Shown here one piece after another: positions 1 to 64,000 of a DNA stretch of 64,000 bases (position 1 is the first letter of the stretch; each line of letters opens with the position of its first letter). The translations under genes were made by a program, and so were the position numbers. Location of the stretch: contig NZ_FNNP01000002.1 in the NCBI RefSeq assembly GCF_900106805.1, positions 248,001 to 312,000 on the forward strand. Direction: 5' to 3'. The notes under the pieces are model-generated. The model was not told the origin of the DNA. It saw only the letters and a program-made list of their open reading frames with translations, and ran no database searches. The stretch is from Ruegeria halocynthiae (GTDB lineage Bacteria; Pseudomonadota; Alphaproteobacteria; Rhodobacterales; Rhodobacteraceae).

Positions 1-22
1 GTCGTAGGCGTTGTGGCGCCCC

Positions 23-3000
23 TCAGCCTTCATGGTCTTTCTCGAAATCTGAGGTGGCAGGATCACTCATGATCGAAGCGCTGGGATCGCGTAATCGCTC
101 TGACACTTCATTCAGATAGCCGGCCACAGTTTCCAGCAACCGCACTGCAACACCTGCATCACTTTCGATGACTGCGCGCAGCTCTTCGGCGCCGATCCGC
201 AGGAAGGCGCAATCGGTGCTGGCCACCAGATCCAGTTGCCGGGGTTCGTTGGTGATGATTGCAAGATCGCCGATCAGCCGTCCGGCCTCGACCGTCGAGA
301 TAGACCGCTTGTCGCCACGCTCATCGGTCCAATTCAAGTTGGCCTGACCCGAAATACACAAATAGGCGGCATCGGGCGCCTGACCGCGCGAGAAGATGGT
401 CTGCCCGGCGGCAGCCTCATACCACTGGGCGGAGAACGCCAGCAGACGCTGGTTGCGCCCATCTACCCGCGAAAACAGCTCGGTCGAGGAAATAATCTTG
501 AGTTTCCGGCTCAGATCATCGAACCCGCTGTCCTCGACCTCGGGGGACACGCGCGAGACACCATCAATGCGACCATCCTTGATCTCGACGAACAAATCGT
601 AGGCTTCGGGATGGGCAAAGTGATCCTCCATGAAGATCATAATAGATTCGGGCAGCAATTCGCGCAGCTTAAGTCGCGTTCGCAGTCGGCTTTCGGAATC
701 ATGGCTGGCCAGAGCCTTGTCGAGGATTAGGATATCGGGGCGCTTGATCCCTGCCCGTGAAAAGGCGGCACGTTCCTGAAACACCGTCGGCAGATTGTTC
801 CCACCCAGCCCGGACGGCAAATCATAGATGATCGCGGCGGCCCTGCGGCGCAGCCCGGCCTCGTTCAGAACCTCGGCCACCAGATCTTCGATCTCTTCTG
901 CCTGAGCGCCAGCCATGATCGACACGCGACCATAGAGCGCATTTTCCATTGCCGTCAGGCGCGGAACGTAGATATCGGGCGATACCGGCACGAACATCTC
1001 GCCCATAGCGCCGCGCAGTTTTTCGGCCTGACTGTGGCGGATGGACAGAATCTTGTCCTTGTATTCTTCGGGGAAACTAGGACCGATCTGCTCAGCGGTC
1101 AGCAGGAATGGCACCGTCAGAAGCAGCGCCCGCTCATGATCGCCGATAGCCTCTTCACCCCTGGTCTTGCGACGCTCCTCGATATCAAGCAGGCGGTGAT
1201 ACATATCTTTGGAAATACCCAACCGCAAGAACAGTGGGTGATCGGCCCCGTCACGACCAAAAGTCTGGTTCAGCGTTTCCAGCACAGCCTGGGCAATACC
1301 AAGGGCATCATCATCCAGATCATGCGCCTTAAGCATCGACAAGAAGCGCCCTTCACCGGCTAAAATGTCTGGCGCGATATTCCGTGACGGAGACGCAAAC
1401 AGCAGGTTACCTCCCAACGGGACCGCCGGATTGAATTGCTTGGGGTCGAACCGGTAGACGAACTTGTCCAATCCACGCCCTTGCAGACGATTGGCAACTG
1501 TATCGCGCAAATTGACAATCTCTTGCGCCAGTTGCGGATGCATCTTGGGATCGAACTGAGATCGCAGGGTGCGGCGAAACATGAACTCGTCAATGCCCAT
1601 AGCCTCGACCAGTTGGAACCACCAGTCACGAATATCTTCGATATCATCAAGGCCCGCCAGGTTAGGATCAATCCATTCGTCGGACAGGGAATCCGGAGGG
1701 TTCCCGGCACGCACTGCTTCGATCTGACGGCGGGATGGGGCTCGCAACTTTTCCTTTTCGTGCTGGGGATGCGTACGCAGCGGCATCAAAAGGTTGTCCC
1801 CCAAGGTCCCGTCAAACAGGTAGGGTCGCGAATAGGCATAACCGATCCTCGCCGCGATCACCGCCTGATGCAGGTCGTTCAGATTGTGACCGGCCATCAG
1901 AACCTCCCCCTGAACGGGCAACACCTCTCGGGTCAGCAACTGTGCAAGCGCGCTGCGTTCGGACGCATGTTTTGACTGGATCGCAACCCGAGCACCTTTG
2001 GGTATGATCAGATCGATATCCTCGAGGATGGTCTTTCCGTCATCGTCGCGAACAGTCACATTGCGCAGTTCGATATCTCCGCTCAGATGCGGGATAGACT
2101 CGGGGACGCCTTCAAACAACCGTTCCGGGATCATGTTCGAGGGCGCAAACCGCTCGGTCACAATTTCCCAGCGCAGCGACATGTCCTGCACCTGATTATA
2201 ATAGGTCAAAAGGTCCTTCCACGGGCCACTGAGGTCTTTGTACGCACCCAGCGCCGCCACCAGCGCACCTACCGTCACCTCGCCAGTGATCGCTAGATAT
2301 CCACCCACAGAGTAGAACAGGAAGGGTGTCATCTGAGTGATCAGATTGTTGAGGAACTTCATGAAGAACTTCTTGTTGTAGATCTTGAAACGGATCTCGA
2401 ACAAAGTTCCCAAACGGTGGCTGAATTGCGCAAGACGGTACCGCCAACCGCCGTTTGTGCGCAGGTCGCTGATCCCGGCGGCGCTTTCACCGATCTCAGA
2501 ACTCAGCTGTCGGACCTCCTGAATACGTTCCTTATTCAGAAGGTTGATTTGGCGCTGCAGTTTGGGAATCAGCCAGGCCTGCAAAGGGATAAGGGCAATA
2601 CTGGCGAGGCCGAACCACACGCTTTGCATGAAAAGAAATGTGACGATCGTCATCATCTGCCCAAATTGGAACACCGGCTGCGCGATGGCATCACCCATCA
2701 ACCCACCCATCGGTTCCGCCTCGGATGTAATCATCGACACCAGCTCACCCTGGCTGGTGGTCGCAAAGTAGGATTTTGGAAACCGCATCGATCGGCTGAT
2801 GAGCGTGAAACGCAGGCGGCGCAGCATCCGTTCAGCCAGAATCCCTTTCATGGTGTTAATGCGCATCTTCATCACGCCGCTGGCGATGACTGTGGCAAGA
2901 AAGGCGAAGCACAGAATCAATAGGTAGTGCACCTGTGTCACAGCGGTGCCAAACACCGTGACCGTATCCGCTGGTGCACCAATAGCATCGTTGATGATCT

Positions 3001-3118
3001 GCTTTGGAAGCTCCAACGAGGCGTACAGAAACGGAAAGGACAACACCGTCAGAAACAGCAGGGTCAGCTGTTGTTTTTTCGAATGTTTCCAGATGAATGC
3101 AAATAGAGTGGGTTCCAT
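23..3118 (-). CDS. ABC exporter-like membrane protein with degenerate ATPase and C-terminal cyclic-nucleotide-binding domain
   Basis: 1031 aa. Residues about 1-325 form an ABC exporter-type transmembrane domain with several hydrophobic helices. A nucleotide-binding domain starts near 350 but is degenerate. The Walker A place reads QSKHASERSA instead of GxxGxGKS. An insertion of over 200 residues splits the domain. The signature place reads LGGNNLP. The Walker B place reads DILILDKALASHD, so the catalytic Glu is Lys. Residues about 880-1010 look like a CNBD/Crp-type sensor domain (GQTIFSRGQAPDAAYL, then GRLIGDLAI). The family is seen in Rhodobacteraceae. Whether it hydrolyses ATP is doubtful, and a regulatory or structural membrane role is possible. 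The stop is at 23-25, so the gene is complete. It is divergent from the gene at 3361. Confidence 0.85.
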   Translation of the reverse strand: MEPTLFAFIWKHSKKQQLTLLFLTVLSFPFLYASLELPKQIINDAIGAPADTVTVFGTAVTQVHYLLILCFAFLATVIASGVMKMRINTMKGILAERMLRRLRFTLISRSMRFPKSYFATTSQGELVSMITSEAEPMGGLMGDAIAQPVFQFGQMMTIVTFLFMQSVWFGLASIALIPLQAWLIPKLQRQINLLNKERIQEVRQLSSEIGESAAGISDLRTNGGWRYRLAQFSHRLGTLFEIRFKIYNKKFFMKFLNNLITQMTPFLFYSVGGYLAITGEVTVGALVAALGAYKDLSGPWKDLLTYYNQVQDMSLRWEIVTERFAPSNMIPERLFEGVPESIPHLSGDIELRNVTVRDDDGKTILEDIDLIIPKGARVAIQSKHASERSALAQLLTREVLPVQGEVLMAGHNLNDLHQAVIAARIGYAYSRPYLFDGTLGDNLLMPLRTHPQHEKEKLRAPSRRQIEAVRAGNPPDSLSDEWIDPNLAGLDDIEDIRDWWFQLVEAMGIDEFMFRRTLRSQFDPKMHPQLAQEIVNLRDTVANRLQGRGLDKFVYRFDPKQFNPAVPLGGNLLFASPSRNIAPDILAGEGRFLSMLKAHDLDDDALGIAQAVLETLNQTFGRDGADHPLFLRLGISKDMYHRLLDIEERRKTRGEEAIGDHERALLLTVPFLLTAEQIGPSFPEEYKDKILSIRHSQAEKLRGAMGEMFVPVSPDIYVPRLTAMENALYGRVSIMAGAQAEEIEDLVAEVLNEAGLRRRAAAIIYDLPSGLGGNNLPTVFQERAAFSRAGIKRPDILILDKALASHDSESRLRTRLKLRELLPESIMIFMEDHFAHPEAYDLFVEIKDGRIDGVSRVSPEVEDSGFDDLSRKLKIISSTELFSRVDGRNQRLLAFSAQWYEAAAGQTIFSRGQAPDAAYLCISGQANLNWTDERGDKRSISTVEAGRLIGDLAIITNEPRQLDLVASTDCAFLRIGAEELRAVIESDAGVAVRLLETVAGYLNEVSERLRDPSASIMSDPATSDFEKDHEG

Positions 3119-3360
3119 ACCCTGCCTCGTGATGAAACTGTATGATCTGGGGCAACTGACGAATGGACACGCAGCCAGAACGCTGACGGTAAGCCGCAGG
3201 CCTCTCTATTGCAAGAATGGCTGGTGACTCACCAGTCGAATTCCAATCTGGCGCGCAGTCGCGTTTAGATTTCTGGAAGTTTTATTCGATAAAAGTTCAA
3301 GACTAGTTTGTCCCTTGCCCGGACTTTGACTAAAGAGGGGCAGTTTTGGATGATGGGGCG

Positions 3361-4122
3361 ATGGGCAAGTTTCTGGATCGTTATATTCAGCGTAAGGCTC
3401 TGGGGCGTTGGCAGCGTGCTGTGCACGAGTTAGATCAGGCCGCCTTGCCGGAACTACGCCGCCAACGGGATGAAGCGCGCCGCTTGCGCGGTCAACTGGA
3501 ACAGGTGATTCAAAAGGCAGACAGCCGTCTGGTCCAACCTTTGATCGGTGCGAACCAGTTTTCGAAACCCCTGGGAACCGACTGGTCATGGCGTCCAGAC
3601 CTGTGGCGCACACCGCTTATTCGCAAAGGCATCGCATCAGCCTCGCGCAAGGCGCGGTTGGATGGGCAGGTGACGCTGTTTCACGATTGCAGCCAAACTG
3701 AGATCGGCATGCAACAGATTCGCAACCGCGGCGACAAGGATCTGGCGCCGTTCAGTCTGGCAATAGAAGTTTTTGATTTTCAGGGGTCTTTTCTGTCGCT
3801 TTCAGTCGAGTTGCCATCGGACGCTGCCATGAAACTGACCCGCCAACATCTAATACGCGTTGAAACCCTGGTCGAATGTGAGCGCTCTACTGTCGTCATT
3901 GCCCGCCTCAACATTCAACATGGCCCGAATGCCGAACAGGTTCTGCGTGAACTTGATCTGTCGGCGCCCGCAACTGCGGTCGATTTCGATCTGGCGCATC
4001 TCAAGCTGAACGAGCGTCGGCTCGAGAAGCTCTGGCTTGATCTGATCATCGACCAGCCCGCGATGAACCGCGTGGTTTTCCGTGACCTGACATTCTGTCG
4101 CTACCACCGCGCCGATCTGTAA
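3361..4122 (+). CDS. DUF6478-like conserved protein
   Basis: About 253 aa. The chosen start is the ATG at 3361 (MGKFLDRYIQRKALGRW), which matches the usual beginning of this Rhodobacteraceae family as I remember it. A TTG 15 bases upstream, behind AGAGGGG, is an alternative. The N-terminal third is charged and helical (ELRRQRDEARRLRGQLEQV), likely a short coiled coil. A later part (GTDWSWRPDLWRTPL, then HDCSQTEIGMQQIRNRG) looks like a beta-rich domain. No catalytic motif and no signal peptide are visible. The function is unknown. It is followed after 10 bases by another small gene, probably co-transcribed. Confidence 0.7.
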   Translation: MGKFLDRYIQRKALGRWQRAVHELDQAALPELRRQRDEARRLRGQLEQVIQKADSRLVQPLIGANQFSKPLGTDWSWRPDLWRTPLIRKGIASASRKARLDGQVTLFHDCSQTEIGMQQIRNRGDKDLAPFSLAIEVFDFQGSFLSLSVELPSDAAMKLTRQHLIRVETLVECERSTVVIARLNIQHGPNAEQVLRELDLSAPATAVDFDLAHLKLNERRLEKLWLDLIIDQPAMNRVVFRDLTFCRYHRADL

Positions 4123-4132
4123 AGGGCAGACA

Positions 4133-4492
4133 ATGACACACACAACCCTGACTCCTATCCGCTTTGAAAACGCTCTGTGGGAAGGTCATGTGACCAGCGA
4201 CTGCACACCGCAAATCGAGGTGTTGTATCTGGGTGAGCTTTTGCCGGATGTGGAATTAACACCTGACGCTGATGGCTGGACGTTGCGCATCCCAGTACCC
4301 TCTACAGCGCTGTCGGAAGGTGTCCACTGCGTTATAATCCGCGACGAAAGTACCGATCAGAAATTAGGGGAATTTACCATTGTTGCAGGCGCACCTGTTG
4401 AAGATGACCTGAAAGCAGAAGTTGCCTTGCTGCGTGCGGAACTTGACATGCTGAAACGCGCCTTTCGCCGCTCTCAGGCACCTCAAGGCTAG
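4133..4492 (+). CDS. Small conserved hypothetical protein
   Basis: 119 aa, starting at ATG 4133 just after the DUF6478-like gene, behind a weak AAAGGG-type ribosome site. The sequence is mostly beta-strand-like (IEVLYLGELLPDVELTPDADGWTLRIPVPS) and ends in a short helical segment rich in Leu, Arg and Glu (LKAEVALLRAELDMLKRAF), which could form a coiled coil. No membrane segment, signal peptide or recognisable enzyme motif is visible. The tight spacing suggests that it works with the preceding gene. I do not recognise the family. Confidence 0.6.
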   Translation: MTHTTLTPIRFENALWEGHVTSDCTPQIEVLYLGELLPDVELTPDADGWTLRIPVPSTALSEGVHCVIIRDESTDQKLGEFTIVAGAPVEDDLKAEVALLRAELDMLKRAFRRSQAPQG

Positions 4493-4538
4493 TTCTGACA
4501 GCGGCGTACGGAGCTTAGATAATAGATGACAGAGGCAG

Positions 4539-4971
4539 TTAAGCTGCGTTCTTCATTTCGATCAGCTGGATGAGATTGCCGCAGGTGTCATCAAAAAACA
4601 GCCATATTGACGACCCCTGCGTCCATCGGCTCGGTAATGAAATTCACACCCCGGTCGCTCAGCTTCTTCCACTCAGCATCAAGATCTTGCACCTGAAACG
4701 AGTGGGCAGCGATACCATCGGCAACAATTGCATCCCTGAAAGGTTGAGTGGTGGGATGATCGCTTGGTGCAAGCAGCAATTCCCCTCCGTCGGGATCTTC
4801 TTCGGATACCACAGTCAGCCAACGATTGGCGCCCAGTGAAATATTGTGCTTCACCTTGAACCCAAGGACTTCGGTGTAGAAATTCCCGGCCTTGTTCCAG
4901 TCATCAACAAACACGCTGGTTACGTATATCTTGATGTCTTGGTTCCTTTTGGATCGTATCTGTTGAGCCAT
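4539..4971 (-). pseudogene. VOC/glyoxalase-fold protein with a 1-base frameshift near its C-terminus
   Basis: From ATG 4971 the frame gives a typical vicinal-oxygen-chelate (glyoxalase/bleomycin-resistance) domain: IKIYVTSVFVDDWNKAGNFY at the N-terminus, then LGFKV, GGELLLAP and HSFQVQDLDAEWKKLSDRGV. It reaches a TGA at 4591-4593. In the next frame the expected C-terminal end follows directly: DDTCGNLIQLIEMKNAA and a stop at 4539-4541. The switch lies in a run of six A (plus strand 4593-4598), and five would restore one frame. The gene overlaps the 3' end of an ArsR-type regulator by about 50 bases. It could be a true pseudogene, slippage, or a sequencing error in a homopolymer. Confidence 0.75.
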
Positions 4972-5240
4972 GATGCGGTAGCAATATGGTCTTTGCTGAT
5001 GCTTATCGAATGCGTCTTTGTGCACACATTCCACGCGATCTTGATCAAGCCAGCCTTCTCCAAAACAGCAAGATATTGTGAGACCGTCTGGCGAGACAAA
5101 GCAACACCATTTTCGGCAACCGGCGCAGCGCACACTTCGAACAACGACTGAGCGGTTTTTTTGCTCAGACGGTCTATGATGCGGCGGCGAGTACTGTCTG
5201 AGAGCGCCTTGAACATTAAGTCGAGTTGATCGTCTTTCAT
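4920..5240 (-). CDS. ArsR-family winged-helix transcriptional regulator
   Basis: 106 aa from ATG 5240 (MKDDQLDLMFKALSDSTRRR). A longer frame starts upstream at 5285 but lacks the family's usual N-terminus. The winged-helix core is clear: KALSDSTRRRIIDRLSKK, then SRQTVSQYLAVLEKAGLI as the recognition helix and wing. The tail H-S-I-S...W-L-N-R-Y fits the subfamily that is usually followed by a VOC or SRPBCC gene. The 3' end overlaps the VOC gene by about 50 bases, so the two are translated from one message. The inverted repeat at 5251-5268, 10 bases upstream of the start, is a likely autoregulatory operator. The ligand is unknown. No metal-binding CxC motif is evident. Confidence 0.75.
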   Translation of the reverse strand: MKDDQLDLMFKALSDSTRRRIIDRLSKKTAQSLFEVCAAPVAENGVALSRQTVSQYLAVLEKAGLIKIAWNVCTKTHSISISKDHIATASWLNRYDPKGTKTSRYT

Positions 5241-5250
5241 TTCGCCTTTG

Positions 5251-5268
5251 TGCAGTAATACTACTGCA
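5251..5268. promoter_or_regulatory. Putative ArsR operator (inverted repeat)
   Basis: Perfect 7-base arms TGCAGTA and TACTGCA separated by 4 bases (atac), ending 10 bases before the ArsR start codon. ArsR-type repressors bind such interrupted palindromes over their own promoter. The assignment is by position and symmetry only. Confidence 0.5.
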
Positions 5269-5492
5269 TATAAGGATAGGCTCAAAACCGACTATCTCGA
5301 GGATAATGCAATCGGCAGTGCCTTCCTGCGCCGTTGCAACCCCGTAAGTAGTACCTGCGCATAAGGCCAATATCTCTCGCAACGAATTGCCAGGTCAGTT
5401 CAGAATCTCCGCCACATCAGCCCAACCGCTGATGACACGCCGCAGCGTGTCGCTATCTTTTTGGGCCCATACGTGCATCATCGGACAGACCT

Positions 5493-7019
5493 ATGGACCG
5501 CAACAGCATCATAAAGATCATCGCGCTGATGGTGACGGCCTTCGGGATCGGGATAGATTTTACCGGAGCCCTGATGTTGGTCCCTGCCATCGAAAACAGT
5601 TTTGACACGGATATAACCAGCACCCAATGGGTTCTGAATATCTATGCTTTGTTTTTTGCTATGACGATGGTGGCCGGGGGTCGCCTGGGTGATATGTATG
5701 GTCACCGCAAGATGATGATTATCGGCCTTTCAATTTTTCTATTCGCCTCAGTTTTATGTTTTGCGTCCCCCGGATTGGACTACCTGATTGGTGCCCGCGC
5801 GTTGCAAGGGATTGGAGCAGGTTGCGTCTGGCCCTGCACACTTGCGTTCGGAGCCACCAAAGTTTCGAAAGAAGAACACCGCGCGATGATTATGGGGCTG
5901 ATCCTGGCCGGTGTTACCACAGGTAATGTCTTTGGCCCGATGATCAGCGGTGCTGCGGTTGATCTGGGTGACTGGAGGCTCTTTTTCCTCGCCAATGTCA
6001 TATTCTCTTGCATTTCAATGGCGACCGCCATCCTTCTGATGGAGCGTGAGACAGAACATAAAAAAGGGGAACATATCGACTTTGCCGGCATAGGTATCCT
6101 GTCCTTTGCGGTACTGCTGCTGCTTTATGGGTTGGATGTTGGGGCTGATTGGGGGTGGGTCTCACTGCCGCTCTTGCTGCTGCTTTCTGTCAGCGCAGTG
6201 TTGTTCTTTCTGTTCCCGAAAGTCGAAAGAAGGGTCCGGGAACCCTTGCTGCTGCCTCAGCTGATGCAGAACCGCGAATTTCTGATCACTCTGGGCCTGA
6301 ATATGTTCAACGTCTCGGCCGCTTTTGTAGGGCTGCTGTACTTTCCGCAATATATGCAAAAGGTTCTTGGTTGGTCCGTCTTTCAATCAGCGCTGGGGCT
6401 GGCGCCCCTGACCGTATTGCTGGCCGTTGGTTCAATTGTCTCGGGTACGCTGTACAATGATTTTGGACCTAAACGATTACTTCTTTGGGGTTATCTCTGC
6501 GCAACGGTTGGGGCGGCGAGCGTCGTCCTGATGCCAACCGGAACCGGGTACCTTCAAATCTTGCCGGGAATGGCCTTGATCGGATTAGGTGCAACACTGA
6601 CCGTCGGCCCCTCGGGAACTGCAGCCGTCTGCGCGGTCACGCCGGAACGTGCAGGTCTGGTGGGCGGTCTGAGCTTCATGACCCATCTGGTTTACGGCGC
6701 TATCTCGGTCGCCTGCGCCACAGCGATCATGTATGCGTCAAGCCTGTCCAGTCTGAAAACCCGACTTGCAACTGCCGGCATCGACATGTCCGAGGCTGAT
6801 CAGAAAGCGATCAATAGTGGAACGCTGACCACCGAGTCGTCCAAAGCTGTGCTACAAAAACTGAATGCAGGAGAGGCTGAGAAGGTTCGGACCGCCATTG
6901 CGGCTGCATTTGATACAGGTATGAACATGGCCTTTGTCTTTGCCACATTCTCGGTCGCCGCTGGGATCATACTTGCACTGATGCTGGACGAGAAAAAGTT
7001 GCACAAGGTCGAAGGCTGA
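5493..7019 (+). CDS. MFS drug/solute exporter, DHA2-type (14-TM)
   Basis: 508 aa, starting at ATG 5493. It is an integral membrane protein with about 14 hydrophobic helices. The MFS loop motif A is present after TM2 (GGRLGDMYGHRKMM), and motif C-like glycine spacing follows in ARALQGIGAGCVWPCTLAFG. Length and layout fit the DHA2 proton-antiport family (EmrB/QacA type), which exports drugs, dyes or metabolites. The substrate cannot be told. It stands divergent from the ArsR/VOC pair with about 250 bases between, so the ArsR protein could also control it. It ends 43 bases from the convergent ctpA stop. The terminator between them has its T-run on the minus strand only. Confidence 0.85.
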   Translation: MDRNSIIKIIALMVTAFGIGIDFTGALMLVPAIENSFDTDITSTQWVLNIYALFFAMTMVAGGRLGDMYGHRKMMIIGLSIFLFASVLCFASPGLDYLIGARALQGIGAGCVWPCTLAFGATKVSKEEHRAMIMGLILAGVTTGNVFGPMISGAAVDLGDWRLFFLANVIFSCISMATAILLMERETEHKKGEHIDFAGIGILSFAVLLLLYGLDVGADWGWVSLPLLLLLSVSAVLFFLFPKVERRVREPLLLPQLMQNREFLITLGLNMFNVSAAFVGLLYFPQYMQKVLGWSVFQSALGLAPLTVLLAVGSIVSGTLYNDFGPKRLLLWGYLCATVGAASVVLMPTGTGYLQILPGMALIGLGATLTVGPSGTAAVCAVTPERAGLVGGLSFMTHLVYGAISVACATAIMYASSLSSLKTRLATAGIDMSEADQKAINSGTLTTESSKAVLQKLNAGEAEKVRTAIAAAFDTGMNMAFVFATFSVAAGIILALMLDEKKLHKVEG

Positions 7020-7030
7020 CGCCTACCGGG

Positions 7031-7055
7031 AAAAAGGGCCGCTCGTAGCGGCCCT
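7031..7055 (-). terminator. Rho-independent terminator of the gpmI-envC-ctpA operon
   Basis: Perfect 9-base stem AGGGCCGCT / AGCGGCCCT (7035-7043 and 7047-7055) with a 3-base loop. Read on the minus strand it is followed by a run of five T (7031-7035 as A on the plus strand). It lies just past the ctpA stop codon. Confidence 0.85.
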
Positions 7056-7061
7056 AAATCG

Positions 7062-8405
7062 TTACTGCGAAGGTCCAGTCGGACTGAAGGCCGACAGACC
7101 TTTGAGGATATCAATGGCATAGGCCAGCTGATAATCCTCTTCCCGCAACTCAGCAGTGGCTTCTGCCTTGGCGCGGTCCTCTTCGATCTGACGAATCTCA
7201 TCTTCGCTGAGGCTGTCATTATTCAGGCTGCCACGCAGATCGGCCTCGGACCGGGTGCGGGCGTTTGTCTCTTCTTCTTCCTCTTCATCCGGGCGATTGC
7301 GCGGTTGTTCCACGATGATGTCCGGGCTGACGCCAAGCGCCTGGATCGAACGGCCCGAGGGCGTGTAGTAGCGCGAGGTTGTTAGTCGCATCGCTCCGTC
7401 CCCCCGCAGTGGCATAACCGTCTGAACCGATCCCTTGCCGAAACTCTTGGTGCCAACCACGATCGCGCGATGGTGATCCTGCAAAGCACCCGCAACGATT
7501 TCCGAAGCCGAGGCTGAGCCACCGTTAATCAGCACAACGATGGGCTTGCCACCGGTCAGATCGCCTGGTGTTGCGTTGAACCGTTCACCATCTTCAGGAT
7601 TTCTGCCTCGGGTCGAGACGATTTCACCCTCATTCAGGAATGCGTCCGAAACCTTAATGGCCTGCGTGAGCAGCCCGCCTGGATTGTTGCGCAGGTCCAG
7701 AACAACGCCATTGACGTTTTCAATACCCCCGGCCTCTTCGATTTGCTCTTCCAGCCCTTCCTTGAGGTTTGGATAGGTCTGATCATTGAACGTGGTGACA
7801 CGCAGAACAACACTGGTGCCTTCGGTGCGGACGCGCACGGCGGTCAGCTTGATGGTGTCGCGGACTATGGTCACATCGAACGGCTCTTGTTCACCTTCGC
7901 GAACAACCGTGATCACAATTTCCGATCCCACCGGACCACGCATCAGATCGACGGCTTTATCCAGAGTCAGACCCAGAATGCTTTCACCATCCACATGGGT
8001 GATGAAATCGCCGGCCTCGATTCCGGCGGCGTCCGCGGGGGTGTCATCGATCGGTGAAACGACTTTGACAAAGCCCTCTTCCTGAGTGACTTCGATACCC
8101 AGCCCGCCAAACTCGCCCCGTGTCTGCACACGCATCTGCTCGGCATCATCGGGCGAAAGATAGCTGGAATGCGGGTCCAGTGAAGTCAGCATTCCATCAA
8201 TCGCGGCCTCGATCAGCTCATCGGTTTCCACTTCTTCGACATATTGGGCGCGGATACGCTCGAAAATATCGCCGAACAGATCAAGCTGTTCATATACGCT
8301 TGCCTTGTTTTCGGCCTCTTGCGCCAGCAACGGACCCGCGATCTGTGTCGTTGCGATTATCCCTGCCACGGTGCCGGCCAAACCGGCCATCACAAATTTT
8401 TTCAT
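7062..8405 (-). CDS. ctpA: Carboxy-terminal processing protease, S41 family
   Basis: 447 aa. The N-terminus (KKFVMAGLAGTVAGIIATTQ) is a signal peptide or anchor, which places the protein in the periplasm. A PDZ domain lies at about 90-175 (RGEFGGLGIEVTQEEGFV). The S41 core follows with nucleophile Ser in GGSASASEIVAGAL and general-base Lys in GTKSFGKGSVQ. The C-terminus is acidic and low-complexity (DEEEEEETNARTRSE). The enzyme degrades or trims periplasmic and envelope proteins, often peptidoglycan hydrolases and lipoproteins. Being last in an operon with the EnvC-like activator, 6 bases downstream, fits a role in controlling cell-wall hydrolysis. A strong terminator follows. Confidence 0.92.
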   Translation of the reverse strand: MKKFVMAGLAGTVAGIIATTQIAGPLLAQEAENKASVYEQLDLFGDIFERIRAQYVEEVETDELIEAAIDGMLTSLDPHSSYLSPDDAEQMRVQTRGEFGGLGIEVTQEEGFVKVVSPIDDTPADAAGIEAGDFITHVDGESILGLTLDKAVDLMRGPVGSEIVITVVREGEQEPFDVTIVRDTIKLTAVRVRTEGTSVVLRVTTFNDQTYPNLKEGLEEQIEEAGGIENVNGVVLDLRNNPGGLLTQAIKVSDAFLNEGEIVSTRGRNPEDGERFNATPGDLTGGKPIVVLINGGSASASEIVAGALQDHHRAIVVGTKSFGKGSVQTVMPLRGDGAMRLTTSRYYTPSGRSIQALGVSPDIIVEQPRNRPDEEEEEETNARTRSEADLRGSLNNDSLSEDEIRQIEEDRAKAEATAELREEDYQLAYAIDILKGLSAFSPTGPSQ

Positions 8406-8411
8406 ACTCGT

Positions 8412-9545
8412 TTATCCATCCTTGTCCGTCCGGAACCATGATTCCGGGTCCACTGGGCTGTTATCCTGTCTTACCTCTATATAGAGCGTTTCTGATCGGT
8501 CAGTTCCAGTGCCATCACCGCTTGTTGACATAATTGCGCCGATTTGAGGGGTTTCACCCGGCATCAGGCCGACCGGGGCGCCTTCGGGGATCACTTCGCC
8601 TGTCTGTCCGTAAACTTCTTGCAGGCCCGAGAACACGAACAGTAATCCAGGCTGAGGTTCAAGGATCACAAGATTCCCGAGATCCAGCAAAGGCCCCCGG
8701 TAGCGGATCGTTGCAGCCGTTGGCGAGATGACCAAGGTACGGGGTCTTGTGCCCAGCACAAGACCGGGGCGCGTTACACCTGCCGCGTCGGTTTCACCGG
8801 CCCGGTGAAGCAGCACGCCCTGCGCAGGCAGGGCGATCTTGCCCTTTCGGCCCGAGATATCGGCGCTGGTGTCAGGAATCTCACCTTCGGAAATCTCGGA
8901 CAATCCACTGGCAAATCCATCCAGCGTTTCTGTCGAAGAAATCAGAATCGCTGTGCGCACAGGGTCTTCCACGAAACGACGCGGCAGATCGGTGCGATCC
9001 GCGATAGCCTCACTCAGTTGCGTGCGGGCATCCTGCACACCCGTCAGACCTTTGGTCAACGTATTGGCTGCGCTTTGCTGGAGCTGGCGCAACGTCTGGA
9101 CCTCTTGCAGGTCACCGGCAAGTGCCTGAGCCTGCGTGTTCAGGCCGGGTGTGACCTCAGCCAACATCATTCCGGTGCGCGCGGCCCCCAATGGCCCGGA
9201 AGGATGCAACATCAGCACCGGGGGGGCGGTGGTTTCAATGGTCTGCAAAACACCCAACAATTGCGCCACCTCACGCTCTCGCACCCGAAGTTCCGCGGTC
9301 AGCTGCGCCTCGCGCAGAGTGGCGCGACGCAAGCCGTCACGCATTGCGGTCAGACCGGCCTCATAGGCTTGTAATGTTTCCGTCAAAGCCCGAACCCGAT
9401 TGCGCGCGCTGTCCGCTTCTGTCAGCGAAATCGATGCCTGCTCAAGCATCTCAGCCGCCTGCAGCGCTGCCTCTGACGGGCTGGTTTGAGCGGCGGCGGG
9501 CGCCGACCAAAACAACAACGCGGCAAGGGCTGATTGCACCCTCAT
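8412..9545 (-). CDS. envC: Murein hydrolase activator EnvC-like protein
   Basis: 377 aa with a Sec signal peptide (SALAALLFWSAPAAAQ). Long coiled-coil segments follow (about 25-220; LQAAEMLEQASISLTEADSA). A C-terminal LytM/M23-type domain lies at about 250-370 (IRYRGPLLDLGNLVILEPQP). The usual zinc-ligand HxH is not visible in LytM, as in EnvC proteins, which activate periplasmic amidases at the septum rather than cutting wall themselves. Its start overlaps the gpmI stop by 4 bases (ATGA), and ctpA starts 6 bases after its stop. The three genes form one operon. Confidence 0.85.
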   Translation of the reverse strand: MRVQSALAALLFWSAPAAAQTSPSEAALQAAEMLEQASISLTEADSARNRVRALTETLQAYEAGLTAMRDGLRRATLREAQLTAELRVREREVAQLLGVLQTIETTAPPVLMLHPSGPLGAARTGMMLAEVTPGLNTQAQALAGDLQEVQTLRQLQQSAANTLTKGLTGVQDARTQLSEAIADRTDLPRRFVEDPVRTAILISSTETLDGFASGLSEISEGEIPDTSADISGRKGKIALPAQGVLLHRAGETDAAGVTRPGLVLGTRPRTLVISPTAATIRYRGPLLDLGNLVILEPQPGLLFVFSGLQEVYGQTGEVIPEGAPVGLMPGETPQIGAIMSTSGDGTGTDRSETLYIEVRQDNSPVDPESWFRTDKDG

Positions 9546-11059
9546 GTCAGCAGACTTTCCCCGGTCATTTCATCAGGTATCGGCAATTCCATGAGTTGCA
9601 GAATGGTGGGCGCCAGATCCGCCAACCGCCCATTGTGCAGGCCCGCACCTTCGGGTCCGCCAACCAGCGCAACCGGGACCGGATTCAACGTGTGCGCCGT
9701 GTGCGGCCCCCCTGTTTCCGGGTCGACCATCATTTCGCAATTGCCGTGATCAGCGGTCACGATCATCGCGCCCCCAACCTGCCGCAGCGCTGCAACAACT
9801 TGCTCCAGACCCTGGTCAACGGCCTCGCAGGCCTTAATCGCGGCTTGCAGATCACCGGAGTGGCCGACCATATCGGGATTGGCATAATTGGTGACGATCA
9901 GATCGTACCCATCGTGAATCGCCTGAACAAAATTTTCGGTCACCTCAGCCGAAGACATTTCGGGCTGCAGATCATAGGTCGCCACCTTAGGCGATTTCGG
10001 CATAAAACGGTCTTCGCCACCTTCGGGCTGTTCCTTGCCACCGTTGAGGAAAAAGGTAACGTGCGGGTATTTCTCGGTTTCGGCCAGACGGAACTGGCGC
10101 AAGCCCTGTTTTGCGACCCATTCGCCCAAAGTGTTCACAATATTCCGTTTGGGAAACACCGTGGTCATATACCCGTTATGACCATCCGAATACGCAACCA
10201 TTCCCAACAGCGCCGAAAGCTGCGGACGTGGGCCGGTGTCGAATTCGGCAAAGCCGGGCTCTCCGATTGCACGCAGGATTTCGCGTGCGCGGTCGGCCCG
10301 GAAGTTGAGGCAAAAGAAGCCGTCGCCATCCCTGATGCCGGCATAGTCGCCTAGAAAGGTCGGGGTGATAAATTCATCTGTTTCAGATTGGTTATACGCG
10401 TGATCCACTGCGAAATGGGCAGAGGTTTCCTCCCGGCCCTGCCCTTTGACAATGGCAGCATAGGCCTCGGCGACCCGTTCCCAGCGGTTGTCGCGATCCA
10501 TAGCAAAGTAACGCCCGCAGACGGTGACAATACCGGCGCCCTCGGGCAATCGGTCCTGTAGCTCCTTAATGAAGGTAAATGCGGATTTCGGGGCCACATC
10601 ACGACCGTCGGTGATGGCGTGCAACGCCACGGGTATGCCGGCCTCGGTGATGGCCTTGGCGGCCGCTACGATATGGTTCAGATGCCCATGCACACCGCCG
10701 TCTGAAATCAGCCCCATCAAATGCGCCGTACCGCCTGCAGCTTTCACCCTGGTGATGAAATCCTGCAGGGCATCGTTTCCGAAGAATGAACCGTCTTCGA
10801 TAGCCAGATCGATCTGACCCAAATCCATCGCAACCACGCGCCCTGCACCGATATTGGTATGCCCAACCTCAGAGTTGCCCATCTGACCGCTGGGCAAACC
10901 CACATCCGGACCATGCGTAATCAGTTGCGCATGAGGGCCATTAGCCATGAGGGCATCGAAGGTCGGTGTATTCGCCAGATAGGGGGCGTTGGCCTCGGTA
11001 TCGTCAGACATGCCCCAACCATCAAGGATGCACAGAACAACGGGTTTGGGGGCGGTCAT
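9542..11059 (-). CDS. gpmI: 2,3-bisphosphoglycerate-independent phosphoglycerate mutase
   Basis: 505 aa, full length for the family. It interconverts 3- and 2-phosphoglycerate in glycolysis and gluconeogenesis in the cytosol, using two Mn2+ ions and a phosphoserine intermediate. The alkaline-phosphatase-superfamily core starts with VLCILDGWGMSDD. The catalytic Ser is in GQMGNSEVGH. Further metal-ligand motifs are NYANPDMVGHSGD and VTADHGNCE. It is the first gene of an operon with envC (4-base overlap) and ctpA, an arrangement common in alphaproteobacteria. The linkage is conserved but the functional reason is unclear. Confidence 0.95.
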   Translation of the reverse strand: MTAPKPVVLCILDGWGMSDDTEANAPYLANTPTFDALMANGPHAQLITHGPDVGLPSGQMGNSEVGHTNIGAGRVVAMDLGQIDLAIEDGSFFGNDALQDFITRVKAAGGTAHLMGLISDGGVHGHLNHIVAAAKAITEAGIPVALHAITDGRDVAPKSAFTFIKELQDRLPEGAGIVTVCGRYFAMDRDNRWERVAEAYAAIVKGQGREETSAHFAVDHAYNQSETDEFITPTFLGDYAGIRDGDGFFCLNFRADRAREILRAIGEPGFAEFDTGPRPQLSALLGMVAYSDGHNGYMTTVFPKRNIVNTLGEWVAKQGLRQFRLAETEKYPHVTFFLNGGKEQPEGGEDRFMPKSPKVATYDLQPEMSSAEVTENFVQAIHDGYDLIVTNYANPDMVGHSGDLQAAIKACEAVDQGLEQVVAALRQVGGAMIVTADHGNCEMMVDPETGGPHTAHTLNPVPVALVGGPEGAGLHNGRLADLAPTILQLMELPIPDEMTGESLLT

Positions 11060-11143
11060 GAATGTTCTCCGATTTCGGCGTCGCCATCTTCTACCCCCTG
11101 CCCGCGCAAGGTTGAACCGTCTTTTATGGCGACAAGGATAGAA

Positions 11144-12814
11144 TTAATCCTGCTTGTAGTCGCCAAAGGGCCGCGCCTTGCGATTGCGGTACTTCACGGT
11201 CAACTCAAGCGGCATCTCGTTCTCGTCGTAGATACCGACCACCACACCCTTTCCACCGCTCGAGCCGCGCATGTTCAGCAACTGCTCTTCGGATCGGGTT
11301 GTGCGCTGTGATTGGCGCCGTGTCCAAGTGAACAAATGGTTATACATCTCGGCAATAACGTCCGCGTGTTCAACACTTTCGCCCAGATCGGCCAGCTCAT
11401 CCGGATCATTTTCGAGATCAAACAAAAGCGGGTGATGGCCGCCCTCGCAATGGATCAGTTTCCATTTCTTGTTCGCAACCATGAACATGACTGCATCCCG
11501 AACCGAGGAATTCAGAATCTTGGCAATAGGCGATGCGGAGTAATCATATTCACAAATCGCCACATCACGCGGAGTGCAATCGGCTTGGCCATAAAGGATT
11601 GGCAGCAATGAATGCCCTTCGAGGATGTGGCCAGCAGGTTCACCGCCTGCCATCTCCAGAAACGTGGGGGCGAGATCTATGGATTCAACCAGCGCGTCGC
11701 AGGTGGTACCGCGCGTGGCATCAGCCTGGCGAGATGGGTCGTAGACGATCAAAGGCATTTTGGTTGAGGCGTCGTGGAAGAATGTTTTCTCTCCCATCCA
11801 GTGATCGCCCAGAAAATCCCCGTGATCCGAAGTAAGCACGATCATGGTGTCCTGCATCCGCCCGGTCTGCTCCATCCAGTCGAACAGTCGACCCATCTGA
11901 TCATCGGCCTGTTTGATCAGGCCCATATAGGCTGGGATTACAGCCTCGCGCACTTCTTCACGAGAGAATGTCTGGCCGATTTTCGTATCCATGAATGCCT
12001 TGAGCACCGGATGCGCATTCTGCCGTTCGGCCTCGGACCGGACAACAGGCAGCACGTGCTCGGGACTGTACATCGAGGCATAGGGTTCTGGTACGATGTA
12101 GGGCCAATGTGGTTTGATATAGCTCAGATGACAGCACCATGGGCCCTCATGACTTTCCATGAATTCCATGCCACGGGTGGTCAGATACGGCGTCTCGCTG
12201 TCTTCCTCGGCGATGTTCGCAGCCTCAGACGAATTCTTCAGAAACCAACCCGAGAGCACATTGCCATCCGCATCCAGCCCTGAATTGGCAAAGTCATGCC
12301 AAGGGTTGTCGCTTTCGTAGCCTTTGTCTTTCAGGTATTCGTTGTACTTCTTGGCCCCGTCTGGGTCGTAGAAACCATCTGGCCCTTCGGGGCGCATCCC
12401 ATCATCCCGTTCAAAGACATCGAAGCCACATTCAGCGACGCGGGCACCGATCAGACTGTCGGGCTCAAGCCCCAACCGGGCCATGCCTTCGGCATCGGCG
12501 CGCATATGGGTCTTACCGACCAGCCAGCAATCCATCCCCGCCTTGCGCAGGTGGTCACCCATGGTCATTTCACCGACTTTAAGCGGAATGCCGTTCCACG
12601 ACGCGCCGTGTGAATGCACATAGCGCCCGGTATAGGTTGACATGCGGGAACTGCCGCAAATGGGCGATTGGATGTAGGCGCGCGTGAACCGCACCCCTTT
12701 CGAAGCCAATAGGTCGATATTCGGCGTGTGCAGATGCGGATGTCCGTAGCAGCTGAGATAATCCCAGCGCAGTTGATCGAACATGATAAAGAGGATGTTC
12801 TTAGCTTTGGTCAT
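11144..12814 (-). CDS. Sulfatase / phosphonate-monoester-hydrolase-like phosphodiesterase
   Basis: 556 aa, cytosolic (no signal peptide). It belongs to the alkaline phosphatase/sulfatase superfamily. The N-terminal metal site is ILFIMFDQLRWDYLSCYGHP. The formylglycine-type motif reads CGSSRMSTYTGRY, that is C-x-S-x-R in place of the more usual C-x-P-x-R. The C-terminal metal site is VLTSDHGDFLGDHW. It likely cleaves sulfate or phosphate/phosphonate esters after Cys maturation. The true substrate cannot be read from sequence, and neighbours (gpmI downstream, nqrM upstream) give no hint. There are only 15 bases between it and the nqrM stop. Confidence 0.85.
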   Translation of the reverse strand: MTKAKNILFIMFDQLRWDYLSCYGHPHLHTPNIDLLASKGVRFTRAYIQSPICGSSRMSTYTGRYVHSHGASWNGIPLKVGEMTMGDHLRKAGMDCWLVGKTHMRADAEGMARLGLEPDSLIGARVAECGFDVFERDDGMRPEGPDGFYDPDGAKKYNEYLKDKGYESDNPWHDFANSGLDADGNVLSGWFLKNSSEAANIAEEDSETPYLTTRGMEFMESHEGPWCCHLSYIKPHWPYIVPEPYASMYSPEHVLPVVRSEAERQNAHPVLKAFMDTKIGQTFSREEVREAVIPAYMGLIKQADDQMGRLFDWMEQTGRMQDTMIVLTSDHGDFLGDHWMGEKTFFHDASTKMPLIVYDPSRQADATRGTTCDALVESIDLAPTFLEMAGGEPAGHILEGHSLLPILYGQADCTPRDVAICEYDYSASPIAKILNSSVRDAVMFMVANKKWKLIHCEGGHHPLLFDLENDPDELADLGESVEHADVIAEMYNHLFTWTRRQSQRTTRSEEQLLNMRGSSGGKGVVVGIYDENEMPLELTVKYRNRKARPFGDYKQD

Positions 12815-12829
12815 ACCAAGGCTGGTACA

Positions 12830-13060
12830 CTAGCCTTCCATCTCCTGCAGCATCTTTTTGGCACGCTTGCACTGCAGCTTGTCCCTCAGCGGGCTGTCTG
12901 GATCGACGTCTTTCTGGCAAACAACACACTTATCAGCGCCTGAGATCGCGTTCAGACCGCCGCAACTGCCTTTGATGGTTTTACCCATCAGCAACACGCC
13001 CAGAGACATTCCAACCATGATGATCAGCAACACTACAAATGCCAGAATAAAAGTGCTCAT
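12830..13060 (-). CDS. nqrM: Na+-NQR maturation protein NqrM
   Basis: 76 aa, one N-terminal membrane helix (FILAFVVLLIIMVGMSLGVL). A Cys-bearing tail follows with SCGGLNAISGADKCVVCQKD and a later Cys in LQCKRAKKM. This is the DUF539/NqrM layout. In Vibrio the protein is needed to deliver the iron to the membrane Cys4 Fe site between NqrD and NqrE. It follows apbE by 15 bases on the same strand, and the nqrA-F operon lies a few kb upstream, so all maturation functions for the sodium pump are present. Confidence 0.9.
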   Translation of the reverse strand: MSTFILAFVVLLIIMVGMSLGVLLMGKTIKGSCGGLNAISGADKCVVCQKDVDPDSPLRDKLQCKRAKKMLQEMEG

Positions 13061-13075
13061 TACGGTTCCTACCGA

Positions 13076-14101
13076 TCAGTTGGTCCCAAGCGCTTCCTTG
13101 AACGCGCTGCTTTGTACGGTGATATAAGCTTCTTCGCCGCTTGTCACATCCCGCGAGATGAAAAACACAGCAAGTTTATGTTCTTCGGCCAGCTCCAACC
13201 CCTTGTCCTGCCCCAACGCCAGCATCGCTGTCGCCCAGGCATCCGCCATCATCGCGCTTTCCGCCAGTACCGTGACCGAGGTTGTCTGATGGGTGATCGG
13301 GCGGCCCGTTATCGGATCGATGATATGCGAGTATCGCACGCCGTCCTGTTCGTAGAAGTTCTTGTAGTCGCCTGATGTCGCCATACCCAAATCGTCAAGC
13401 GGAACAATCAGTTGAATGGCCTGCGCTCCGGCTTCGGGCTTTTCGATACCAATCTGCCAGTTGTCGCCTTTGTCATTCTGCCCCATGGCCACCAGATCAC
13501 CACCGATTTCGACCATGTAATCCTCGATACCGGCGTCACGCAGCCGCGCGGCAACCGCATCAATACCATATCCCTTGGCAATGGCTGACAGGTTAATCCC
13601 TACCCCTGCATCCGACTTGGCCAGAGTGCGCGCCGTATCGTCCAAGGTCAGCAGGCGCGCCTGCCCCACCTGCCCCAATGCTGCCTCGATGTCCGCATCG
13701 GCAGGAACCGGGTCGTCCGGCTTGCGCGGGCCAAAGCCCCACAGCTCAATCAGAGGGCCCAGAGTGACATCAAAGGTACCCCCAGATTTTTTGTGAACCT
13801 CGTTTGCGGCTTGTATCACAAAGGCCAATTCATCGGACACTGTTATCGGGTCCGTGCTAGCCGATGCCGAGAAGGCTGAAACCTCGGAATTCGGATCCCA
13901 GTTGGACATCTTTGCATTGACCTGCGCCAGCGTCTCCTGAACCGTGTTGCCAAGTGTGGCTTCGTCCAGATCATCGCCAATTGCGATGACGTTGAACGTA
14001 GTTCCCATCGTCTCGCCGGACAGGCGCACCACGTCGGGTTCTTTGTCAAGCAAACAGGCCGAAACAAACAGCAGCGAGGCCAGTGCAATCAGAGGGCGCA
14101 T
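13076..14101 (-). CDS. apbE: FAD:protein FMN transferase ApbE (lipoprotein)
   Basis: About 341 aa from ATG 14101, which has an AGGAG ribosome site. Longer in-frame extensions upstream lack one. A lipobox is present (LLFVSAC), so it is a periplasm-facing lipoprotein. Family motifs are MGTTFNVIA, VGINLSAIAKGYGID, YMVEIGGDLVA and SVTVLAESAMMADAWATAML. It attaches FMN through phosphoester bonds to Thr in NqrB and NqrC. Its place between the small membrane gene at 14169 and nqrM, near the nqr operon, fits that job. Confidence 0.93.
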   Translation of the reverse strand: MRPLIALASLLFVSACLLDKEPDVVRLSGETMGTTFNVIAIGDDLDEATLGNTVQETLAQVNAKMSNWDPNSEVSAFSASASTDPITVSDELAFVIQAANEVHKKSGGTFDVTLGPLIELWGFGPRKPDDPVPADADIEAALGQVGQARLLTLDDTARTLAKSDAGVGINLSAIAKGYGIDAVAARLRDAGIEDYMVEIGGDLVAMGQNDKGDNWQIGIEKPEAGAQAIQLIVPLDDLGMATSGDYKNFYEQDGVRYSHIIDPITGRPITHQTTSVTVLAESAMMADAWATAMLALGQDKGLELAEEHKLAVFFISRDVTSGEEAYITVQSSAFKEALGTN

Positions 14102-14168
14102 GGGGCAATCTCCTGGGCGTAGTCTTGCCCGGCATATGCCAGCGACCCCGTTCAGAGTCAAACCGACG

Positions 14169-14354
14169 TCAGACCTTGAGCGGCAGAAACGCCAGCACCA
14201 AAAGCCCGACAGAAGCTGGGACACCAAACACCCATGCGCGCTTTTGCCATCCTTGAGGTTGCTGTTTCCATGCCATGCGAAAGTTGTGGCCGCATACGAC
14301 CACAACAAAGAAGATCAGCGCAGCCACAGGCGGGGTCAGATACAGGTTGCTCAC
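14169..14354 (-). CDS. Small two-helix membrane protein of the nqr maturation cluster
   Basis: 61 aa. The start is GTG at 14354, supported by AAGGAG nine bases upstream. Two hydrophobic helices are visible (PPVAALIFFVVVVCGHNF and VFGVPASVGLLVLAFLPL) with a basic loop between. It is 67 bases upstream of apbE on the same strand. I do not recognise the family. The context suggests a function linked to Na+-NQR assembly or a neutral membrane protein co-transcribed with apbE-nqrM. Confidence 0.65.
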   Translation of the reverse strand: MSNLYLTPPVAALIFFVVVVCGHNFRMAWKQQPQGWQKRAWVFGVPASVGLLVLAFLPLKV

Positions 14355-14477
14355 AGGTTTGGAACTCCTTGTAATGTGGCCAAGTTACGCCGGTTTTCGA
14401 AATTGCACTCTATACAGGGCCGGTCCCTGCGGTAAGGTGGAATTTAAGGACATTACCGGTGAAAGAGGAGACCGCCC

Positions 14478-15002
14478 ATGGCCCCAAGCTCTTACCAGCC
14501 CCCGACACGCGGCGACAAGGCCGGGTCGACAACCCGCAGCCAGTCGGTTGAAACCAATCTATCGCACACCCAAACAACGGTTGCGAAGCTGCTGGAAGGT
14601 AAAGGGGAAGCCGTTTTTTCGGTGCGGCCCAATGATACAATTCATTCGGTCGTGGATATATTGCGGGAAAAACGCATCGGCGCGGTAGTGGTAACCGATC
14701 AGAATGGTGCGCTGCAGGGTATTTTATCCGAACGCGACATCGTGCGCCGCATGGCTGAGACACCGGGGCAGACCCTACCGCAATCTGTGGCGGATCTGAT
14801 GACGGCCGAGGTCAAGACCTGCACGCCCCAAGACTATCTGAACGACGTGCTGAAGACTATGACGGAAGGCCGGTTTCGCCACATGCCCGTGATAAGCGAT
14901 GGCAATCTGCGGGGCGTTATTACCATCGGGGACGTGGTGCATTTCCGGTTGAAAGAACTGGAATATGAAGCGCTGAAAATGAAACAGATGATCGTCGGCT
15001 AG
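14478..15002 (+). CDS. CBS-domain protein (tandem CBS pair)
   Basis: 174 aa, cytosolic. After a 40-residue polar, likely flexible N-terminus come two CBS motifs: about 43-105 (VFSVRPNDTIHSVVDILREK ... GILSERDIVRRM) and about 112-170 (DLMTAEVKTCTPQDYLNDVL ... GVITIGDVVHFRL). Stand-alone CBS pairs of this type bind adenine nucleotides or NAD(H) and regulate partner proteins. Here the partner is unknown. It converges with the phosphoesterase gene and is divergent from the apbE group. Confidence 0.88.
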   Translation: MAPSSYQPPTRGDKAGSTTRSQSVETNLSHTQTTVAKLLEGKGEAVFSVRPNDTIHSVVDILREKRIGAVVVTDQNGALQGILSERDIVRRMAETPGQTLPQSVADLMTAEVKTCTPQDYLNDVLKTMTEGRFRHMPVISDGNLRGVITIGDVVHFRLKELEYEALKMKQMIVG

Positions 15003-15006
15003 CCGC

Positions 15007-15786
15007 CTATACCGTAAACTTCGAAATGCCGGAGCGACCGGTCGAGATGAACCGAACACTGCCGGGTGAAATCTCGGCAGCCGTCAATTGGTTAGTGGCG
15101 AAGGCTCCTGTGTCGATCGAAATGACGTCGTGCTCAATCTTCGGTGCCGCGACAATTGTATGACCGTGCACGATCCACTGCCCATCCATTCGGAGTTTCT
15201 GAGGAAACTGCGGATGCCCCCAAAGGCAGGTCCTGGCGTGTTGTTTGTTAACCGGGTGCGATGGATCCAGCGCAGCATGAACAACAGTCACATTACCGCT
15301 TGTCCATGTCAGAGGCTGATAGAGCAGCCAGTCCAACAATTGTTGTCCCATGGCCTGTCGCAGTCGCGCCGCTACGACCTCCGGCTCGGACAGATCGATA
15401 TCTGCGAGGCCAAATGAAGCTAAGGTCTGGGCACCGCCATTGTGTAGCCAAACGCGCTCCATTCTTCCCGGGTCATCAAGGAATCCGAGCAGCATATCTT
15501 CGTGATTACCTTTCAGGCAGACAGCCCTTTTATCCGGACCGGCGCTGAGATGACGCAAATGGCGCAATACCTGCGCACTATAGTCACCCCTGTCAACATA
15601 GTCGCCAACAAACACCAGCGGGCAATCATCATCCAGCGCAGTAAGAAGTGTCTGCAACAGGTCGAGCCTGCCGTGTATGTCTCCGATCGCGTAGAATTTT
15701 TCTGCGGGTGCCAGCATAGACAGGTCCACCGCCTGGTCAGACTGCGCTTTGGGCGCAACAAGTCTTTTGATCCATTCGGTTAACAT
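15007..15786 (-). CDS. Metallophosphoesterase, serine/threonine-phosphatase-like (PrpA/ApaH type)
   Basis: About 259 aa from ATG 15786 (MLTEWIKRLV), with AGGA just upstream. The longer frame adds eight residues. All PPP-type metal motifs are present: GDIHGRLD, GDYVDRG, GNHEDM, and later histidines in VHAALDPSHP and VHGHT. The enzyme is a cytosolic dinuclear-metal phosphatase. Substrates may be phosphoproteins or small molecules. It lies 130 bases downstream of nqrF, separated by a strong terminator, so it is likely transcribed separately. Confidence 0.88.
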   Translation of the reverse strand: MLTEWIKRLVAPKAQSDQAVDLSMLAPAEKFYAIGDIHGRLDLLQTLLTALDDDCPLVFVGDYVDRGDYSAQVLRHLRHLSAGPDKRAVCLKGNHEDMLLGFLDDPGRMERVWLHNGGAQTLASFGLADIDLSEPEVVAARLRQAMGQQLLDWLLYQPLTWTSGNVTVVHAALDPSHPVNKQHARTCLWGHPQFPQKLRMDGQWIVHGHTIVAAPKIEHDVISIDTGAFATNQLTAAEISPGSVRFISTGRSGISKFTV

Positions 15787-15873
15787 ATGTCCTGCTGCCT
15801 GAAGTGGCAAAACCAGTGCGGTGTTCGTTAAATGAAAAGCCCTGACACCGGTGATTCAACCGCAACAGAGTCT

Positions 15874-15909
15874 AAAAAATTGGTCGGCCCCAAGACTGAA
15901 GCCGACCAA
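15874..15909 (-). terminator. Rho-independent terminator of the nqrABCDEF operon
   Basis: Perfect 9-base stem TTGGTCGGC (15880-15888) / GCCGACCAA (15901-15909) with a 12-base loop. On the minus strand a run of six T follows (A at 15874-15879 on the plus strand). It lies 7 bases past the nqrF stop. Confidence 0.88.
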
Positions 15910-15915
15910 ATATGT

Positions 15916-17139
15916 CTATCCGCCAAAATCGTCCAACATGATGTCTTCGCGGTCAACGCCCAGATCCAACAGCATGTTAATGACCGATTGGTTCATGATT
16001 GGCGGTCCACACATGTAGTATTCGCAATCCTCGGGCGCGGGGTGGTTTTGGAGGTACTCTTCGAACAGAACGTTGTGAATAAAGCCAGTGTAGCCTTTCC
16101 AATCATCCTCGGGCTGCGCATCCGACAGCGCCACGTGCCATTCGAAATTGTTAAACTCTTCGGCCAAAGTGTCGAAATCTTCGACAAAGAACATCTCTTT
16201 TTTCGAGCGCGCACCATACCAAAAGCTGATCTTTCGGTTGCGGTTCTCAAGTCGCTTGAGTTGGTCAAAGATGTGGCTGCGCATTGGGGCCATACCGGCT
16301 CCACCGCCGATGAACACCATCTCTTTTCCCGTTTCCCGCGCAAAGAATTCGCCGAACGGGCCCGAGATCGTTACCTTGTCGCCGGGCTTGAGGTTGAAGA
16401 TGTAGGATGACATCTGGCCCGGTGGGATACCTTCGGATCCTGGCGGCGGTGAGGCAACCCGAACATTCAGCATAATCATGCCCTTCTCGTCCGGGTAGTT
16501 AGCCATTGAATAGGCACGTTCAATTGGCTCAGCGACGGTAGATTTGTACTGCCAAAGATTGAACCGATCCCAATCCTCGCGGTATTCCTCTTCGACATCG
16601 AAATCGGTATAGGCCAACTGGTGCGACGGCGCTTCGATCTGGATGTAACCGCCGGCACGGAAATTGACGTCCTCGCCCTCGGGCAGATCCAGTGTCAGGG
16701 CTTTGATGAAGGTTGCTACGTTCTCGTTGGACCGGACGGTGCATTCCCACTTTTTGACGCCAAAGACCTCTTCGGGGACTTCGATATCCATATCCTGCTT
16801 GACCGCTACCTGACAGGACAGACGGTCACCACAGGAAGCTTCCCGCTTGGTGATATGGCTTTCCTCGGTCGGCAGGATCGAGCCACCGCCCGAATGTACC
16901 TTGACCCGGCATTGAGCACAGGTTCCGCCACCCCCGCAGGCAGAGGGAACAAACAACTTCTCTGCCGCCAGCGTTTGCAGCAGCTTGCCTCCGGCTGGGA
17001 CCGAGATGGTTTTTTCGCCATTGATGGTGATGTTCACGTCACCGGTCGACACCAGCTTGGAGCGGGCCGCCATAATGATGGCCACAAGAGCCAGAACAAT
17101 CAGGGTGAAAAGGATTACGCCGAGGCTAAAGGTTTCCAT
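15916..17139 (-). CDS. nqrF: Na+-translocating NADH:quinone reductase subunit F
   Basis: 407 aa. The N-terminal membrane anchor is [21 protein letters not shown] 2Fe-2S ferredoxin domain follows with Cys ligands in [14 protein letters not shown] and SCQVAV (about 70-120). Then comes a ferredoxin-NADP reductase-type module with FAD motif RAYSMANYP and NADH-binding motif [17 protein letters not shown]. The C-terminal [12 protein letters not shown] is typical. It oxidises NADH and passes electrons by FAD and 2Fe-2S to the membrane subunits. It is last in the nqrA-F operon, 10 bases after nqrE. Confidence 0.96.
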
Positions 17140-17149
17140 CGCGCCCTCC

Positions 17150-17758
17150 TTACAGTTTCACGCCCGAGAAGGACATGAAGGCCATTGCCATCAGTCCTGC
17201 GGTGATGAAGGTGATACCAAGACCCTGCAGGCCATCGGGAATATCCGAATACTTCAGCTTTTCGCGCACACCCGCCATTGCGGTAATTGCCAGCGCCCAA
17301 CCGAAGCCTGACGAGACGCCATAAGTAGCTGCTTCGGCAAAGTTATAGTCGCGTTCCACCATGAACAGCGATCCACCCAGGATGGCACAGTTCACCGTGA
17401 TCAGCGGCAGGAAAATACCAAGCGCGTTGTAAAGCGGCGGGAAGTACTTATCGAGCACCATTTCGAGGATTTGAACCATCGCCGCAATCACACCGATATA
17501 CGAGATCAGGCCAAGGAAAGTCAGGTCCACATTCGGAAACCCGGCCCAGGCCAGAGCGCCGGGCTTTAGCAGATAGCTCAGCAACAGGTTGTTGGTGGGT
17601 ACTGTGATCGCCTGCACGACCATCACCGAGATACCCAGCCCCAGCGCGGTTGAAATCTTCTTTGAAACGGCGATGAAGGTACACATCCCCAGAAAGAAGC
17701 TGAGCGCGAGGTTTTCGACAAAGACGGCCTTTACGGCCAGAGAGATAAGCCCTTCCAT
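17150..17758 (-). CDS. nqrE: Na+-NQR subunit E
   Basis: 202 aa, all membrane, about six helices ([20 protein letters not shown] at the N-terminus). It is homologous to NqrD and RnfA/RnfE and packs with NqrD in inverted topology. Conserved Cys residues in CTFIAVSKK and NCAILGG supply half of the membrane iron site. Its start and the nqrD stop share one base, so coupling is tight. Confidence 0.95.
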
Positions 17759-18411
17759 CAGTGCGCCTCTACCTGCTGGATTTTGTATTCACGTTCTTCC
17801 ACCTGTTTTGGCTTCCATGTGCGGAAGGCCCAGATAAGCAAACCGATCACGAAGAAGGCTGATGGTGGCAGCAGCAGCAGGCCGTTGGGCACATACCAGC
17901 CGCCGTTATTGACGGTCTGCAGAATGGTTGCGCCGAACAGGCTGCCCGAGCCAAACAACTCGCGGATAAAGCCCACCAGCATCAGGATCAGGCCATAGCC
18001 CAGACCGTTGCCAATACCGTCGATGAACGAGGCCATCGGCGGGTTCTTCATCGCAAACGCTTCGGCCCGGCCCATGACGATGCAGTTGGTGATGATCAGG
18101 CCCACAAAAACCGACAGGGTTTTCGATATCTGAAAGGCATAGGCTTTCAGAATCTGATCCACCAGGATCACCAGCGACGCGATGATGACCATCTGTACAA
18201 TGATCCGGATCGATCCCGGAATCTGGTTGCGCAGAATCGAGATGAACATCGATGAGAACGCTGTCACAAAAGTCACCGCCAGCGCCATGACAAAGGCTAC
18301 TTGCAGGGATGATGTCACCGCCAGCGCTGAGCAGATGCCCAGCACTTGCAGTGTGATCGGGTTGTTGTCGACAAGCGGGTCGACCAACAGCTCTTTCTTT
18401 GTCTGTGACAT
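17758..18411 (-). CDS. nqrD: Na+-NQR subunit D
   Basis: 217 aa, about six membrane helices. Conserved Cys-containing segments are [13 protein letters not shown] and [13 protein letters not shown], which provide the other half of the intramembrane Fe(Cys)4 centre with NqrE. The polar tail [16 protein letters not shown] is short. It overlaps nqrC and nqrE by one base each. Confidence 0.95.
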
Positions 18412-19226
18412 CAGATCTCTCCTGCTTGCAGTTTGGTCAGGAAGGGACCGTAGCCCGCATCGCCCATCCAGAATTTCACCAGGTTATCGACACCCACCGA
18501 CGTCAGCGTAGCACCCGCCAGCGCGTCGATATAAAAGTCCGGTCCGGCGGCGGGCTGGGATTTGGCGACGGTGATTTGCAGATCGCCAGCCTCATCCCGC
18601 AGCTTTTTGCCGTTCCACAGCGCCTTCCAGCGCGGATTGTCCACCTCGGCGCCGAGACCAGGGGTTTCACCATGCTGATAGAATTGCAGGCCGAAGATAT
18701 CGTTGCCGTTGCTTTCCAGAGCGATAAAGCCATAGAGCGTTGACCACAGGCCATAGCCGTGCAGCGGCAGGACCACCTTATCCAACGCACCGGCCTCGTC
18801 CCGCAGCAGATAAATCACACGGTACTTGGATTTGCGACCAATGCCCGCCGGATCGTCGTCCAGCGCGACGCTCAGCTCGGGATTGCTGGCGGCGGCAATA
18901 TCGTCAAAACTGGCTGGGTCGAACTGGTCATCGACAAATTCGCCGGTTGCGAGATCCAGCACATGCGGCTCGAACGCGGCGAAGGCTTCGGTCACGTTGA
19001 TGCCGGGTTCATAGACACCCGCCACCTGTAGAACATTGACCTGCTTGTCCTTCAGCTTGTTCGCTTCCTGTACCGGTCGCAGGCTCACGGCGGCGGCTGA
19101 CACGATCATCGAAGCGACAAGGCAGATGGCGACAGCCACAAAGATGGTTTTGCCAACTGAATCCGGCGACGCCGCCAGAAACTTGGCAATCGCGCCCTTT
19201 GGTTCCGGGGATTGCGTATCAGACAT
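18411..19226 (-). CDS. nqrC: Na+-NQR subunit C
   Basis: 271 aa. A single N-terminal membrane helix ([20 protein letters not shown]) is followed by a periplasmic FMN-binding domain. The flavinylation site is [13 protein letters not shown], with the Thr after AGA the likely FMN acceptor. Many homologues have SGAT here, and this copy has Ala before the Gly. It depends on ApbE, encoded nearby. Its start overlaps the nqrB end by 8 bases. Confidence 0.95.
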
Positions 19227-20427
19227 GGCGACGCGCCCTCCGTTTGATGTTTGCCTGCACGACGAAGTAATCGATCAGCGGGGCAAAGACGTTACCGAAT
19301 AGGATGGCCAGCATCATACCTTCCGGAAAGGCCGGGTTGAGCACCCGGATCAAAACAACCATGACCCCAATCAGCGCACCATAGAGATAGCGACCGACAT
19401 TGGTGTGACTGGCCGAAACCGGCTCGGTCACCATGAAGGCCAGGCCAAAAGCGTAACCGCCCAGCACCAGATGCCAGTACCACGGCATCGCGAACATCGG
19501 ATTGGTGTCGGACCCGATCAGGTTTAGCAGCCAAGCAAAGGCAATCGTTCCGGCCAGGCATCCTATGATCAGGCGATAATTGGCAATCTTGGTCATCAGC
19601 AGGAAGGCCAGGCCAATCATGCAGGCCAGCGTCGAGGTCTCGCCAAAGCTGCCCTGGATGGTGCCGTAGAATGCATTCCACCAGGTGATGCCATCTGCGG
19701 CCAGGGCCTGATATCCATCCGCCGCAGAAACCGCCAGCGCCGTTGCACCTGAGAAGCCATCGACGGGCGTCCAGACCGAGTCTCCCGACATCTGTGCAGG
19801 ATAGGCGAAATACAGGAACGCCCGGCCAACCAGCGCGGGGTTGAGGAAGTTCTTGCCGGTGCCGCCAAAGACTTCCTTGCCGATTACAACACCAAAGATG
19901 ATACCAAGCGCCACCTGCCACAACGGTGTGGTCGCGGGCATAATTAACGTATAAAGCATTGAAGTAACAAGAAAACCTTCGTTTACTTCATGTCCGCGCA
20001 CTGTTGCGAAGATGACTTCGAAGATACCGCCAGCGACCAGTGTCACGATGTAAATCGGCAGGAAATAGAGCATCCCGTGCATCACGTTGGCAATGATGCT
20101 GGTTGGGTCCAGCGAGATGCCGAACAGTTGCAACAGGGCGATCCGCCAGCCTGTGGCTGCGTCAGGACCCAGCGTCGCAATCGCCGAGTTCGCCTGATAG
20201 CCGGTGTTCCACATCCCCCAAAGAATACAGGGGATTGTCGCGATCACGACATAAGTCATGATCCGCTTCATATCCACATAGGATCGCGCATGGGGGGCGA
20301 CGGCTGTTACGGTTTTCGGAGTGTATATGAAGCTCTCGACCATCTCGTAGATGGGGAATAACTTCTCGTACTTGCCGCCTTTGGTAAAGTTCGGCTCAAT
20401 CCGGTCAAAGAAGCTGCGCAAACCCAT
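19219..20427 (-). CDS. nqrB: Na+-NQR subunit B
   Basis: 402 aa, about ten membrane helices. The FMN-attachment motif is GFSGATALAVS (Thr of SGAT), also served by ApbE. It is the main ion-translocating subunit and also holds riboflavin and quinone-near sites. The typical N-terminal stretch is FTKGGKYEKLFPIYEMVESF. It starts 5 bases after the nqrA stop. Confidence 0.96.
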   Translation of the reverse strand: MGLRSFFDRIEPNFTKGGKYEKLFPIYEMVESFIYTPKTVTAVAPHARSYVDMKRIMTYVVIATIPCILWGMWNTGYQANSAIATLGPDAATGWRIALLQLFGISLDPTSIIANVMHGMLYFLPIYIVTLVAGGIFEVIFATVRGHEVNEGFLVTSMLYTLIMPATTPLWQVALGIIFGVVIGKEVFGGTGKNFLNPALVGRAFLYFAYPAQMSGDSVWTPVDGFSGATALAVSAADGYQALAADGITWWNAFYGTIQGSFGETSTLACMIGLAFLLMTKIANYRLIIGCLAGTIAFAWLLNLIGSDTNPMFAMPWYWHLVLGGYAFGLAFMVTEPVSASHTNVGRYLYGALIGVMVVLIRVLNPAFPEGMMLAILFGNVFAPLIDYFVVQANIKRRARRHV

Positions 20428-20432
20428 TCAGC

Positions 20433-21776
20433 TCAGCCCTCCTTTTCAATCTTGCTGAGGCAGTCGCGCAGCGCCAGCCCATATTCATATTTCGCCGGGC
20501 AGGCAAAGCCCACAAGGCCCAGGTCTTCTTCGTCCAATTCCAGTGCACCCAGCGCCTGAGCGGTGTCGGTATCCATTACCAGCAGCGCGCGCAGCAACTG
20601 CGTGGGCAGGTAGTCCTGCGGCATCAATTCCTCGAACGTGCCTGTGGGTACCATGGCACGTCGTCCGCCGTTGAGGTTGGATGTGAGCGCATAGAGCTTC
20701 TTCGCAAAGGCCGAACCCAGAACCGGCTGAACCGCATACTTCGACGGCATCGGCCTGATCCAACCCATGGGAATCTGATCAGGATCTTCTCGGATGATGG
20801 TGATCTGCCGCGCAAAACGGCCCAGATAGGCATATGGTCCTTCGGCATGGCGCCCGGACAGGATCGACCCCGAGATAATCCGCGGTGTACCTTCGACATC
20901 TACTTCGTCACGGGTCAGGTCATCGGTTGAGGCACCCAGGACAGTACGGATCAGGCGCGGTTGTCGTGCAGCCGGGCCACTCAGAGCGATCACGACATTC
21001 GGGTCAAGATGTCCCGTTTGCAGTAAACGGCCAATGGCGATCACGTCCTGATATCCGATAGTCCAGACTTGTCTGTTTGCCGATATCGGTTCGAGAAAAT
21101 GAATGTGGGTTCCAGCCAGCCCCGACGGGTGCGGGCCCGAGAACGCCGCAGCCTCAACACCGGGCAACTCAGCACCGGGCACGCTGTCGCCGTCTTGGTG
21201 GCACAGGTAGGTCTTGCCCTCGGTCAGTTGCGATATGGCGGTCAAGCCCAAGGCGAAGACATCTGGCGCGTCTGCGATCACCACGGCCGCGTCGGCGGCC
21301 AATGGGTCACTGTCCATCGCGGTAACAAAAATTGACACCGGTTTTGACCCCGGTTCGGGCATCTTCGAATAAGGTCTTGTTCGGAAAGCTGTCCACAGCC
21401 CGGCCGCACAAAGTTTGGCGGTGATACCTTCGGCGGTCTCACCATCACCAACATCCGAGAAATCGATGCCCGTATCATTGGCATCAGAGACCTCGATCAC
21501 GACGCTTTGCAATAAACGGCGAGCGCCACGGTTGATTGCAACGATTTTCCCGCTCAACGGTGCGACCATCATCGCATCGGGCGCATCCTTGTGGCAGAAC
21601 AACGGTGTGCCGCGCTGAACCTCGTCGCCTTCCTGCACCAACATGCGGGGTTTAAGGCCAAGGTAATCATTCCCCAAAACGCCAACGTTTGAAAACGCAG
21701 GCCCCGGTTGGATGTTCTGTTCAGGAGCACCGTCGACCGGCAAATCCAACCCTTTTTTTAGTTTGAAAGTTTGCAT
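20433..21776 (-). CDS. nqrA: Na+-NQR subunit A
   Basis: About 447 aa from ATG 21776 (MQTFKLKKGLDLPVDG), the family's usual start. A longer frame begins at 21794. It is the cytosolic subunit with a lipoyl/biotinyl-like fold (KPRMLVQEGDEVQRGTPLF) and a Rossmann-like central part. It is involved in quinone access. It is first in the operon. The roughly 300 bases upstream, to the divergent methyltransferase gene, must hold both promoters. I see no clear operator there. Confidence 0.95.
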   Translation of the reverse strand: MQTFKLKKGLDLPVDGAPEQNIQPGPAFSNVGVLGNDYLGLKPRMLVQEGDEVQRGTPLFCHKDAPDAMMVAPLSGKIVAINRGARRLLQSVVIEVSDANDTGIDFSDVGDGETAEGITAKLCAAGLWTAFRTRPYSKMPEPGSKPVSIFVTAMDSDPLAADAAVVIADAPDVFALGLTAISQLTEGKTYLCHQDGDSVPGAELPGVEAAAFSGPHPSGLAGTHIHFLEPISANRQVWTIGYQDVIAIGRLLQTGHLDPNVVIALSGPAARQPRLIRTVLGASTDDLTRDEVDVEGTPRIISGSILSGRHAEGPYAYLGRFARQITIIREDPDQIPMGWIRPMPSKYAVQPVLGSAFAKKLYALTSNLNGGRRAMVPTGTFEELMPQDYLPTQLLRALLVMDTDTAQALGALELDEEDLGLVGFACPAKYEYGLALRDCLSKIEKEG

Positions 21777-22075
21777 GTTGCTACGTTCTTCCAAGCCTCT
21801 GTCCTGCGCCTGCTGCTTGCCACCTTACATTGGTGTCAAGAAATAACACGAGTTTTCCGATCAGCCCGGTTGCAAAAGCGCCATAAACCGACGGGAATCC
21901 GCAAGCGTAATTCCGATCAGGGCTCCTTTACGCGGGGATGAGGTCAAACGCAAACCTGTTACTGCTCAATCCTTAGCGAGATTCTCACATTCTCATGATT
22001 CTACTAACTTTCGAAGCGTTTTTGCCGCTCAATTTGTATGTCGCGCCCGTCGCGCATCCGGTGTAAGCAGCCAGA

Positions 22076-23191
22076 ATGGATGACCGCGATGACTTTGAAA
22101 TATTTCTGATTGCCACCCCCGGCCTCGAAGCGCCTTTATGTGCTGAGGCGAAGGACCGCGAATTTATGGGCGCGCGAACGGTTGCGGGCGGTGTCCAATG
22201 CAGTGGTGGTTGGTCCGAAGTGTGGCGTGCCAATCTAGAGCTGCGCGGCGCGAACAAGGTTCTGGTTCGATTGGGCAGTTTTCCCGCCGTCCATCTCGCT
22301 CAGTTGGATAAACGGGCACGTAAATTCCCCTGGGCCGACTATCTAAGAGCCGATATTCCGATAAAAATCGAAGCAACCAGCCGCAAATCACGCATCTATC
22401 ACGCAGGTGCCGCGCGGCAGCGGATCGAACGCGCCATATCAGAAACGCTAGGCGCCCCAATTTCACCGGACAGCAATTTGCGCGTATTGCTTCGAATCGA
22501 AAAAGACATTTGTACGCTCTCGATAGACAGTTCCGGCGAGCCTTTGCATAAACGCGGCCACAAGCCCGCCGTCGCCAAGGCCCCGATGCGCGAGACGATG
22601 GCCGCCATGTTCTTGCGTGAGTGCGGCTTTGATGGCTCCGAGCCTGTTCTTGACCCAATGTGCGGTTCCGGCACGTTCGTCATCGAAGCAGCGGAGATCG
22701 CCCTTGACCTGCTCCCCGGGCGATCGCGCCGCTTCGCGTTTGAAGACATTGTGGGGTTTGATAATGATCTTTGGCAGACAATGCGCAACCGGGTGCACCC
22801 GCGTGAGACGGCACAAAGCTTCTATGGCTCCGACCGCAATGAAGGAGCCATCAAGGCCTCAGCCTCGAATGCTGAGCACGCCAATGTCTATCAGATCACG
22901 CGGTTTCAACACCGCTCAATCAGTGACATCAAACCGCCCGAAGGACCAACGGGTCTGGTCATTGTGAATCCACCCTACGGTGCCCGTATCGGTGATGAAA
23001 AGCGCTTGCGGTCGCTTTATGGCAGCCTGGGAAAGGTACTGGCCAACCGGTTCAAGGGGTGGCGCGTCGGGATAATAACGACCACGCCCGGACTGGCCCG
23101 CGCGACACGATTACCTTTGCTTGCACCCGGCCCAATTGTCGATCATGGCGGGACAAAAATCCGGCTGTATCGGACAGATCCCTTGCAGTGA
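22076..23191 (+). CDS. RlmL-type 23S rRNA (or other RNA) guanine-N2 methyltransferase with THUMP domain
   Basis: 371 aa, starting at ATG 22076. The N-terminal ferredoxin-like/THUMP part is about 5-155 (FLIATPGLEAPLCAEAKD; VRLGSFPAVHLAQLDK). The C-terminal SAM methyltransferase part has motif I in VLDPMCGSGTFVIEAAEIA and motif IV VNPPYGARIGDE. NPPYG is the base-N methylation signature. This matches the YpsC/RlmL-N/Trm14 group that methylates G in rRNA or tRNA. It lacks the RlmK-like second domain. It is divergent from nqrA and followed by tRNA-Pro. Confidence 0.88.
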   Translation: MDDRDDFEIFLIATPGLEAPLCAEAKDREFMGARTVAGGVQCSGGWSEVWRANLELRGANKVLVRLGSFPAVHLAQLDKRARKFPWADYLRADIPIKIEATSRKSRIYHAGAARQRIERAISETLGAPISPDSNLRVLLRIEKDICTLSIDSSGEPLHKRGHKPAVAKAPMRETMAAMFLRECGFDGSEPVLDPMCGSGTFVIEAAEIALDLLPGRSRRFAFEDIVGFDNDLWQTMRNRVHPRETAQSFYGSDRNEGAIKASASNAEHANVYQITRFQHRSISDIKPPEGPTGLVIVNPPYGARIGDEKRLRSLYGSLGKVLANRFKGWRVGIITTTPGLARATRLPLLAPGPIVDHGGTKIRLYRTDPLQ

Positions 23192-23318
23192 AACAGAGCT
23201 GATGCCTTGACCGTGCCATCGCGCATCATAGGTGTCTTGAGTATAGTGCTTAACACGTTGCCGGGCTCAAAATCCCTCTTGCACATCAAGATATCGAAGT
23301 ATAATCACCCGCCACGGT

Positions 23319-23395
23319 CGGAGTGTAGCTCAGCCTGGTAGAGCACTGTCTTCGGGAGGCAGGGGTCGGAGGTTCGAATCCTCTCACTCCGACCA
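23319..23395 (+). tRNA. tRNA-Pro (anticodon CGG)
   Basis: 77 bases with a complete cloverleaf: acceptor CGGAGTG pairing with CACTCCG, D arm GCTC...GAGC, anticodon stem CTGTC/GGCAG with loop TTCGGGA (anticodon CGG), T arm with GGTTCGAATCC, and an encoded CCA end. Mobilisation-gene remnants begin about 200 bases downstream, so it may mark an integration boundary. I did not find a repeat of its 3' end by eye. Confidence 0.95.
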
Positions 23396-23627
23396 ATAAA
23401 ATCAATCAGTTAAATACAAATGAACTGCGCCGTTGCCGCAGCATACCCGGATTTTGTCCGGATTATTCTGTTTTCAGGGTCTGGTTTCCGCAGAAAAGTG
23501 AAAGAAAAACCGCTGAGGGGGCGGCCACCCACCTCAACGGCAATGCAAATTTATCTGCTCGAACAGATTACCAAATTGAAAGCCTGACCGCAATCGCGGG
23601 AGGCGCATATGTCTAAGCTCAATCGCT

Positions 23628-23888
23628 TTGAATGGCTCAAGAGTGTCTGCCGCGACCCTCTTGCGCGAAGCCTTGGGTCTGACGGAAGCACGTCGTCGCA
23701 AGCCTGCGCCTCGCGTCGACCCCGCTCTGGTCCTGGCACTAGGGCGCATTGGCGGTAACCTCAACCAGGTTGCGCGGGTTGTGAATCGGGCGCTTCTGAT
23801 TGGTCGGGTTGACATGGATACGCTGGCCGTCGCCCTACAACTGGTTGTGATTGAACGCCAGCTTACCAAGATCATTGATGAGGCATGA
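23628..23888 (+). pseudogene. MobC-like relaxosome protein remnant
   Basis: 86 aa from a TTG. The C-terminal part fits the MobC family: ALGRIGGNLNQVARVVNRA followed by the helical end LVVIERQLTKIIDEA. The N-terminal DNA-binding portion expected upstream is absent or out of frame (a stop lies in frame at 23577), so the gene is probably truncated. Its stop overlaps the relaxase start by 4 bases, the normal mobC-mobA arrangement. Confidence 0.6.
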
Positions 23889-24331
23889 CAATGCTGATCA
23901 AGTTCTTTCCCAATGGCAAAGGCGCGGGTGCTGGTCCAGTTGGCTATCTCGTCACGCGTGAGGTCTTGGCCTATGACTCCAATCGCGATCTAATCCGCGA
24001 TGCTGATGGCCAGCCCATGACGGTCATACGCGATCCTTTGCCTGAAGTGCTGCGCGGCGATCCCGCCCGCACCGAGGCCCTGATCGACGCCAGTCGCAAT
24101 CAGTGGACCTACCGCGCGGGCGTCATCAGCTTTGCCAGCGAGGACGCACCCACCGAAGCCCAGCAGGTCGAAGTCATGAACGCCTTCGAGGCACTGGGAT
24201 TCGCTGGTATGGACAGTGAGCAATTCGACTTGCTCTGGGTCCGGCACAGCCACGAAGACCGAGTTGAGCCGATTGGTTTCCTGCATCAGAGTGGAACCTC
24301 CATGCCGCCGTACTTCGATTTGTATTTGTAG
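23885..24331 (+). pseudogene. Relaxase (MobA/VirD2-like) N-terminal fragment
   Basis: About 135 residues look like the N-terminus of a Rhodobacteraceae plasmid relaxase: LIKFFPNGKGAGAGPVGYL, then LIDASRNQWTYRAGVISFA and LLWVRHSHEDRVE, where RHSHEDR would be part of the metal-binding His motif. After about base 24287 the frame runs into an IS3-family fragment and ends at 24331. The rest of the relaxase, including most of its catalytic and accessory domains, is missing. Together with mobC this is the relic of a mobilisable plasmid or integrative element. Confidence 0.75.
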
Positions 24332-24512
24332 AACGTGCCCTGGCTGAGACCGTGCTTGCGGCACACCTCCGCCGTCGGCATTCCGGCTTCCTGCTCTTTG
24401 ATCATTCCGATGATTTGGGCTTCCGTGAAACGGCTCTTTCGCATTCGTTTGCTCCTTCAAAAGGTTAAGCAAACTCTACATTAATGTGAGGGAAGTTTCG
24501 GGGGGCAGGTCA
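24286..24512 (-). mobile_element. IS3-family element, left-end fragment with 5' part of orfA
   Basis: On the minus strand an ATG at 24444 starts a 52-residue piece of IS3 Orf[21 protein letters not shown], then [20 protein letters not shown], and it stops at 24286. An AAGGAG ribosome site lies just before the start. The likely terminal inverted repeat lies near 24512 (minus strand begins TGACCTGCCCCCC). Everything after the GGMEV codons, including orfB, is missing here. The element interrupts the relaxase gene. Confidence 0.8.
24299..24357 (+). repeat. Left copy of an imperfect 59-bp direct repeat (IS3 orfA internal)
   Basis: Bases 24299-24357 align without gaps to 40080-40138 in the same orientation with 48 of 59 matches by eye. 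Both encode the KYGGMEV region of IS3 OrfA on the minus strand. The two copies bracket about 15.7 kb. Confidence 0.75.
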
Positions 24513-24691
24513 AGACCGATGGCCCTCGATCGCCGTGCCACAGGCTACTTAGCAGGAAGGCCACCAAGCAGACCTTCGCTGCATAACCTTGGTATATTGC
24601 GAGCTGACTCATGCATGATAATTGACAGTATTGAAAACTAAAATTTACGAAAACTGCACAGTGCCAAACTTGATCCTTCCGGCAAGCAGAG

Positions 24692-24713
24692 GTTATTCGA
24701 TGGTGCGAATAAC
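24692..24713. promoter_or_regulatory. Inverted repeat upstream of the MBL gene
   Basis: Perfect 8-base arms GTTATTCG and CGAATAAC with a 6-base spacer, 70 bases before the ATG at 24784. A TTGACA box lies upstream at 24622-24627 with only a weak -10 match. It may be an operator or an mRNA hairpin. Confidence 0.35.
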
Positions 24714-24783
24714 TGCGGCAATCCGATGAGATCATGCTAGCGCCTCTCGTCTAATTGCCATTGAAGAAATTTTTGAGGCCCAA

Positions 24784-26418
24784 ATGAATAATATTCACTC
24801 CGAAGAACCTTTGGACGGCAAGCATTGGGAGTGGAGGCAGGCATGCCAATGTGCCGAGGTCAGAGTTTGCTCAGACATTGCGCGAAATTACGGCCTCAGC
24901 TTGATAGCCGAAGGCCTCTTCCGCAGTATCGAAGAGGATATCTCCGACGACGTTCTAGAACACGCGTTGGAACATATAAAACAATCATTCAATACGGAGG
25001 CAATACACAAGGAGTGTCAGGACTTTCTGGAGAAAGAAAGGAAGGACGCTGAACATCTCTCCGCTCGTACAGCACGCTTACCTTCTAGTCATTCTCGAGC
25101 ATGGAAGCGTGATGATACAAGGCATGTCTTAGGACATCACCGTTACCAACTACCTGTCGGTCAGGGTGGCTTCCACGTCGGCACTCTTCGGAACCTTGGA
25201 CTCGATGAGGCTGTCTGGCGGTCGTCGCTTGGAGATGATGCGATACCTTTGGCAGACTTTATGTACGTCTATGACTGTGGCGCGATCCCGATCGCAGGTG
25301 CAGTTAAAGCTGTGCGATCAATCGTATGTCGGCGGGTATCGCGTCGGCTCGACATGCTTTTTGTGTCGCACTTCGATCGAGATCATATCTGCGGCATACC
25401 TCACCTTTTGCACCCAAAAAAAGGGCTTCAGGTCGATACTATCGTGATGCCCTACTTAGATGATATTGAGCGAATTATTGCATTCGGAAGAAGCGCCGCT
25501 ACAAGCGCCGAGCCTCGTGCGGAACGTTTCTATAGAGATATAGTTGTTGATCCAATTGGAACAATGACCCAATTCGCTCCGCGGCAGATCGTGATGGTCG
25601 CTTCAGGAGAAGAGGGCGATACTGACCCGGGCTTTTTCGAATTGCCGCCGACGGAACCTCCTCGTTCCGACCCCGACGGGCCGCCGTGGAAGATTAATGG
25701 GGCTGGGAGCCCAAGAAGTGGGGTGCCTTCTGCCCGCCGGACGCCAGAGGGTGCCATCGTCGTCCAGAAAGTTGAATTCAACATTGCCGACGGGATCGAA
25801 GGCGGATGGCTGTTAAAGCCACATGTGAAAAAGGCACCTCTGCAAGACCGAGAAGCCTTCTGCGCTGCTGTTGAAGTGATGCTGAAATGGCCGAGGGGTA
25901 GCTTCCGTAAAAAAGCGCAAAGTAAGGAAGTGCGTCGGTTATTGGTAACGAAGCACCGGACCACCCTGTCTCGAGCTTATGCCTGGGCTTTCGGCGAAAA
26001 GAACGAAACTTCAATGTCCTTATACTCTGGCCCAACAAAGCCTGAGGAGGCCGGTGCCGTAGTATATAAATCCAAAGAACGCGATTGTGCCCGCGTTGGT
26101 TGGTTGGGAACCGGGGATGCTTGCTTACTCGATCCCCAAACGGTGCGGAAATACCAAGATCACTATAGTGAAGAGTTAGACTGGGTCACCACCTTCATGC
26201 TTCCTCATCACGGTTCCGCGCACAATTTTGATCCTGATCTGCCAGTAGTTGACGCAGAGCTCTGGGTAGCAGCGGCCCAACCGAAAAACTCAACCTGGAA
26301 GCATCCGGCACCGGGTATTGTAAAGGCGATCAAAGCAAGCGGCGCTAAATTCCGTAAGGTGGATTCCTCGCCTAATTCTCTTTTAGTGGAACGAATGGTT
26401 GTTTTCTGGCCTGGTTGA
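24784..26418 (+). CDS. Metallo-beta-lactamase-fold protein of unknown function
   Basis: 544 aa, starting at ATG 24784 with GAGG 5 bases upstream. About 120 N-terminal residues are helical, without a known domain. Then GQGGFHVGTL and YVYDCGA introduce an MBL fold with metal motif SHFDRDHICGI (HxxxDH). A long, little-conserved insert follows. Late motifs WLGTGDACLL and MLPHHGSAHNF resemble the ComEC-type MBL end (aspartate and histidine ligands). There is no signal peptide or membrane helix. MBL proteins hydrolyse phosphoesters, nucleic acids or lactams. The substrate here is unknown. It heads a cassette with a HEPN-like and another unknown gene inside a mobile-element-flanked island, a setting typical of defence genes, which is an inference only. 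Confidence 0.75.
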   Translation: MNNIHSEEPLDGKHWEWRQACQCAEVRVCSDIARNYGLSLIAEGLFRSIEEDISDDVLEHALEHIKQSFNTEAIHKECQDFLEKERKDAEHLSARTARLPSSHSRAWKRDDTRHVLGHHRYQLPVGQGGFHVGTLRNLGLDEAVWRSSLGDDAIPLADFMYVYDCGAIPIAGAVKAVRSIVCRRVSRRLDMLFVSHFDRDHICGIPHLLHPKKGLQVDTIVMPYLDDIERIIAFGRSAATSAEPRAERFYRDIVVDPIGTMTQFAPRQIVMVASGEEGDTDPGFFELPPTEPPRSDPDGPPWKINGAGSPRSGVPSARRTPEGAIVVQKVEFNIADGIEGGWLLKPHVKKAPLQDREAFCAAVEVMLKWPRGSFRKKAQSKEVRRLLVTKHRTTLSRAYAWAFGEKNETSMSLYSGPTKPEEAGAVVYKSKERDCARVGWLGTGDACLLDPQTVRKYQDHYSEELDWVTTFMLPHHGSAHNFDPDLPVVDAELWVAAAQPKNSTWKHPAPGIVKAIKASGAKFRKVDSSPNSLLVERMVVFWPG

Positions 26419-26447
26419 AATGGCCTAATTGCCAGAATAACGAGAGA

Positions 26448-26603
26448 ATGGCTACTTTGATGGATCCCGGCGCAGCATCGGCAAGTCTTGGTCAATGGCA
26501 GGAATGGGCCGAGCACATCGCGGGCAGTTTAATAGGCGAAACGAGGAAAGAATTTCTGGGTTTGGGCGAGCTGACGCAAAGGCCCGGTGCAGATCAAAGA
26601 TGA
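26448..26603 (+). CDS. Possible small protein between MBL and HEPN genes
   Basis: 51 codons from ATG 26448 (MATLMDPGAASASLGQW), with only a weak GAGAG before it, 29 bases after the MBL stop. The middle is amphipathic (WAEHIAGSLIGETRKEFLGL). No family is recognised. It may be a chance frame, but its position in the cassette and amino-acid make-up are protein-like. Confidence 0.35.
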   Translation: MATLMDPGAASASLGQWQEWAEHIAGSLIGETRKEFLGLGELTQRPGADQR

Positions 26604-26657
26604 AGCGCGCATAAATCAGGACTTCTGAACAATTTTTGACGTGGTATGGAGGCTATG

Positions 26658-27125
26658 ATGAGACTTGAGGATATCGCTCCGGACGTGCGCAGCCGAGCAT
26701 TCGAATTCTTCTATTGGTTTTCGAGGTTTGAGTTCGCTCTCAAAGTGAATATGTTCTTGAAGAACTCGAGCCCAGGCTCACGCGCTGAACCTGGATGGGA
26801 CCAGTTCATCGAGGCGCACGAAGCAGACTATGACCTATCCGCCGCGGGCTCTCATCTGGTTGACGAGGCCCCACAGCGTCAGATTGTTGGGCTACACGAG
26901 CTTGAGTTCGTTCCAGTCGGCTTTGACGATCAGCCATCTGAACTAGCGAGAGTTGTGCGGCTCCTCAAGACGGTTCGAAATAATCTCTTCCACGGAGGCA
27001 AGCACGGTGTCGAAAGCTGGGATGATCCAGAACGTACACTGCTTCTTATGAGCCTGTGTATCCGAATTCTCGACGAACTAGCTGAGCTCGCTGGGATAGA
27101 CGCAGACTACAAGCGCTACTACTGA
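26658..27125 (+). CDS. HEPN-domain-like protein with R-x4-H motif
   Basis: About 155 aa from ATG 26658, placed 5 bases after GGAGG. An ATG at 26646 is in frame but too far upstream of it. The protein is all-helical in character. Near residues 113-124 it has KTVRNNLFHGGKHG, the R-x4-H signature of HEPN ribonucleases (Apea-like and RNase toxin groups), preceded by FYWFSRFEFALKVN, the usual first HEPN helix. HEPN proteins commonly cut RNA in toxin-antitoxin, abortive-infection and CRISPR settings. Others are inactive scaffolds. It lies 39 bases before the next gene, so co-transcription is likely. Confidence 0.65.
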   Translation: MRLEDIAPDVRSRAFEFFYWFSRFEFALKVNMFLKNSSPGSRAEPGWDQFIEAHEADYDLSAAGSHLVDEAPQRQIVGLHELEFVPVGFDDQPSELARVVRLLKTVRNNLFHGGKHGVESWDDPERTLLLMSLCIRILDELAELAGIDADYKRYY

Positions 27126-27164
27126 CCGAAGGCGTCGGGCCTGAGGCACACAAGGAGCTTGAAT

Positions 27165-27767
27165 ATGGGGAACATGGGCGAACTGCACGGCAGGCTTCAC
27201 GGCGGGTTGTGGCACACCACCCGTCCTGACCGCTTAATGTCAATCGTTGAAGCTCAGGCAATCTTAGTAGAACCGGATATCCATGATCGAGATAGGTCAA
27301 ATACAGCCAATGGGCCGAAAAATTATCCAATTTCTCGAACGATTGGAGGCATAAGCCTATTTGACTTCGATGGGTTCCATCCAGAGAGCTATGAGAAGCA
27401 GTTTCCAGTGAGCTCCTGGCAATTCTTTGTTCCATATGTTCGGAGCTGGCAAGGTGCTGTGTGGCTTGAGATCGAACGCGACGTTGTGAGAGAGCAATTG
27501 CTGTCACCCGAAGCTCTACTCCAAAAGTGGAAGAAAGAAGGACTTCACGGTCATAATATCTTGCCGGGATTAGAGGCCGCGCACATTGGTGACCTACCGA
27601 TTTTGACAATTAGATCTGCATTTCTAACGTGGGATGGTGGGCGAGAAATTCGCGAATTTTGTATCCGAGACTTTGACCACGAGTTCTATAATGAGAGGCT
27701 GAGAGAATGGCAGGAGGCTGTCGGAAAGCAATTAACTCGCGGGCTGTCATTTCGGCGACTGGGATAG
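27165..27767 (+). CDS. Unknown protein in the MBL-HEPN cassette
   Basis: About 200 aa from ATG 27165, placed 7 bases after AAGGAG. A TTG at 27159 is too close. No family is recognised with certainty. The beginning GGLWHTTRPDRLMSIVEAQA, followed by ISLFDFDGF and VWLEIERDVV, resembles proteins with an ADP-ribosyltransferase-like or RES/DarT-like fold (an early H-x-T motif, then a helix with I-x-x-x). That comparison is weak. There is no signal peptide or membrane helix. It is the last gene of the cassette and ends just before decayed genes on the other strand. Confidence 0.55.
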   Translation: MGNMGELHGRLHGGLWHTTRPDRLMSIVEAQAILVEPDIHDRDRSNTANGPKNYPISRTIGGISLFDFDGFHPESYEKQFPVSSWQFFVPYVRSWQGAVWLEIERDVVREQLLSPEALLQKWKKEGLHGHNILPGLEAAHIGDLPILTIRSAFLTWDGGREIREFCIRDFDHEFYNERLREWQEAVGKQLTRGLSFRRLG

Positions 27768-27816
27768 GCACGCTGCCGAGCGAAGTAGCCTCCAACCAGT
27801 CATTGACCAACATATA

Positions 27817-28240
27817 CTATTTTTGGAATTCGGTAGATGTCGTGACGGTCCAATGTCCGCTCTGTGGGCTGCAATTGCAGCATTGGTCGGCACTGGTCAA
27901 AGGCAAGTTACCGCAAGTTCGGCGAAAGATACAGGTTCCACAGAGCGGCTTGCGCGCACGGCACGTGATTGCAGCATGATCTAGTGCGGCCCAGTTGACG
28001 CTTATCGGGTCGGCACAGTCGACAAGCCAATGACAAGCTGCCTGCAACCATGGGTCGTGCCGAATGTCCGCCAAGCGCCTCGGTCGCAGGTACCTCTCCA
28101 GGAATCTTGCCATGTTGACGTCGACCAGTGGCTTGCGCCTGTCGTGCTGGAACAATTGAATGGCGTTTGCCATGTATTGACCAACGGCCGGCACCGCGGC
28201 CAATTCGCGTTCCAACAAGGGGAACTCCCCCCGGTAGTTG
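27817..28240 (-). pseudogene. MutY/EndoIII-like HhH-GPD glycosylase, C-terminal remnant
   Basis: The minus-strand frame shows the second half of a HhH-GPD DNA glycosylase. It has the helix-hairpin-helix LAAVPAVGQYMANAIQLF, the catalytic-Asp segment PLVDVNMARFLERYL, and a 4Fe-4S loop C-x6-C-x2-C-x5-C (CRARKPLCGTCIFRRTC). The N-terminal half, with the first helices and substrate pocket, is missing. Upstream the frame merges into an unrelated frameshifted membrane gene without a start codon. Relatives occur near restriction-modification and mismatch-repair genes in accessory islands. Confidence 0.6.
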
Positions 28241-28554
28241 CTTGCGTAAACGCAAGAATACACACAACAACAAGCCCGGCTAGTATCCAAAGGTACGCGA
28301 ATAGCCCTAGTAGATCTGGGCTGGTAACTTGAACGGCTATCGGAGGGGTGAGAAGAAGAATTGTAAGCATCAAACCTTTTTTCAACTTCTTCTGCTTCTG
28401 CAAAAAAATCCGTAGATATTTCATCAACCTCATGCTCCAGCCTACGCACCCAAGACAAGTACTCGTCTTCTAGTTGGCCACGTAAATAATGGCCGCAACG
28501 ACAAAACTCTCTAGAAAGATACTCTACCCGATCAAGGGCAGGAAGCAGATACGA
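28240..28554 (-). pseudogene. Two-TM membrane protein remnant with frameshift
   Basis: On the minus strand a frame open from 28554 reads a charged protein-like stretch (DRVEYLSREFCRCGHYLRG; WVRRLEHEVDEISTDFF). At a run of six A (plus strand T at 28377-28382) the sense moves to the next frame, giving two strong hydrophobic helices (GLMLTILLLTPPIAV and LLGLFAYLWILAGLVVVCIL). No proper start was found, and the 3' part joins the glycosylase remnant. The function is unknown and the gene is likely decayed. Confidence 0.45.
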
Positions 28555-28666
28555 CTATCTCAGCGCAAATCGTTCGGCTACAAACAACTTAGTGTTTGGC
28601 TAATTCTGGGACGGCACCGTTAAGTTATGTATTTTCCTGTTGGCCCTTATGAGAACCCAATAAAAC

Positions 28667-30205
28667 ATGCCTAACTTTCTAGCATATTTAGTATTTTTTT
28701 CTTGGCCATTAGTGGTTTACATCATTTTCAGCAACCGACCTCTGGTGCCCGCATTGGCTTGGTCGATGGTACTCGGGTATATTCTGTTGCCCGGGCGCGT
28801 AGCCATTGACCTACCTGCATTCCCCTCAATTGGCAGATATGAAATCACAACTCTTTCAACTGCGATCATGTGCTTGGTCAAGACCCGGCAGGAAACTCTT
28901 AGATGGAAGCCTCACCCTACTGGCCAGACCCTACAATCTCAGAGTTACCAGAATACGAGGTCTTCAAAAATAAACCAGTTCATCTGGTTCTTACTATTCA
29001 CAACGATGATCTCACCTTTGTTCACTGTCTTGAACAATTCTGATTCTTTCTATTCAGGGCCTCAGTTTATACCGGGTCTGCGTATTTATGATGCTGTCTC
29101 GGTTATGGCGAGCACGTTCTTTTCTGTTTTACCATTTGTGATTGGAAAGCGTTATCTAACGACTACCGAAAGCCACCTGACATTGTTAAAAGTAATCTGC
29201 TTTGCCATGTTGGGGTATTCCATTCTGGCGCTCTGGGAAGTTCGCATGAGCCCCCAGCTCAACCGTACGATTTACGGTTATTTTCCACACTCATTTGGAC
29301 AACACATCCGTGCTGATGGTTTTCGGCCGGTTGTGTTTTTTGACCACGGGCTGTCGCTAGGACTATTCCTATCAATGTCGCTGCTTTCAAGCATAACGGT
29401 TTGGCGATTTAAAAGGGAAAGCGATAGTAACGCTGCCCTTTGGATCGTGAGTGGAATTTGGCTTCTGCTAACTCTCATTCTCGCAAAGACTCTTGCGGTC
29501 TTGGTAGTCTCTCTCCTTCTGATGCCATTTGCGATATTGCTGGGAGTACGAGGTCAATTGGTGTTGGCTGCTGGATTGTCAGCAGTCGTATTACTCTACC
29601 CGATGTTACGTGGGGCCGGATATATTCCGACAGACAGTATATACCAAATAGCTGCCGACCATGACGAAGCTCGAGCACAATCATTGAAGTATAGGTTGGA
29701 TAACGAGGACAATCTTTTGGAGCGAGCCAATCTGCGCCCAATCACTGGCTGGGGCTCCTGGGGTCGAAACCATATTTATGATGATACCACAGGCCGCCAA
29801 GTCAGTGTCACCGATGGCATGTGGATCATTATCATCGGGATGTTTGGCTGGGTAGGATATAGCGCGAGATTTGGGTTACTCACGATTCCCGTCATGATTT
29901 TGGCACTCAATAGAAAGAAACTGGATGTATCAATTGTCACATCGGGCTTGGCATTGGTACTTGCACTGAATCTCGTCGATCTTTTACCGAACGCTGCACT
30001 GACACCAATAACGTGGCTGTTGGCAGGAGCACTGGCAGGTCGCTGCGTGCATCAGAATGACCCCGTTTCGAGTAATCTGCGCGAGGATCGTACAAATCTA
30101 CAGCGACAAGGAATCGATAAACTGAACCAAAGTGATAATGGAGATAGCTTGGCACCGGCCGAGTTGAGGCCAGTCAATCTAAAGCAACGACGAAAAAGGC
30201 AGTGA
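28667..30205 (+). CDS. O-antigen polymerase/ligase-like membrane protein (Wzy/WaaL type)
   Basis: 512 aa, starting at ATG 28667, about ten hydrophobic helices. A large polar loop (about 320-385) carries RANLRPITGWGSWGRNHIYD and VSVTDGMWI, a conserved look for O-antigen ligase/polymerase-like proteins in roseobacter exopolysaccharide clusters. The C-terminal 60 residues are polar and cytoplasmic. It probably joins oligosaccharide units at the periplasmic face of the inner membrane. It converges with the glycosyltransferase at 30467 and belongs to the surface-glycan part of the island. Confidence 0.7.
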   Translation: MPNFLAYLVFFSWPLVVYIIFSNRPLVPALAWSMVLGYILLPGRVAIDLPAFPSIGRYEITTLSTAIMCLVKTRQETLRWKPHPTGQTLQSQSYQNTRSSKINQFIWFLLFTTMISPLFTVLNNSDSFYSGPQFIPGLRIYDAVSVMASTFFSVLPFVIGKRYLTTTESHLTLLKVICFAMLGYSILALWEVRMSPQLNRTIYGYFPHSFGQHIRADGFRPVVFFDHGLSLGLFLSMSLLSSITVWRFKRESDSNAALWIVSGIWLLLTLILAKTLAVLVVSLLLMPFAILLGVRGQLVLAAGLSAVVLLYPMLRGAGYIPTDSIYQIAADHDEARAQSLKYRLDNEDNLLERANLRPITGWGSWGRNHIYDDTTGRQVSVTDGMWIIIIGMFGWVGYSARFGLLTIPVMILALNRKKLDVSIVTSGLALVLALNLVDLLPNAALTPITWLLAGALAGRCVHQNDPVSSNLREDRTNLQRQGIDKLNQSDNGDSLAPAELRPVNLKQRRKRQ

Positions 30206-30466
30206 CTACACGACACAAAGTGAAGCACTCAAGTAGTTGAAGTTAATATCGATAACGTAACCTCAATCGCCATGGCCCATTGAGCTGTTAGGTTCCATTG
30301 CAAACTTTCGGCACTTTATAATGATAGCATGTAAACGGCTCACTGATAATATAAGGTCGATATTTTGGTCATTCTTAATCACGAGAGCGACTAAACCTCT
30401 GAGGCAGTCTTCCGTTCACTGTGTTTGAAAATGGATCGCACAGAAACTTTCGAAGAAACGATGCAA

Positions 30467-31672
30467 TTAGATGCTAGCTTCCTGAGAAAGTATTATATCT
30501 CGAAGGCGCTTAGCGTTATTTGACTGATTGTGTAACTTCAGCACTCTTTCACGACCGATCTGACCCATTGAACTGAGCTCATCAACATCTTTTGACAGCA
30601 ATGACTTGAGGCATTCTACAAGGGATTCTTTATTGCCCGGATCTGCCAACCAACCACACGCTTCATCAACAAGTTCAGGAATTCCATTTATTCTCGTTGT
30701 AAGTACTGGTCTGCCCAACGCAAAGCTTTCCATAATGACAACAGGTAACCCCTCGGCAAGGCTAGGCAAAAGAAGCGCTCTCGCGCTTTTGATTGCGGCT
30801 AATACCTCCTGATTGGATCGCCAACCCGCTAATTCAACATTACGGCCCAGATTTAATCTCTTTATGGTTGATTCAACCAAATGGCGTTGGTCGCCGTCTC
30901 CAATTAGTATCAAATTAGCTTCAGGATTTTCAGCAACAATTTCACTGAAGGCCTCAACAAGAACGTGTTGGGCTTTGGCTTCACAGAGGCGCCCAACACA
31001 AACATATTCTTGTTGCGCCGGATAGTCGGGTGTGGCCGAAAACGCATCAGCATTGATGCCGCAGCGCACTAAGTAAATCTTGTTGGTGAACTTGCTTTCG
31101 GTGTGAGTATCGACAATCTGAAAACAATAATCTGTAATCACAGCTATGAATGAGGCATGAAGGGTTTTCAGACCTAAAGAATTTGCCCCCATATCGTACA
31201 ATTCATCAGGCCCGTGAATAGTGACGCTATAAGATGGCCCGCCCATTAAATATGAAAGCAACGCCACGCTAGCTGAATTGGTGGAGAAGTGCACATGCAG
31301 ATGCCCGATCTCTTGCGCCAGAGTAGTCTGTTTCAAGTAAACGGCCTCGAGCAGATAGGCTATTTGCTTCCACCTTTGATTGGTTGCGTTCCTGGCCATA
31401 TGAACCATGCCTCGGATCGCCCGAAACAATCCAACGGGATTGGTCAGCATCTCCCGTAAAAAAGCCATCAAAAGTCTGCACACGCCCTGTTCCAGGATGT
31501 ACGATGTGGATTGCTCTTCCTCTCTGTCCTTCGGATCGCTCAACTCTTGGTTCCAGCGGCGAATCGCAAAGCGCTTGACTTCAAAACCTGCCTCTTCATG
31601 GGCCGCTATCTCTCTACGGATGAACGTAGTGCTCGTCATAGGGTAGGTATTCATGAAGTAGGCAAATTTCAT
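30467..31672 (-). CDS. Glycosyltransferase family 4 (GT-B)
   Basis: 401 aa. The N-terminal Rossmann half starts KFAYFMNTYPMTSTTFIRRE, a form common in exopolysaccharide GT4 enzymes. The C-terminal half carries EYVCVGRLCEAKAQHVLVEA, LILIGDGDQR and the E-x7-E nucleotide-sugar motif in LAEGLPVVIMESFALGRPVL. It is cytosolic or membrane-associated and transfers a sugar from a nucleotide donor to a lipid-linked glycan. The specific sugar cannot be told. It faces away from the G8 gene, with over 800 bases of noncoding sequence between them. Confidence 0.88.
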   Translation of the reverse strand: MKFAYFMNTYPMTSTTFIRREIAAHEEAGFEVKRFAIRRWNQELSDPKDREEEQSTSYILEQGVCRLLMAFLREMLTNPVGLFRAIRGMVHMARNATNQRWKQIAYLLEAVYLKQTTLAQEIGHLHVHFSTNSASVALLSYLMGGPSYSVTIHGPDELYDMGANSLGLKTLHASFIAVITDYCFQIVDTHTESKFTNKIYLVRCGINADAFSATPDYPAQQEYVCVGRLCEAKAQHVLVEAFSEIVAENPEANLILIGDGDQRHLVESTIKRLNLGRNVELAGWRSNQEVLAAIKSARALLLPSLAEGLPVVIMESFALGRPVLTTRINGIPELVDEACGWLADPGNKESLVECLKSLLSKDVDELSSMGQIGRERVLKLHNQSNNAKRLRDIILSQEASI

Positions 31673-32496
31673 TTAAGCATCCAATGCACTGAGTACTGGT
31701 GTCGATTCCGCTTCAATATATTCACTTTGCTAACGTACGTAGGCGACTGTTCCGTCTCGGTTTTTATCAATTTGACCGGTAAACACTTAGAAGAACCAAG
31801 AGCAATGTGAAACACTTTAGTTGGGGTTTCAGTCGTAGCGCGCCGACTGCTGCACAGATCTCGATACCGGTTTGATCATGGCGCGTTTGTTTTTCCTTTG
31901 CTTAGCCAAACTTTATGCATCTGGCCGCAACCACTAAATCACTGATTTGTCGGTCATTTGAATCTGGTTTTCTCGAACATTAATGAAATCAAAGCTCTCA
32001 CTTTGAAACTAAGCGGCCTTGGTGGAACGCTTTTTCGCTCTGTTTAACTTACAAAATTTAATCTTCATTAAGGTCTGTTCGGCGGAATTACGAACATTCT
32101 AGGCAATGTCTTGCCCAATAATTAGATGACGGGTTTATCAAGTTGCCGTCTTTCAATCACGTTAGTATTCCCAAAGGCAGGGATGGTTAGACTAGTTTCG
32201 TTGGTTAAGTGTATCCAGTTGAATGTTCGCGCAAAAATTGCTGTGGGCAAATTGAAATAGACCAAAACTATGCGATGGGCAGCATGATCCGGCCGAGAAA
32301 ACTAGAGCTTACAGGAGCAGAGAGAGCGCCTCTTTTGCGCTGCACTGCAGCGCGAAGATGCCAAAGTTTCGCCACAGACTTGGCGCTTTGGCCAAATGGT
32401 GCCGCACTTCTGCCTTTCTGAACCACTAAACCGTAATCAGCATCACAACAATCGGAGCCAAACCAGGCTTTTGTTACCGATACCAAGGAACACGTC
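31673..32496. other. Long AT-rich intergenic region with palindromes before the G8/PA14 gene
   Basis: No convincing gene is seen in these 824 bases between two divergent genes. Visible structure includes a 17-base palindrome at 32337-32353 (GCGCTGCA-c-TGCAGCGC), 144 bases before the G8 start, and an interrupted repeat CAGTCG/CGACTG at 31830-31849. A long regulated leader or a decayed segment are both possible. Confidence 0.4.
32337..32353. promoter_or_regulatory. 17-base palindrome upstream of the giant G8/PA14 gene
   Basis: Perfect 8-base arms around one central base. It is GC-rich in an otherwise AT-rich stretch. It could be a regulator-binding site or the stem of an RNA hairpin. Confidence 0.3.
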
Positions 32497-35400
32497 ATGA
32501 GCAGTATTGATACTCGGAGTTATGGGATTCCGACGGAAGGGCTGGGCTTTATTGCTCAGTATTTTATTCTGCCCAATTGGGTTTCCAGTCTCAACGAAAT
32601 CGATTTTGAGGCCACTCCTAACGCCGTTGAGGTTGTTGACAATCTTAATATTGTAAGCTCGTACGAGCCATTCTGGGAAAACGGAACTCGGGACTCTTTT
32701 GCTGCTCTTTATTCGGGTAAACTGGATGTAACTTCGCCCGGTAACTACACTTTCTATTTAACGTCCGATGACGGCTCGGCTCTTTATATTGATGGTGAAT
32801 TGGTCATCAACAATGATGGTAACCATGCAAGCACGCTCATCCCGGTTTCACTCGACTTAACTGCGGGCACACATGATATTGAAATCCGCTATTTTGAAAG
32901 CGGTGGCGCGCAAACGCTCAAACTCGAATGGAATGGTCCGGACACGGGCGGAGATACACAACTGTTAGACGAGAGTGTCGTAGCATACGGCACTACGGAT
33001 GATTCTGTAGCTTCAGAAGACGTTGTTGAGGATTCGACCGCCGGTGAAACCGATGAATCAAATGATCAGATCGAATCCGATCTTGGCCTGAAGGCGAAGT
33101 TTTTCCGTATTGATAAAGGCATCTCGGACCTGGACGGTGTCGACTTTGACGCACCCCCGATTGCCGAGGACATCCTGACCGAAGTTACCTATGAAAGAAG
33201 CAGGGACGCCTGGTGGGCAGACGGCCCTCGTAATAGGTTTGCTGCAGAAATCACTGGCCAGTTGAATGTCGAAACGGCAGGCACCTATACGATTTATCTG
33301 ACATCTGACGACGGGTCGGAACTCTATATCGATGGTGAAAAAGTCATTGATAATGATGGTCTCCATGCAGCCAGACTCCTCACGGTTACATTGGATTTGT
33401 CCGAAGGCCCTCATGATATCGAACTAAGGTATTTTGAGAATCGTGGTGCTCAAACGCTTGTTTTGGAATGGGATGGCCCCGATACACTTGGTGTCAGACA
33501 GGCCATTAACGGCGAAAGCTTGACCCACGGCGTGCCCGTTTCGGACGATGGTGCCGACCACGGAAATCATGGCGATAGCGGGTCAGATGATACCGATACT
33601 GGCGACGGAACCGATCAAGGGGACCACGGCGATAGCGGCTCGGATGATACCGACACCGGCGGCGGGACCGATCATGGGGACCACGGTGATAGCGGATCAG
33701 ATGATACCGATACCGGCGACGAAACCGATCATGGGGACCACGGTGATAGCGGATCAGATGATACCGATACCGGCGACGGACCCGATCATGGGGACCACGG
33801 TGATAGCGGATCAGATGATACCGATACCGGCGATGGAACCGATCATGGGGACCACGGTGATAGCGGATCAGATGATACCGACACCGGCGACGGACCCGAT
33901 CATGGGGACCACGGTGATAGCGGATCAGATGATACCGATACCGGCGATGGAACCGATCATGGGGACCACGGTGATAGCGGATCAGATGATACCGACACCG
34001 GCGACGGACCCGATCATGGGGACCACGGTGATAGCGGATCAGATGATACCGATACCGGCGATGGAACCGATCATGGGGACCACGGTGATAGCGGATCAGA
34101 TGATACCGACACCAGTGACGGGACCGATGATGGGGACATCGACGATAGTGGATCAGATGGAACCGACCACGGAGATCATGGCGATAGCGGGTCAGATGAT
34201 CAAACGTCTAAACACTTTGGCTTAATGGCCCAATATTTCATTCTGCATCAGAGTGTTACGAGCTTGAACGAGATTGATTTCGACGCAGCCTCGGATTCTG
34301 TTGGTATGGTTTCTGAGCTCAACACTCAAACGTCATATGACCCATTTTGGGAAAATGGTGCACGGGACATGTTTGCCGCGCGCTATACAGGCAAACTGAA
34401 CGTTGAAACCTCGGGCACCTATACGATCTATCTTACATCCGATGACGGCTCTGCCCTCTACCTGAATGGCGAGAGAGTGATTGACAATGATGGCGCTCAT
34501 GCAGGCACAGTCGTTCCGGTAACGCTTGAGCTTGCAGCAGGTGAGCACGACATTGATCTACGTTATTTCGAGCTTTGGGGTGCGCAGACTTTGAAGTTGG
34601 AATGGAGTGGGCCGGATACGAACGGCATCACCCAACTCATCGACGGAGAGAGCCTGTCCCATAATATGTCATCAGATTCCGGTAATGATACTGATCACGG
34701 GGATCATGGTGACACAGGTTCCGGGGACGATACCGATCACGGGGACAACGGTGACACGGGTTCCGGAGACGATACCGATCACGGGGATCATGGTGACACA
34801 GGTTCCGGGGACGATACCGATCACGGGGACAACGGTGACACAGGCTCCGGAGACGATACCGATCACGGGGATCATGGCGACACAGGTTCCGGAGACGATA
34901 CCGATCATGGGGATCATGGCGACACAGGCTCCGGAGACGACACCGATCATGGGGATCATGGCGACACAGGCTCCGGAGACGACACCGATCATGGGGATCA
35001 TGGCGACACAGGCTCCGGAGACGACACCGATCACGGAAATCATGCTGGTCATGGCGGGTCAGACACTGTTGACCATGGTGGTGCCAATATGCCCGGTACA
35101 ATCCCTGAGCCGACCAGCCCTGATGAAGTAGAGGCTTTTGTTGCAGCTGTGATGGCTGAATCAAACGCACATGCGCATGGCGACGATTCGGGCAAGGCCA
35201 TCGAACATGGTCAGTTGCTGGATCTTGTGCCACGTTCCGAAGCTACCCATATTGCTGTCTCGGATGGCGATTGGTTCGATCCCGGAACTTGGTACGAAGG
35301 CCGAATTCCGGATGCAGGCGCCAATGTCCTGATTCCCAAGAACATCGCTGTCACCTATGACGGGGAGAGTGATGCTTCGCTGTTCAGCGTTCGCGTGGAT

Positions 35401-37656
35401 GGTGAGCTGTCCTTTGCAACCAACACCGACACCAAGCTGGTCGTCGACACACTGGTTGTAGATACAACCGGACGTCTTGAGATCGGTACGGCTGATAATC
35501 CGATCGATGCGAATGTGAATGTCGACATTGTAATCGCCAACAACGGCGATATCGACGTGAACTGGGACCCTTCTCTGTTATCACGTGGTGTGGTTTCGCA
35601 TGGTCAAATTGAGATCCATGGTGCCGAAAAAACTGCCTTCCTAAAGGTCGCCGACGCACCAATGACTGGTGACACGTCGATGACTCTTCAGGAAATTCCT
35701 GAAGGGTGGCAGGTCGGTGACAAACTGGTTATCACAGGCACTCATAAAACTGGCTGGACCGGCACTGCTGCGGGTCACATAGAAAGCCAGGATGAGGAAG
35801 TTACGATAACATCCATCAGCGGCAACCAGATAACGTTTGACCGCGCACTCGAGCATGATCACGACACACCACGGGATGATCTGTCTGCCTACGTGACCAA
35901 CATGTCTCGTAATATTACGTTCTCGAGCGAAGACGGGGACGCCACGCAAACACATCACCGCGGTCATGTCATGTTCATGCACAATGACGATGTTGATGTT
36001 CGGTTTGCAGCATTCGAAGATCTGGGACGGACAGATAAGTCTGAGGCCGCATTTGACGCTGGTAGTCTGAGTTCGATCTCGGCGGACAGCAATGTCAAAG
36101 GCCGCTATTCATTCCACTTCCACAAAACCGGCGTACAGGATCAGGATAACCCTGCGATGGCGGTTGGCAATGTGGTCGACGGCTCTCCAGGATGGGGCTT
36201 CGTGCACCATTCCAGCAACGCCAACTTTACCGACAACGCTGCGTTTGACGTCTTCGGTGCGGCGTTTGCGGCAGAAAGTGGCGATGAAACAGGAGTTTGG
36301 CTGAGAAATATCGCAATCAAATCCGAAGGCGTAGGGTTTGGTGAATGGAACATCAAAACTGGTGACCGAGCTGCAAGGCAGGATTCGGGTCATACTGGCG
36401 ATGGATTCTTCTTTGCTGGTCGCTTGGTAGAAGCGGCAGAGAACGTCGCTGCAAACACAACCAATGGATTTGTTTGGATGCACCGTGGTGCGTATGACGC
36501 CTATGCCGAAGGTCTGGATCACCCTGAAATTGCCTACGGCTCTGACACTGTGCCGACCAACCTGACGCCGATCCAAGGGTTCCGCGACAATGAAGCCTTT
36601 GGCACTCATACTGGTTTGGTGGTCATCAAGAGCAACCCGGCTCAACAGCAACACGAATTGCGCACTGTATTTGACGGTTTCCTGAACTGGGAGACCAATC
36701 AAGGTGCCGATATCAGCTATACCGCCCACTATACGTTGCTCGACTTTGACTTGATCAGCACTACCGATCTCACTGGTGCGCTGGCGAGCAAAGGTATCGA
36801 AATTGGCTCGATGAGCTATGACATAGTGATGAATGGCCTGAAAATCGAAGGCTTCAACACTGGTGTTGATCTTGAGCAGGACTTCTTCATTCCTATCGCG
36901 AACGAAGATGTTGGCCACGTTGTCATCGACTTGGAGGCAATCAACGTTGGTGAAAACTTCGCCGGGTTTGATCCGAACAAGCACCAGCTTCTGACGTCGG
37001 CTGATCTAGTGACGGGACGGTTGGAGTTCACTCACAACGGCGATACAAGTCTTGCCGAGGGAGAGGACTTTAACTTTGACGGGATCAAAACAGATTCCAT
37101 CGGGACCATTGACCGCGCGTCGGCACAAGATCCTTTGTCCTTGGATTTCTATAAGCAAATCATCCACATCATATCGAAAGATGGCTACTACAAAACTCAA
37201 GATGGACAAAACGTCATCCTGATAGACGACTTCATTGTTGATCGGGCGACTGGTGACATCATGAAACTGACCCATGTGGTAACCTTGGAGATGACGGATC
37301 AGCAGCTTGCAAACAACTGGATGCTGAATAACTATGCAAACGGCGCCAAGTATAACGGCTTGATAGATCTGAGCGGAAGCGCGCCGGTTGCTCGCAACGA
37401 CTCTTTCCGGACAAACACTAACGAAGGTAGGCTGGTCGACGTTCTAAACAATGATATCGATTTCGATGATGACGCATTGACAGTCGATGGATTCACCGAC
37501 CCGGAACACGGCGACGTTTATCTGCAAGAGGACGGGCAATTGCTATATCAACCGGACATCAATTTCGAAGGAACGGACAGCTTTACATACTGGGCGGCCG
37601 ACTCATCAGGGCAACTATCCGAAGCTGTCGTGGAAATACAAGTTTGGGATATGTGA
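32497..37656 (+). CDS. Giant PA14-repeat / G8-domain / beta-helix surface protein with Asp-Gly-His repeats
   Basis: 1719 aa, starting at ATG 32497, no classical signal peptide. There are three PA14 modules at about 8-165, 197-345 and 572-728, each with YLTSDDGS and D-N-D-G-x-H-A. A 19-residue repeat array fills 354-543 and a 14-residue array 733-844. A G8 domain follows at about 915-1050 (SDGDWFDPGTWYEGRIPDAG). A right-handed beta-helix-like part lies at about 1110-1530, with SFHFHKTG resembling CEMIP-type proteins. A cadherin/Ig-like C-terminal module starts at 1629 (APVARNDSF). PA14 and G8 proteins bind or cut polysaccharide. Secretion by type I or another leaderless route is plausible but not shown. 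The neighbours are polysaccharide genes. Confidence 0.85.
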   Translation: MSSIDTRSYGIPTEGLGFIAQYFILPNWVSSLNEIDFEATPNAVEVVDNLNIVSSYEPFWENGTRDSFAALYSGKLDVTSPGNYTFYLTSDDGSALYIDGELVINNDGNHASTLIPVSLDLTAGTHDIEIRYFESGGAQTLKLEWNGPDTGGDTQLLDESVVAYGTTDDSVASEDVVEDSTAGETDESNDQIESDLGLKAKFFRIDKGISDLDGVDFDAPPIAEDILTEVTYERSRDAWWADGPRNRFAAEITGQLNVETAGTYTIYLTSDDGSELYIDGEKVIDNDGLHAARLLTVTLDLSEGPHDIELRYFENRGAQTLVLEWDGPDTLGVRQAINGESLTHGVPVSDDGADHGNHGDSGSDDTDTGDGTDQGDHGDSGSDDTDTGGGTDHGDHGDSGSDDTDTGDETDHGDHGDSGSDDTDTGDGPDHGDHGDSGSDDTDTGDGTDHGDHGDSGSDDTDTGDGPDHGDHGDSGSDDTDTGDGTDHGDHGDSGSDDTDTGDGPDHGDHGDSGSDDTDTGDGTDHGDHGDSGSDDTDTSDGTDDGDIDDSGSDGTDHGDHGDSGSDDQTSKHFGLMAQYFILHQSVTSLNEIDFDAASDSVGMVSELNTQTSYDPFWENGARDMFAARYTGKLNVETSGTYTIYLTSDDGSALYLNGERVIDNDGAHAGTVVPVTLELAAGEHDIDLRYFELWGAQTLKLEWSGPDTNGITQLIDGESLSHNMSSDSGNDTDHGDHGDTGSGDDTDHGDNGDTGSGDDTDHGDHGDTGSGDDTDHGDNGDTGSGDDTDHGDHGDTGSGDDTDHGDHGDTGSGDDTDHGDHGDTGSGDDTDHGDHGDTGSGDDTDHGNHAGHGGSDTVDHGGANMPGTIPEPTSPDEVEAFVAAVMAESNAHAHGDDSGKAIEHGQLLDLVPRSEATHIAVSDGDWFDPGTWYEGRIPDAGANVLIPKNIAVTYDGESDASLFSVRVDGELSFATNTDTKLVVDTLVVDTTGRLEIGTADNPIDANVNVDIVIANNGDIDVNWDPSLLSRGVVSHGQIEIHGAEKTAFLKVADAPMTGDTSMTLQEIPEGWQVGDKLVITGTHKTGWTGTAAGHIESQDEEVTITSISGNQITFDRALEHDHDTPRDDLSAYVTNMSRNITFSSEDGDATQTHHRGHVMFMHNDDVDVRFAAFEDLGRTDKSEAAFDAGSLSSISADSNVKGRYSFHFHKTGVQDQDNPAMAVGNVVDGSPGWGFVHHSSNANFTDNAAFDVFGAAFAAESGDETGVWLRNIAIKSEGVGFGEWNIKTGDRAARQDSGHTGDGFFFAGRLVEAAENVAANTTNGFVWMHRGAYDAYAEGLDHPEIAYGSDTVPTNLTPIQGFRDNEAFGTHTGLVVIKSNPAQQQHELRTVFDGFLNWETNQGADISYTAHYTLLDFDLISTTDLTGALASKGIEIGSMSYDIVMNGLKIEGFNTGVDLEQDFFIPIANEDVGHVVIDLEAINVGENFAGFDPNKHQLLTSADLVTGRLEFTHNGDTSLAEGEDFNFDGIKTDSIGTIDRASAQDPLSLDFYKQIIHIISKDGYYKTQDGQNVILIDDFIVDRATGDIMKLTHVVTLEMTDQQLANNWMLNNYANGAKYNGLIDLSGSAPVARNDSFRTNTNEGRLVDVLNNDIDFDDDALTVDGFTDPEHGDVYLQEDGQLLYQPDINFEGTDSFTYWAADSSGQLSEAVVEIQVWDM
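33556..34125 (+). repeat. 10 x 57-bp in-frame tandem repeat
   Basis: Ten units encode DHGDHGDSGSDDTDTGDGT or close variants. Copies 4-9 alternate between units ending GDGP and GDGT, with matching silent changes, so the last unit of amplification was a 114-bp dimer. It is highly acidic and His-containing, likely an extended cation-binding linker between PA14 domains two and three. Confidence 0.9.
34693..35028 (+). repeat. 8 x 42-bp in-frame tandem repeat
   Basis: Eight units encode DHGDHGDTGSGDDT, with copies 2 and 4 carrying DHGDNG. It is similar in composition to the 57-bp array but has a different unit length, so the two arrays expanded separately. It joins the third PA14 module to the G8 part. 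Confidence 0.9.
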
Positions 37657-37663
37657 ATATCTT

Positions 37664-37687
37664 AGGGTTGCCCTTTTTGGCAGCCCT
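37664..37687 (+). terminator. Hairpin after the G8 gene, possible terminator
   Basis: 9-base stem AGGGTTGCC/GGCAGCCCT with one G-T pair and a short loop rich in T, 7 bases past the stop at 37656. There is no T-run after the stem, so termination is uncertain. Confidence 0.4.
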
Positions 37688-37832
37688 ACCTCACGCTAAG
37701 AATCGGCGTTGTTTTCATAAGGTTATATATGTATTCATAACCTGCACGCTGCACACCAGTGACGAGTATCTGTAGGATCCACCAGTATTGTCACGCGTTG
37801 TAGGTTACTTATTCGTTTCGAGTTAAAGGGTT

Positions 37833-39647
37833 ATGATCAAAAATTATAAGCAACTTCTTACCCTATTCGACCGGGCAGAACGCCTCCGGTTCTATTTTTT
37901 ATTGGGGTTTATGGTTTTAGTTGCGTTGGCGGAAGTGATAGGTATTTCGTCAGTTCTCGTGCTTCTAAACGTACTATCTGAACCCGATCAAGTATTAGAC
38001 AGAAAACTACTGTCTGCAATATATGAAAGTTTAGGGTTTTCATCCTTCTATTCATTCCAGGTTTTTTTGGCTGTTGCCGTATTCTTCATAGTCTTCTTAA
38101 GCCTGGCAATAAAAGCATATGGTGCGTACTTGGTAATCAAGTTTGCGACGATGCGTGGTTATTCGATTTCAAGTCGGCTATTGGAAAAATATCTGAATCA
38201 GCCCTACGAATGGTTTCTCAGACAAAACAGTTCAGACATTACCAAAAACGTATTGGGCCAGATTGATGTGCTGGTTGGTCAAGTGATAATTCCAATGTTG
38301 CGCCTCACAGCCGCGACAATCTCATCGTTCGCTATTGTGACCTTCCTATTAGCAGTGGACCCGTATGTTTCCATTTTCTCCGCATTGGTTTTAGGTATAT
38401 CCTATACCGCGCTCTACTTGAAATTAAGGAGTTCTTTTCAAGGCTTTGGCAGAGATGTACTGCGTGCTGATGAAGCGAGATACCGCCTTGTTGGCGAGGC
38501 TCTTGGTGGCATCAAACAGATAAAGCTTTACGGTTTGGAAAGTAGTTATACCAATCAGTTCAAAGGCCCGGCGCAAAAACGAGCTATAAGTTTGGCTTTG
38601 AACTTAACTTTGGGTCAGCTCCCAAGATACGCTCTTGAGGCGATAACCTTTGGGTTGCTGCTCACCCTAATCCTAATTCTTCTATTGAGTAACAGTGGAG
38701 ATTTGGCCGCGACCATTCCAACTTTGGGGATATTTGCTTTTGCAGTAATGCGCCTGCTTCCTGCTATTCAGCAGATCTATAATAGCTTGGTCACGATTAA
38801 AGGTGGGGAAGAACCACTCAATCATATTGTCGCGGCAAACCAGGAAACTCTCCCTGTGGCCGAGCTGACCAATTGCACCGCTGCATTTGAACAGCAACTT
38901 CCTGAATTACCATTGACGAAAAATCTGGTCTTGTCTGACCTATCATATTCTTACGAACTAGCCGATCGGCAAGCGCTCGAAAAAATCAACTTGCAAATCG
39001 AAGCCCGCAACACCATCGGAATAGTTGGGGGCACAGGTGCAGGAAAAACGACTCTTGTAGATATCATACTGGGCGTTTTACCTGTTCGGAACGGTAAATT
39101 GATCGTCGATGGTGTACCGATTACAGAGGCAAACATCGGTGCATGGCAGAGATCTATTGGTTATGTTCCTCAGGACATCTATTTGAGCGACGATACGATT
39201 GCTCGCAACATTGCATTTGGGATCCCGCCAGAGAAAATCGATCCACAGGCAGTTGAGCAAGCTGCCCGCGCTGCGGCGTTACATGACTTTGTGACAAACG
39301 AGTTACCGATGGGATATCAAACAAACGTCGGAGAGCGTGGCGTTCGCCTGTCCGGAGGGCAACGCCAACGAATTGGGATTGCCCGCGCACTATATCGAAA
39401 CCCAAGTTTGTTGGTCATGGATGAAGCAACATCAGCTTTGGACACCATAACCGAGCGGGTCATAATGGAAGCCGTCCATAACATCAGAGCCGACAAAACT
39501 ATCATACTGATCGCGCATAGGCTGAGCACAGTGAGAGAATGTGACCAGATTTTACTTATGCAAAATGGCAAGGTCAGTTCCAGTGGCACATACGACGACT
39601 TGGTTAGTAACAGCGCAATCTTCCGAGAAATGGCCAAGAGCACATAA
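37833..39647 (+). CDS. ABC transporter, PglK/MsbA-like lipid-linked oligosaccharide flippase
   Basis: 604 aa, starting at ATG 37833. The N-terminal exporter-type membrane domain (about 1-320) begins with FDRAERLRFYFLLGFMVLVA, very like PglK/WlaB half-transporters. A C-terminal ATPase is intact: Walker A GGTGAGKTT, Q-loop YVPQDIYL, signature VRLSGGQRQRIG, Walker B LLVMDEATSALD and switch His in IAHRLS. It likely flips a lipid-linked glycan across the inner membrane for the polymerase and glycosyltransferase encoded in the same island. It has no peptidase domain, so a type I protein exporter role for the G8 protein is less likely. An IS3 fragment follows. Confidence 0.85.
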   Translation: MIKNYKQLLTLFDRAERLRFYFLLGFMVLVALAEVIGISSVLVLLNVLSEPDQVLDRKLLSAIYESLGFSSFYSFQVFLAVAVFFIVFLSLAIKAYGAYLVIKFATMRGYSISSRLLEKYLNQPYEWFLRQNSSDITKNVLGQIDVLVGQVIIPMLRLTAATISSFAIVTFLLAVDPYVSIFSALVLGISYTALYLKLRSSFQGFGRDVLRADEARYRLVGEALGGIKQIKLYGLESSYTNQFKGPAQKRAISLALNLTLGQLPRYALEAITFGLLLTLILILLLSNSGDLAATIPTLGIFAFAVMRLLPAIQQIYNSLVTIKGGEEPLNHIVAANQETLPVAELTNCTAAFEQQLPELPLTKNLVLSDLSYSYELADRQALEKINLQIEARNTIGIVGGTGAGKTTLVDIILGVLPVRNGKLIVDGVPITEANIGAWQRSIGYVPQDIYLSDDTIARNIAFGIPPEKIDPQAVEQAARAAALHDFVTNELPMGYQTNVGERGVRLSGGQRQRIGIARALYRNPSLLVMDEATSALDTITERVIMEAVHNIRADKTIILIAHRLSTVRECDQILLMQNGKVSSSGTYDDLVSNSAIFREMAKST

Positions 39648-39668
39648 TTGTCCCTCGTTAGGTTACTG

Positions 39669-40138
39669 TGACCTGAGACAGTCTGCATAGGAGAGAGGCT
39701 GCGGATCTGGTAGTCACATTCCTGATCATCGGTTTGAACGGGCGCACCGGGTGCGGAGTCCGCAAATTTCTCAAGCGTCCGATGCGCATCTTCGAGGCAG
39801 GCAAACATTTCATCGTTCAATAACTCGTGACGCTGTTTACCGTTGAATTACACGATGAAGAACTTTCGCTGCAGTTTGCCAGTATCAATACTATGCCAGT
39901 CGTTGCCGTTGCCGTTTGCCCATTTCAAAATCGCCCGTCTGGTCAACTCTGTTCCATTGTCACCATCAAGCCGGCAAAATAGGCATTGTGTGATGTTATC
40001 CAACAGCCTATCCGCCAGCCACCAATTCAGCTTGGCATTTTCGCATTCCAAAGCCTTCAGCTTGGTTGCGCCGGACACTTCCATGCCGCCATATCTGGAT
40101 TTGAACTTCTAGTACCTGCCCTGGCTAAGACCGTGCTC
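39669..40138 (-). mobile_element. IS3-family element, decayed orfA 3' part plus internally deleted orfB
   Basis: On the minus strand, the OrfA region around GLSQG...KFKSRYGGMEV (with an in-frame stop) continues into ATKLKALECENAKLNWWLAD. After a deletion it continues with OrfB integrase-core pieces: DGDNGTELTRRAILKWANGN and, in a shifted frame, FNGKQRHELLNDEMF. TGACCTG at 39669 may be part of the far inverted repeat. No intact transposase remains. It truncates the cupin gene at about 40138. Confidence 0.75.
40080..40138 (+). repeat. Right copy of the imperfect 59-bp direct repeat
   Basis: Partner of 24299-24357 in the same orientation, about 48 of 59 bases identical. It sits exactly where IS3 sequence meets the truncated cupin gene. 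Confidence 0.75.
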
Positions 40139-40315
40139 TTCCCACTTTACCGAAAACTTGCAGGCATCACTTTCCCAATGGCCGACAGAAAGCTGCTCGG
40201 TGGTATCGGTGTAACCCAGCCACAGCTTGGCGACATCACTGCCCGAAATTATGTTGGGCAGATTGTCGGTTTCCGCAGTACCTTCGCGGCTAATCCGGGT
40301 GATCTTGTTGCTCAT
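40109..40315 (-). pseudogene. Cupin-domain protein truncated by IS3 fragment
   Basis: The first 57 or so residues match the N-terminus of the intact cupin at 60040-60396: NLPNIISGSDVAKLWLGYTD and TTEQLSVGHWESDACKF align with TRLWNAYSDSTEQFNVGQW of the latter. After KWEEH the frame enters IS3 sequence (GLSQGRY) and stops. The cupin barrel with its metal-ligand strands is gone, so it should be non-functional. It lies 25 bases after the DUF995-type gene, at the end of the aldehyde dehydrogenase transcription unit. Confidence 0.75.
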
Positions 40316-40340
40316 GGATCAATCCTTTGCGTCAGCGTGC

Positions 40341-40823
40341 TTACACACCCAGCTGGGCGCGCAGCTTGGCGATGTCAGACTTCAGCGCATTACCGCTTTC
40401 ATTGTCTTCGTCGTATTCGAACCAGCCTTCGCCTTCGTATTTGACCCAGAGGTTACCGTCGGGGGCAACGACGTGCTTGATGCACTCTTTTTCATTTTCT
40501 TGGCCTGTTTCGCCGTCATCATCGAAATAATAGGTAACTTTGAAGCACAGTTTCCCGCTGCCATTTACCGACCACGATCCCAGGGCAACCGAAAGACCCT
40601 CATCACCTTCATCGCAATAGGCCTGAGCAGAACTGTCGGTCGCAAAATAGATGCCACCTTTGCATTCGCCATCCCAGATGGCGGTCGCATCGGAATAGGG
40701 CTCGACGATCTGCTGTTTTGTCGCCTTGCTGCTGTTTGCAGGCTTGTCCTGCGCCAGAGCGGTGGTGCCGCAGAAAAGGCTGGCAGCGACAAGTCCAGAT
40801 GCAAGAATTTGTCCTGTTTTCAT
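40341..40823 (-). CDS. DUF995-like secreted protein
   Basis: 160 aa with a clear Sec signal peptide (LASGLVAASLFCGTTALAQ), so periplasmic or secreted. The mature part has paired cysteines (WDGECKGGIYF, AYCDEGDEG, GKLCFKV, KECIKHVV) that could form disulfides, and a conserved W/F/Y-rich fold (LGSWSVNGSGKLCF). This resembles the DUF995 family, whose role is unknown. It lies downstream of the aldehyde dehydrogenase on the same strand, 84 bases apart. Confidence 0.65.
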   Translation of the reverse strand: MKTGQILASGLVAASLFCGTTALAQDKPANSSKATKQQIVEPYSDATAIWDGECKGGIYFATDSSAQAYCDEGDEGLSVALGSWSVNGSGKLCFKVTYYFDDDGETGQENEKECIKHVVAPDGNLWVKYEGEGWFEYDEDNESGNALKSDIAKLRAQLGV

Positions 40824-40907
40824 TGTAGTCCTCCTTATTGAGTTTGCGCCGGTTTCCGGGCGCGACGGATTGCGTGGGGTTCCCCCATGCGAAATTCTTC
40901 ACTGCTT

Positions 40908-42338
40908 TCAGAAGGCCGAGACAGCTTTGGCCTCAAGGAATTCCTCTAGCCCCAGCACACCGCCTTCACGCCCGACACCAGACTGCTTGTAGCCACCGAA
41001 CGGGCTGCCAGCTTCGATATAGTTGCCGTTGACATTGACCATTCCGGCCTCAAGCCGGCGGGCAACACGCAGGACGCGTTCGGAGTCGCCCGAATAGATG
41101 TGCGACGACAGGCCGTAGTCGGTGTCGTTGGCAATGGCGATCGCATCTTCCTCGTCGGTGAAGGGGATGATGACTACGACAGGGCCAAATATCTCTTCGC
41201 GCGCGATTCTCATGTCGTTGGTGACATTGACAAAAATCGTCGGTTTGACGAAGTATCCGGTTTCAAAACCCTCAGGCTTGCCTGTGCCGCCGGTCACCAG
41301 CGTCGCGCCTTCGTCAATGCCCATCTGGATCATCGACTGTACTTTGTTCCAATGCGCCTCAGACGCCAGCGGGCCAATATGTTCACCCTCTTCCACCGGA
41401 TTACCAACTTCGACTTCTTCGGTGACGGCCTTGGCCAACTCAACTGCCTTGTCATAGACAGACGCCTCGACCAGCATACGCGACGGTGCATCACAACTTT
41501 GGCCGGTATTGCCCATGACGTAGCCGATACCGTTTTCGACCGCGCTTTCAAGATCTGCATCGGCGAAAATCAGGTTGGGTGACTTACCGCCCAATTCCAG
41601 CGCAACGCGTTTGACGTAAGGCGCACTGTCGACGCTAACTGCGGTACCACCCCGATAGGATCCGGTGAAGGACATCATGGTGACATCAGGATGCCTGGAC
41701 AGAGCCGACCCCACATCAGGACCAAAGCCATGAACAAGGTTGAAAACACCCGCTGGCACACCGGCCTCATCCAGAACCTCGGCGTAGAGTATTGCGGAAA
41801 TCGGCGTCATTTCGGACGGTTTCAAAACCATGGTGCAGCCTGCAGCCAAAGCCGGCGCAACCTTAAGGACGATCTGGTTGATCGGCCAGTTCCAAGGCGT
41901 GATCATGCCGCAAACACCGATCGGGCCGCGCATCAGAGTATCGCCGTTTGGCATGGTCTTTTCGAGTTCGAACGCTTTCAATGCCTCGATCATCGCCTCA
42001 AGGTGGCTGACGCCAACCGCGGCTTGTTCTTCTTTGGCCATCGAGATCGGTGCGCCCATTTCAGTCGAAATCGCCAGCGCAAATTCATCATGACGGCGCT
42101 TGTAGACCTCAAGCACACGCTCCATCACGGCCAGACGCTCTTCTCGAGAAGTGCGACCCCAGGTTTTATATGCCTCTTTCGCCGCAGCGACGGCCCTATC
42201 GACATCTGCTGACGTGCCCATAGACAGTGTGGCAAATGTTTCTTCGGTGGCCGGGTTAATGACGTCAAGCGGGGTCGAGGACAGCGGATCAACCCATTCA
42301 CCGTTGATGTAGAACTTGTCGGTATTTGCGTAAGTCAT
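40908..42338 (-). CDS. NAD(P)-dependent aldehyde dehydrogenase (PuuC-like role)
   Basis: 476 aa, typical ALDH superfamily length. The catalytic Cys lies in MGNTGQSCDAPSR and the general-base Glu in ALELGGKSPN. The Rossmann motif is FTGSYRGGTAV and the Asn in TPWNWPINQ is present. In the Puu route such an enzyme oxidises gamma-glutamyl-aminobutyraldehyde or a related amino-aldehyde. Being downstream of a FAD oxidoreductase and cupin on the same strand fits that. Close relatives act on betaine or other aldehydes, so the substrate is inferred. It is cytosolic. Confidence 0.85.
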   Translation of the reverse strand: MTYANTDKFYINGEWVDPLSSTPLDVINPATEETFATLSMGTSADVDRAVAAAKEAYKTWGRTSREERLAVMERVLEVYKRRHDEFALAISTEMGAPISMAKEEQAAVGVSHLEAMIEALKAFELEKTMPNGDTLMRGPIGVCGMITPWNWPINQIVLKVAPALAAGCTMVLKPSEMTPISAILYAEVLDEAGVPAGVFNLVHGFGPDVGSALSRHPDVTMMSFTGSYRGGTAVSVDSAPYVKRVALELGGKSPNLIFADADLESAVENGIGYVMGNTGQSCDAPSRMLVEASVYDKAVELAKAVTEEVEVGNPVEEGEHIGPLASEAHWNKVQSMIQMGIDEGATLVTGGTGKPEGFETGYFVKPTIFVNVTNDMRIAREEIFGPVVVIIPFTDEEDAIAIANDTDYGLSSHIYSGDSERVLRVARRLEAGMVNVNGNYIEAGSPFGGYKQSGVGREGGVLGLEEFLEAKAVSAF

Positions 42339-42385
42339 GGTTAGCCTCGCTTATTGGGAAACGGGGGTGCAGGTGCGCCCCATGA

Positions 42386-42745
42386 TTACTTGCTCTTGTA
42401 GGTGATGTAGGCATTGCGGGAGTGTTCCTTGATCTCCCAGATGCCCAGGCTCATGGCCGGGAAGTAGACCATGTCACCGGCATTGATTTCGGTCACATTG
42501 CCTTGCTCATCGGTATAGGTGCACGAACCGTGAGTGAAATAGCACATTTCAGCATCCTGGATCTTGCGGCGCCATTTGCCCGGGGTACAGGTCCACACGC
42601 CAACCTCGGATCCGTCTTCGTTTTCGGCCAGAGTCAGACCGCGCAGCAGCGACGGTTCGCTGTCGATGGGTTCGGGCACTGCCCCCCAATCTTCCAGCTG
42701 ATCTTCGGCAATTTCAGGTAGTTTTTTCAGGTTCAGTACGCCCAT
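42386..42745 (-). CDS. Cupin-domain protein (DUF861/ureidoglycine-type)
   Basis: 119 aa from ATG 42745, placed after AAGGAGAG. A longer in-frame extension lacks support. The small beta-barrel cupin shows VGVWTCTPGKWRRKIQDAEM and INAGDMVYFPAMSLGIWEI. It is similar in size to the cupins at 60040 and (truncated) 40109, though not closely alike. These proteins often sit beside polyamine or amino-acid oxidase genes. The reaction is unknown. It is 20 bases after the FAD oxidoreductase. Confidence 0.75.
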   Translation of the reverse strand: MGVLNLKKLPEIAEDQLEDWGAVPEPIDSEPSLLRGLTLAENEDGSEVGVWTCTPGKWRRKIQDAEMCYFTHGSCTYTDEQGNVTEINAGDMVYFPAMSLGIWEIKEHSRNAYITYKSK

Positions 42746-42765
42746 GTCACTCTCCTTAGAGGGGG

Positions 42766-44100
42766 TCAGATGTTGTCTTTGATGTTGTACCAGGTGAAGG
42801 CCAGCGGCAGCGATGCGCGCCGCCAGGGGCCAAGTTCGAACCGGCGCATCGGCCGTTTCATCAAATTGGGATGTGGTCGGGTTTCGCGACCCAGCGCCAT
42901 GTCGGCAATCAACGCGCCGGCATAGGGTGCCATGGTCACGCCGCCGCCATGATACCCCAGCGCGGCCCAAGCGTTTTCCAGCCCAGGAACCGCCCCGGCA
43001 AACGGCACCAGATTTCGGGTCATGCAAATCAGGCCCGACCAAAAATGCGCCGTTTCCACATGCCGCCATTCGGGGAACATCTGTTCAAAGTCGGCGCGGG
43101 CCTTAGCCTCGGTCGCTGCGATGTTGCCTTCGGTCACGCGAACCGAACCGCGAAGGCCCAGCAGCATCCGATTATCCGGCAGCAGACGGAAGTAATGTAG
43201 CAACGTGCGCGAGTCGCAGACCATCTGCTTGCTCCACCATCCCTGTGCCTTGATCTCGTCGTCGCTCATCGGGCGGGTGACCAGAATGTTCGACTGCACC
43301 GGCAGATAGCGACCCGCAAAGGCGCGGGGCAAATCGTCCGAGGAATAACCGTTGGTGGCGATCAGCAGTTTCTTCGCACGCACGATCCCTTTGGGCGTGT
43401 GCAATACATGGCCGTTGTCTTGTGCAATCCGGGTCACCGGCGAATGCGAGAACATGCGCACCCCGGCGGCCTTGGCCTGACGGGTCAGGCCCAACACAAA
43501 CTTCATCGGGTTCAGGGCAAACCCGATGGGCAGATGAACCGCGCCATGAAAATCAGGACTGTTCAAGCCCTGTTCGACCATCTCTTCTTTGGGCACGAAT
43601 TCGTAGGGCAACCCGTATCGATTGGTGTATTCCTGCCCGTATTCTTTCAGTCCCTCAACCGCATCCTTGCGGTGGGCGACGAAGGTGTAGCCTTTGGAAT
43701 GGCGATCCACATCAAGCTTGAAACGGTCCAGATATTCTTCAACCAGATCGACTGAGGCTCGTTCCGCATCGAAAAACAATCGCGCGTCTACTGCCCCGTA
43801 TTTCTTGACGATATCCTCGTCTTCCATCTTGGCGCTGCCGACCGAGACCAGACCACCGTTTCGACCCGATGCGCCCCAGCCGGGACCTTGAGCATCCAAC
43901 AACACCACGTCCGCGCCAGATTCAGCCAGGGTCAAAGCCGCCGAAAGGCCAGTATACCCGCCGCCGATAATGGCAAATTCACAAGTGGTTTCACCGGTAT
44001 GGGCGGGATAATCCGGCAGTGGGGTTTCGACGGTGCTGTCCCAATACCGATCCCGAATTGGCCGGTCACCATAAGCAAGGGGTTCATAAAGTCTCTTCAT
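42766..44100 (-). CDS. FAD-dependent oxidoreductase, DadA/PuuB type
   Basis: 444 aa. The FAD dinucleotide fold lies at about 42-70 (FAIIGGGYTGLSAALTLAES) followed by GWGASGRNGG, the hallmark of the gamma-glutamylputrescine oxidase/glycine-oxidase-like group. C-terminal YFRLLPDNRMLLG and WAALGYHGGGVTM form the substrate/FAD domain. It is closely alike in layout to the enzyme at 55202 (shared MKRLYEPLAYG-type start). It oxidises an amine, gamma-glutamyl-amine or related compound, giving aldehyde and H2O2. It overlaps the tetR stop by 4 bases. Confidence 0.85.
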   Translation of the reverse strand: MKRLYEPLAYGDRPIRDRYWDSTVETPLPDYPAHTGETTCEFAIIGGGYTGLSAALTLAESGADVVLLDAQGPGWGASGRNGGLVSVGSAKMEDEDIVKKYGAVDARLFFDAERASVDLVEEYLDRFKLDVDRHSKGYTFVAHRKDAVEGLKEYGQEYTNRYGLPYEFVPKEEMVEQGLNSPDFHGAVHLPIGFALNPMKFVLGLTRQAKAAGVRMFSHSPVTRIAQDNGHVLHTPKGIVRAKKLLIATNGYSSDDLPRAFAGRYLPVQSNILVTRPMSDDEIKAQGWWSKQMVCDSRTLLHYFRLLPDNRMLLGLRGSVRVTEGNIAATEAKARADFEQMFPEWRHVETAHFWSGLICMTRNLVPFAGAVPGLENAWAALGYHGGGVTMAPYAGALIADMALGRETRPHPNLMKRPMRRFELGPWRRASLPLAFTWYNIKDNI

Positions 44101-44753
44101 CGACCAGCACTCGCGTCAGGTTCGGATGAGGGGGTCTTGCCATCCGAAACGTATGGATCGAGGAATTGACGGATTGCGCACAAAACGCGTTCAGGTGACG
44201 GTGGGGTCGTGCCGACGTGAACCATCGACAGGTACCCCCACAGCATGGACGAAACACCATAGTAGATGGTTTCTACCTGTTCGGCTGACTGACCAACACA
44301 GACCTCGCCCACCAAGCGTCTCAGGGTTTGAGTATGAGTCAGATCATCCGGCCCGACAATCTCGCCATACATCTCGGTGCCCTCGCGCAGGCCCCAATAA
44401 GCGAACCAAACGGCGATCGCTTTTGGGTTCTGTGACGCGTGCTGCAATTCCATCTCGGCCATGCGCATCAGCCGGTCCAACGGATCGCCCTGCTCATCAT
44501 TGCACAGCGCTACCCATTCCTCTTCGTAGGGTTCGCAAAGCTCTCGCAGGACAGCCGTAAACAAGTTCTTTTTGGACTTGAAGTGAACAATAACCAACGA
44601 GTGCGAAACGCCGGAACGCTCGGCCACGCGCCCGATAGTGGTGCCGCCAAGGCCGAACTCTGCAATGCAATCGATGGCAGCCTGCAGAATGCGGGATTGG
44701 GTTTCCTCACCCCGCTTGATGCGTCCATCCGGTTTTGTCACTGCGGCACACAT
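44097..44753 (-). CDS. TetR-family regulator (BetI-like)
   Basis: 218 aa. The N-terminal TetR helix-turn-helix is RILQAAIDCIAEFGLGGTTI and VAERSGVSHSLVIVHFKSK. The C-terminal ligand domain (WFAYWGLREGTEMYGE) resembles the BetI-type. It is translationally coupled to the FAD oxidoreductase downstream (ATGA overlap), so it probably controls that oxidoreductase-cupin-aldehyde dehydrogenase unit. An inverted repeat at 44760-44779, just upstream of its start, is the likely operator. Confidence 0.85.
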   Translation of the reverse strand: MCAAVTKPDGRIKRGEETQSRILQAAIDCIAEFGLGGTTIGRVAERSGVSHSLVIVHFKSKKNLFTAVLRELCEPYEEEWVALCNDEQGDPLDRLMRMAEMELQHASQNPKAIAVWFAYWGLREGTEMYGEIVGPDDLTHTQTLRRLVGEVCVGQSAEQVETIYYGVSSMLWGYLSMVHVGTTPPSPERVLCAIRQFLDPYVSDGKTPSSEPDASAGR

Positions 44754-44759
44754 ATATCT

Positions 44760-44779
44760 AACTAACTGTCCATTTAGTT
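44760..44779. promoter_or_regulatory. Putative TetR operator
   Basis: Arms AACTAA (44760-44765) and TTAGTT (44774-44779) with an 8-base spacer, 7 bases upstream of the tetR start. Typical size and location for autoregulation. Confidence 0.5.
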
Positions 44780-44819
44780 TTCTATCACCACCCGGCGCTT
44801 TGCACTCCGGGAATTTACC

Positions 44820-46121
44820 TTACAATTTGTCGCGAAGGCTGAACCACAGCATCGCCAGAACCAGAAGCGGCGTGCGGAACATCGGCCCACCCGGGAAGGT
44901 CTTGGTTGGTACCTTGGCCATGATGTCGAAACGTTCCGCCTGTCCAGCAATGGCGTCAGCGGCGATCTGGCCGGACAATGTACCCAACGCAACGCCCGCG
45001 CCGGAAAAACCCGACATGGTTAGAATGTTGCCGCCGATCCGTTCAAAATGCGGCATCCGGTTCATGGTGATGCCCAACGTACCGCCCCAGGCATGTTCTA
45101 TGCCAATGTCTTTCAACTGTGGAAAGATCTCGATCATCGGCTTACGCACTGCGATCGCGATATCCGCCGGGAATTTGTAGCCATAGCTTTCGGTGCCGCC
45201 AAACAAAAGGCGGTGATCATCCGAGAAACGGAAGTAATTGATCACGAACTTGCTGTCGGCAACCGCATAATTGTTGCGAATGATCTCTTCCTGCGCCGTC
45301 GGGCTCAACGGTTCGGTGGACACGATGAAGTTGTTGATCGGCATAACCCGCTGTGCCACATGCTTATGCATGGTGCCAAGATAGCCGTTGCAGCCCATAA
45401 CCACGTAGCGAGCCTTGATGCTGGCGCCTTCTGTCGTCACGAGGGCGGGATCGCCTTCCTTGACCTTAGTTACCTTCGATTGCTCGAAAATCCGCGCGCC
45501 GGCGTTCACGGCGAGACGCGCCAGACCAAGGACCAGCTCGAACGGATTCACATGCCCTGCACCCATGTCCAGCGTGCCACCATGATAGGCAGGTGAATTG
45601 ACCAAATGGCGGCATTCATCTTTGTCCAGCAGGCGGATTTTGTCGTATCCATACTTGTTGGACATATGCTCGACATATTCAACACTGTGGGGCTGATAGC
45701 GCTCGCGATGAACCGCGTGGATCACGCCATCATGGAAATCGGCTTTGACTTCGGGCCGCTGGCTCAGCGAGCGCACCAGATCAACGGCCTGTGCGCCGAT
45801 GTCCCATAATTCGCGCGCATGCTCATCACCGACCATACCTTCCAAGTCTTCCTGATCGACCCGCTGGCCCATGCTGACCTGACCACCATTGCGGCCAGAC
45901 GCGCCAAAGCCCACACGCTGCGCGTCCAGAACAATCACGTCATAGCCGCGCTGCGCTAAGTGATACGCAGCCGAAAGCCCGGTGAAACCAGCCCCAACGA
46001 CACAGACATCGCATTCCAGCGATCCCTGTGCTTTGGGAAACCGATCAAGGGTTTCCGCCACGTCGGCGTAGTAAGAATCCGGGTATTCACCCGAGCGGTC
46101 ATTTGCAGTCAGCAGGTCCAT
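44820..46121 (-). CDS. FAD-dependent oxidoreductase, PuuB-like (gamma-glutamylputrescine oxidase type)
   Basis: 433 aa from ATG 46121 (MDLLTANDRSGEYPDSYYA), 14 bases after the aminotransferase stop. A longer frame starts inside the aminotransferase gene. The FAD fold is CVVGAGFTGLSAAYHLAQRG and the following motif GFGASGRNGGQVSMGQR. C-terminal RLLFGGTESYGYKFP and FSGAGVALGTL are typical of PuuB/DadA. Being third behind a glutamine-synthetase-like ligase and an aminotransferase, it likely oxidises the gamma-glutamylated amine. Exact substrate inferred. Confidence 0.85.
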   Translation of the reverse strand: MDLLTANDRSGEYPDSYYADVAETLDRFPKAQGSLECDVCVVGAGFTGLSAAYHLAQRGYDVIVLDAQRVGFGASGRNGGQVSMGQRVDQEDLEGMVGDEHARELWDIGAQAVDLVRSLSQRPEVKADFHDGVIHAVHRERYQPHSVEYVEHMSNKYGYDKIRLLDKDECRHLVNSPAYHGGTLDMGAGHVNPFELVLGLARLAVNAGARIFEQSKVTKVKEGDPALVTTEGASIKARYVVMGCNGYLGTMHKHVAQRVMPINNFIVSTEPLSPTAQEEIIRNNYAVADSKFVINYFRFSDDHRLLFGGTESYGYKFPADIAIAVRKPMIEIFPQLKDIGIEHAWGGTLGITMNRMPHFERIGGNILTMSGFSGAGVALGTLSGQIAADAIAGQAERFDIMAKVPTKTFPGGPMFRTPLLVLAMLWFSLRDKL

Positions 46122-46135
46122 TGGGTTCTCGTATT

Positions 46136-47530
46136 TCAGGCCGCTTTGAACATTCCGTCCGAGCGGATCTGCTCGAGACATTCGTCAAGCGATTTTCGGG
46201 CCCGTTCAATCAGTATATCGATTTCTTCAGGTGTGATGGTCAGCGGCGGTGAAATGATCATCCGGTCGCCGACATGGCGCATGATAACGTTGTTTGCAAA
46301 ACACCGCTCGCGGCAGATGTAGCCAACAGTGCCAGCATCCGTCGCAAATTCCGCACGGGTCGCTTTGTCAGGAGTCAGTGCGATCGAAGCCATCATACCA
46401 ACGATTTTCGCTTCACCGACCAGCGGATGATCTGCCAGCGCTTCCCACTTTTCCTTCAGGTGCGGCGCCGCCACATTCTGAACGTGCTTGATGACGCCAT
46501 CCTCTTCCAGAATCCGCAAGTTCTCTAGCGCAACGGCGCAAGCAACTGGATGGCCGGAATAAGTGTACCCGTGGTTGAACTCGGTCCCATCAAGAACCTT
46601 GGCAACCTTGTCAGATATAATTGACGCACCGATTGGCGCATAACCCGAGCTGAGGCCTTTTGCGACGGTCATGATATCGGGTTCAATACCCAGCGTCTGT
46701 GATCCGAACCAGTTGCCGGTGCGGCCAAAACCGCAGATCACCTCATCCGCGATCAGCAAAATGTCATATTTCTTACAGATACGCTGAATTTCCGGCCAGT
46801 AGGTCGACGGTGGTACGACCACGCCACCAGCACCCTGAATAGGCTCCCCGATGAAGGCCGCAACCTTTTCCGGGCCAACCTCTTTGATCTTTTCCTCAAG
46901 CTGACGCGCACGCTCAAGCCCGAACTCCTCGGGCGTCATGTCACCACCTTCAGCCCACCAATGGGGCTGGTCAATGAATTCGATGCCTGGAATCGGCAGG
47001 CTGCCCTGTCCATGCATACCCTTCATGCCGCCCAACGATGTGCCGCCGATGGTTGAACCGTGATAGGCGTTCCAGCGCGAAATAATCACGTCACGCTCTG
47101 GCTGGCCCTTCTCGGCCCAGTACGTGCGTACGAGGCGGATGTTGGTGTCGTTTGCATCCGAGCCACCGTTTGCAAAGAACACGTGGTTCAGATCGCCGGG
47201 GGCCAGTTCAGCCAGCTTCTTCGCCAGCATCAACGCAGGTACGTGCGTTGTCTGGAAGAAGGTGTTGTAGTACGGCAGCTCTTTCATCTGACGGGCAGCA
47301 ACCTCGGCCAGTTCCTCTCGGCCGTAACCGATGTTGACACACCAAAGACCGGCCATTCCGTCCAGAATCTCGGTGCCTTCACTGTCGCGTAGCCAAACAC
47401 CTTTTGCGCCGGTAATGACCCGCGCGCCCTTTTCGTTCAGCTCATCGCCCTTGGTAAAGGGGTGCAGGTGATGGGCAGCATCTAGCGCCTGCAATTCGGC
47501 GGTGGGCAGGTGGTTTGCAAGTGTTGTCAT
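46136..47530 (-). CDS. Class III aminotransferase, putrescine/omega-amino acid:pyruvate type (SpuC-like)
   Basis: 464 aa from ATG 47530 with GGAGAAG before it. A PLP fold type I enzyme: cofactor-phosphate Gly-Ser motif ANGGSDANDTNIRL, substrate-side RWNAYHGSTIGGTSL, PLP Asp in LLIADEVICGFGRTG, and Schiff-base Lys in MTVAKGLSSGYAPIG. Close to the polyamine aminotransferases that use pyruvate and make aminobutyraldehyde from putrescine, or act on taurine or beta-alanine. It lies 14 bases after the ligase gene and before the FAD oxidoreductase, so a transamination and a glutamylation route are co-encoded. Confidence 0.87.
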   Translation of the reverse strand: MTTLANHLPTAELQALDAAHHLHPFTKGDELNEKGARVITGAKGVWLRDSEGTEILDGMAGLWCVNIGYGREELAEVAARQMKELPYYNTFFQTTHVPALMLAKKLAELAPGDLNHVFFANGGSDANDTNIRLVRTYWAEKGQPERDVIISRWNAYHGSTIGGTSLGGMKGMHGQGSLPIPGIEFIDQPHWWAEGGDMTPEEFGLERARQLEEKIKEVGPEKVAAFIGEPIQGAGGVVVPPSTYWPEIQRICKKYDILLIADEVICGFGRTGNWFGSQTLGIEPDIMTVAKGLSSGYAPIGASIISDKVAKVLDGTEFNHGYTYSGHPVACAVALENLRILEEDGVIKHVQNVAAPHLKEKWEALADHPLVGEAKIVGMMASIALTPDKATRAEFATDAGTVGYICRERCFANNVIMRHVGDRMIISPPLTITPEEIDILIERARKSLDECLEQIRSDGMFKAA

Positions 47531-47544
47531 GTTAGCTTCTCCAA

Positions 47545-48921
47545 TCAAACATTCAACAGAAGGTGCTGGCGTTCCCAGGGGGAAATCTCGCGCTGATACT
47601 CTTCGTTTTCTGCGCGCTTGATATCCGAATAAAGCTGGCAAAATTCTTCGCCGAGAACCGCCCGGATATCGGCTGCATCATCGAACAGATCCAACGCCTC
47701 GCGCAGGCTGGCCGGTAGCGGCTCTTCCGCCTCCCAGACCTCTTTCTTGGCTTCGGCGCGAGGTTCGATCTTGTTGATCATCCCCAGATACCCACATGCC
47801 AGCGACGCCGCGATCGCAATGTACGGATTGCAGTCCATACCAATGACGCGGTTCTCCAACCGCCGCGCAGCCGGGCCGGAATGCGGCACCCGCAAACCGG
47901 TGGTGCGGTTGTCACTGGCCCATTCCAGATTGGCCGGGGCACTTTGGCCTTCGACCGTGATCCGACGGTAAGAGTTTACATACGGCGCCAGCAACGGAAC
48001 GATCTGCTTCATATATTTCTGCGAACCGCCAATGAACCAGCGGAACAGGTCCGACTCAGTTCCATCCTCGTTCGAGAAGATGTTCTTGCCGGTGTCCACT
48101 TCGACAATGCTCTGGTGCACGTGCATGGCGCTACCGGGCTCGTCACGAATGGGTTTGGCCATGAAGGTTGCAAACATACCGTTCTTCAACGCCGCCTCGC
48201 GGATCGTGCGCTTGAAGTAGAACACCTGGTCAGCAAGATGCACCGGATTACCATGCATCAAGTTGATCTCAATCTGTCCGGCGCCGCCTTCCTGGATCAC
48301 AGTATCGATTTCTAAGCCCTGAGCTTCGGCAAAATCGTAGATCGTATCGATCACCGGCCCATGATCATCGACAGCCGCCATCGAATAGACCTGTCGGCTG
48401 GCACCTCGGCGTCCAGTGCGGCCGACCGGGGGTTCGATGGGTTCGTTGGGATCAAGATTCGGCTTGGTCAGATAGAACTCCAGCTCAGGAGCAACGACCG
48501 GTTTCCAGTTTTTGTCCGCAAATGCTTGAACAACTCGCTGCAAAACAACACGAGGCGAGATCGCCAGCGCAGATCCATCGCGGTTAAACATATCACAGAT
48601 CACCTGAACCGAGACATCATCCGACCACGGAACCGCACAGGCTGTATTCATGTCAGGCTTGAGGACAATATCCTTTTCCAGCCACTGTCCCTCAATCTCC
48701 ATATCAACGTACTCGCCCGAGATCGTCTGATAGAAAAGTGAAATAGGAAGCGCCAGATCTGTGGCGGGATCGAACTTCACCGCCGGCATTGCCTTACCAC
48801 GAGAGGTTCCGGCAATATCCGGCACGATGCACTCGACCTCATCGATCTTGCGCTGGCGAGCATGCACCGCAAATTCTTCGGGCAGACTATCCTGCCAAGT
48901 CAACTTTTTCTCGGATACCAT
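47545..48921 (-). CDS. Glutamine-synthetase-like gamma-glutamyl-polyamine ligase (PuuA-like)
   Basis: 458 aa from ATG 48921, 5 bases after AGGAGG. The glutamine synthetase fold is clear: N-terminal beta-grasp (EVECIVPDIAGTSRGKAMP), ATP/metal motifs APELEFYLTKPN, GAGQIEINLMHG, GSAMHVHQSIV, and ATP-grasp end NPYIAIAASLACGYLGM. The type matches PuuA, which joins glutamate to putrescine with ATP. A perfect palindrome at 48968, 47 bases upstream, suggests regulation by the GntR protein next door. It starts the operon with the aminotransferase and FAD oxidoreductase. Confidence 0.88.
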   Translation of the reverse strand: MVSEKKLTWQDSLPEEFAVHARQRKIDEVECIVPDIAGTSRGKAMPAVKFDPATDLALPISLFYQTISGEYVDMEIEGQWLEKDIVLKPDMNTACAVPWSDDVSVQVICDMFNRDGSALAISPRVVLQRVVQAFADKNWKPVVAPELEFYLTKPNLDPNEPIEPPVGRTGRRGASRQVYSMAAVDDHGPVIDTIYDFAEAQGLEIDTVIQEGGAGQIEINLMHGNPVHLADQVFYFKRTIREAALKNGMFATFMAKPIRDEPGSAMHVHQSIVEVDTGKNIFSNEDGTESDLFRWFIGGSQKYMKQIVPLLAPYVNSYRRITVEGQSAPANLEWASDNRTTGLRVPHSGPAARRLENRVIGMDCNPYIAIAASLACGYLGMINKIEPRAEAKKEVWEAEEPLPASLREALDLFDDAADIRAVLGEEFCQLYSDIKRAENEEYQREISPWERQHLLLNV

Positions 48922-48967
48922 CAAAACCTCCTAGGACATCGAATAAGCTGATGTCGCCTGATCGAAG

Positions 48968-48979
48968 TTTTGATCAAAA
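48968..48979. promoter_or_regulatory. Putative GntR operator, copy 1
   Basis: Perfect 12-base palindrome TTTTGATCAAAA, 47 bases before the ligase start. It is identical to the copy at 49788 and shares the central ten bases with the copy at 63238. Confidence 0.65.
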
Positions 48980-49034
48980 AATGAAGATAGTCAATCTCCG
49001 GTTTTCCAAAAGCCGGATTTGATCGCTTTCAGCA

Positions 49035-49682
49035 TCACTTCAATGTCTGCGAAACGAACTTCATTCCTTGGCGAATATCCTCCTCAAAAGCCGACCTGAC
49101 AGCCTCAAAATCCCCCACCCGCAGGGCGACAGTTGCCGCGTGATGTTGATCCACCAAATTAGCGGTTCCAAAGCGACCACACCCGACACGCAGGGCCGGG
49201 CCGATCTGCAACCACAGCGATTCCGCAACGCGTAACAGCACTTCTGCATCTGCTGCTGCATAAAGCGTAAAATGAAATCGATAGTTTGCTTCGAGGTATT
49301 TTCGGATGTCACCGACTTCTATCGCGTGGTTGACTTCTTGATCCAGCCGCTCAAGCTCGGCCGCTACCCCGCTGACATTGTTTTTTGCGCCCATCATGGC
49401 AAGAACCGGCTCTACTGAGACTCTGACCAATTCGATTTGCTCCAGACGAGCATACGTCATGTCAGGAACTTCAACCCGACGGTTTTCGCGAACGACCAGA
49501 GCCCCTTCTGCTGTCAGGCGGCGAATCGCTTCGCGAATAGGAGTGACGCCAGACCCAATCGATTCGGCCAACCCATGTATGGTCAAAGGTTGCCCCGGGA
49601 CGAATTCACCGAAAAGCAGCTGCTCTCTCAATTGCGCATAAATTGTCTCATGCTCTGGCTTTTTGCCTACTAAGCGGTTCAT
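49035..49682 (-). CDS. GntR-family regulator, FadR/FCD type
   Basis: About 215 aa from ATG 49682, behind AGGGAGAG. The longer frame starts too far upstream of it. The N-terminal winged helix is YAQLREQLLFGEFVPGQPL and GVTPIREAIRRLTAEGALV. The C-terminal FCD all-helical ligand domain has conserved Asp/His positions in NHAIEVGDIRKYLEANYRFHF and DQHHAATVALRVGD. It lies between the ligase operon and the divergent transport operon, whose promoters both hold TTTTGATCAAAA, so it is the likely regulator, with a polyamine-derived ligand inferred. Confidence 0.87.
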   Translation of the reverse strand: MNRLVGKKPEHETIYAQLREQLLFGEFVPGQPLTIHGLAESIGSGVTPIREAIRRLTAEGALVVRENRRVEVPDMTYARLEQIELVRVSVEPVLAMMGAKNNVSGVAAELERLDQEVNHAIEVGDIRKYLEANYRFHFTLYAAADAEVLLRVAESLWLQIGPALRVGCGRFGTANLVDQHHAATVALRVGDFEAVRSAFEEDIRQGMKFVSQTLK

Positions 49683-49787
49683 CTCTCTCCCTTCATTGGT
49701 CAACTGGCCAACGGATCGTTCTTTTGAAGTTATAGCCAAGGGTCGCTAAACTATCAAATATGAGTGTAGGGATTGCAAAGAATCATT

Positions 49788-49799
49788 TTTTGATCAAAA
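49788..49799. promoter_or_regulatory. Putative GntR operator, copy 2
   Basis: Perfect palindrome TTTTGATCAAAA in the gntR-potF divergent region, 39 bases before the potF-like start. Identical to the copy at 48968. Confidence 0.65.
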
Positions 49800-49837
49800 G
49801 TGCGATCAGACTAAATAAAACCGAAAGGGAGGAACAT

Positions 49838-50926
49838 ATGCTTAACTTGAAATCAGGCGCGATGGTTTTTGCCGCTGCGATCGCAGCACAAACCGCTTGG
49901 GCCGACGAAGTACGCGTATACAACTGGTCTGACTACATCGATGAAGAGCTTCTGGCGAAGTTCGAAGCCGAAACCGGCATCAATCTGATTTATGACGTCT
50001 TCGACAGCAACGAAGTTCTGGAAACAAAGCTGCTGGCCGGCCAGTCGGGCTATGACGTTGTTGTGCCCTCGGGCACCTTCCTGCAGCGTCAGATCACTGC
50101 AGGCGTGTTCCAGCCGCTGGACAAATCCAAACTGTCGAACGCCGAGCATCTGTGGGACACAATCCAGGAGCGCACCACGCGCTATGACCCCGACAACGCC
50201 TATTCCGTGACCTACATGTGGGGCACCACCGGCATCGGTGCGATCCCTGAAAAAGTCCACGCGGTTCTGGGCGAAGACGCTCCGCTCGATTCGCTGGAAC
50301 TGGTTTTCAACCCCGAGAACATGGAAAAACTGGCCGAATGTGGCGTGTATTTTCTTGATGCCCCGGGTGAGATGATCCCTGCGGCGCTGAACTATATCGG
50401 CGAAAACCCCGATGCTCAGGATGTTGAGACCATCCAAAAGGCCGAGGCCGTTCTGTCTGCGGTTCGCCCGTATGTCAAAAAGTACAACAGCTCGGAATAC
50501 ATCACCGCGCTGGCAAATGGCGACATCTGTGTGGCCTTCGGCTGGTCTGGCGACGTTCTGCAGGCGCGTGACCGTGCGGCAGAAGCTGAGAACGGGATCG
50601 AAATCGTGTATAACGCGGTTCAGGAAGGCTCGCTAATGTGGTTCGACCAGATGGCTATCCCGGCAGACGCTCCAAACGTCGAAGCGGCTCATGCCTTCAT
50701 CGACTTCATCATCAATCCTGAAAATATCGCATCGGCTTCAAACTACGTCTACTTTGCAAACGGTGTGAACCCGGAGACGCAAGAACTTGAAGCAGACGTC
50801 ATTGGTGACACCGCGATTTATCCGGATGAAAACACAATGCAAAACCTGTATACTACCTCTCCTTGGGGGCCGAAAGCACAGCGTGCTGCGACCCGTCTTT
50901 GGACCAAGGTTAAATCGGGCACCTAA
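49838..50926 (+). CDS. Polyamine-type periplasmic substrate-binding protein (PotF-like)
   Basis: 362 aa from ATG 49838 behind AGGGAGG. The longer frame has no site. The signal peptide is SGAMVFAAAIAAQTAWA. The mature start VRVYNWSDYIDEELLAKFEA is the PotD/PotF hallmark. Other family motifs are SGYDVVVPSGTFLQRQ, YMWGTTGIGAIPEKV and CVAFGWSGD. It delivers putrescine, spermidine or a similar cation to the ABC transporter encoded just downstream. It is the first gene of a nine-gene plus-strand operon. Confidence 0.9.
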   Translation: MLNLKSGAMVFAAAIAAQTAWADEVRVYNWSDYIDEELLAKFEAETGINLIYDVFDSNEVLETKLLAGQSGYDVVVPSGTFLQRQITAGVFQPLDKSKLSNAEHLWDTIQERTTRYDPDNAYSVTYMWGTTGIGAIPEKVHAVLGEDAPLDSLELVFNPENMEKLAECGVYFLDAPGEMIPAALNYIGENPDAQDVETIQKAEAVLSAVRPYVKKYNSSEYITALANGDICVAFGWSGDVLQARDRAAEAENGIEIVYNAVQEGSLMWFDQMAIPADAPNVEAAHAFIDFIINPENIASASNYVYFANGVNPETQELEADVIGDTAIYPDENTMQNLYTTSPWGPKAQRAATRLWTKVKSGT

Positions 50927-50948
50927 GCTCTAACAATGCTGATCCAGG

Positions 50949-50979
50949 ACCGCCCGGCCAAATAATGTGGCCGGGCGGT
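50949..50979 (+). promoter_or_regulatory. Strong intercistronic hairpin between binding-protein and ATPase genes
   Basis: Perfect 12-base stem ACCGCCCGGCCA/TGGCCGGGCGGT with a 7-base loop, 22 bases after the potF-like stop and 20 before the ATPase start. No T-run follows. Such hairpins stabilise the upstream message so that the binding protein is made in excess. That is inference. Confidence 0.6.
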
Positions 50980-50999
50980 GTCCGTCAGGAGGGACAAAA

Positions 51000-52139
51000 A
51001 TGAACCAACCGGCAGTTTCATCTACCTTTGAACCTTGGACCGATCCGCAGGAAACACCGCTGATTTCCTTCAAGTCGGTGACCAAGAAGTTCGGTACATT
51101 TACCGCAATCAACGACGTAACTCTGGACATCTATCGTCAGGAGTTCTTTGCACTGCTAGGACCGTCGGGTTGCGGCAAGACTACCCTGATGCGGATGCTG
51201 GGCGGTTTTGAAACGCCCACCGAAGGCGTAATCACGATCGACGGCAAGGATATGGCCAACATCCCTCCGAACAAGCGCGCCGTAAACATGATGTTCCAAA
51301 GCTATGCGCTGTTCCCGCACCTTACGGTCCGGGAAAACGTCGCCTTTGGTCTGAAGCGTGATAATATGCCTAAGGCTCAAATCGAAGAGCGCGTTGAAGA
51401 AATGCTAAACCTTGTTCAGCTTCAAAATTTCTCGCAGCGCAAGCCCCATCAGATTTCCGGCGGCCAACGTCAGCGTGTTGCTCTGGCGCGTTCACTTGCC
51501 AAAGCCCCCAAGCTGCTTTTGCTGGACGAACCCCTTGGTGCGCTGGACAAGAAACTGCGTCAGGACACGCAGTTCGAGCTAATGGATATCCAGGAAAAGA
51601 CCGGCACCACCTTCGTGATCGTGACCCACGATCAGGAAGAGGCGATGACCGTAGCAAGCCGCATCGCAGTTATGGACCATGGCGAGTTAATCCAGGTCGA
51701 AACCCCCGGGCGTATCTACGAATCTCCGAATTCTGTCTATGTTGCTGACTTTATCGGCGACGTGAACCTGATCGAAGGCAACACCAAGCCACGTGGCGAC
51801 GGCAAAACCGAGCTGTTCTGGGCCGAAGGCCAGGCGCCGCTGGTGGCCGAATGCCCGCACGCTCCGGATGTCGAAGCGCGATGCACGTTCGCTATCCGCC
51901 CGGAGAAGGTGAACATCAGCAAAGAACGGCCGGATACTCAGATAAATGTCGTACAGGGCAAAATTCACGACATTGCCTATCTGGGCAATATCTCGACCTA
52001 CAAGGTCGAACTGCCCAACGGCACCATGGTCAAGGCGCAGACCGCCAACAACCGGCGTCTGGCACGCCGTGATCTGACATGGGACGACGACGTTTGGCTG
52101 TCCTGGACTGAAACAGCCGGCATCGTGCTGGACCAGTGA
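51000..52139 (+). CDS. Polyamine ABC transporter ATP-binding protein (PotA/PotG-like)
   Basis: 379 aa from ATG 51000 behind AGGAGGG. The longer frame starts in the hairpin. Walker A is GPSGCGKTTLM, Q-loop FQSYALFPHL, signature ISGGQRQRVAL, Walker B LLLLDEPLGALD, and His switch VTHDQEEAM. A C-terminal TOBE-like domain follows (about 290-370; TFAIRPEKVNI). It powers import with the two permeases that follow at 12-base and overlapping spacing. Cytosolic side of the inner membrane. Confidence 0.92.
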   Translation: MNQPAVSSTFEPWTDPQETPLISFKSVTKKFGTFTAINDVTLDIYRQEFFALLGPSGCGKTTLMRMLGGFETPTEGVITIDGKDMANIPPNKRAVNMMFQSYALFPHLTVRENVAFGLKRDNMPKAQIEERVEEMLNLVQLQNFSQRKPHQISGGQRQRVALARSLAKAPKLLLLDEPLGALDKKLRQDTQFELMDIQEKTGTTFVIVTHDQEEAMTVASRIAVMDHGELIQVETPGRIYESPNSVYVADFIGDVNLIEGNTKPRGDGKTELFWAEGQAPLVAECPHAPDVEARCTFAIRPEKVNISKERPDTQINVVQGKIHDIAYLGNISTYKVELPNGTMVKAQTANNRRLARRDLTWDDDVWLSWTETAGIVLDQ

Positions 52140-52150
52140 CGGGGTAAGCT

Positions 52151-53047
52151 ATGAACTTCAGGCGTTTTTTCCTCATCTCAGTGCCATATGTATGGCTGCT
52201 GATCTTGTTCCTGATCCCGTTCGGGATCGTTCTCAAGATCTCGCTGTCGGACACCGCACTGGCAATTCCACCCTACACTCCGACACTGGATCTGGCCGGT
52301 GGTTGGACATCAATCAAAGAGTTCTTTTCGCAACTCGATTTTGAAAACTTTGCCTTTCTGACAACTGACGATCTGTACTGGAAAAGCTATCTGTCCAGTC
52401 TCAAGATTGCATTTCTGGCTACTTTCTTGTGCCTTCTGGTCGGTTTTCCAATCGCCTACGGCATGGCAAACGCGCCCGACGAATGGCGCCCGACCCTAAT
52501 GATGCTGGTGATCCTGCCCTTCTGGACCAGCTTCCTGATCCGGGTTTATGCCTGGATGGGTATCCTCAGCCAGGAAGGACTGCTGAACCAGTTCCTGATT
52601 TGGCTGGGTGTCATTGGCGAGCCTCTGACAATCTTGAACACCAACGTGGCCGTCTATATCGGTATCGTCTATACTTACTGCCCGTTCATGATCCTGCCGA
52701 TATATTCGACGCTGGAAAAACTGGACGGATCCCTTTTGGAGGCCGGTGAAGACCTTGGCTGTTCCAGAACCACCGCTTTCTGGCTGATCACGGTACCGCT
52801 GTCGAAATCTGGCATCATTGCGGGCTGTTTCCTTGTCTTCATTCCAGCACTGGGGGAGTTCGTCATTCCGACACTTCTGGGCGGATCCGGAACGCTGATG
52901 ATCGGTAAGGTTCTGTTCGAAGAATTCTTCTCGAACCGTGACTGGCCGGTAGCAAGCGCAGTGGCCATCGTTCTGCTGCTGATCCTGATCATCCCGATCG
53001 TGCTGTACCAGCGCAACGAACAGAAAATGATGGAGGCCGAGCAATGA
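52151..53047 (+). CDS. Polyamine ABC transporter permease (PotB/PotH-like)
   Basis: 298 aa, six hydrophobic helices starting with PYVWLLILFLIPFGIVLKIS. The ABC-import permease EAA loop is EAGEDLGCSRTTAFWLITVP. It is the first of the permease pair and overlaps the second by 4 bases (ATGA). Substrate assigned by the PotF-like partner. Confidence 0.92.
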   Translation: MNFRRFFLISVPYVWLLILFLIPFGIVLKISLSDTALAIPPYTPTLDLAGGWTSIKEFFSQLDFENFAFLTTDDLYWKSYLSSLKIAFLATFLCLLVGFPIAYGMANAPDEWRPTLMMLVILPFWTSFLIRVYAWMGILSQEGLLNQFLIWLGVIGEPLTILNTNVAVYIGIVYTYCPFMILPIYSTLEKLDGSLLEAGEDLGCSRTTAFWLITVPLSKSGIIAGCFLVFIPALGEFVIPTLLGGSGTLMIGKVLFEEFFSNRDWPVASAVAIVLLLILIIPIVLYQRNEQKMMEAEQ

Positions 53048-53862
53048 GACGTTTGACATGGTTCAATACAACCTCTCTGACGCTTGGATTTGCGTTCCTG
53101 TATCTGCCGATGGTCATCCTGATCATCTACAGCTTCAACGAATCCCGGCTGGTGACGGTTTGGGGTGGGTTCTCGACCAAGTGGTACGGTGAACTGATGA
53201 AGAACGAGGCGTTTCTGGATGCGGCGGTGGTCACGTTGAAGGTTGCATTTGCATCCTCCATAGCGGCGACCGTTCTGGGCACGATGGCGGCTTATGTTCT
53301 GGTTCGCGGCGGGCGGTTTTTCGGCCGCACGCTGTTCTCGGGCATGATCTACGCACCGCTCGTGATGCCCGAAGTGATCACAGGTCTGTCGCTGTTGCTG
53401 CTGTTCATTTCGATCGGACTGGATCGAGGTATCATAACCATCGTTCTGGCGCACACCACATTCTCGATGTGTTACGTGTCAGTTGTGGTTAGCTCGCGTC
53501 TGGTCAGCTTTGACCGCTCGGTTGAAGAGGCCGCGCTGGATCTGGGCTGCACACCGTTCGATGCGTTCAGATCCGTGACACTGCCGATCATCGCGCCTGC
53601 GGTGATCTCGGGCTGGTTGCTGGCGCTGACGCTGTCGCTGGATGACCTGGTGATTTCGTCCTTCGTGGCAGGACCGTCGTCAACCACCTTGCCGATCAAA
53701 ATCTTCAGTTCGGTCCGTTTGGGCGTCAGCCCCGAGATCAACGCGCTGTCGACCATTCTGATCGGTTTGGTCACGATCGGCACAATCAGTGCCTCGCTCG
53801 CAAGCAAACGCGCTGTGAAAAAGCGCCAGCAGGAAGAACAAATGGCGGAGCAGGCGGCATGA
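53044..53862 (+). CDS. Polyamine ABC transporter permease (PotC/PotI-like)
   Basis: 272 aa, six helices. Typical PotC start with YLPMVILIIYSFNES. The EAA loop is EEAALDLGCTPFDAFRSVTL. Both neighbours are coupled by ATGA overlaps: the previous permease and the following ligase gene. The tail is charged (KKRQQEEQMAEQAA). Confidence 0.92.
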   Translation: MRRLTWFNTTSLTLGFAFLYLPMVILIIYSFNESRLVTVWGGFSTKWYGELMKNEAFLDAAVVTLKVAFASSIAATVLGTMAAYVLVRGGRFFGRTLFSGMIYAPLVMPEVITGLSLLLLFISIGLDRGIITIVLAHTTFSMCYVSVVVSSRLVSFDRSVEEAALDLGCTPFDAFRSVTLPIIAPAVISGWLLALTLSLDDLVISSFVAGPSSTTLPIKIFSSVRLGVSPEINALSTILIGLVTIGTISASLASKRAVKKRQQEEQMAEQAA

Positions 53863-55199
53863 GTTTTGCCAATGACTACGACGCCTATTGCCAGGCGCAC
53901 GGCGTCCCGGACCGCATCGAGTTGCTGCTATGCGACCTCAACGCGGTTCTTCGGGGCAAATGGGTGCCTGGCGACGGCATCGACAAAATAGAAAAAGGGG
54001 CAATTCGTCTGCCCCTTTCGACCTATGCGCCCGCAATCATGGGCAATGAGGTTGAAAATACCGGACTGGGTATCGAATTTGGCGATCCCGACGGCATTCT
54101 GATCCCGATTGAGGGCACGCTGCACCCTGCGCCATGGCTGGCCGGGAACGTGGCGCAGGTTCTGGTTGAAATGACGGACATGCAGGGCAACATCAGCCCG
54201 CAATCCCCGCGTGAGCTGCTGCGCTCGGTCTGGAACAGGTTCGATGACAAGGGTTGGCGCCCTGTCGTTGCGACCGAGCTTGAATTCTACATTCTTCGCC
54301 CGCGCAACGAACGGGACGATGCCCCCTGCCCGCCTTCCTTCAGCCCCGATGCACAAAACTATGACATGGAGCTATTGGCCCGGCGCGAGGCGATTTTGAA
54401 TGACATCCTGTCCGCCAGCGCGGCGCAGGGCCTGTCAACCGATACACTGATCGCTGAATACGGCCCCGGCCAGTTTGAGATCAATTTCCACCACACCGAT
54501 GACGTTCTGGCCGCGGCTGAGACGGCAATCTTGTTCCGACGTCTGGTTCGCGGCGTTGTAGCCAGCCATGGGTTCGAGGCCACCTTCATGGCCAAACCCT
54601 ATCTGGATCACCCCGGGAACGGTATGCATGTGCACGCCTCGGTCGTCGACAAAAGCGGCAAGAACATCTTCTCACCGACGGATGAAGAAGAGATTTCGCA
54701 GAACCTGCTTAACGCTGTTTCCGGTGTTCTGGGCAGTATGCGTGACCTTCAGGCAATATTCGCGCCGCATGGTAATTCATACCGCCGCTTCCGGCCCAAC
54801 AGCTTTGCGCCGGCCACGCCTGACTGGGGGCTGGACAACCGCGCGGCCTCGGTCCGGTTGCCCGAGACCAATGGGCCGGGCGCGCGTCTGGAACATCGCA
54901 TCAGCGGTGCGGATACCAACCCTTATCTGGCAATGGCGGCCATTCTGGGCGGCATGATGCACGGATTGGAAAACGCACCGGAATTGCAGCGCCCGCTGGA
55001 CGATCCCGATTGCGTACCGGCCAAACCGCTGGATCATGACTGGTATTCCGCCGTCGATCGATTTGCCTCTGCGCCTATAGCGCAGGACATATTTGGCGAT
55101 TACCGTGACCTCTATGCGACTGTTAAGCGCGATGAGATTGCGACAATTCAAGATCCCATTACCCCTGCGGAGTACACTTATTACCTCAGCCGGATGTGA
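53859..55199 (+). CDS. Second glutamine-synthetase-like gamma-glutamyl-amine ligase
   Basis: 446 aa, start overlapping the permease stop by 4 bases. The GS fold motifs are LLCDLNAVLRGKWVPGD (N-terminal), ATELEFYILRP, GPGQFEINFHH, GNGMHVHASVVD and NPYLAMAAILGGMMHG. It is a PuuA paralogue of the enzyme at 47545, with clear sequence differences, so the two may act on different amines (for example putrescine and a longer polyamine or ethanolamine-like compound). It works with the oxidase and amidohydrolase downstream. Confidence 0.87.
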   Translation: MSFANDYDAYCQAHGVPDRIELLLCDLNAVLRGKWVPGDGIDKIEKGAIRLPLSTYAPAIMGNEVENTGLGIEFGDPDGILIPIEGTLHPAPWLAGNVAQVLVEMTDMQGNISPQSPRELLRSVWNRFDDKGWRPVVATELEFYILRPRNERDDAPCPPSFSPDAQNYDMELLARREAILNDILSASAAQGLSTDTLIAEYGPGQFEINFHHTDDVLAAAETAILFRRLVRGVVASHGFEATFMAKPYLDHPGNGMHVHASVVDKSGKNIFSPTDEEEISQNLLNAVSGVLGSMRDLQAIFAPHGNSYRRFRPNSFAPATPDWGLDNRAASVRLPETNGPGARLEHRISGADTNPYLAMAAILGGMMHGLENAPELQRPLDDPDCVPAKPLDHDWYSAVDRFASAPIAQDIFGDYRDLYATVKRDEIATIQDPITPAEYTYYLSRM

Positions 55200-55201
55200 C
55201 G

Positions 55202-56533
55202 ATGCGATTGTTCGAAGATATGGCCTATGGGTCTGCCCCGATCGAGGACAGCTACTGGACCACCACGGTTCAGCGCCCGGACTATCCGGCGCTGACCGGG
55301 GCGGCCAAATGTGACACTGCGATTATCGGTGCTGGCTTTACCGGCCTGAACGCAGCGCTGGAATTGGCGCGCAGCGGACAGGATGTGGTCATTCTGGAAG
55401 CCGAACAACCGGGCTGGGGCGCCTCGGGTCGCAATGGCGGGTTCTGTTGCATTGGCGGATCAAAAACCGGATTGGCCGACCTGTCCCGTCGGTTCGGTCA
55501 GGATCACGCCTTGAACTATATGCGTGCCGAACGCGATGCGGTCGGATTTGTACAGGCACGCTTGGATGATTATGGGATCGAGGCCGATACCCACTCAAAA
55601 GGCGAAACCCGTCTGGCCCATTCGCAAAACGTTGCGGATGAGATGCAGGATGAAATCGCCGGATACCGGGATGTCTATGGCGCAGAGCCAGAGTTTCTGC
55701 CGCGCGAAGCGTTGGAGGATCACGGGCTGTTCAGCGCTGAGTTCTACGGCGCGTTGACCGCACCCATTGGCTTTGCTCTGAACCCGATGAAATATGCCAC
55801 CGGTCTTGCCCGCGAGGCGGCGGACGCAGGTGTGCGCATCCACGGCGGCAGCGCGGTGACTGAAATTGCACAATCAGGTGACGGTCAGCACCTGTTGAAA
55901 ACCGCTCATGGTGAATTGCGTGCGAAGAACCTGATCGTGGCCACCAACGGCTACAGTTCAGAAAACCTGCCCGCTTGGCTGGGTGGACGGTACATGCCGG
56001 TCCAATCCGGTATCATCGCCACCCGCCCGATGACTGACAATGAGCTGAAGGCGCAAGGCTTCACCAGTCGCCAGATGTGCTATGACAGCCGCAACCTGCT
56101 GCACTATTTCCGCCTGCTGCCAGACAATCGGATGCTGTTCGGACTGCGCGCTGCATCGCGCACCACCGAACATAGCGAGGCTGAGACCAAGGCCCGTGCG
56201 CGCGCCGATTTCGACCGCATGTTCCCGGCCTGGCAGCATGTTGAGACGGCACATTACTGGTCAGGACTTGTGTGCCTGTCTCGCAACCTTACGCCCTTTG
56301 CCGGGCCAATCCCCGGCATGGACCGGGCCTGGGCGGCGTTGTGCTATCACGGCAACGGCGTGGCTATGGGCAGCTATACTGGCGCGATGATCGCTGGGCA
56401 GATTTTGAATCAAGGGCCGCAAACCCCACATGTAATGACCGGACCCATGCGAAGATTTGAACTGGGACGCTGGCGGCGCGCAATGCTGCCGCTGATCTAC
56501 GCATGGTACGGGCTGCAAGATAGGAGAGCATAA
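55202..56533 (+). CDS. FAD-dependent oxidoreductase, DadA/PuuB type
   Basis: 443 aa from ATG 55202 (MRLFEDMAYGSAP), aligned with the start of the enzyme at 42766. A GTG six bases upstream overlaps the ligase stop. The FAD motif is AIIGAGFTGLNAALELARSG and the second motif is GWGASGRNGGF. C-terminal YFRLLPDNRMLFG and WAALCYHGNGVAM. It should oxidise the gamma-glutamylated amine made by the upstream ligase. Its last base is the first base of the amidotransferase start codon. Confidence 0.85.
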   Translation: MRLFEDMAYGSAPIEDSYWTTTVQRPDYPALTGAAKCDTAIIGAGFTGLNAALELARSGQDVVILEAEQPGWGASGRNGGFCCIGGSKTGLADLSRRFGQDHALNYMRAERDAVGFVQARLDDYGIEADTHSKGETRLAHSQNVADEMQDEIAGYRDVYGAEPEFLPREALEDHGLFSAEFYGALTAPIGFALNPMKYATGLAREAADAGVRIHGGSAVTEIAQSGDGQHLLKTAHGELRAKNLIVATNGYSSENLPAWLGGRYMPVQSGIIATRPMTDNELKAQGFTSRQMCYDSRNLLHYFRLLPDNRMLFGLRAASRTTEHSEAETKARARADFDRMFPAWQHVETAHYWSGLVCLSRNLTPFAGPIPGMDRAWAALCYHGNGVAMGSYTGAMIAGQILNQGPQTPHVMTGPMRRFELGRWRRAMLPLIYAWYGLQDRRA

Positions 56534-57264
56534 TGAGCGATCAGAAACTTCGCGTCGGTATTCTGGAAACCGGCCGCCCGCCCGAAGAGCTGGCCCCAAC
56601 CCACGGTGATTATCCCGGTATGGTGCAGCAGTGGCTGGGTAATCTGGATGCCGATTTTTCTTCCTATGCGGTGCTGGATGAGGAATTCCCGGCCAGCCCG
56701 AATGACGCTGACCTCTGGGTGATCACTGGATCGAAATTCGGAGCTTACGAAGATCACCCGTGGATCCCTCCGCTCGAAGAGTTCATTCGCGGCGCGCGTG
56801 ACAGTGGCAAGCTGATGTTCGGCATCTGCTTTGGCCACCAGATGATTGCACAGGCGCTGGGTGGTGTGGTGCGTAAATCCGACAAGGGTTGGGGTCTTGG
56901 CGTTCATGAATATCCAACCACCGGCAAATGGCCCGGCGAGTTGGGTGACGCCCCCGAAAAGATCGCCATTCAGGCTTACCATCAGGATCAGGTCGAAGAA
57001 AAACCCGAGGGCGCGGTAACAATCGCCTCGACAGATTTCTGCGAACATGGCGCGCTTTGGTACCCCGGCTTCGCCGTCACCGTGCAGGGCCACCCCGAAT
57101 TTGCCAAGCCTTATGCCAGCGATCTGCTTGAGAGCCGCCGAGGAACCGTTCTGAAAGACGAAGACGTGGATCAAGGTCAGCGCAACATGGCGATTGAGGA
57201 CAACCGTTCGATGGTTGCCAATCTGATACGAGAGTACCTGCTCAAGCAAAAAACACCGGCGTGA
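56533..57264 (+). CDS. Class I glutamine amidotransferase-like hydrolase (PuuD-like)
   Basis: 243 aa. The nucleophile elbow Cys is in MFGICFGHQM, and the His-Glu pair is in VQGHPEFAKPY, so the triad is complete. PuuD-type enzymes release glutamate from gamma-glutamyl-GABA, closing the glutamylation route. GuaA-type stand-alone domains look alike, but the operon (ligase, oxidase before it) favours PuuD. Cytosolic. Confidence 0.82.
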   Translation: MSDQKLRVGILETGRPPEELAPTHGDYPGMVQQWLGNLDADFSSYAVLDEEFPASPNDADLWVITGSKFGAYEDHPWIPPLEEFIRGARDSGKLMFGICFGHQMIAQALGGVVRKSDKGWGLGVHEYPTTGKWPGELGDAPEKIAIQAYHQDQVEEKPEGAVTIASTDFCEHGALWYPGFAVTVQGHPEFAKPYASDLLESRRGTVLKDEDVDQGQRNMAIEDNRSMVANLIREYLLKQKTPA

Positions 57265-57935
57265 TGGTGAAAGCGGGACCCGCCACCCAGCTGAGTCTCT
57301 ACGGCACCGAGGATTCACTTTATTTTTGGATTGCGCGGCTGGCGCTGCACGAACGCGGTCTGTCTTATGACATTATCGAGATGGACCCGTTTGATCCGCC
57401 CCTGCCCGATAACTATCTGGCCTTGCATCCGTTTGGACGCATACCGACGCTAGTCCATGATGATTTTGCCTTATATGAGGCCAGCGCCATCCTGCGCTAT
57501 GTAGATCAGGTATTCGACGGCCCCTCACTGGTACCTGCCGATGCCCGCGCAGCCGCCCGCATGTCACAGTTGATGTCTCTATTGGATGATTATGCAGTCA
57601 ATCCGATGATTGCCAAGGTCGTCTCGGAGCGCCTGTTTTCGCCGCTTGAAGGTGAGGAGCCGAACGAAGAAGCGATTGCCGAGGGACTTCGCGGGGCAGA
57701 TCGCGCGCTGGCGGCCGTGGAAGCGATTGTGAGCGAAGGGTTGATCCTGAATCAGCGGTCAGTCACGCTGGCTGATCTCTATCTGGGACCGTTCATAGGG
57801 TACTTTGTGATGCCCCCCGAAGGCGTAGTTATGCTGCGCAAGTTCCCGGCTCTGTCGCGCTGGTACGACTGGTTTGCAGCCCGCCCATCGGCGATGGCCG
57901 CCAATCCCGGCCCGCCTACGAACGAGGACAAATGA
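57264..57935 (+). CDS. Glutathione S-transferase-like protein
   Basis: About 223 aa, start ATG 57264 overlapping the amidotransferase stop (TGATG). A GTG three bases earlier is possible. The N-terminal thioredoxin-like domain is LSLYGTEDSLYFWIARLALH, with the cis-Pro in GRIPTLVHDD and the ESA-like YEASAILRYVD. The C-terminal domain is all-helical. It may detoxify reactive aldehydes or peroxide products of the amine oxidation. That role is inferred from context only. Confidence 0.85.
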   Translation: MVKAGPATQLSLYGTEDSLYFWIARLALHERGLSYDIIEMDPFDPPLPDNYLALHPFGRIPTLVHDDFALYEASAILRYVDQVFDGPSLVPADARAAARMSQLMSLLDDYAVNPMIAKVVSERLFSPLEGEEPNEEAIAEGLRGADRALAAVEAIVSEGLILNQRSVTLADLYLGPFIGYFVMPPEGVVMLRKFPALSRWYDWFAARPSAMAANPGPPTNEDK

Positions 57936-58672
57936 TGCAAAGACTGGCGCTGATGCTTACGGTGCTGGTCTTGTCCTGGGCGGCAAACCCGTCCCGCGCG
58001 CAGGTTTCCGTGGATATCGAATTGGTGATCGCCATCGACACCTCGGTCAGCGTTTCGGATCAGGAATTTGCGCTGCAATTGCTGGGTGTCGCAGACGCCA
58101 TGCGGGGACCTTTGGTGCAGGAGGCGATTACCTCAATGCCTGACGGCCTGGCCGTCACGGTCATGGAATGGAGTTACGGCCATCTGAATCGCCCAGTTCT
58201 TCCCTGGTTTCATCTGCGCACCGCAAACGACTCTTTCGCGTTTGCAAATCATGTCGAGCAAGTTCAACGCAATGGCGGCGGTCGCGCCACGGCAATTGGA
58301 GAGGCCATCACACGGGCCACCGAACTGCTGAACAACAACAATTTTGCAGGCCTTTTCCGAAAGATAGACATTTCCGGTGACGCCCGGAACAATTCTGGCG
58401 TGAACCCGCTGGTACCACGCCAAATAGCAATCGATCAGGGCATAACCATTAACGGGCTTGCCATCCTGACAAGCGACCGTGAGCTAGGTACCTACTACTC
58501 GACTTTCGTCGCCGGAGGGGCCGGTTCCTTCGTAATGGCCATCAGCAGCTCAGGCAGCATCCGCAACGCAATGCGTCGAAAACTGGAGCGCGAGTTGCAG
58601 TTTCAGTTGTCCCACACCAACCCGGATCCATTTGTGCAAAAGGCCAGGATGAGTTTCGACGAAGATCAGTGA
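57932..58672 (+). CDS. DUF1194 secreted protein with von Willebrand factor A-like fold
   Basis: 246 aa, signal peptide MLTVLVLSWAANPSRAQ. The vWA-like MIDAS residues are seen in VIAIDTSVSVSD, and a late Asp in ISGDARNNSG. The start ATG 57932 overlaps the GST stop. A second ATG at 57935 is spaced better from GAGG. The family is common in Rhodobacteraceae and its function unknown. Its end overlaps the convergent oxidoreductase end by 7 bases. Confidence 0.8.
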   Translation: MMQRLALMLTVLVLSWAANPSRAQVSVDIELVIAIDTSVSVSDQEFALQLLGVADAMRGPLVQEAITSMPDGLAVTVMEWSYGHLNRPVLPWFHLRTANDSFAFANHVEQVQRNGGGRATAIGEAITRATELLNNNNFAGLFRKIDISGDARNNSGVNPLVPRQIAIDQGITINGLAILTSDRELGTYYSTFVAGGAGSFVMAISSSGSIRNAMRRKLERELQFQLSHTNPDPFVQKARMSFDEDQ

Positions 58673-59979
58673 AGCTTAAGCTGCGGGCGCACCCGTTTCA
58701 TCGCTTGTGACAGAAGGCTGCGCACTGTCGCGCGCCAACTGCCCTGAACTGCGGATTCATGAGCATAGTGCAGGTAGCGATAGGCGCGACGGGCCAGCCA
58801 TCCCTCGATTGTCATGGTGCCCAAGGCCTTGCCCATCAACGAACCCACCGCCGAATACTTGCTGATCGCCACAAGCGATCCGCGATCAACATATCGAAAC
58901 TCTTCCAAAGGTTTGCCCTCAATCGCCCGCCGCAACTGCGCCTCCATAAACTCGGCCTGTTGCGAGGCAACCTGCGCGCGCGGCGGCAATGAGGTGCCTT
59001 TTTCGGGCCACAGGCATTCGGCACAATCACCAATGGCAAAAACGGGATCGCTTTTTGTGGTTTGCAGCGTCGGCTTGGTGCAAAGGCGGCCAAGCGAGCC
59101 GATATCGAAGGTGTTGAGGTCCTTTAAAATTGCGGGCGCCTTGATACCGGCAGCCCAGATCATCAACTCGGCCGGGATCATATCGCCACCTTTCAGGCGC
59201 ACACCATCGGCGGTGGCCTCTTCGACCATTGACGACAGGCGCAGATCGACATCAATGCTGCGCAGCTTTTGCGCAACCTTTTCCGACACCTGATCGGGCA
59301 GGGCTGCGACAAGGCGATCCGCCGCCTCGATCAATGTTATATTGACCGAAGACGGGTCACGCAGCTTGTCGATGCCGTTCCGGGCGAACTGCTCGGTCGC
59401 TTCGCGCAGCTCGGCCGCCAGTTCAACACCGGTGGCCCCGCCACCGATGATGCAAATGTTCAGCTTTGAAACACCATCACCAAGTGCGCCGGTTTCAAGG
59501 CGCAGACACAGGTTCAGCAGTTCGGCCTGCATCTTTTTGGCTTGCTTCGGAGTATCAAGGAACATGCAATGTTCGGATACGCCCTTGCAGCCGAAGTCAT
59601 TGGACCGACTGCCAATTGCCATGACCAGATAGTCAAAGTGCAGGATGCGCTGCGGCGCCAACAGCTTTTGCGCACTGTCGCGCACAGGGTCCAGCAGAAT
59701 AGTCTTGGCCTCAGAATCCAGCGCGCTGAGCCGCCCTAACCGGAAGTTATAGCCATTCCGGTTGGAATGTTCGAGAAAGCTGATCTCATCCTCGTTGCCC
59801 TTGGTCCCCGATGCAAATTCATGCAGCGAGGGTTTCCACATATGGGTCAGGTTTTCATCGACCAGGGTCACTTCGGCCAGCCCGCGACGGCCCAAAGACC
59901 GGCTGAGGCGGGTTGCGAGGTTCAGCCCTCCTGCACCTCCACCGACAATTACGATGTGGGGTTTAGTTTCCGGTCGCAT
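58666..59979 (-). CDS. Type II NADH dehydrogenase-like FAD oxidoreductase
   Basis: 437 aa. Two dinucleotide-binding folds: N-terminal FAD (IVIVGGGAGGLNLATRLS) and central NADH (ICIIGGGATGVELAAELREA). C-terminal FAD contact is VFAIGDCAEC. The tail (about 385-437) is amphipathic and basic, fitting membrane association. It passes electrons from NADH to quinone without ion pumping. It complements the Na+-NQR encoded earlier. It lies in the middle of the catabolic cluster, convergent with DUF1194. Confidence 0.85.
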   Translation of the reverse strand: MRPETKPHIVIVGGGAGGLNLATRLSRSLGRRGLAEVTLVDENLTHMWKPSLHEFASGTKGNEDEISFLEHSNRNGYNFRLGRLSALDSEAKTILLDPVRDSAQKLLAPQRILHFDYLVMAIGSRSNDFGCKGVSEHCMFLDTPKQAKKMQAELLNLCLRLETGALGDGVSKLNICIIGGGATGVELAAELREATEQFARNGIDKLRDPSSVNITLIEAADRLVAALPDQVSEKVAQKLRSIDVDLRLSSMVEEATADGVRLKGGDMIPAELMIWAAGIKAPAILKDLNTFDIGSLGRLCTKPTLQTTKSDPVFAIGDCAECLWPEKGTSLPPRAQVASQQAEFMEAQLRRAIEGKPLEEFRYVDRGSLVAISKYSAVGSLMGKALGTMTIEGWLARRAYRYLHYAHESAVQGSWRATVRSLLSQAMKRVRPQLKLH

Positions 59980-60039
59980 GGTGCCTCCAGCCGGCGGCTC
60001 TGTGGCCTCCGAGTTTCCTGACTTACATTTGTGTTGTGA

Positions 60040-60396
60040 TCAGGCGACCTCGAACGCCGCGTAGATCTTGCGAACCGGTGTCACCGATTCCCAGGTGCCG
60101 ACAAAACCGGCAGGGATCACGAACGCGTCGCCCTGATAGAAGGTCCACATTTCGCCATCCTGATTTTCGATGGTGGCAGTACCTTCAACCAGAATGCACA
60201 GCTCGTTTTCCGTGTAGTTTACGTTCAGCTTGCAGGCCTCACTGGACCACTGGCCGACATTGAACTGCTCGGTGCTGTCGGAATAGGCATTCCAAAGACG
60301 TGTCGCTGATGCACCCGAGATCAGTTTTTCGGCGGCGATATCGCTTTCGATCAGTGGAACGGAACGATCAACGCTTGTGATTTGGTTAGTGCTCAT
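60040..60396 (-). CDS. Cupin-domain protein (DUF861 type)
   Basis: 118 aa, small cupin barrel: ATRLWNAYSDSTEQFNVGQW, ELCILVEGTATIENQDGEMW, and FYQGDAFVIPAGFVGTWESV. It is the intact relative of the truncated cupin at 40109. It starts just past a terminator hairpin that follows the aldehyde dehydrogenase gene. Enzymatic role unknown, possibly handling of an amine-derived intermediate. Confidence 0.78.
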   Translation of the reverse strand: MSTNQITSVDRSVPLIESDIAAEKLISGASATRLWNAYSDSTEQFNVGQWSSEACKLNVNYTENELCILVEGTATIENQDGEMWTFYQGDAFVIPAGFVGTWESVTPVRKIYAAFEVA

Positions 60397-60411
60397 TGTC
60401 TTGACGACTCC

Positions 60412-60440
60412 AAAAAAGCGGCCCGGCCATTTGCCGGGCC
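60412..60440 (-). terminator. Rho-independent terminator after the aldehyde dehydrogenase gene
   Basis: Perfect 8-base GC stem GGCCCGGC/GCCGGGCC (60420-60427, 60433-60440). On the minus strand it is followed by a run of six T (60412-60417). It sits just before the cupin start codon, so it may act as an attenuator of the cupin. Confidence 0.8.
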
Positions 60441-60539
60441 AGTTGGGGAGAATGCTTGGAATTTCTGCGTTGCGTAAACGGCTTCCGTAGACACCAAGCT
60501 TATGAATTCAGGCTTCTGGACTGTTTTATCGAACTGTTG

Positions 60540-61922
60540 TTACAGCGCTTTTTTCAGGTGATACGATTTCGCTCGGGTCAGTGAGTTGTAGCCCAGCACC
60601 GACAGGGTGGTGCCGCGACCTGTGTTTTTGCACCCGGTCCAACAGACCGCCGGATCAAGGTAGTCACACCGATTCATGAACACGGTGCCGGTTTCGATCT
60701 GCGCGCCGATTTCTGCCGCACGATCCACGTCCTGGGTCCACAGGCTTGCAGTCAGGCCAAACTCACTGTCGTTCATCAACGCGATGGCTTCTTCGTCAGA
60801 TGACACCTTCATGATGCCGACAACCGGGCCAAAGCTCTCGTCGCGCATCACGCGCATGTCGTGGTTTACATCCACAAGAATCTGCGGTGCCAGATAGGCC
60901 CCGCCATCATCCGCAGGGAAGTTGGCCGGATCGATCAGCGCTTTGGCACCGTCAGCAAGGGCCTCTTTGATCTGGTCGCGCACTTCCTGCGCGAAACGTA
61001 CATTGGCCATAGGACCAATGGTCGAGCCATCCTCAAACGGGTTGCCCAGCTTCAGCTTGCTCACCTCTGCCACGGCTTTTTCGACGAATTCATCAAACTT
61101 GCTTTCGTGGACATAGACGCGTTCTATGCCGCAGCAACATTGACCGGCGTTAAAGAACGCACCATCCATCAGGGTGGCGACAGCCGCATCCACATTGGCG
61201 TCTTGCATCACATAGGCGGGATCCTTGCCGCCCAGTTCTGTCCCGACACCAGTGAAAGTACCCGCCGCCGCGCGTTCCATCGCCTGACCGCCGCCGACCG
61301 AGCCGGTGAAGTTGACGAAACCAAAATGACCTTCACCGATCAACTCGGACGTAGTGCCGTGGTCGAAGAACACATTCTGCAGAACGTCCGTCGGGAGACC
61401 AACCTCGTCGAACGCCTTAACAATCAGCTCACCCGCAATCAGGGTCTGGGCTGCGTGCTTCATGATGACCGAGTTACCGGCGATCAGGGCAGGCACCAGC
61501 GAGTTGATCGTGGTCAGGAACGGATAGTTCCAGGGTGCTACAATGAAAACAACTCCAACCGGCTCTTTCTCGATCCGACGTTCGAAATTGTCGCTGGCCT
61601 CAGCCACGATGGGCTTCAGCGCCTCTTCTGCGATGTCGGCCATATAGGTCGCTCGCTCGATACAGCCGTTGAATTCAAAGAACTGTGCCGTCGGACGGCC
61701 CATCATGTGTGCGACCTGCTCGGCCGCCTCATCGCGATGTGTGGCCAACTGATGAATGGCCTTCATCACCAGATCACGGCGCTCCGCCAGCGGGCGCGCA
61801 GCCCAGGCTTTGCCTGCTGTCTTGCTGCGCTTGATCCGATCCAGCGCCTCATCCTTGGACATCGCCTGACGGGTTACATAGATTTTGCCGTTGACCGGCG
61901 ATACGCATTTGATTTCAGCCAT
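60540..61922 (-). CDS. Aldehyde dehydrogenase family protein
   Basis: 460 aa. Catalytic Cys in NAGQCCCGIERV (several Cys side by side), Glu in GTELGGKDPAYV, NAD motif FTGSVGGGQAM and Asn in VAPWNYPFLT. Its sequence is rather different from the enzyme at 40908, nearer to the succinate-semialdehyde or GABA-aldehyde type. It follows the FAD oxidoreductase at 61944 by 21 bases on the minus strand, so it likely oxidises that enzyme's aldehyde product. A terminator ends the unit. Confidence 0.85.
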   Translation of the reverse strand: MAEIKCVSPVNGKIYVTRQAMSKDEALDRIKRSKTAGKAWAARPLAERRDLVMKAIHQLATHRDEAAEQVAHMMGRPTAQFFEFNGCIERATYMADIAEEALKPIVAEASDNFERRIEKEPVGVVFIVAPWNYPFLTTINSLVPALIAGNSVIMKHAAQTLIAGELIVKAFDEVGLPTDVLQNVFFDHGTTSELIGEGHFGFVNFTGSVGGGQAMERAAAGTFTGVGTELGGKDPAYVMQDANVDAAVATLMDGAFFNAGQCCCGIERVYVHESKFDEFVEKAVAEVSKLKLGNPFEDGSTIGPMANVRFAQEVRDQIKEALADGAKALIDPANFPADDGGAYLAPQILVDVNHDMRVMRDESFGPVVGIMKVSSDEEAIALMNDSEFGLTASLWTQDVDRAAEIGAQIETGTVFMNRCDYLDPAVCWTGCKNTGRGTTLSVLGYNSLTRAKSYHLKKAL

Positions 61923-61943
61923 TTATCAGGTCTCCTCTGCGGA

Positions 61944-63224
61944 TCAGCGCAGTTTTTCCTTGAGTTTGTAGTACATCATGCCCACCGCAATCGCCTGGCT
62001 TCCAAGCGAGCGGGTGAAGGGCAATTTCATGTGGCGAACATTTTCGTAGATCAGGAAATCGGCGGCGTCGCCGGTGATTGCCTCGGCCATGATCTCACCC
62101 ATGATATGCGTCAGAGCAATGCCGTGCCCGGAATAGCCTTGAACGTAGAACACGTTCTCGCTGATCTTGCCGACCTGCGGGATGCGGTTGATGACGATCC
62201 CATCGATACCTGCCCAGCTGAATTCGATATCAACACTTTTGAGGCGCGGGAAAGTCCGTTCCATCGCCGGGCGCAGCTCGGTCCCGATATCTGTGCTATC
62301 GCGGCCCGAATAGTTTGTCCCGCCGCCAAACATCAGCCGGTGGTCGGCAGTGCAGCGGTAATAATCCAACACGAACCGGCAGTCGTAGACGGCCAGATTG
62401 TATGGGTTTATCTGGCGCGCAACTTCCTCTCCCAATTGGGCAGTGGCCATGTTCGCCAACGACGCCGGGAACAATTTGCCTGACAATTTCTTCTGTTCAA
62501 GAAAATGATAAGCGTTACCGGCGATCAGTACGGTATCCGCCGTGACACGACCGTTATCAGTCACCAGAACCGGACGATCTCCGTGTTCGATCTTTGTCAC
62601 TTGCGAATTCTCGAACACTTTCGCACCCAGTGATTCAGCGGCACGCGCTTCGCCCACACACAGATCCATCGAATGCACGTGCATGTTGCGGCGATTCAAC
62701 AAGCCGCCGCAGTAGATTTCGGTTTCCAGATACTTGGGAATATCCTTGCCGTCGATCAGTTCAAGCTCATCGCCCATTCCACGATCTTGCGCTTCGTCGT
62801 GGATGGCTTTCAGCTCTTCCATATGCGCCGGTTTCATCGCGGTCTGGAGATGGCCGAAATTCAGATCACATTCGATGCCATATTTTTCGATCCTGTTGCG
62901 AATGATGTCATGGCCGCGCCAGCGCGTCTGCCACACAACGTCATCCGCCTCGGTTCCGACAGTACGCTTGAACTCGCGCGCCATAGCAACATCCCCGGAC
63001 AGGCTGCCGGTGATCTGCCCCCCGTTACGGCCTGTGGCACCCCAACCGATCTTCTTGGCCTCAAGCAAGGCAACCTTTTTTCCACGCTCGGCCAGCTCTA
63101 CAGCAGCGGCGACACCGCTGAAGCCGCCACCGATGATGGCAACATCTACATCCAGGTTCTCTGACAGCGTCGCAAACCCGTTCGTGTCTCGGGCCGTTGC
63201 TGCATAGTACGAGTTCGTGTGCAT
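61944..63224 (-). CDS. FAD-dependent oxidoreductase, PuuB-like
   Basis: 426 aa, start ATG 63224 with GAGGA upstream. FAD motif AIIGGGFSGVAAAVELAERG then GWGATGRNGGQITG. Late motifs RLMFGGGTNYSGRD and YSGHGIALTHI place it with the enzyme at 44820. A palindrome TTTGATCAAA at 63238 stands 14 bases upstream of its start codon, so it is likely in the GntR regulon. Couples with the downstream aldehyde dehydrogenase. Confidence 0.85.
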   Translation of the reverse strand: MHTNSYYAATARDTNGFATLSENLDVDVAIIGGGFSGVAAAVELAERGKKVALLEAKKIGWGATGRNGGQITGSLSGDVAMAREFKRTVGTEADDVVWQTRWRGHDIIRNRIEKYGIECDLNFGHLQTAMKPAHMEELKAIHDEAQDRGMGDELELIDGKDIPKYLETEIYCGGLLNRRNMHVHSMDLCVGEARAAESLGAKVFENSQVTKIEHGDRPVLVTDNGRVTADTVLIAGNAYHFLEQKKLSGKLFPASLANMATAQLGEEVARQINPYNLAVYDCRFVLDYYRCTADHRLMFGGGTNYSGRDSTDIGTELRPAMERTFPRLKSVDIEFSWAGIDGIVINRIPQVGKISENVFYVQGYSGHGIALTHIMGEIMAEAITGDAADFLIYENVRHMKLPFTRSLGSQAIAVGMMYYKLKEKLR

Positions 63225-63237
63225 CCGGAGTCCTCTT

Positions 63238-63247
63238 TTTGATCAAA
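63238..63247. promoter_or_regulatory. Putative GntR operator, copy 3 (10-base core)
   Basis: TTTGATCAAA, the core of the 12-base palindrome found at 48968 and 49788, 14 bases before the FAD oxidoreductase start. Close to the start codon, a position suited to repression. Confidence 0.55.
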
Positions 63248-63387
63248 TTTATTCCGAACGCAGTCACAGCGCAAGTATTCGTTTTTCCAGTCGTCAGTGC
63301 TTTGTTTTATATAACTATTATTTTCTTCATTGCTGCCAAACCAAAGCTGACAGATTCGGATAAAAATACATTTTGACAAAACATAAC

Positions 63388-63416
63388 AAAAATGCGGGGC
63401 ACCACTGCGCCCCGCA
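63388..63416 (-). terminator. Rho-independent terminator of the amine oxidase gene
   Basis: 8-base stem TGCGGGGC/GCCCCGCA (63393-63400, 63409-63416), loop 8 bases, followed on the minus strand by five T (63388-63392). It lies 31 bases past the amine oxidase stop. Confidence 0.85.
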
Positions 63417-63446
63417 CTTAAAGATCTTACCGATGTCTGAACCGGA

Positions 63447-64000
63447 TCAGAGCGTGTCGTGGATATCCTCGGCCACGACCAGACCGGACTTGTGCGCCCC
63501 AGCAACTGTCGCCCAATCGTCATCGCTCAGGGCTTCACCGGCAAACCACAAGCGATCCGCTTCCTGCGAGCGCAGCTCGTCGCGTGACCATGCGCCACCG
63601 GGCTCGGCCGAGGCAAATGAGCCGTAAGTGTAGGGGTTTGTCGTCCAATCAAAGGTCGAACTGTTGAGAATGGCGTCTTCCACTTTGGAACCAAATGCCT
63701 TCTTCAATTCTGACACAACGAAATCGTACATCGCGCCAGTGCCCTCGTCAGACATCTGCCGGGCAAATTCGCCGCCCAGATCGCAATAGGTGATGCCGTG
63801 GCCATTGGCGTCAACCAGAGCACCAAAACCCATGGGCGCACCGTTCATTTCTTCGGTGATCTTGTAGTTGTAGTAACCGTCGGACCCGACACCAAAGAAA
63901 TTGTCCTTCAGCTGCAGAGCAACATGGTTATAGTGACCCATTGTCAGAACATTGATGGCCTCTTGCTTCTTGACGGGCAAAGGCGGATCGAACTTGATGT
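63447..64000 (-). CDS. Flavin monoamine oxidase family protein, C-terminal part (runs past the window)
   Basis: Only the last 180 or so codons are seen. The frame is open to base 64000 (FDPPLPVKKQEAI at the edge). The C-terminal amine-oxidase motifs are present: YGSFASAEPGGAWSRDEL and the FAD-contacting LWFAGEALSDDDWATVAGAH. It probably oxidises a primary or polyamine substrate. It lies upstream of the FAD oxidoreductase on the same strand but has its own terminator. Confidence 0.85.
   Translation of the reverse strand, partial: IKFDPPLPVKKQEAINVLTMGHYNHVALQLKDNFFGVGSDGYYNYKITEEMNGAPMGFGALVDANGHGITYCDLGGEFARQMSDEGTGAMYDFVVSELKKAFGSKVEDAILNSSTFDWTTNPYTYGSFASAEPGGAWSRDELRSQEADRLWFAGEALSDDDWATVAGAHKSGLVVAEDIHDTL

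Follow-up and report, generated by a model that had tools for sequence, protein, structure and literature searches.

Results

Genes and predicted operators of the locus

The window analysed here is a stretch of 64,000 nucleotides from Ruegeria halocynthiae, in which genes apparently concerned with polyamine transport and amine breakdown lie around a gene for a GntR-family regulator (Table 1). Judged by its domains, an N-terminal GntR winged helix (PF00392, 54.3 bits) and a C-terminal FCD domain (PF07729, 51.9 bits; both above the curated cut-offs), this protein is a member of the FCD (FadR) subfamily of the GntR superfamily. Its inferred start is ATG 49682, the reading frame being open to TTG 49739. 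The score against NF008504 (PRK11414), which we take to represent regulators of the E. coli RspR/YdfH type, is 100.9 bits, below the cut-off of 225. Profile alignment places the conserved His137 and His180 at metal-site positions, with Asp202 at the third, and these are invariant in 22 sequences (HMMER alignments, mapped by eye). The three-histidine metal site of the FCD protein TM0439 consists of His134, His174 and His196 (PMC4746285, in excerpt).

The adjacent ligase scores 189.7 bits against the NCBIfam model GGputSyn, under its cut-off of 650, and the nearest solved chain to the aminotransferase is 3hmu (E 1.4e-248). PotG matches TIGR01187 above cut-off, and both permeases match Pfam BPD_transp_1. 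For the oxidoreductase behind operator 3 the best NCBIfam matches include L-pipecolate oxidase AmaA, and every match listed is below cut-off; the aldehyde dehydrogenase downstream of it matches succinic-semialdehyde and aminobutyraldehyde dehydrogenase models, also below cut-off. LysR and TetR genes are likewise present in the region.

Table 1. Predicted operators and associated genes, with positions in the window
Feature	Position	Strand	Placement or basis
FAD-dependent oxidoreductase (DAO), last in the GS-like/aminotransferase gene run	44820..46121	-	Pfam DAO
Class III aminotransferase, candidate polyamine:pyruvate transaminase	46136..47530	-	NF005682 above cut-off
Glutamine-synthetase-like (GS-like) ligase, candidate gamma-glutamylputrescine synthetase	47545..48921	-	Pfam Gln-synt_C
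Operator 1, TTTTGATCAAAA	48968..48979		46 bp before GS-like gene start
GntR-family regulator with FCD domain	49035..49682	-	Pfam GntR and FCD; 22-sequence alignment
Operator 2, TTTTGATCAAAA	49788..49799		38 bp before chosen potF start, 105 bp before chosen GntR start
potF-like substrate-binding protein	49838..50926	+	NCBIfam PotF 417 bits, under cut-off 636
potG, potH, potI: polyamine ABC transporter ATPase and two permeases	50967..53862	+	
Second GS-like gene, DAO oxidoreductase, class I glutamine amidotransferase (PuuD-like position)	53859..57264	+	Pfam Gln-synt_C, DAO, GATase
Aldehyde dehydrogenase downstream of operator-3 DAO gene	60540..61922	-	
FAD-dependent oxidoreductase (DAO) behind operator 3	61944..63224	-	
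Operator 3, TTTTGATCAAAT	63237..63248		12 bp before FAD oxidoreductase start

An earlier note had reported exact 12-base palindromes before the ligase-aminotransferase operon and before potF, a 10-base core before a distant FAD oxidoreductase, and an FCD-type GntR gene between the first two sites. All of these are found, the core TTTGATCAAA (63238-63247) belonging to a site that matches 11 of the 12 bases of TTTTGATCAAAA. The -35-like TTGACT on the minus strand (48989-48994) begins 15 bp upstream of operator 1, and TTGCAA (49773-49778) begins 15 bp upstream of operator 2. Operator 2 falls inside the longest potF ORF (49760-50926); orthologous potF sites lie at a median of 41 bp ahead of the start (n=60).

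Rarity and placement of the palindrome

The two exact copies of TTTTGATCAAAA in the window compare with a mean of 0.01 in 100 shuffles, none of which had two. The whole genome (4,243,668 bases) holds three copies, all upstream of amine genes; the third (C25:312791) lies 791 bp past the window end and precedes a flavin amine oxidase gene. The wider form WTTTGATCAAAW has six copies, each shortly upstream of a probable amine or aldehyde gene start, and five of these sites are grouped in one 20 kb cluster. There are 14 copies of the core, six with A or T on both sides (W-flanked) and eight without. The former are found 12-95 bp upstream of probable start codons of amine or aldehyde genes, three of them at only 12-16 bp; seven of the latter are within ORFs of 279-937 aa and one (L208) is outside ORFs. 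None of the six W-flanked sites falls within the body of a recognised gene. Mechanically called ORFs of at least 90 aa cover three of the six, and for these 'upstream' depends on start codons chosen by ribosome-binding-site-like sequence: potF and an mmsA-like gene, taken at their longest, begin before their sites, and improbable ORFs run across the site at 63237 and the one upstream of mmsA. With the starts so chosen, the genome-wide search that the note had proposed shows that the palindrome is not freely distributed over non-promoter sequence of this genome.

At four of the six genome sites, GATC or GATG stands at a distance of exactly 12 bp from the palindrome itself. In other GntR groups, half-sites of lesser strength have been described at 7-12 nt (PMC4494728). 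A second element at 12 bp was nevertheless rejected: around 181 sites in relatives GATC is not enriched (two at -12, one at +12), and matches of at least seven bases, although slightly more frequent at -12 and +12 (4 and 5), are so at +11, +13 and +28 too (3, 4 and 10).

Conservation beside the GntR gene

Among the 80 best loci carrying a window-type GntR, TTTGATCAAA flanks the GntR gene in 65, and none of the other ten-base palindromes (1,024 in all) does so in more than two. With up to one mismatch and W flanks, the site is found at 78 of the 80 GntR loci versus 6 of 2,172 control tiles. If 400 bp flanks are considered, it is present at 79 of 80, the sole miss being a locus without aminotransferase, GS-like and pot genes. 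The aminotransferase is present without a GS-like gene at 53 of the 80.

The site also follows the presence of the regulator gene. Aminotransferase/potF loci carry it in 25 of 25 cases with the GntR gene and in 0 of 14 without, counted with a 40% identity line for GntR presence that was set after the sites had been seen. The 40 loci were hand-picked from places listed among 198 aminotransferase-bearing genomes; five of the 20 chosen as 'no GntR' (L138, L140, L141, L145, L152) contain a GntR of 41-44% identity and by this line were counted with the GntR loci, and L156 (36% GntR, no site) was excluded. Across 40 rows, made up of 39 loci plus the window, site and GntR labels always agree. The aminotransferase tree shows at least three switches of GntR presence on starred branches, and the independent well-supported pairs behind the comparison number three, too few for sign-test significance. 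In L141 the GntR gene is downstream of the aminotransferase gene, which nevertheless has the site in its upstream region.

These patterns bear on the proposal that the palindrome is the site of an unrelated factor, or a promoter element marking polyamine genes by chance. GATC, a sequence recognised by other DNA-binding proteins as well, is part of the motif, and the LysR and TetR genes of the region would be possible candidates for such a factor. However, the site is missing from promoters of these genes where GntR is absent (0 of 14, against 25 of 25), and it is kept at 10 of 10 loci that have GntR and aminotransferase with no pot genes in view (some end at contig ends). We therefore regard this proposal as highly improbable. 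GATC as a Dam- or CcrM-type methylation mark was also considered and dropped, since it would not confine the site to polyamine promoters. Four relatives (L224, L227, L228, L233) of seven loci examined have W-flanked sites inside ORFs, and thus the 12-mer by itself is no proof of function there.

A more serious competitor, though still an unlikely one, is a second GntR paralogue (C19, 47% identical), which might be the main reader of the site or share it with the window protein, so that the latter would not be the sole regulator. Its recognition region resembles that of the window GntR, two upstream sites of its own, TATTGATCAAAT and ACTTGATCAAAT, are separated by 100 bp, and the motif is carried by many homologues just ~45-52% identical to the window GntR. 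On the other hand, these two sites are one-mismatch variants and the C19 copy, near FlgD and FliK-type genes, lacks pot and aminotransferase neighbours, whereas the window GntR lies within the regulated cluster and is flanked by two exact sites. The earlier prediction of the regulator, its operator and an amine-related set of targets from one window is supported by the rarity, placement and conservation of the palindrome and by its absence where the GntR gene is missing, except that 'the' regulator could be two proteins, given a paralogue with variant sites elsewhere in the genome.

Extent of the predicted regulon

The regulon comprises at least six strong predicted sites in this genome, not the three proposed earlier, which are real and were an undercount because of the window edge. 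Across the genus, the exact site precedes an aldehyde dehydrogenase gene in 25 of 30 loci, this genome included, and gabD in 15 of 30, with 0 of 240 tiles in the in-gene control; 11 of the 30 gabD loci are without even a one-mismatch site. The predicted genus regulon also takes in a glutamylation cluster. The operator-3 site recurs upstream of the 85% and 75% homologues (L234, L066) of its oxidoreductase, and three 64-65% homologues have no upstream site (three of five DAO4 homologues lack it). Neither of the two homologues found for the amine-oxidase gene and none of the nine found for mmsA carries the site, so these two targets rest on this genome alone. A YHS site, TTTTGATCAACA, has one mismatch and is weak. 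Taken together, the predicted regulon covers transport (potFGHI), transamination, glutamylation and aldehyde oxidation.

Promoter geometry

In the consensus of 61 aminotransferase promoters, a conserved TTGACA ends 7 bp before the site and ATTTGATCATATTcT lies over the -10, the site spanning the spacer into the -10 region. Some of these promoters have one site before TTGACA and a second after it. Because the site in relatives occupies part of the spacer and reaches the -10 region, repression is the likely mode of control. Activators rarely bind as close to start codons as the three genome sites at 12-16 bp. This spacing, together with the consensus geometry and the operator of AlkR, a VanR-group FCD repressor, over -10 regions (PMC12042122, in excerpt), makes it improbable that the regulator is an activator bound near or upstream of the -35 element, even though FCD activators such as CitO exist (PMC4746285, in excerpt) and TTGAC follows the site in several relatives (L031, L037, L041, L050).

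Discussion

Our data suggest that WTTTGATCAAAW is very probably the operator of the adjacent GntR/FCD regulator, which would control the genes for polyamine uptake and breakdown as a local transcription factor. This confidence derives mainly from the conservation in the GntR flanks of 80 loci and from the presence or absence of the GntR gene. We infer that the protein binds the palindrome directly. A dimer would sit between -35 and -10 or cover the -10 region, or, at sites 12-16 bp before the start codon, lie in the leader instead, and would silence the operons as long as no pathway metabolite is bound to the FCD domain. Presumably one inducer is shared by both pathway branches, which may be a polyamine or a common product such as GABA; polyamines are thus one candidate ligand among others.

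Marine Rhodobacteraceae use polyamines as a source of carbon and nitrogen. In R. pomeroyi, growth and drawdown experiments with mutants assigned potFGHI (SPO3466-3469) to cadaverine, putrescine and spermidine (PMC10130141, in excerpt). A GntR gene is expected beside this cluster in R. pomeroyi DSS-3, as was observed in strain SZCCDBG043 (L124). One might go further and propose, with considerable reserve, a master regulator of the polyamine pathway in Rhodobacteraceae. It would be an FCD repressor whose compact operator has no GT...AC and whose pocket is formed by two His and Asp; it would sense a metabolite shared by the transaminase and glutamylation routes (polyamine or GABA), its operators would be fused to the -10, and clusters would swap enzymes but keep the switch. 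This proposal is tentative. With a candidate regulator and a precise operator in hand, control of polyamine use can be tested in a model strain for which an arrayed mutant library exists, and regulon members become predictable in each genome, even dehydrogenases outside the cluster. The loci that have or lack the GntR gene offer a natural series for studying how a regulon is built or dismantled.

The window protein and its regulon apparently represent an FCD regulator undescribed so far: the results listed in searches of the open literature for the regulator of potFGHI or for its motif included no description. The published operator consensus of GntR FCD proteins is NyGTNxACNy (TKGT/ACMA boxes; PMC4494728), and its GT...AC pair is absent from WTTTGATCAAAW. 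Many motifs, although not all, fit this consensus, BioR and NanR being among the listed exceptions (PMC4494728), and therefore WTTTGATCAAAW can be taken as a variant operator that is no bar to domain-based membership.

Comparison with known systems

By profile, the closest solved structure is McbR/YncC of E. coli (PDB 4p9f; E 4.9e-34, positions 11-207 of 210), which differs in having Arg where the profile has the FCD metal ligand His 137. VanR, an FCD-group regulator of vanillate genes, is known from Caulobacter. The reported McbR motif ATATAT (PMC13343897, in excerpt) differs from the palindrome here, whereas the VanR operator VanO, ATTGGATCCAAT (PMC7970624, in excerpt), and ATTTGATCAAAT of the present system are both compact 12-bp GATC-centred palindromes, with one base differing per half-site. 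The VanO-type palindrome TTGGATCCAA was not encountered among the variants listed in a one-mismatch scan, all of which have T, not G, at that position in an otherwise identical layout. In placement, the system described here is close to AlkR of P. aeruginosa, whose palindromic operator ATTGTCAGACAAT lies at -27 to -40 before the start codon (PMC12042122, in excerpt), but AlkR controls alkane oxidation and responds to acyl-CoA, and its operator contains the GT...AC that WTTTGATCAAAW lacks. In regulon content, the system resembles PuuR of E. coli and GabR/MocR, with genes for putrescine uptake, glutamylation and GABA (PMC5320631, in excerpt). The protein families are different, however: PuuR belongs to XRE and GabR is a MocR protein with an aminotransferase-like domain, whereas the window protein combines GntR with FCD.

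Palindrome sites in the window and genome

Palindromes had been claimed before the ligase-aminotransferase operon and potF, and a shorter core before an FAD oxidoreductase gene, and all three are there: TTTTGATCAAAA occurs exactly at 48968 and 49788 of the window (predicted operators 1 and 2) and TTTTGATCAAAT at 63237 (predicted operator 3). Since 100 shuffles gave a mean of 0.01, two exact TTTTGATCAAAA copies are not expected by chance. The genome (G000; 4,243,668 bases in 35 contigs, the window being C25:248001-312000) holds a third and last exact copy, 15 bp 5' of the flavin amine oxidase gene. Matching with up to two mismatches was uninformative, because it returned 225 genome sites vs 86 for the reversed control pattern. 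The core TTTGATCAAA is present in 14 copies, six of them flanked by A/T (W) on both sides; seven of the other eight lie within ORFs of 279-937 aa. As for one-mismatch sites outside the cluster, 11 of 15 examined fall within mechanical ORFs. The three-site regulon of the earlier note was therefore right about its sites but too low in its count. The genome-wide search that it proposed placed W-flanked TTTGATCAAA sites before amine and aldehyde genes, but three of the six (potF, DAO and MmsA) are inside mechanical ORFs (≥90 aa), either since potF and MmsA, in their longest readings, start 5' of the site or since improbable ORFs overlap it.

Positions of W-flanked sites, genes and site locations (GS-like, glutamine-synthetase-like ligase; L004 and L239, own-genome loci)
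Feature	Position	Strand	Genes or remarks
W-flanked site	C25:296968 = window 48968		precedes GS-like/aminotransferase/DAO run
W-flanked site	C25:297788 = window 49788		precedes potF
W-flanked site	C25:311237 = window 63237		precedes DAO oxidoreductase
W-flanked site	C25:312791, 791 bp past window end		precedes flavin amine oxidase
W-flanked site	C25:316630, 4,630 bp past window end		precedes MmsA-type dehydrogenase (TIGR01722 above cut-off)
W-flanked site	C28:219261		precedes aldehyde dehydrogenase, start about 95 bp off
Run behind operator 1		-	GS-like ligase, class III aminotransferase, DAO oxidoreductase
Run behind operator 2		+	potFGHI, second GS-like, DAO, class I glutamine amidotransferase, GST-like, DUF1194
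Post-pot genes of this run	window 53859-58672	+	second GS-like to DUF1194 protein
MmsA-type gene	L004 7111-8613	-	operator-like site 8630, 16 bp before chosen start
YHS-domain gene	L004 5067-5624	+	one-mismatch site TTTTGATCAACA 5' of it, 4968-4979, in cluster
Second GntR	C19 (L239 6711-7394)	-	operator-like sites at L239 7379 and 7479; sequences TATTGATCAAAT and ACTTGATCAAAT
Genus location			pot-GntR-aminotransferase locus
Genus location			GS-like/glutamine amidotransferase/GS-like/DAO cluster, pair of sites spaced by about 1,428 bp
Genus location			aldehyde dehydrogenase
Genus location			gabD, succinate-semialdehyde dehydrogenase (TIGR01780 above cut-off)

Start codons were chosen at 49838 (potF) and L004:8613 (MmsA-type gene). 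The distance from site to start codon is 12-16 bp for DAO4 (the oxidoreductase gene behind operator 3), amine oxidase and mmsA. The mmsA site, missing in 9/9 genus homologues, could bring the beta-alanine/malonate-semialdehyde end of spermidine breakdown into the regulon. Elsewhere in the genome, TTTTGATCGAAA (L009 1501-1512) lies about 200 bp 5' of a second protein that is YHS-like by eye. In Thalassovita autumnalis (L066), two W-flanked palindromes, at 6971 and 6987 and thus 16 bp apart, stand directly 5' of a DAO4 homologue.

The predicted regulator and its neighbourhood

An FCD-type GntR gene between the first two sites, with amine genes alongside, was likewise part of the earlier note and is confirmed by Pfam domains (GntR and FCD, both above cut-off) and by the gene runs. 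Judged by sequence similarity, the gene set would be that expected of polyamine uptake with glutamylation and transamination routes, several assignments being below NCBIfam cut-offs (GS-like 189.7 vs 650; PotF 417 vs 636). The solved chain nearest to the class III aminotransferase is 3hmu. Two things tie the locus to polyamines: potG, for which TIGR01187 is above cut-off, and R. pomeroyi potFGHI (SPO3466-3469), to which PMC10130141 assigns cadaverine, putrescine and spermidine via growth and drawdown of an SPO3469 mutant. In R. pomeroyi strain SZCCDBG043 (L124) the genes are likewise arranged potI-potH-potG-potF, GntR, aminotransferase, with ATTTGATCAAGT, ATATGATCAAAA and ATTTGATCATAT around GntR; the pot genes of this strain presumably correspond to those known from DSS-3.

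GntR homologues at E ≤ 1e-50 are found in 142 of 295 family genomes. The profile of relatives, drawn from genome contigs, used the best 80 of at least 554 GntR relatives, mostly from named Rhodobacteraceae genera and some assigned only to Alphaproteobacteria or Proteobacteria. Among these best 80 loci, many of which are close relatives and not 80 independent events, TTTGATCAAA occurs within 300 + 300 bp of the GntR gene in 65, and the runner-up among all 1,024 ten-base palindromes in two. With A/T flanks and at most one mismatch outside GATC, the site is present in 78/80 loci vs 6/2,172 control tiles, each of 600 bp and taken from other parts of these loci. Widening the flanks to 400 bp gives 79/80; the sole miss, L109, is one of two loci without visible aminotransferase, GS-like or pot genes.

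Could the site simply be a promoter element of the aminotransferase and potF genes as such? In 39 loci (GntR group set at ≥40% identity; L156, with a 36% GntR and no site, left out), a site lies ≤300 bp 5' of aminotransferase or potF in 25/25 loci with GntR and 0/14 without (Fisher 6.6e-11), which rules this out. The family-genome search at E ≤ 1e-50 found no GntR match in the 14 genomes of the GntR-less loci either. On the aminotransferase tree, GntR presence switches at least three times on well-supported branches and nine times on the best tree; the three supported independent pairs, too few for significance, are all concordant, since site and GntR gene coincide in every row. In L141 the GntR gene is 3' of the aminotransferase, the site nonetheless 5' of it.

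Extent of the predicted regulon in the genus

Across 41 genus genomes, WTTTGATCAAAW has 3 to 9 copies per genome. An exact site lies 80-101 bp upstream of the aldehyde dehydrogenase in 25/30 loci (26/30 with one mismatch; sampled from 40 genomes having the gene, own genome included) and 90-94 bp upstream of gabD in 15/30 (19/30 with one mismatch; from 31 genomes); in-gene control tiles gave 0/240. The genus-wide gabD search returned no match in the own genome. Counter-evidence comes from four sites within ORFs in relatives (L224, L227, L228, L233).

The second GntR of the genome (47%) is without adjacent pot or aminotransferase genes and has on one side an APH-family gene, then FlgD and FliK-type genes. 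Its two sites are 100 bp apart, a spacing that recurs for the pair of sites in the GntR-potF interval of L237. We infer that this copy, which looks like a remnant of an ancestral polyamine locus, may cross-regulate.

Probable mode of control, candidate ligand and operator form

An alignment of 61 aminotransferase promoters (consensus AATTTGATCATATTcT) puts a consensus TTGACA upstream of the site, with a gap of 7 bp. Read from this consensus, the right arm of the palindrome would also supply the -10 region (TATTcT), spaced 16 bp from TTGACA; that would account for the change to WTTTGATCATAT in most copies on the aminotransferase side. The potF sites lie at a median of 41 bp 5' of the start codon (n = 60). 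Operators 1 and 2 of the window are preceded by TTGACT and TTGCAA, respectively, each starting 15 bp ahead of its operator, but no good -10 is visible there. The simplest reading is that the predicted regulator would occlude the promoter and thereby repress. In R. pomeroyi (L124 10620-10760), overlapping palindromes fill the -35 to -10 spacer of the aminotransferase promoter, TTGACACGATCAAATTTGATCATATTCT.

In profile alignments read by eye, the FCD metal ligands would map onto His137, His180 and Asp202. Since such metal sites serve carboxylate ligands in PMC4746285 and PMC7674646, GABA is a candidate ligand beside polyamines. Among the best 80 of at least 554 loci, 53 show the aminotransferase without GS-like and five the reverse (including L088, cut by a contig end); consequently, a ligand shared by the two routes is to be expected.

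With E. coli FadR as the reference for alignment, the window family presumably carries Gln or His (at times Leu, Met or Glu) at HTH position 28, Asn at 59 and Pro at 40. According to PMC4494728, Arg 28 and Gly 59 are tied to G/C at one TKGT/ACMA base and Pro 40 to avoiding G/C there. The family's residues would fit this. We found no account of the regulator in open literature on GntR with polyamine/putrescine, Roseobacter, Ruegeria or the motif (RegPrecise and most subscription journals being outside this scope), nor a description in the available parts of PMC4494728, PMC5320631 and PMC5343134. The palindrome does not fit the GntR consensus NyGTNxACNy, as published in PMC4494728. It shares the layout of VanO, ATTGGATCCAAT (PMC7970624), but has T for G in each half-site. 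For repression by occlusion AlkR, as described in PMC12042122, is a precedent.
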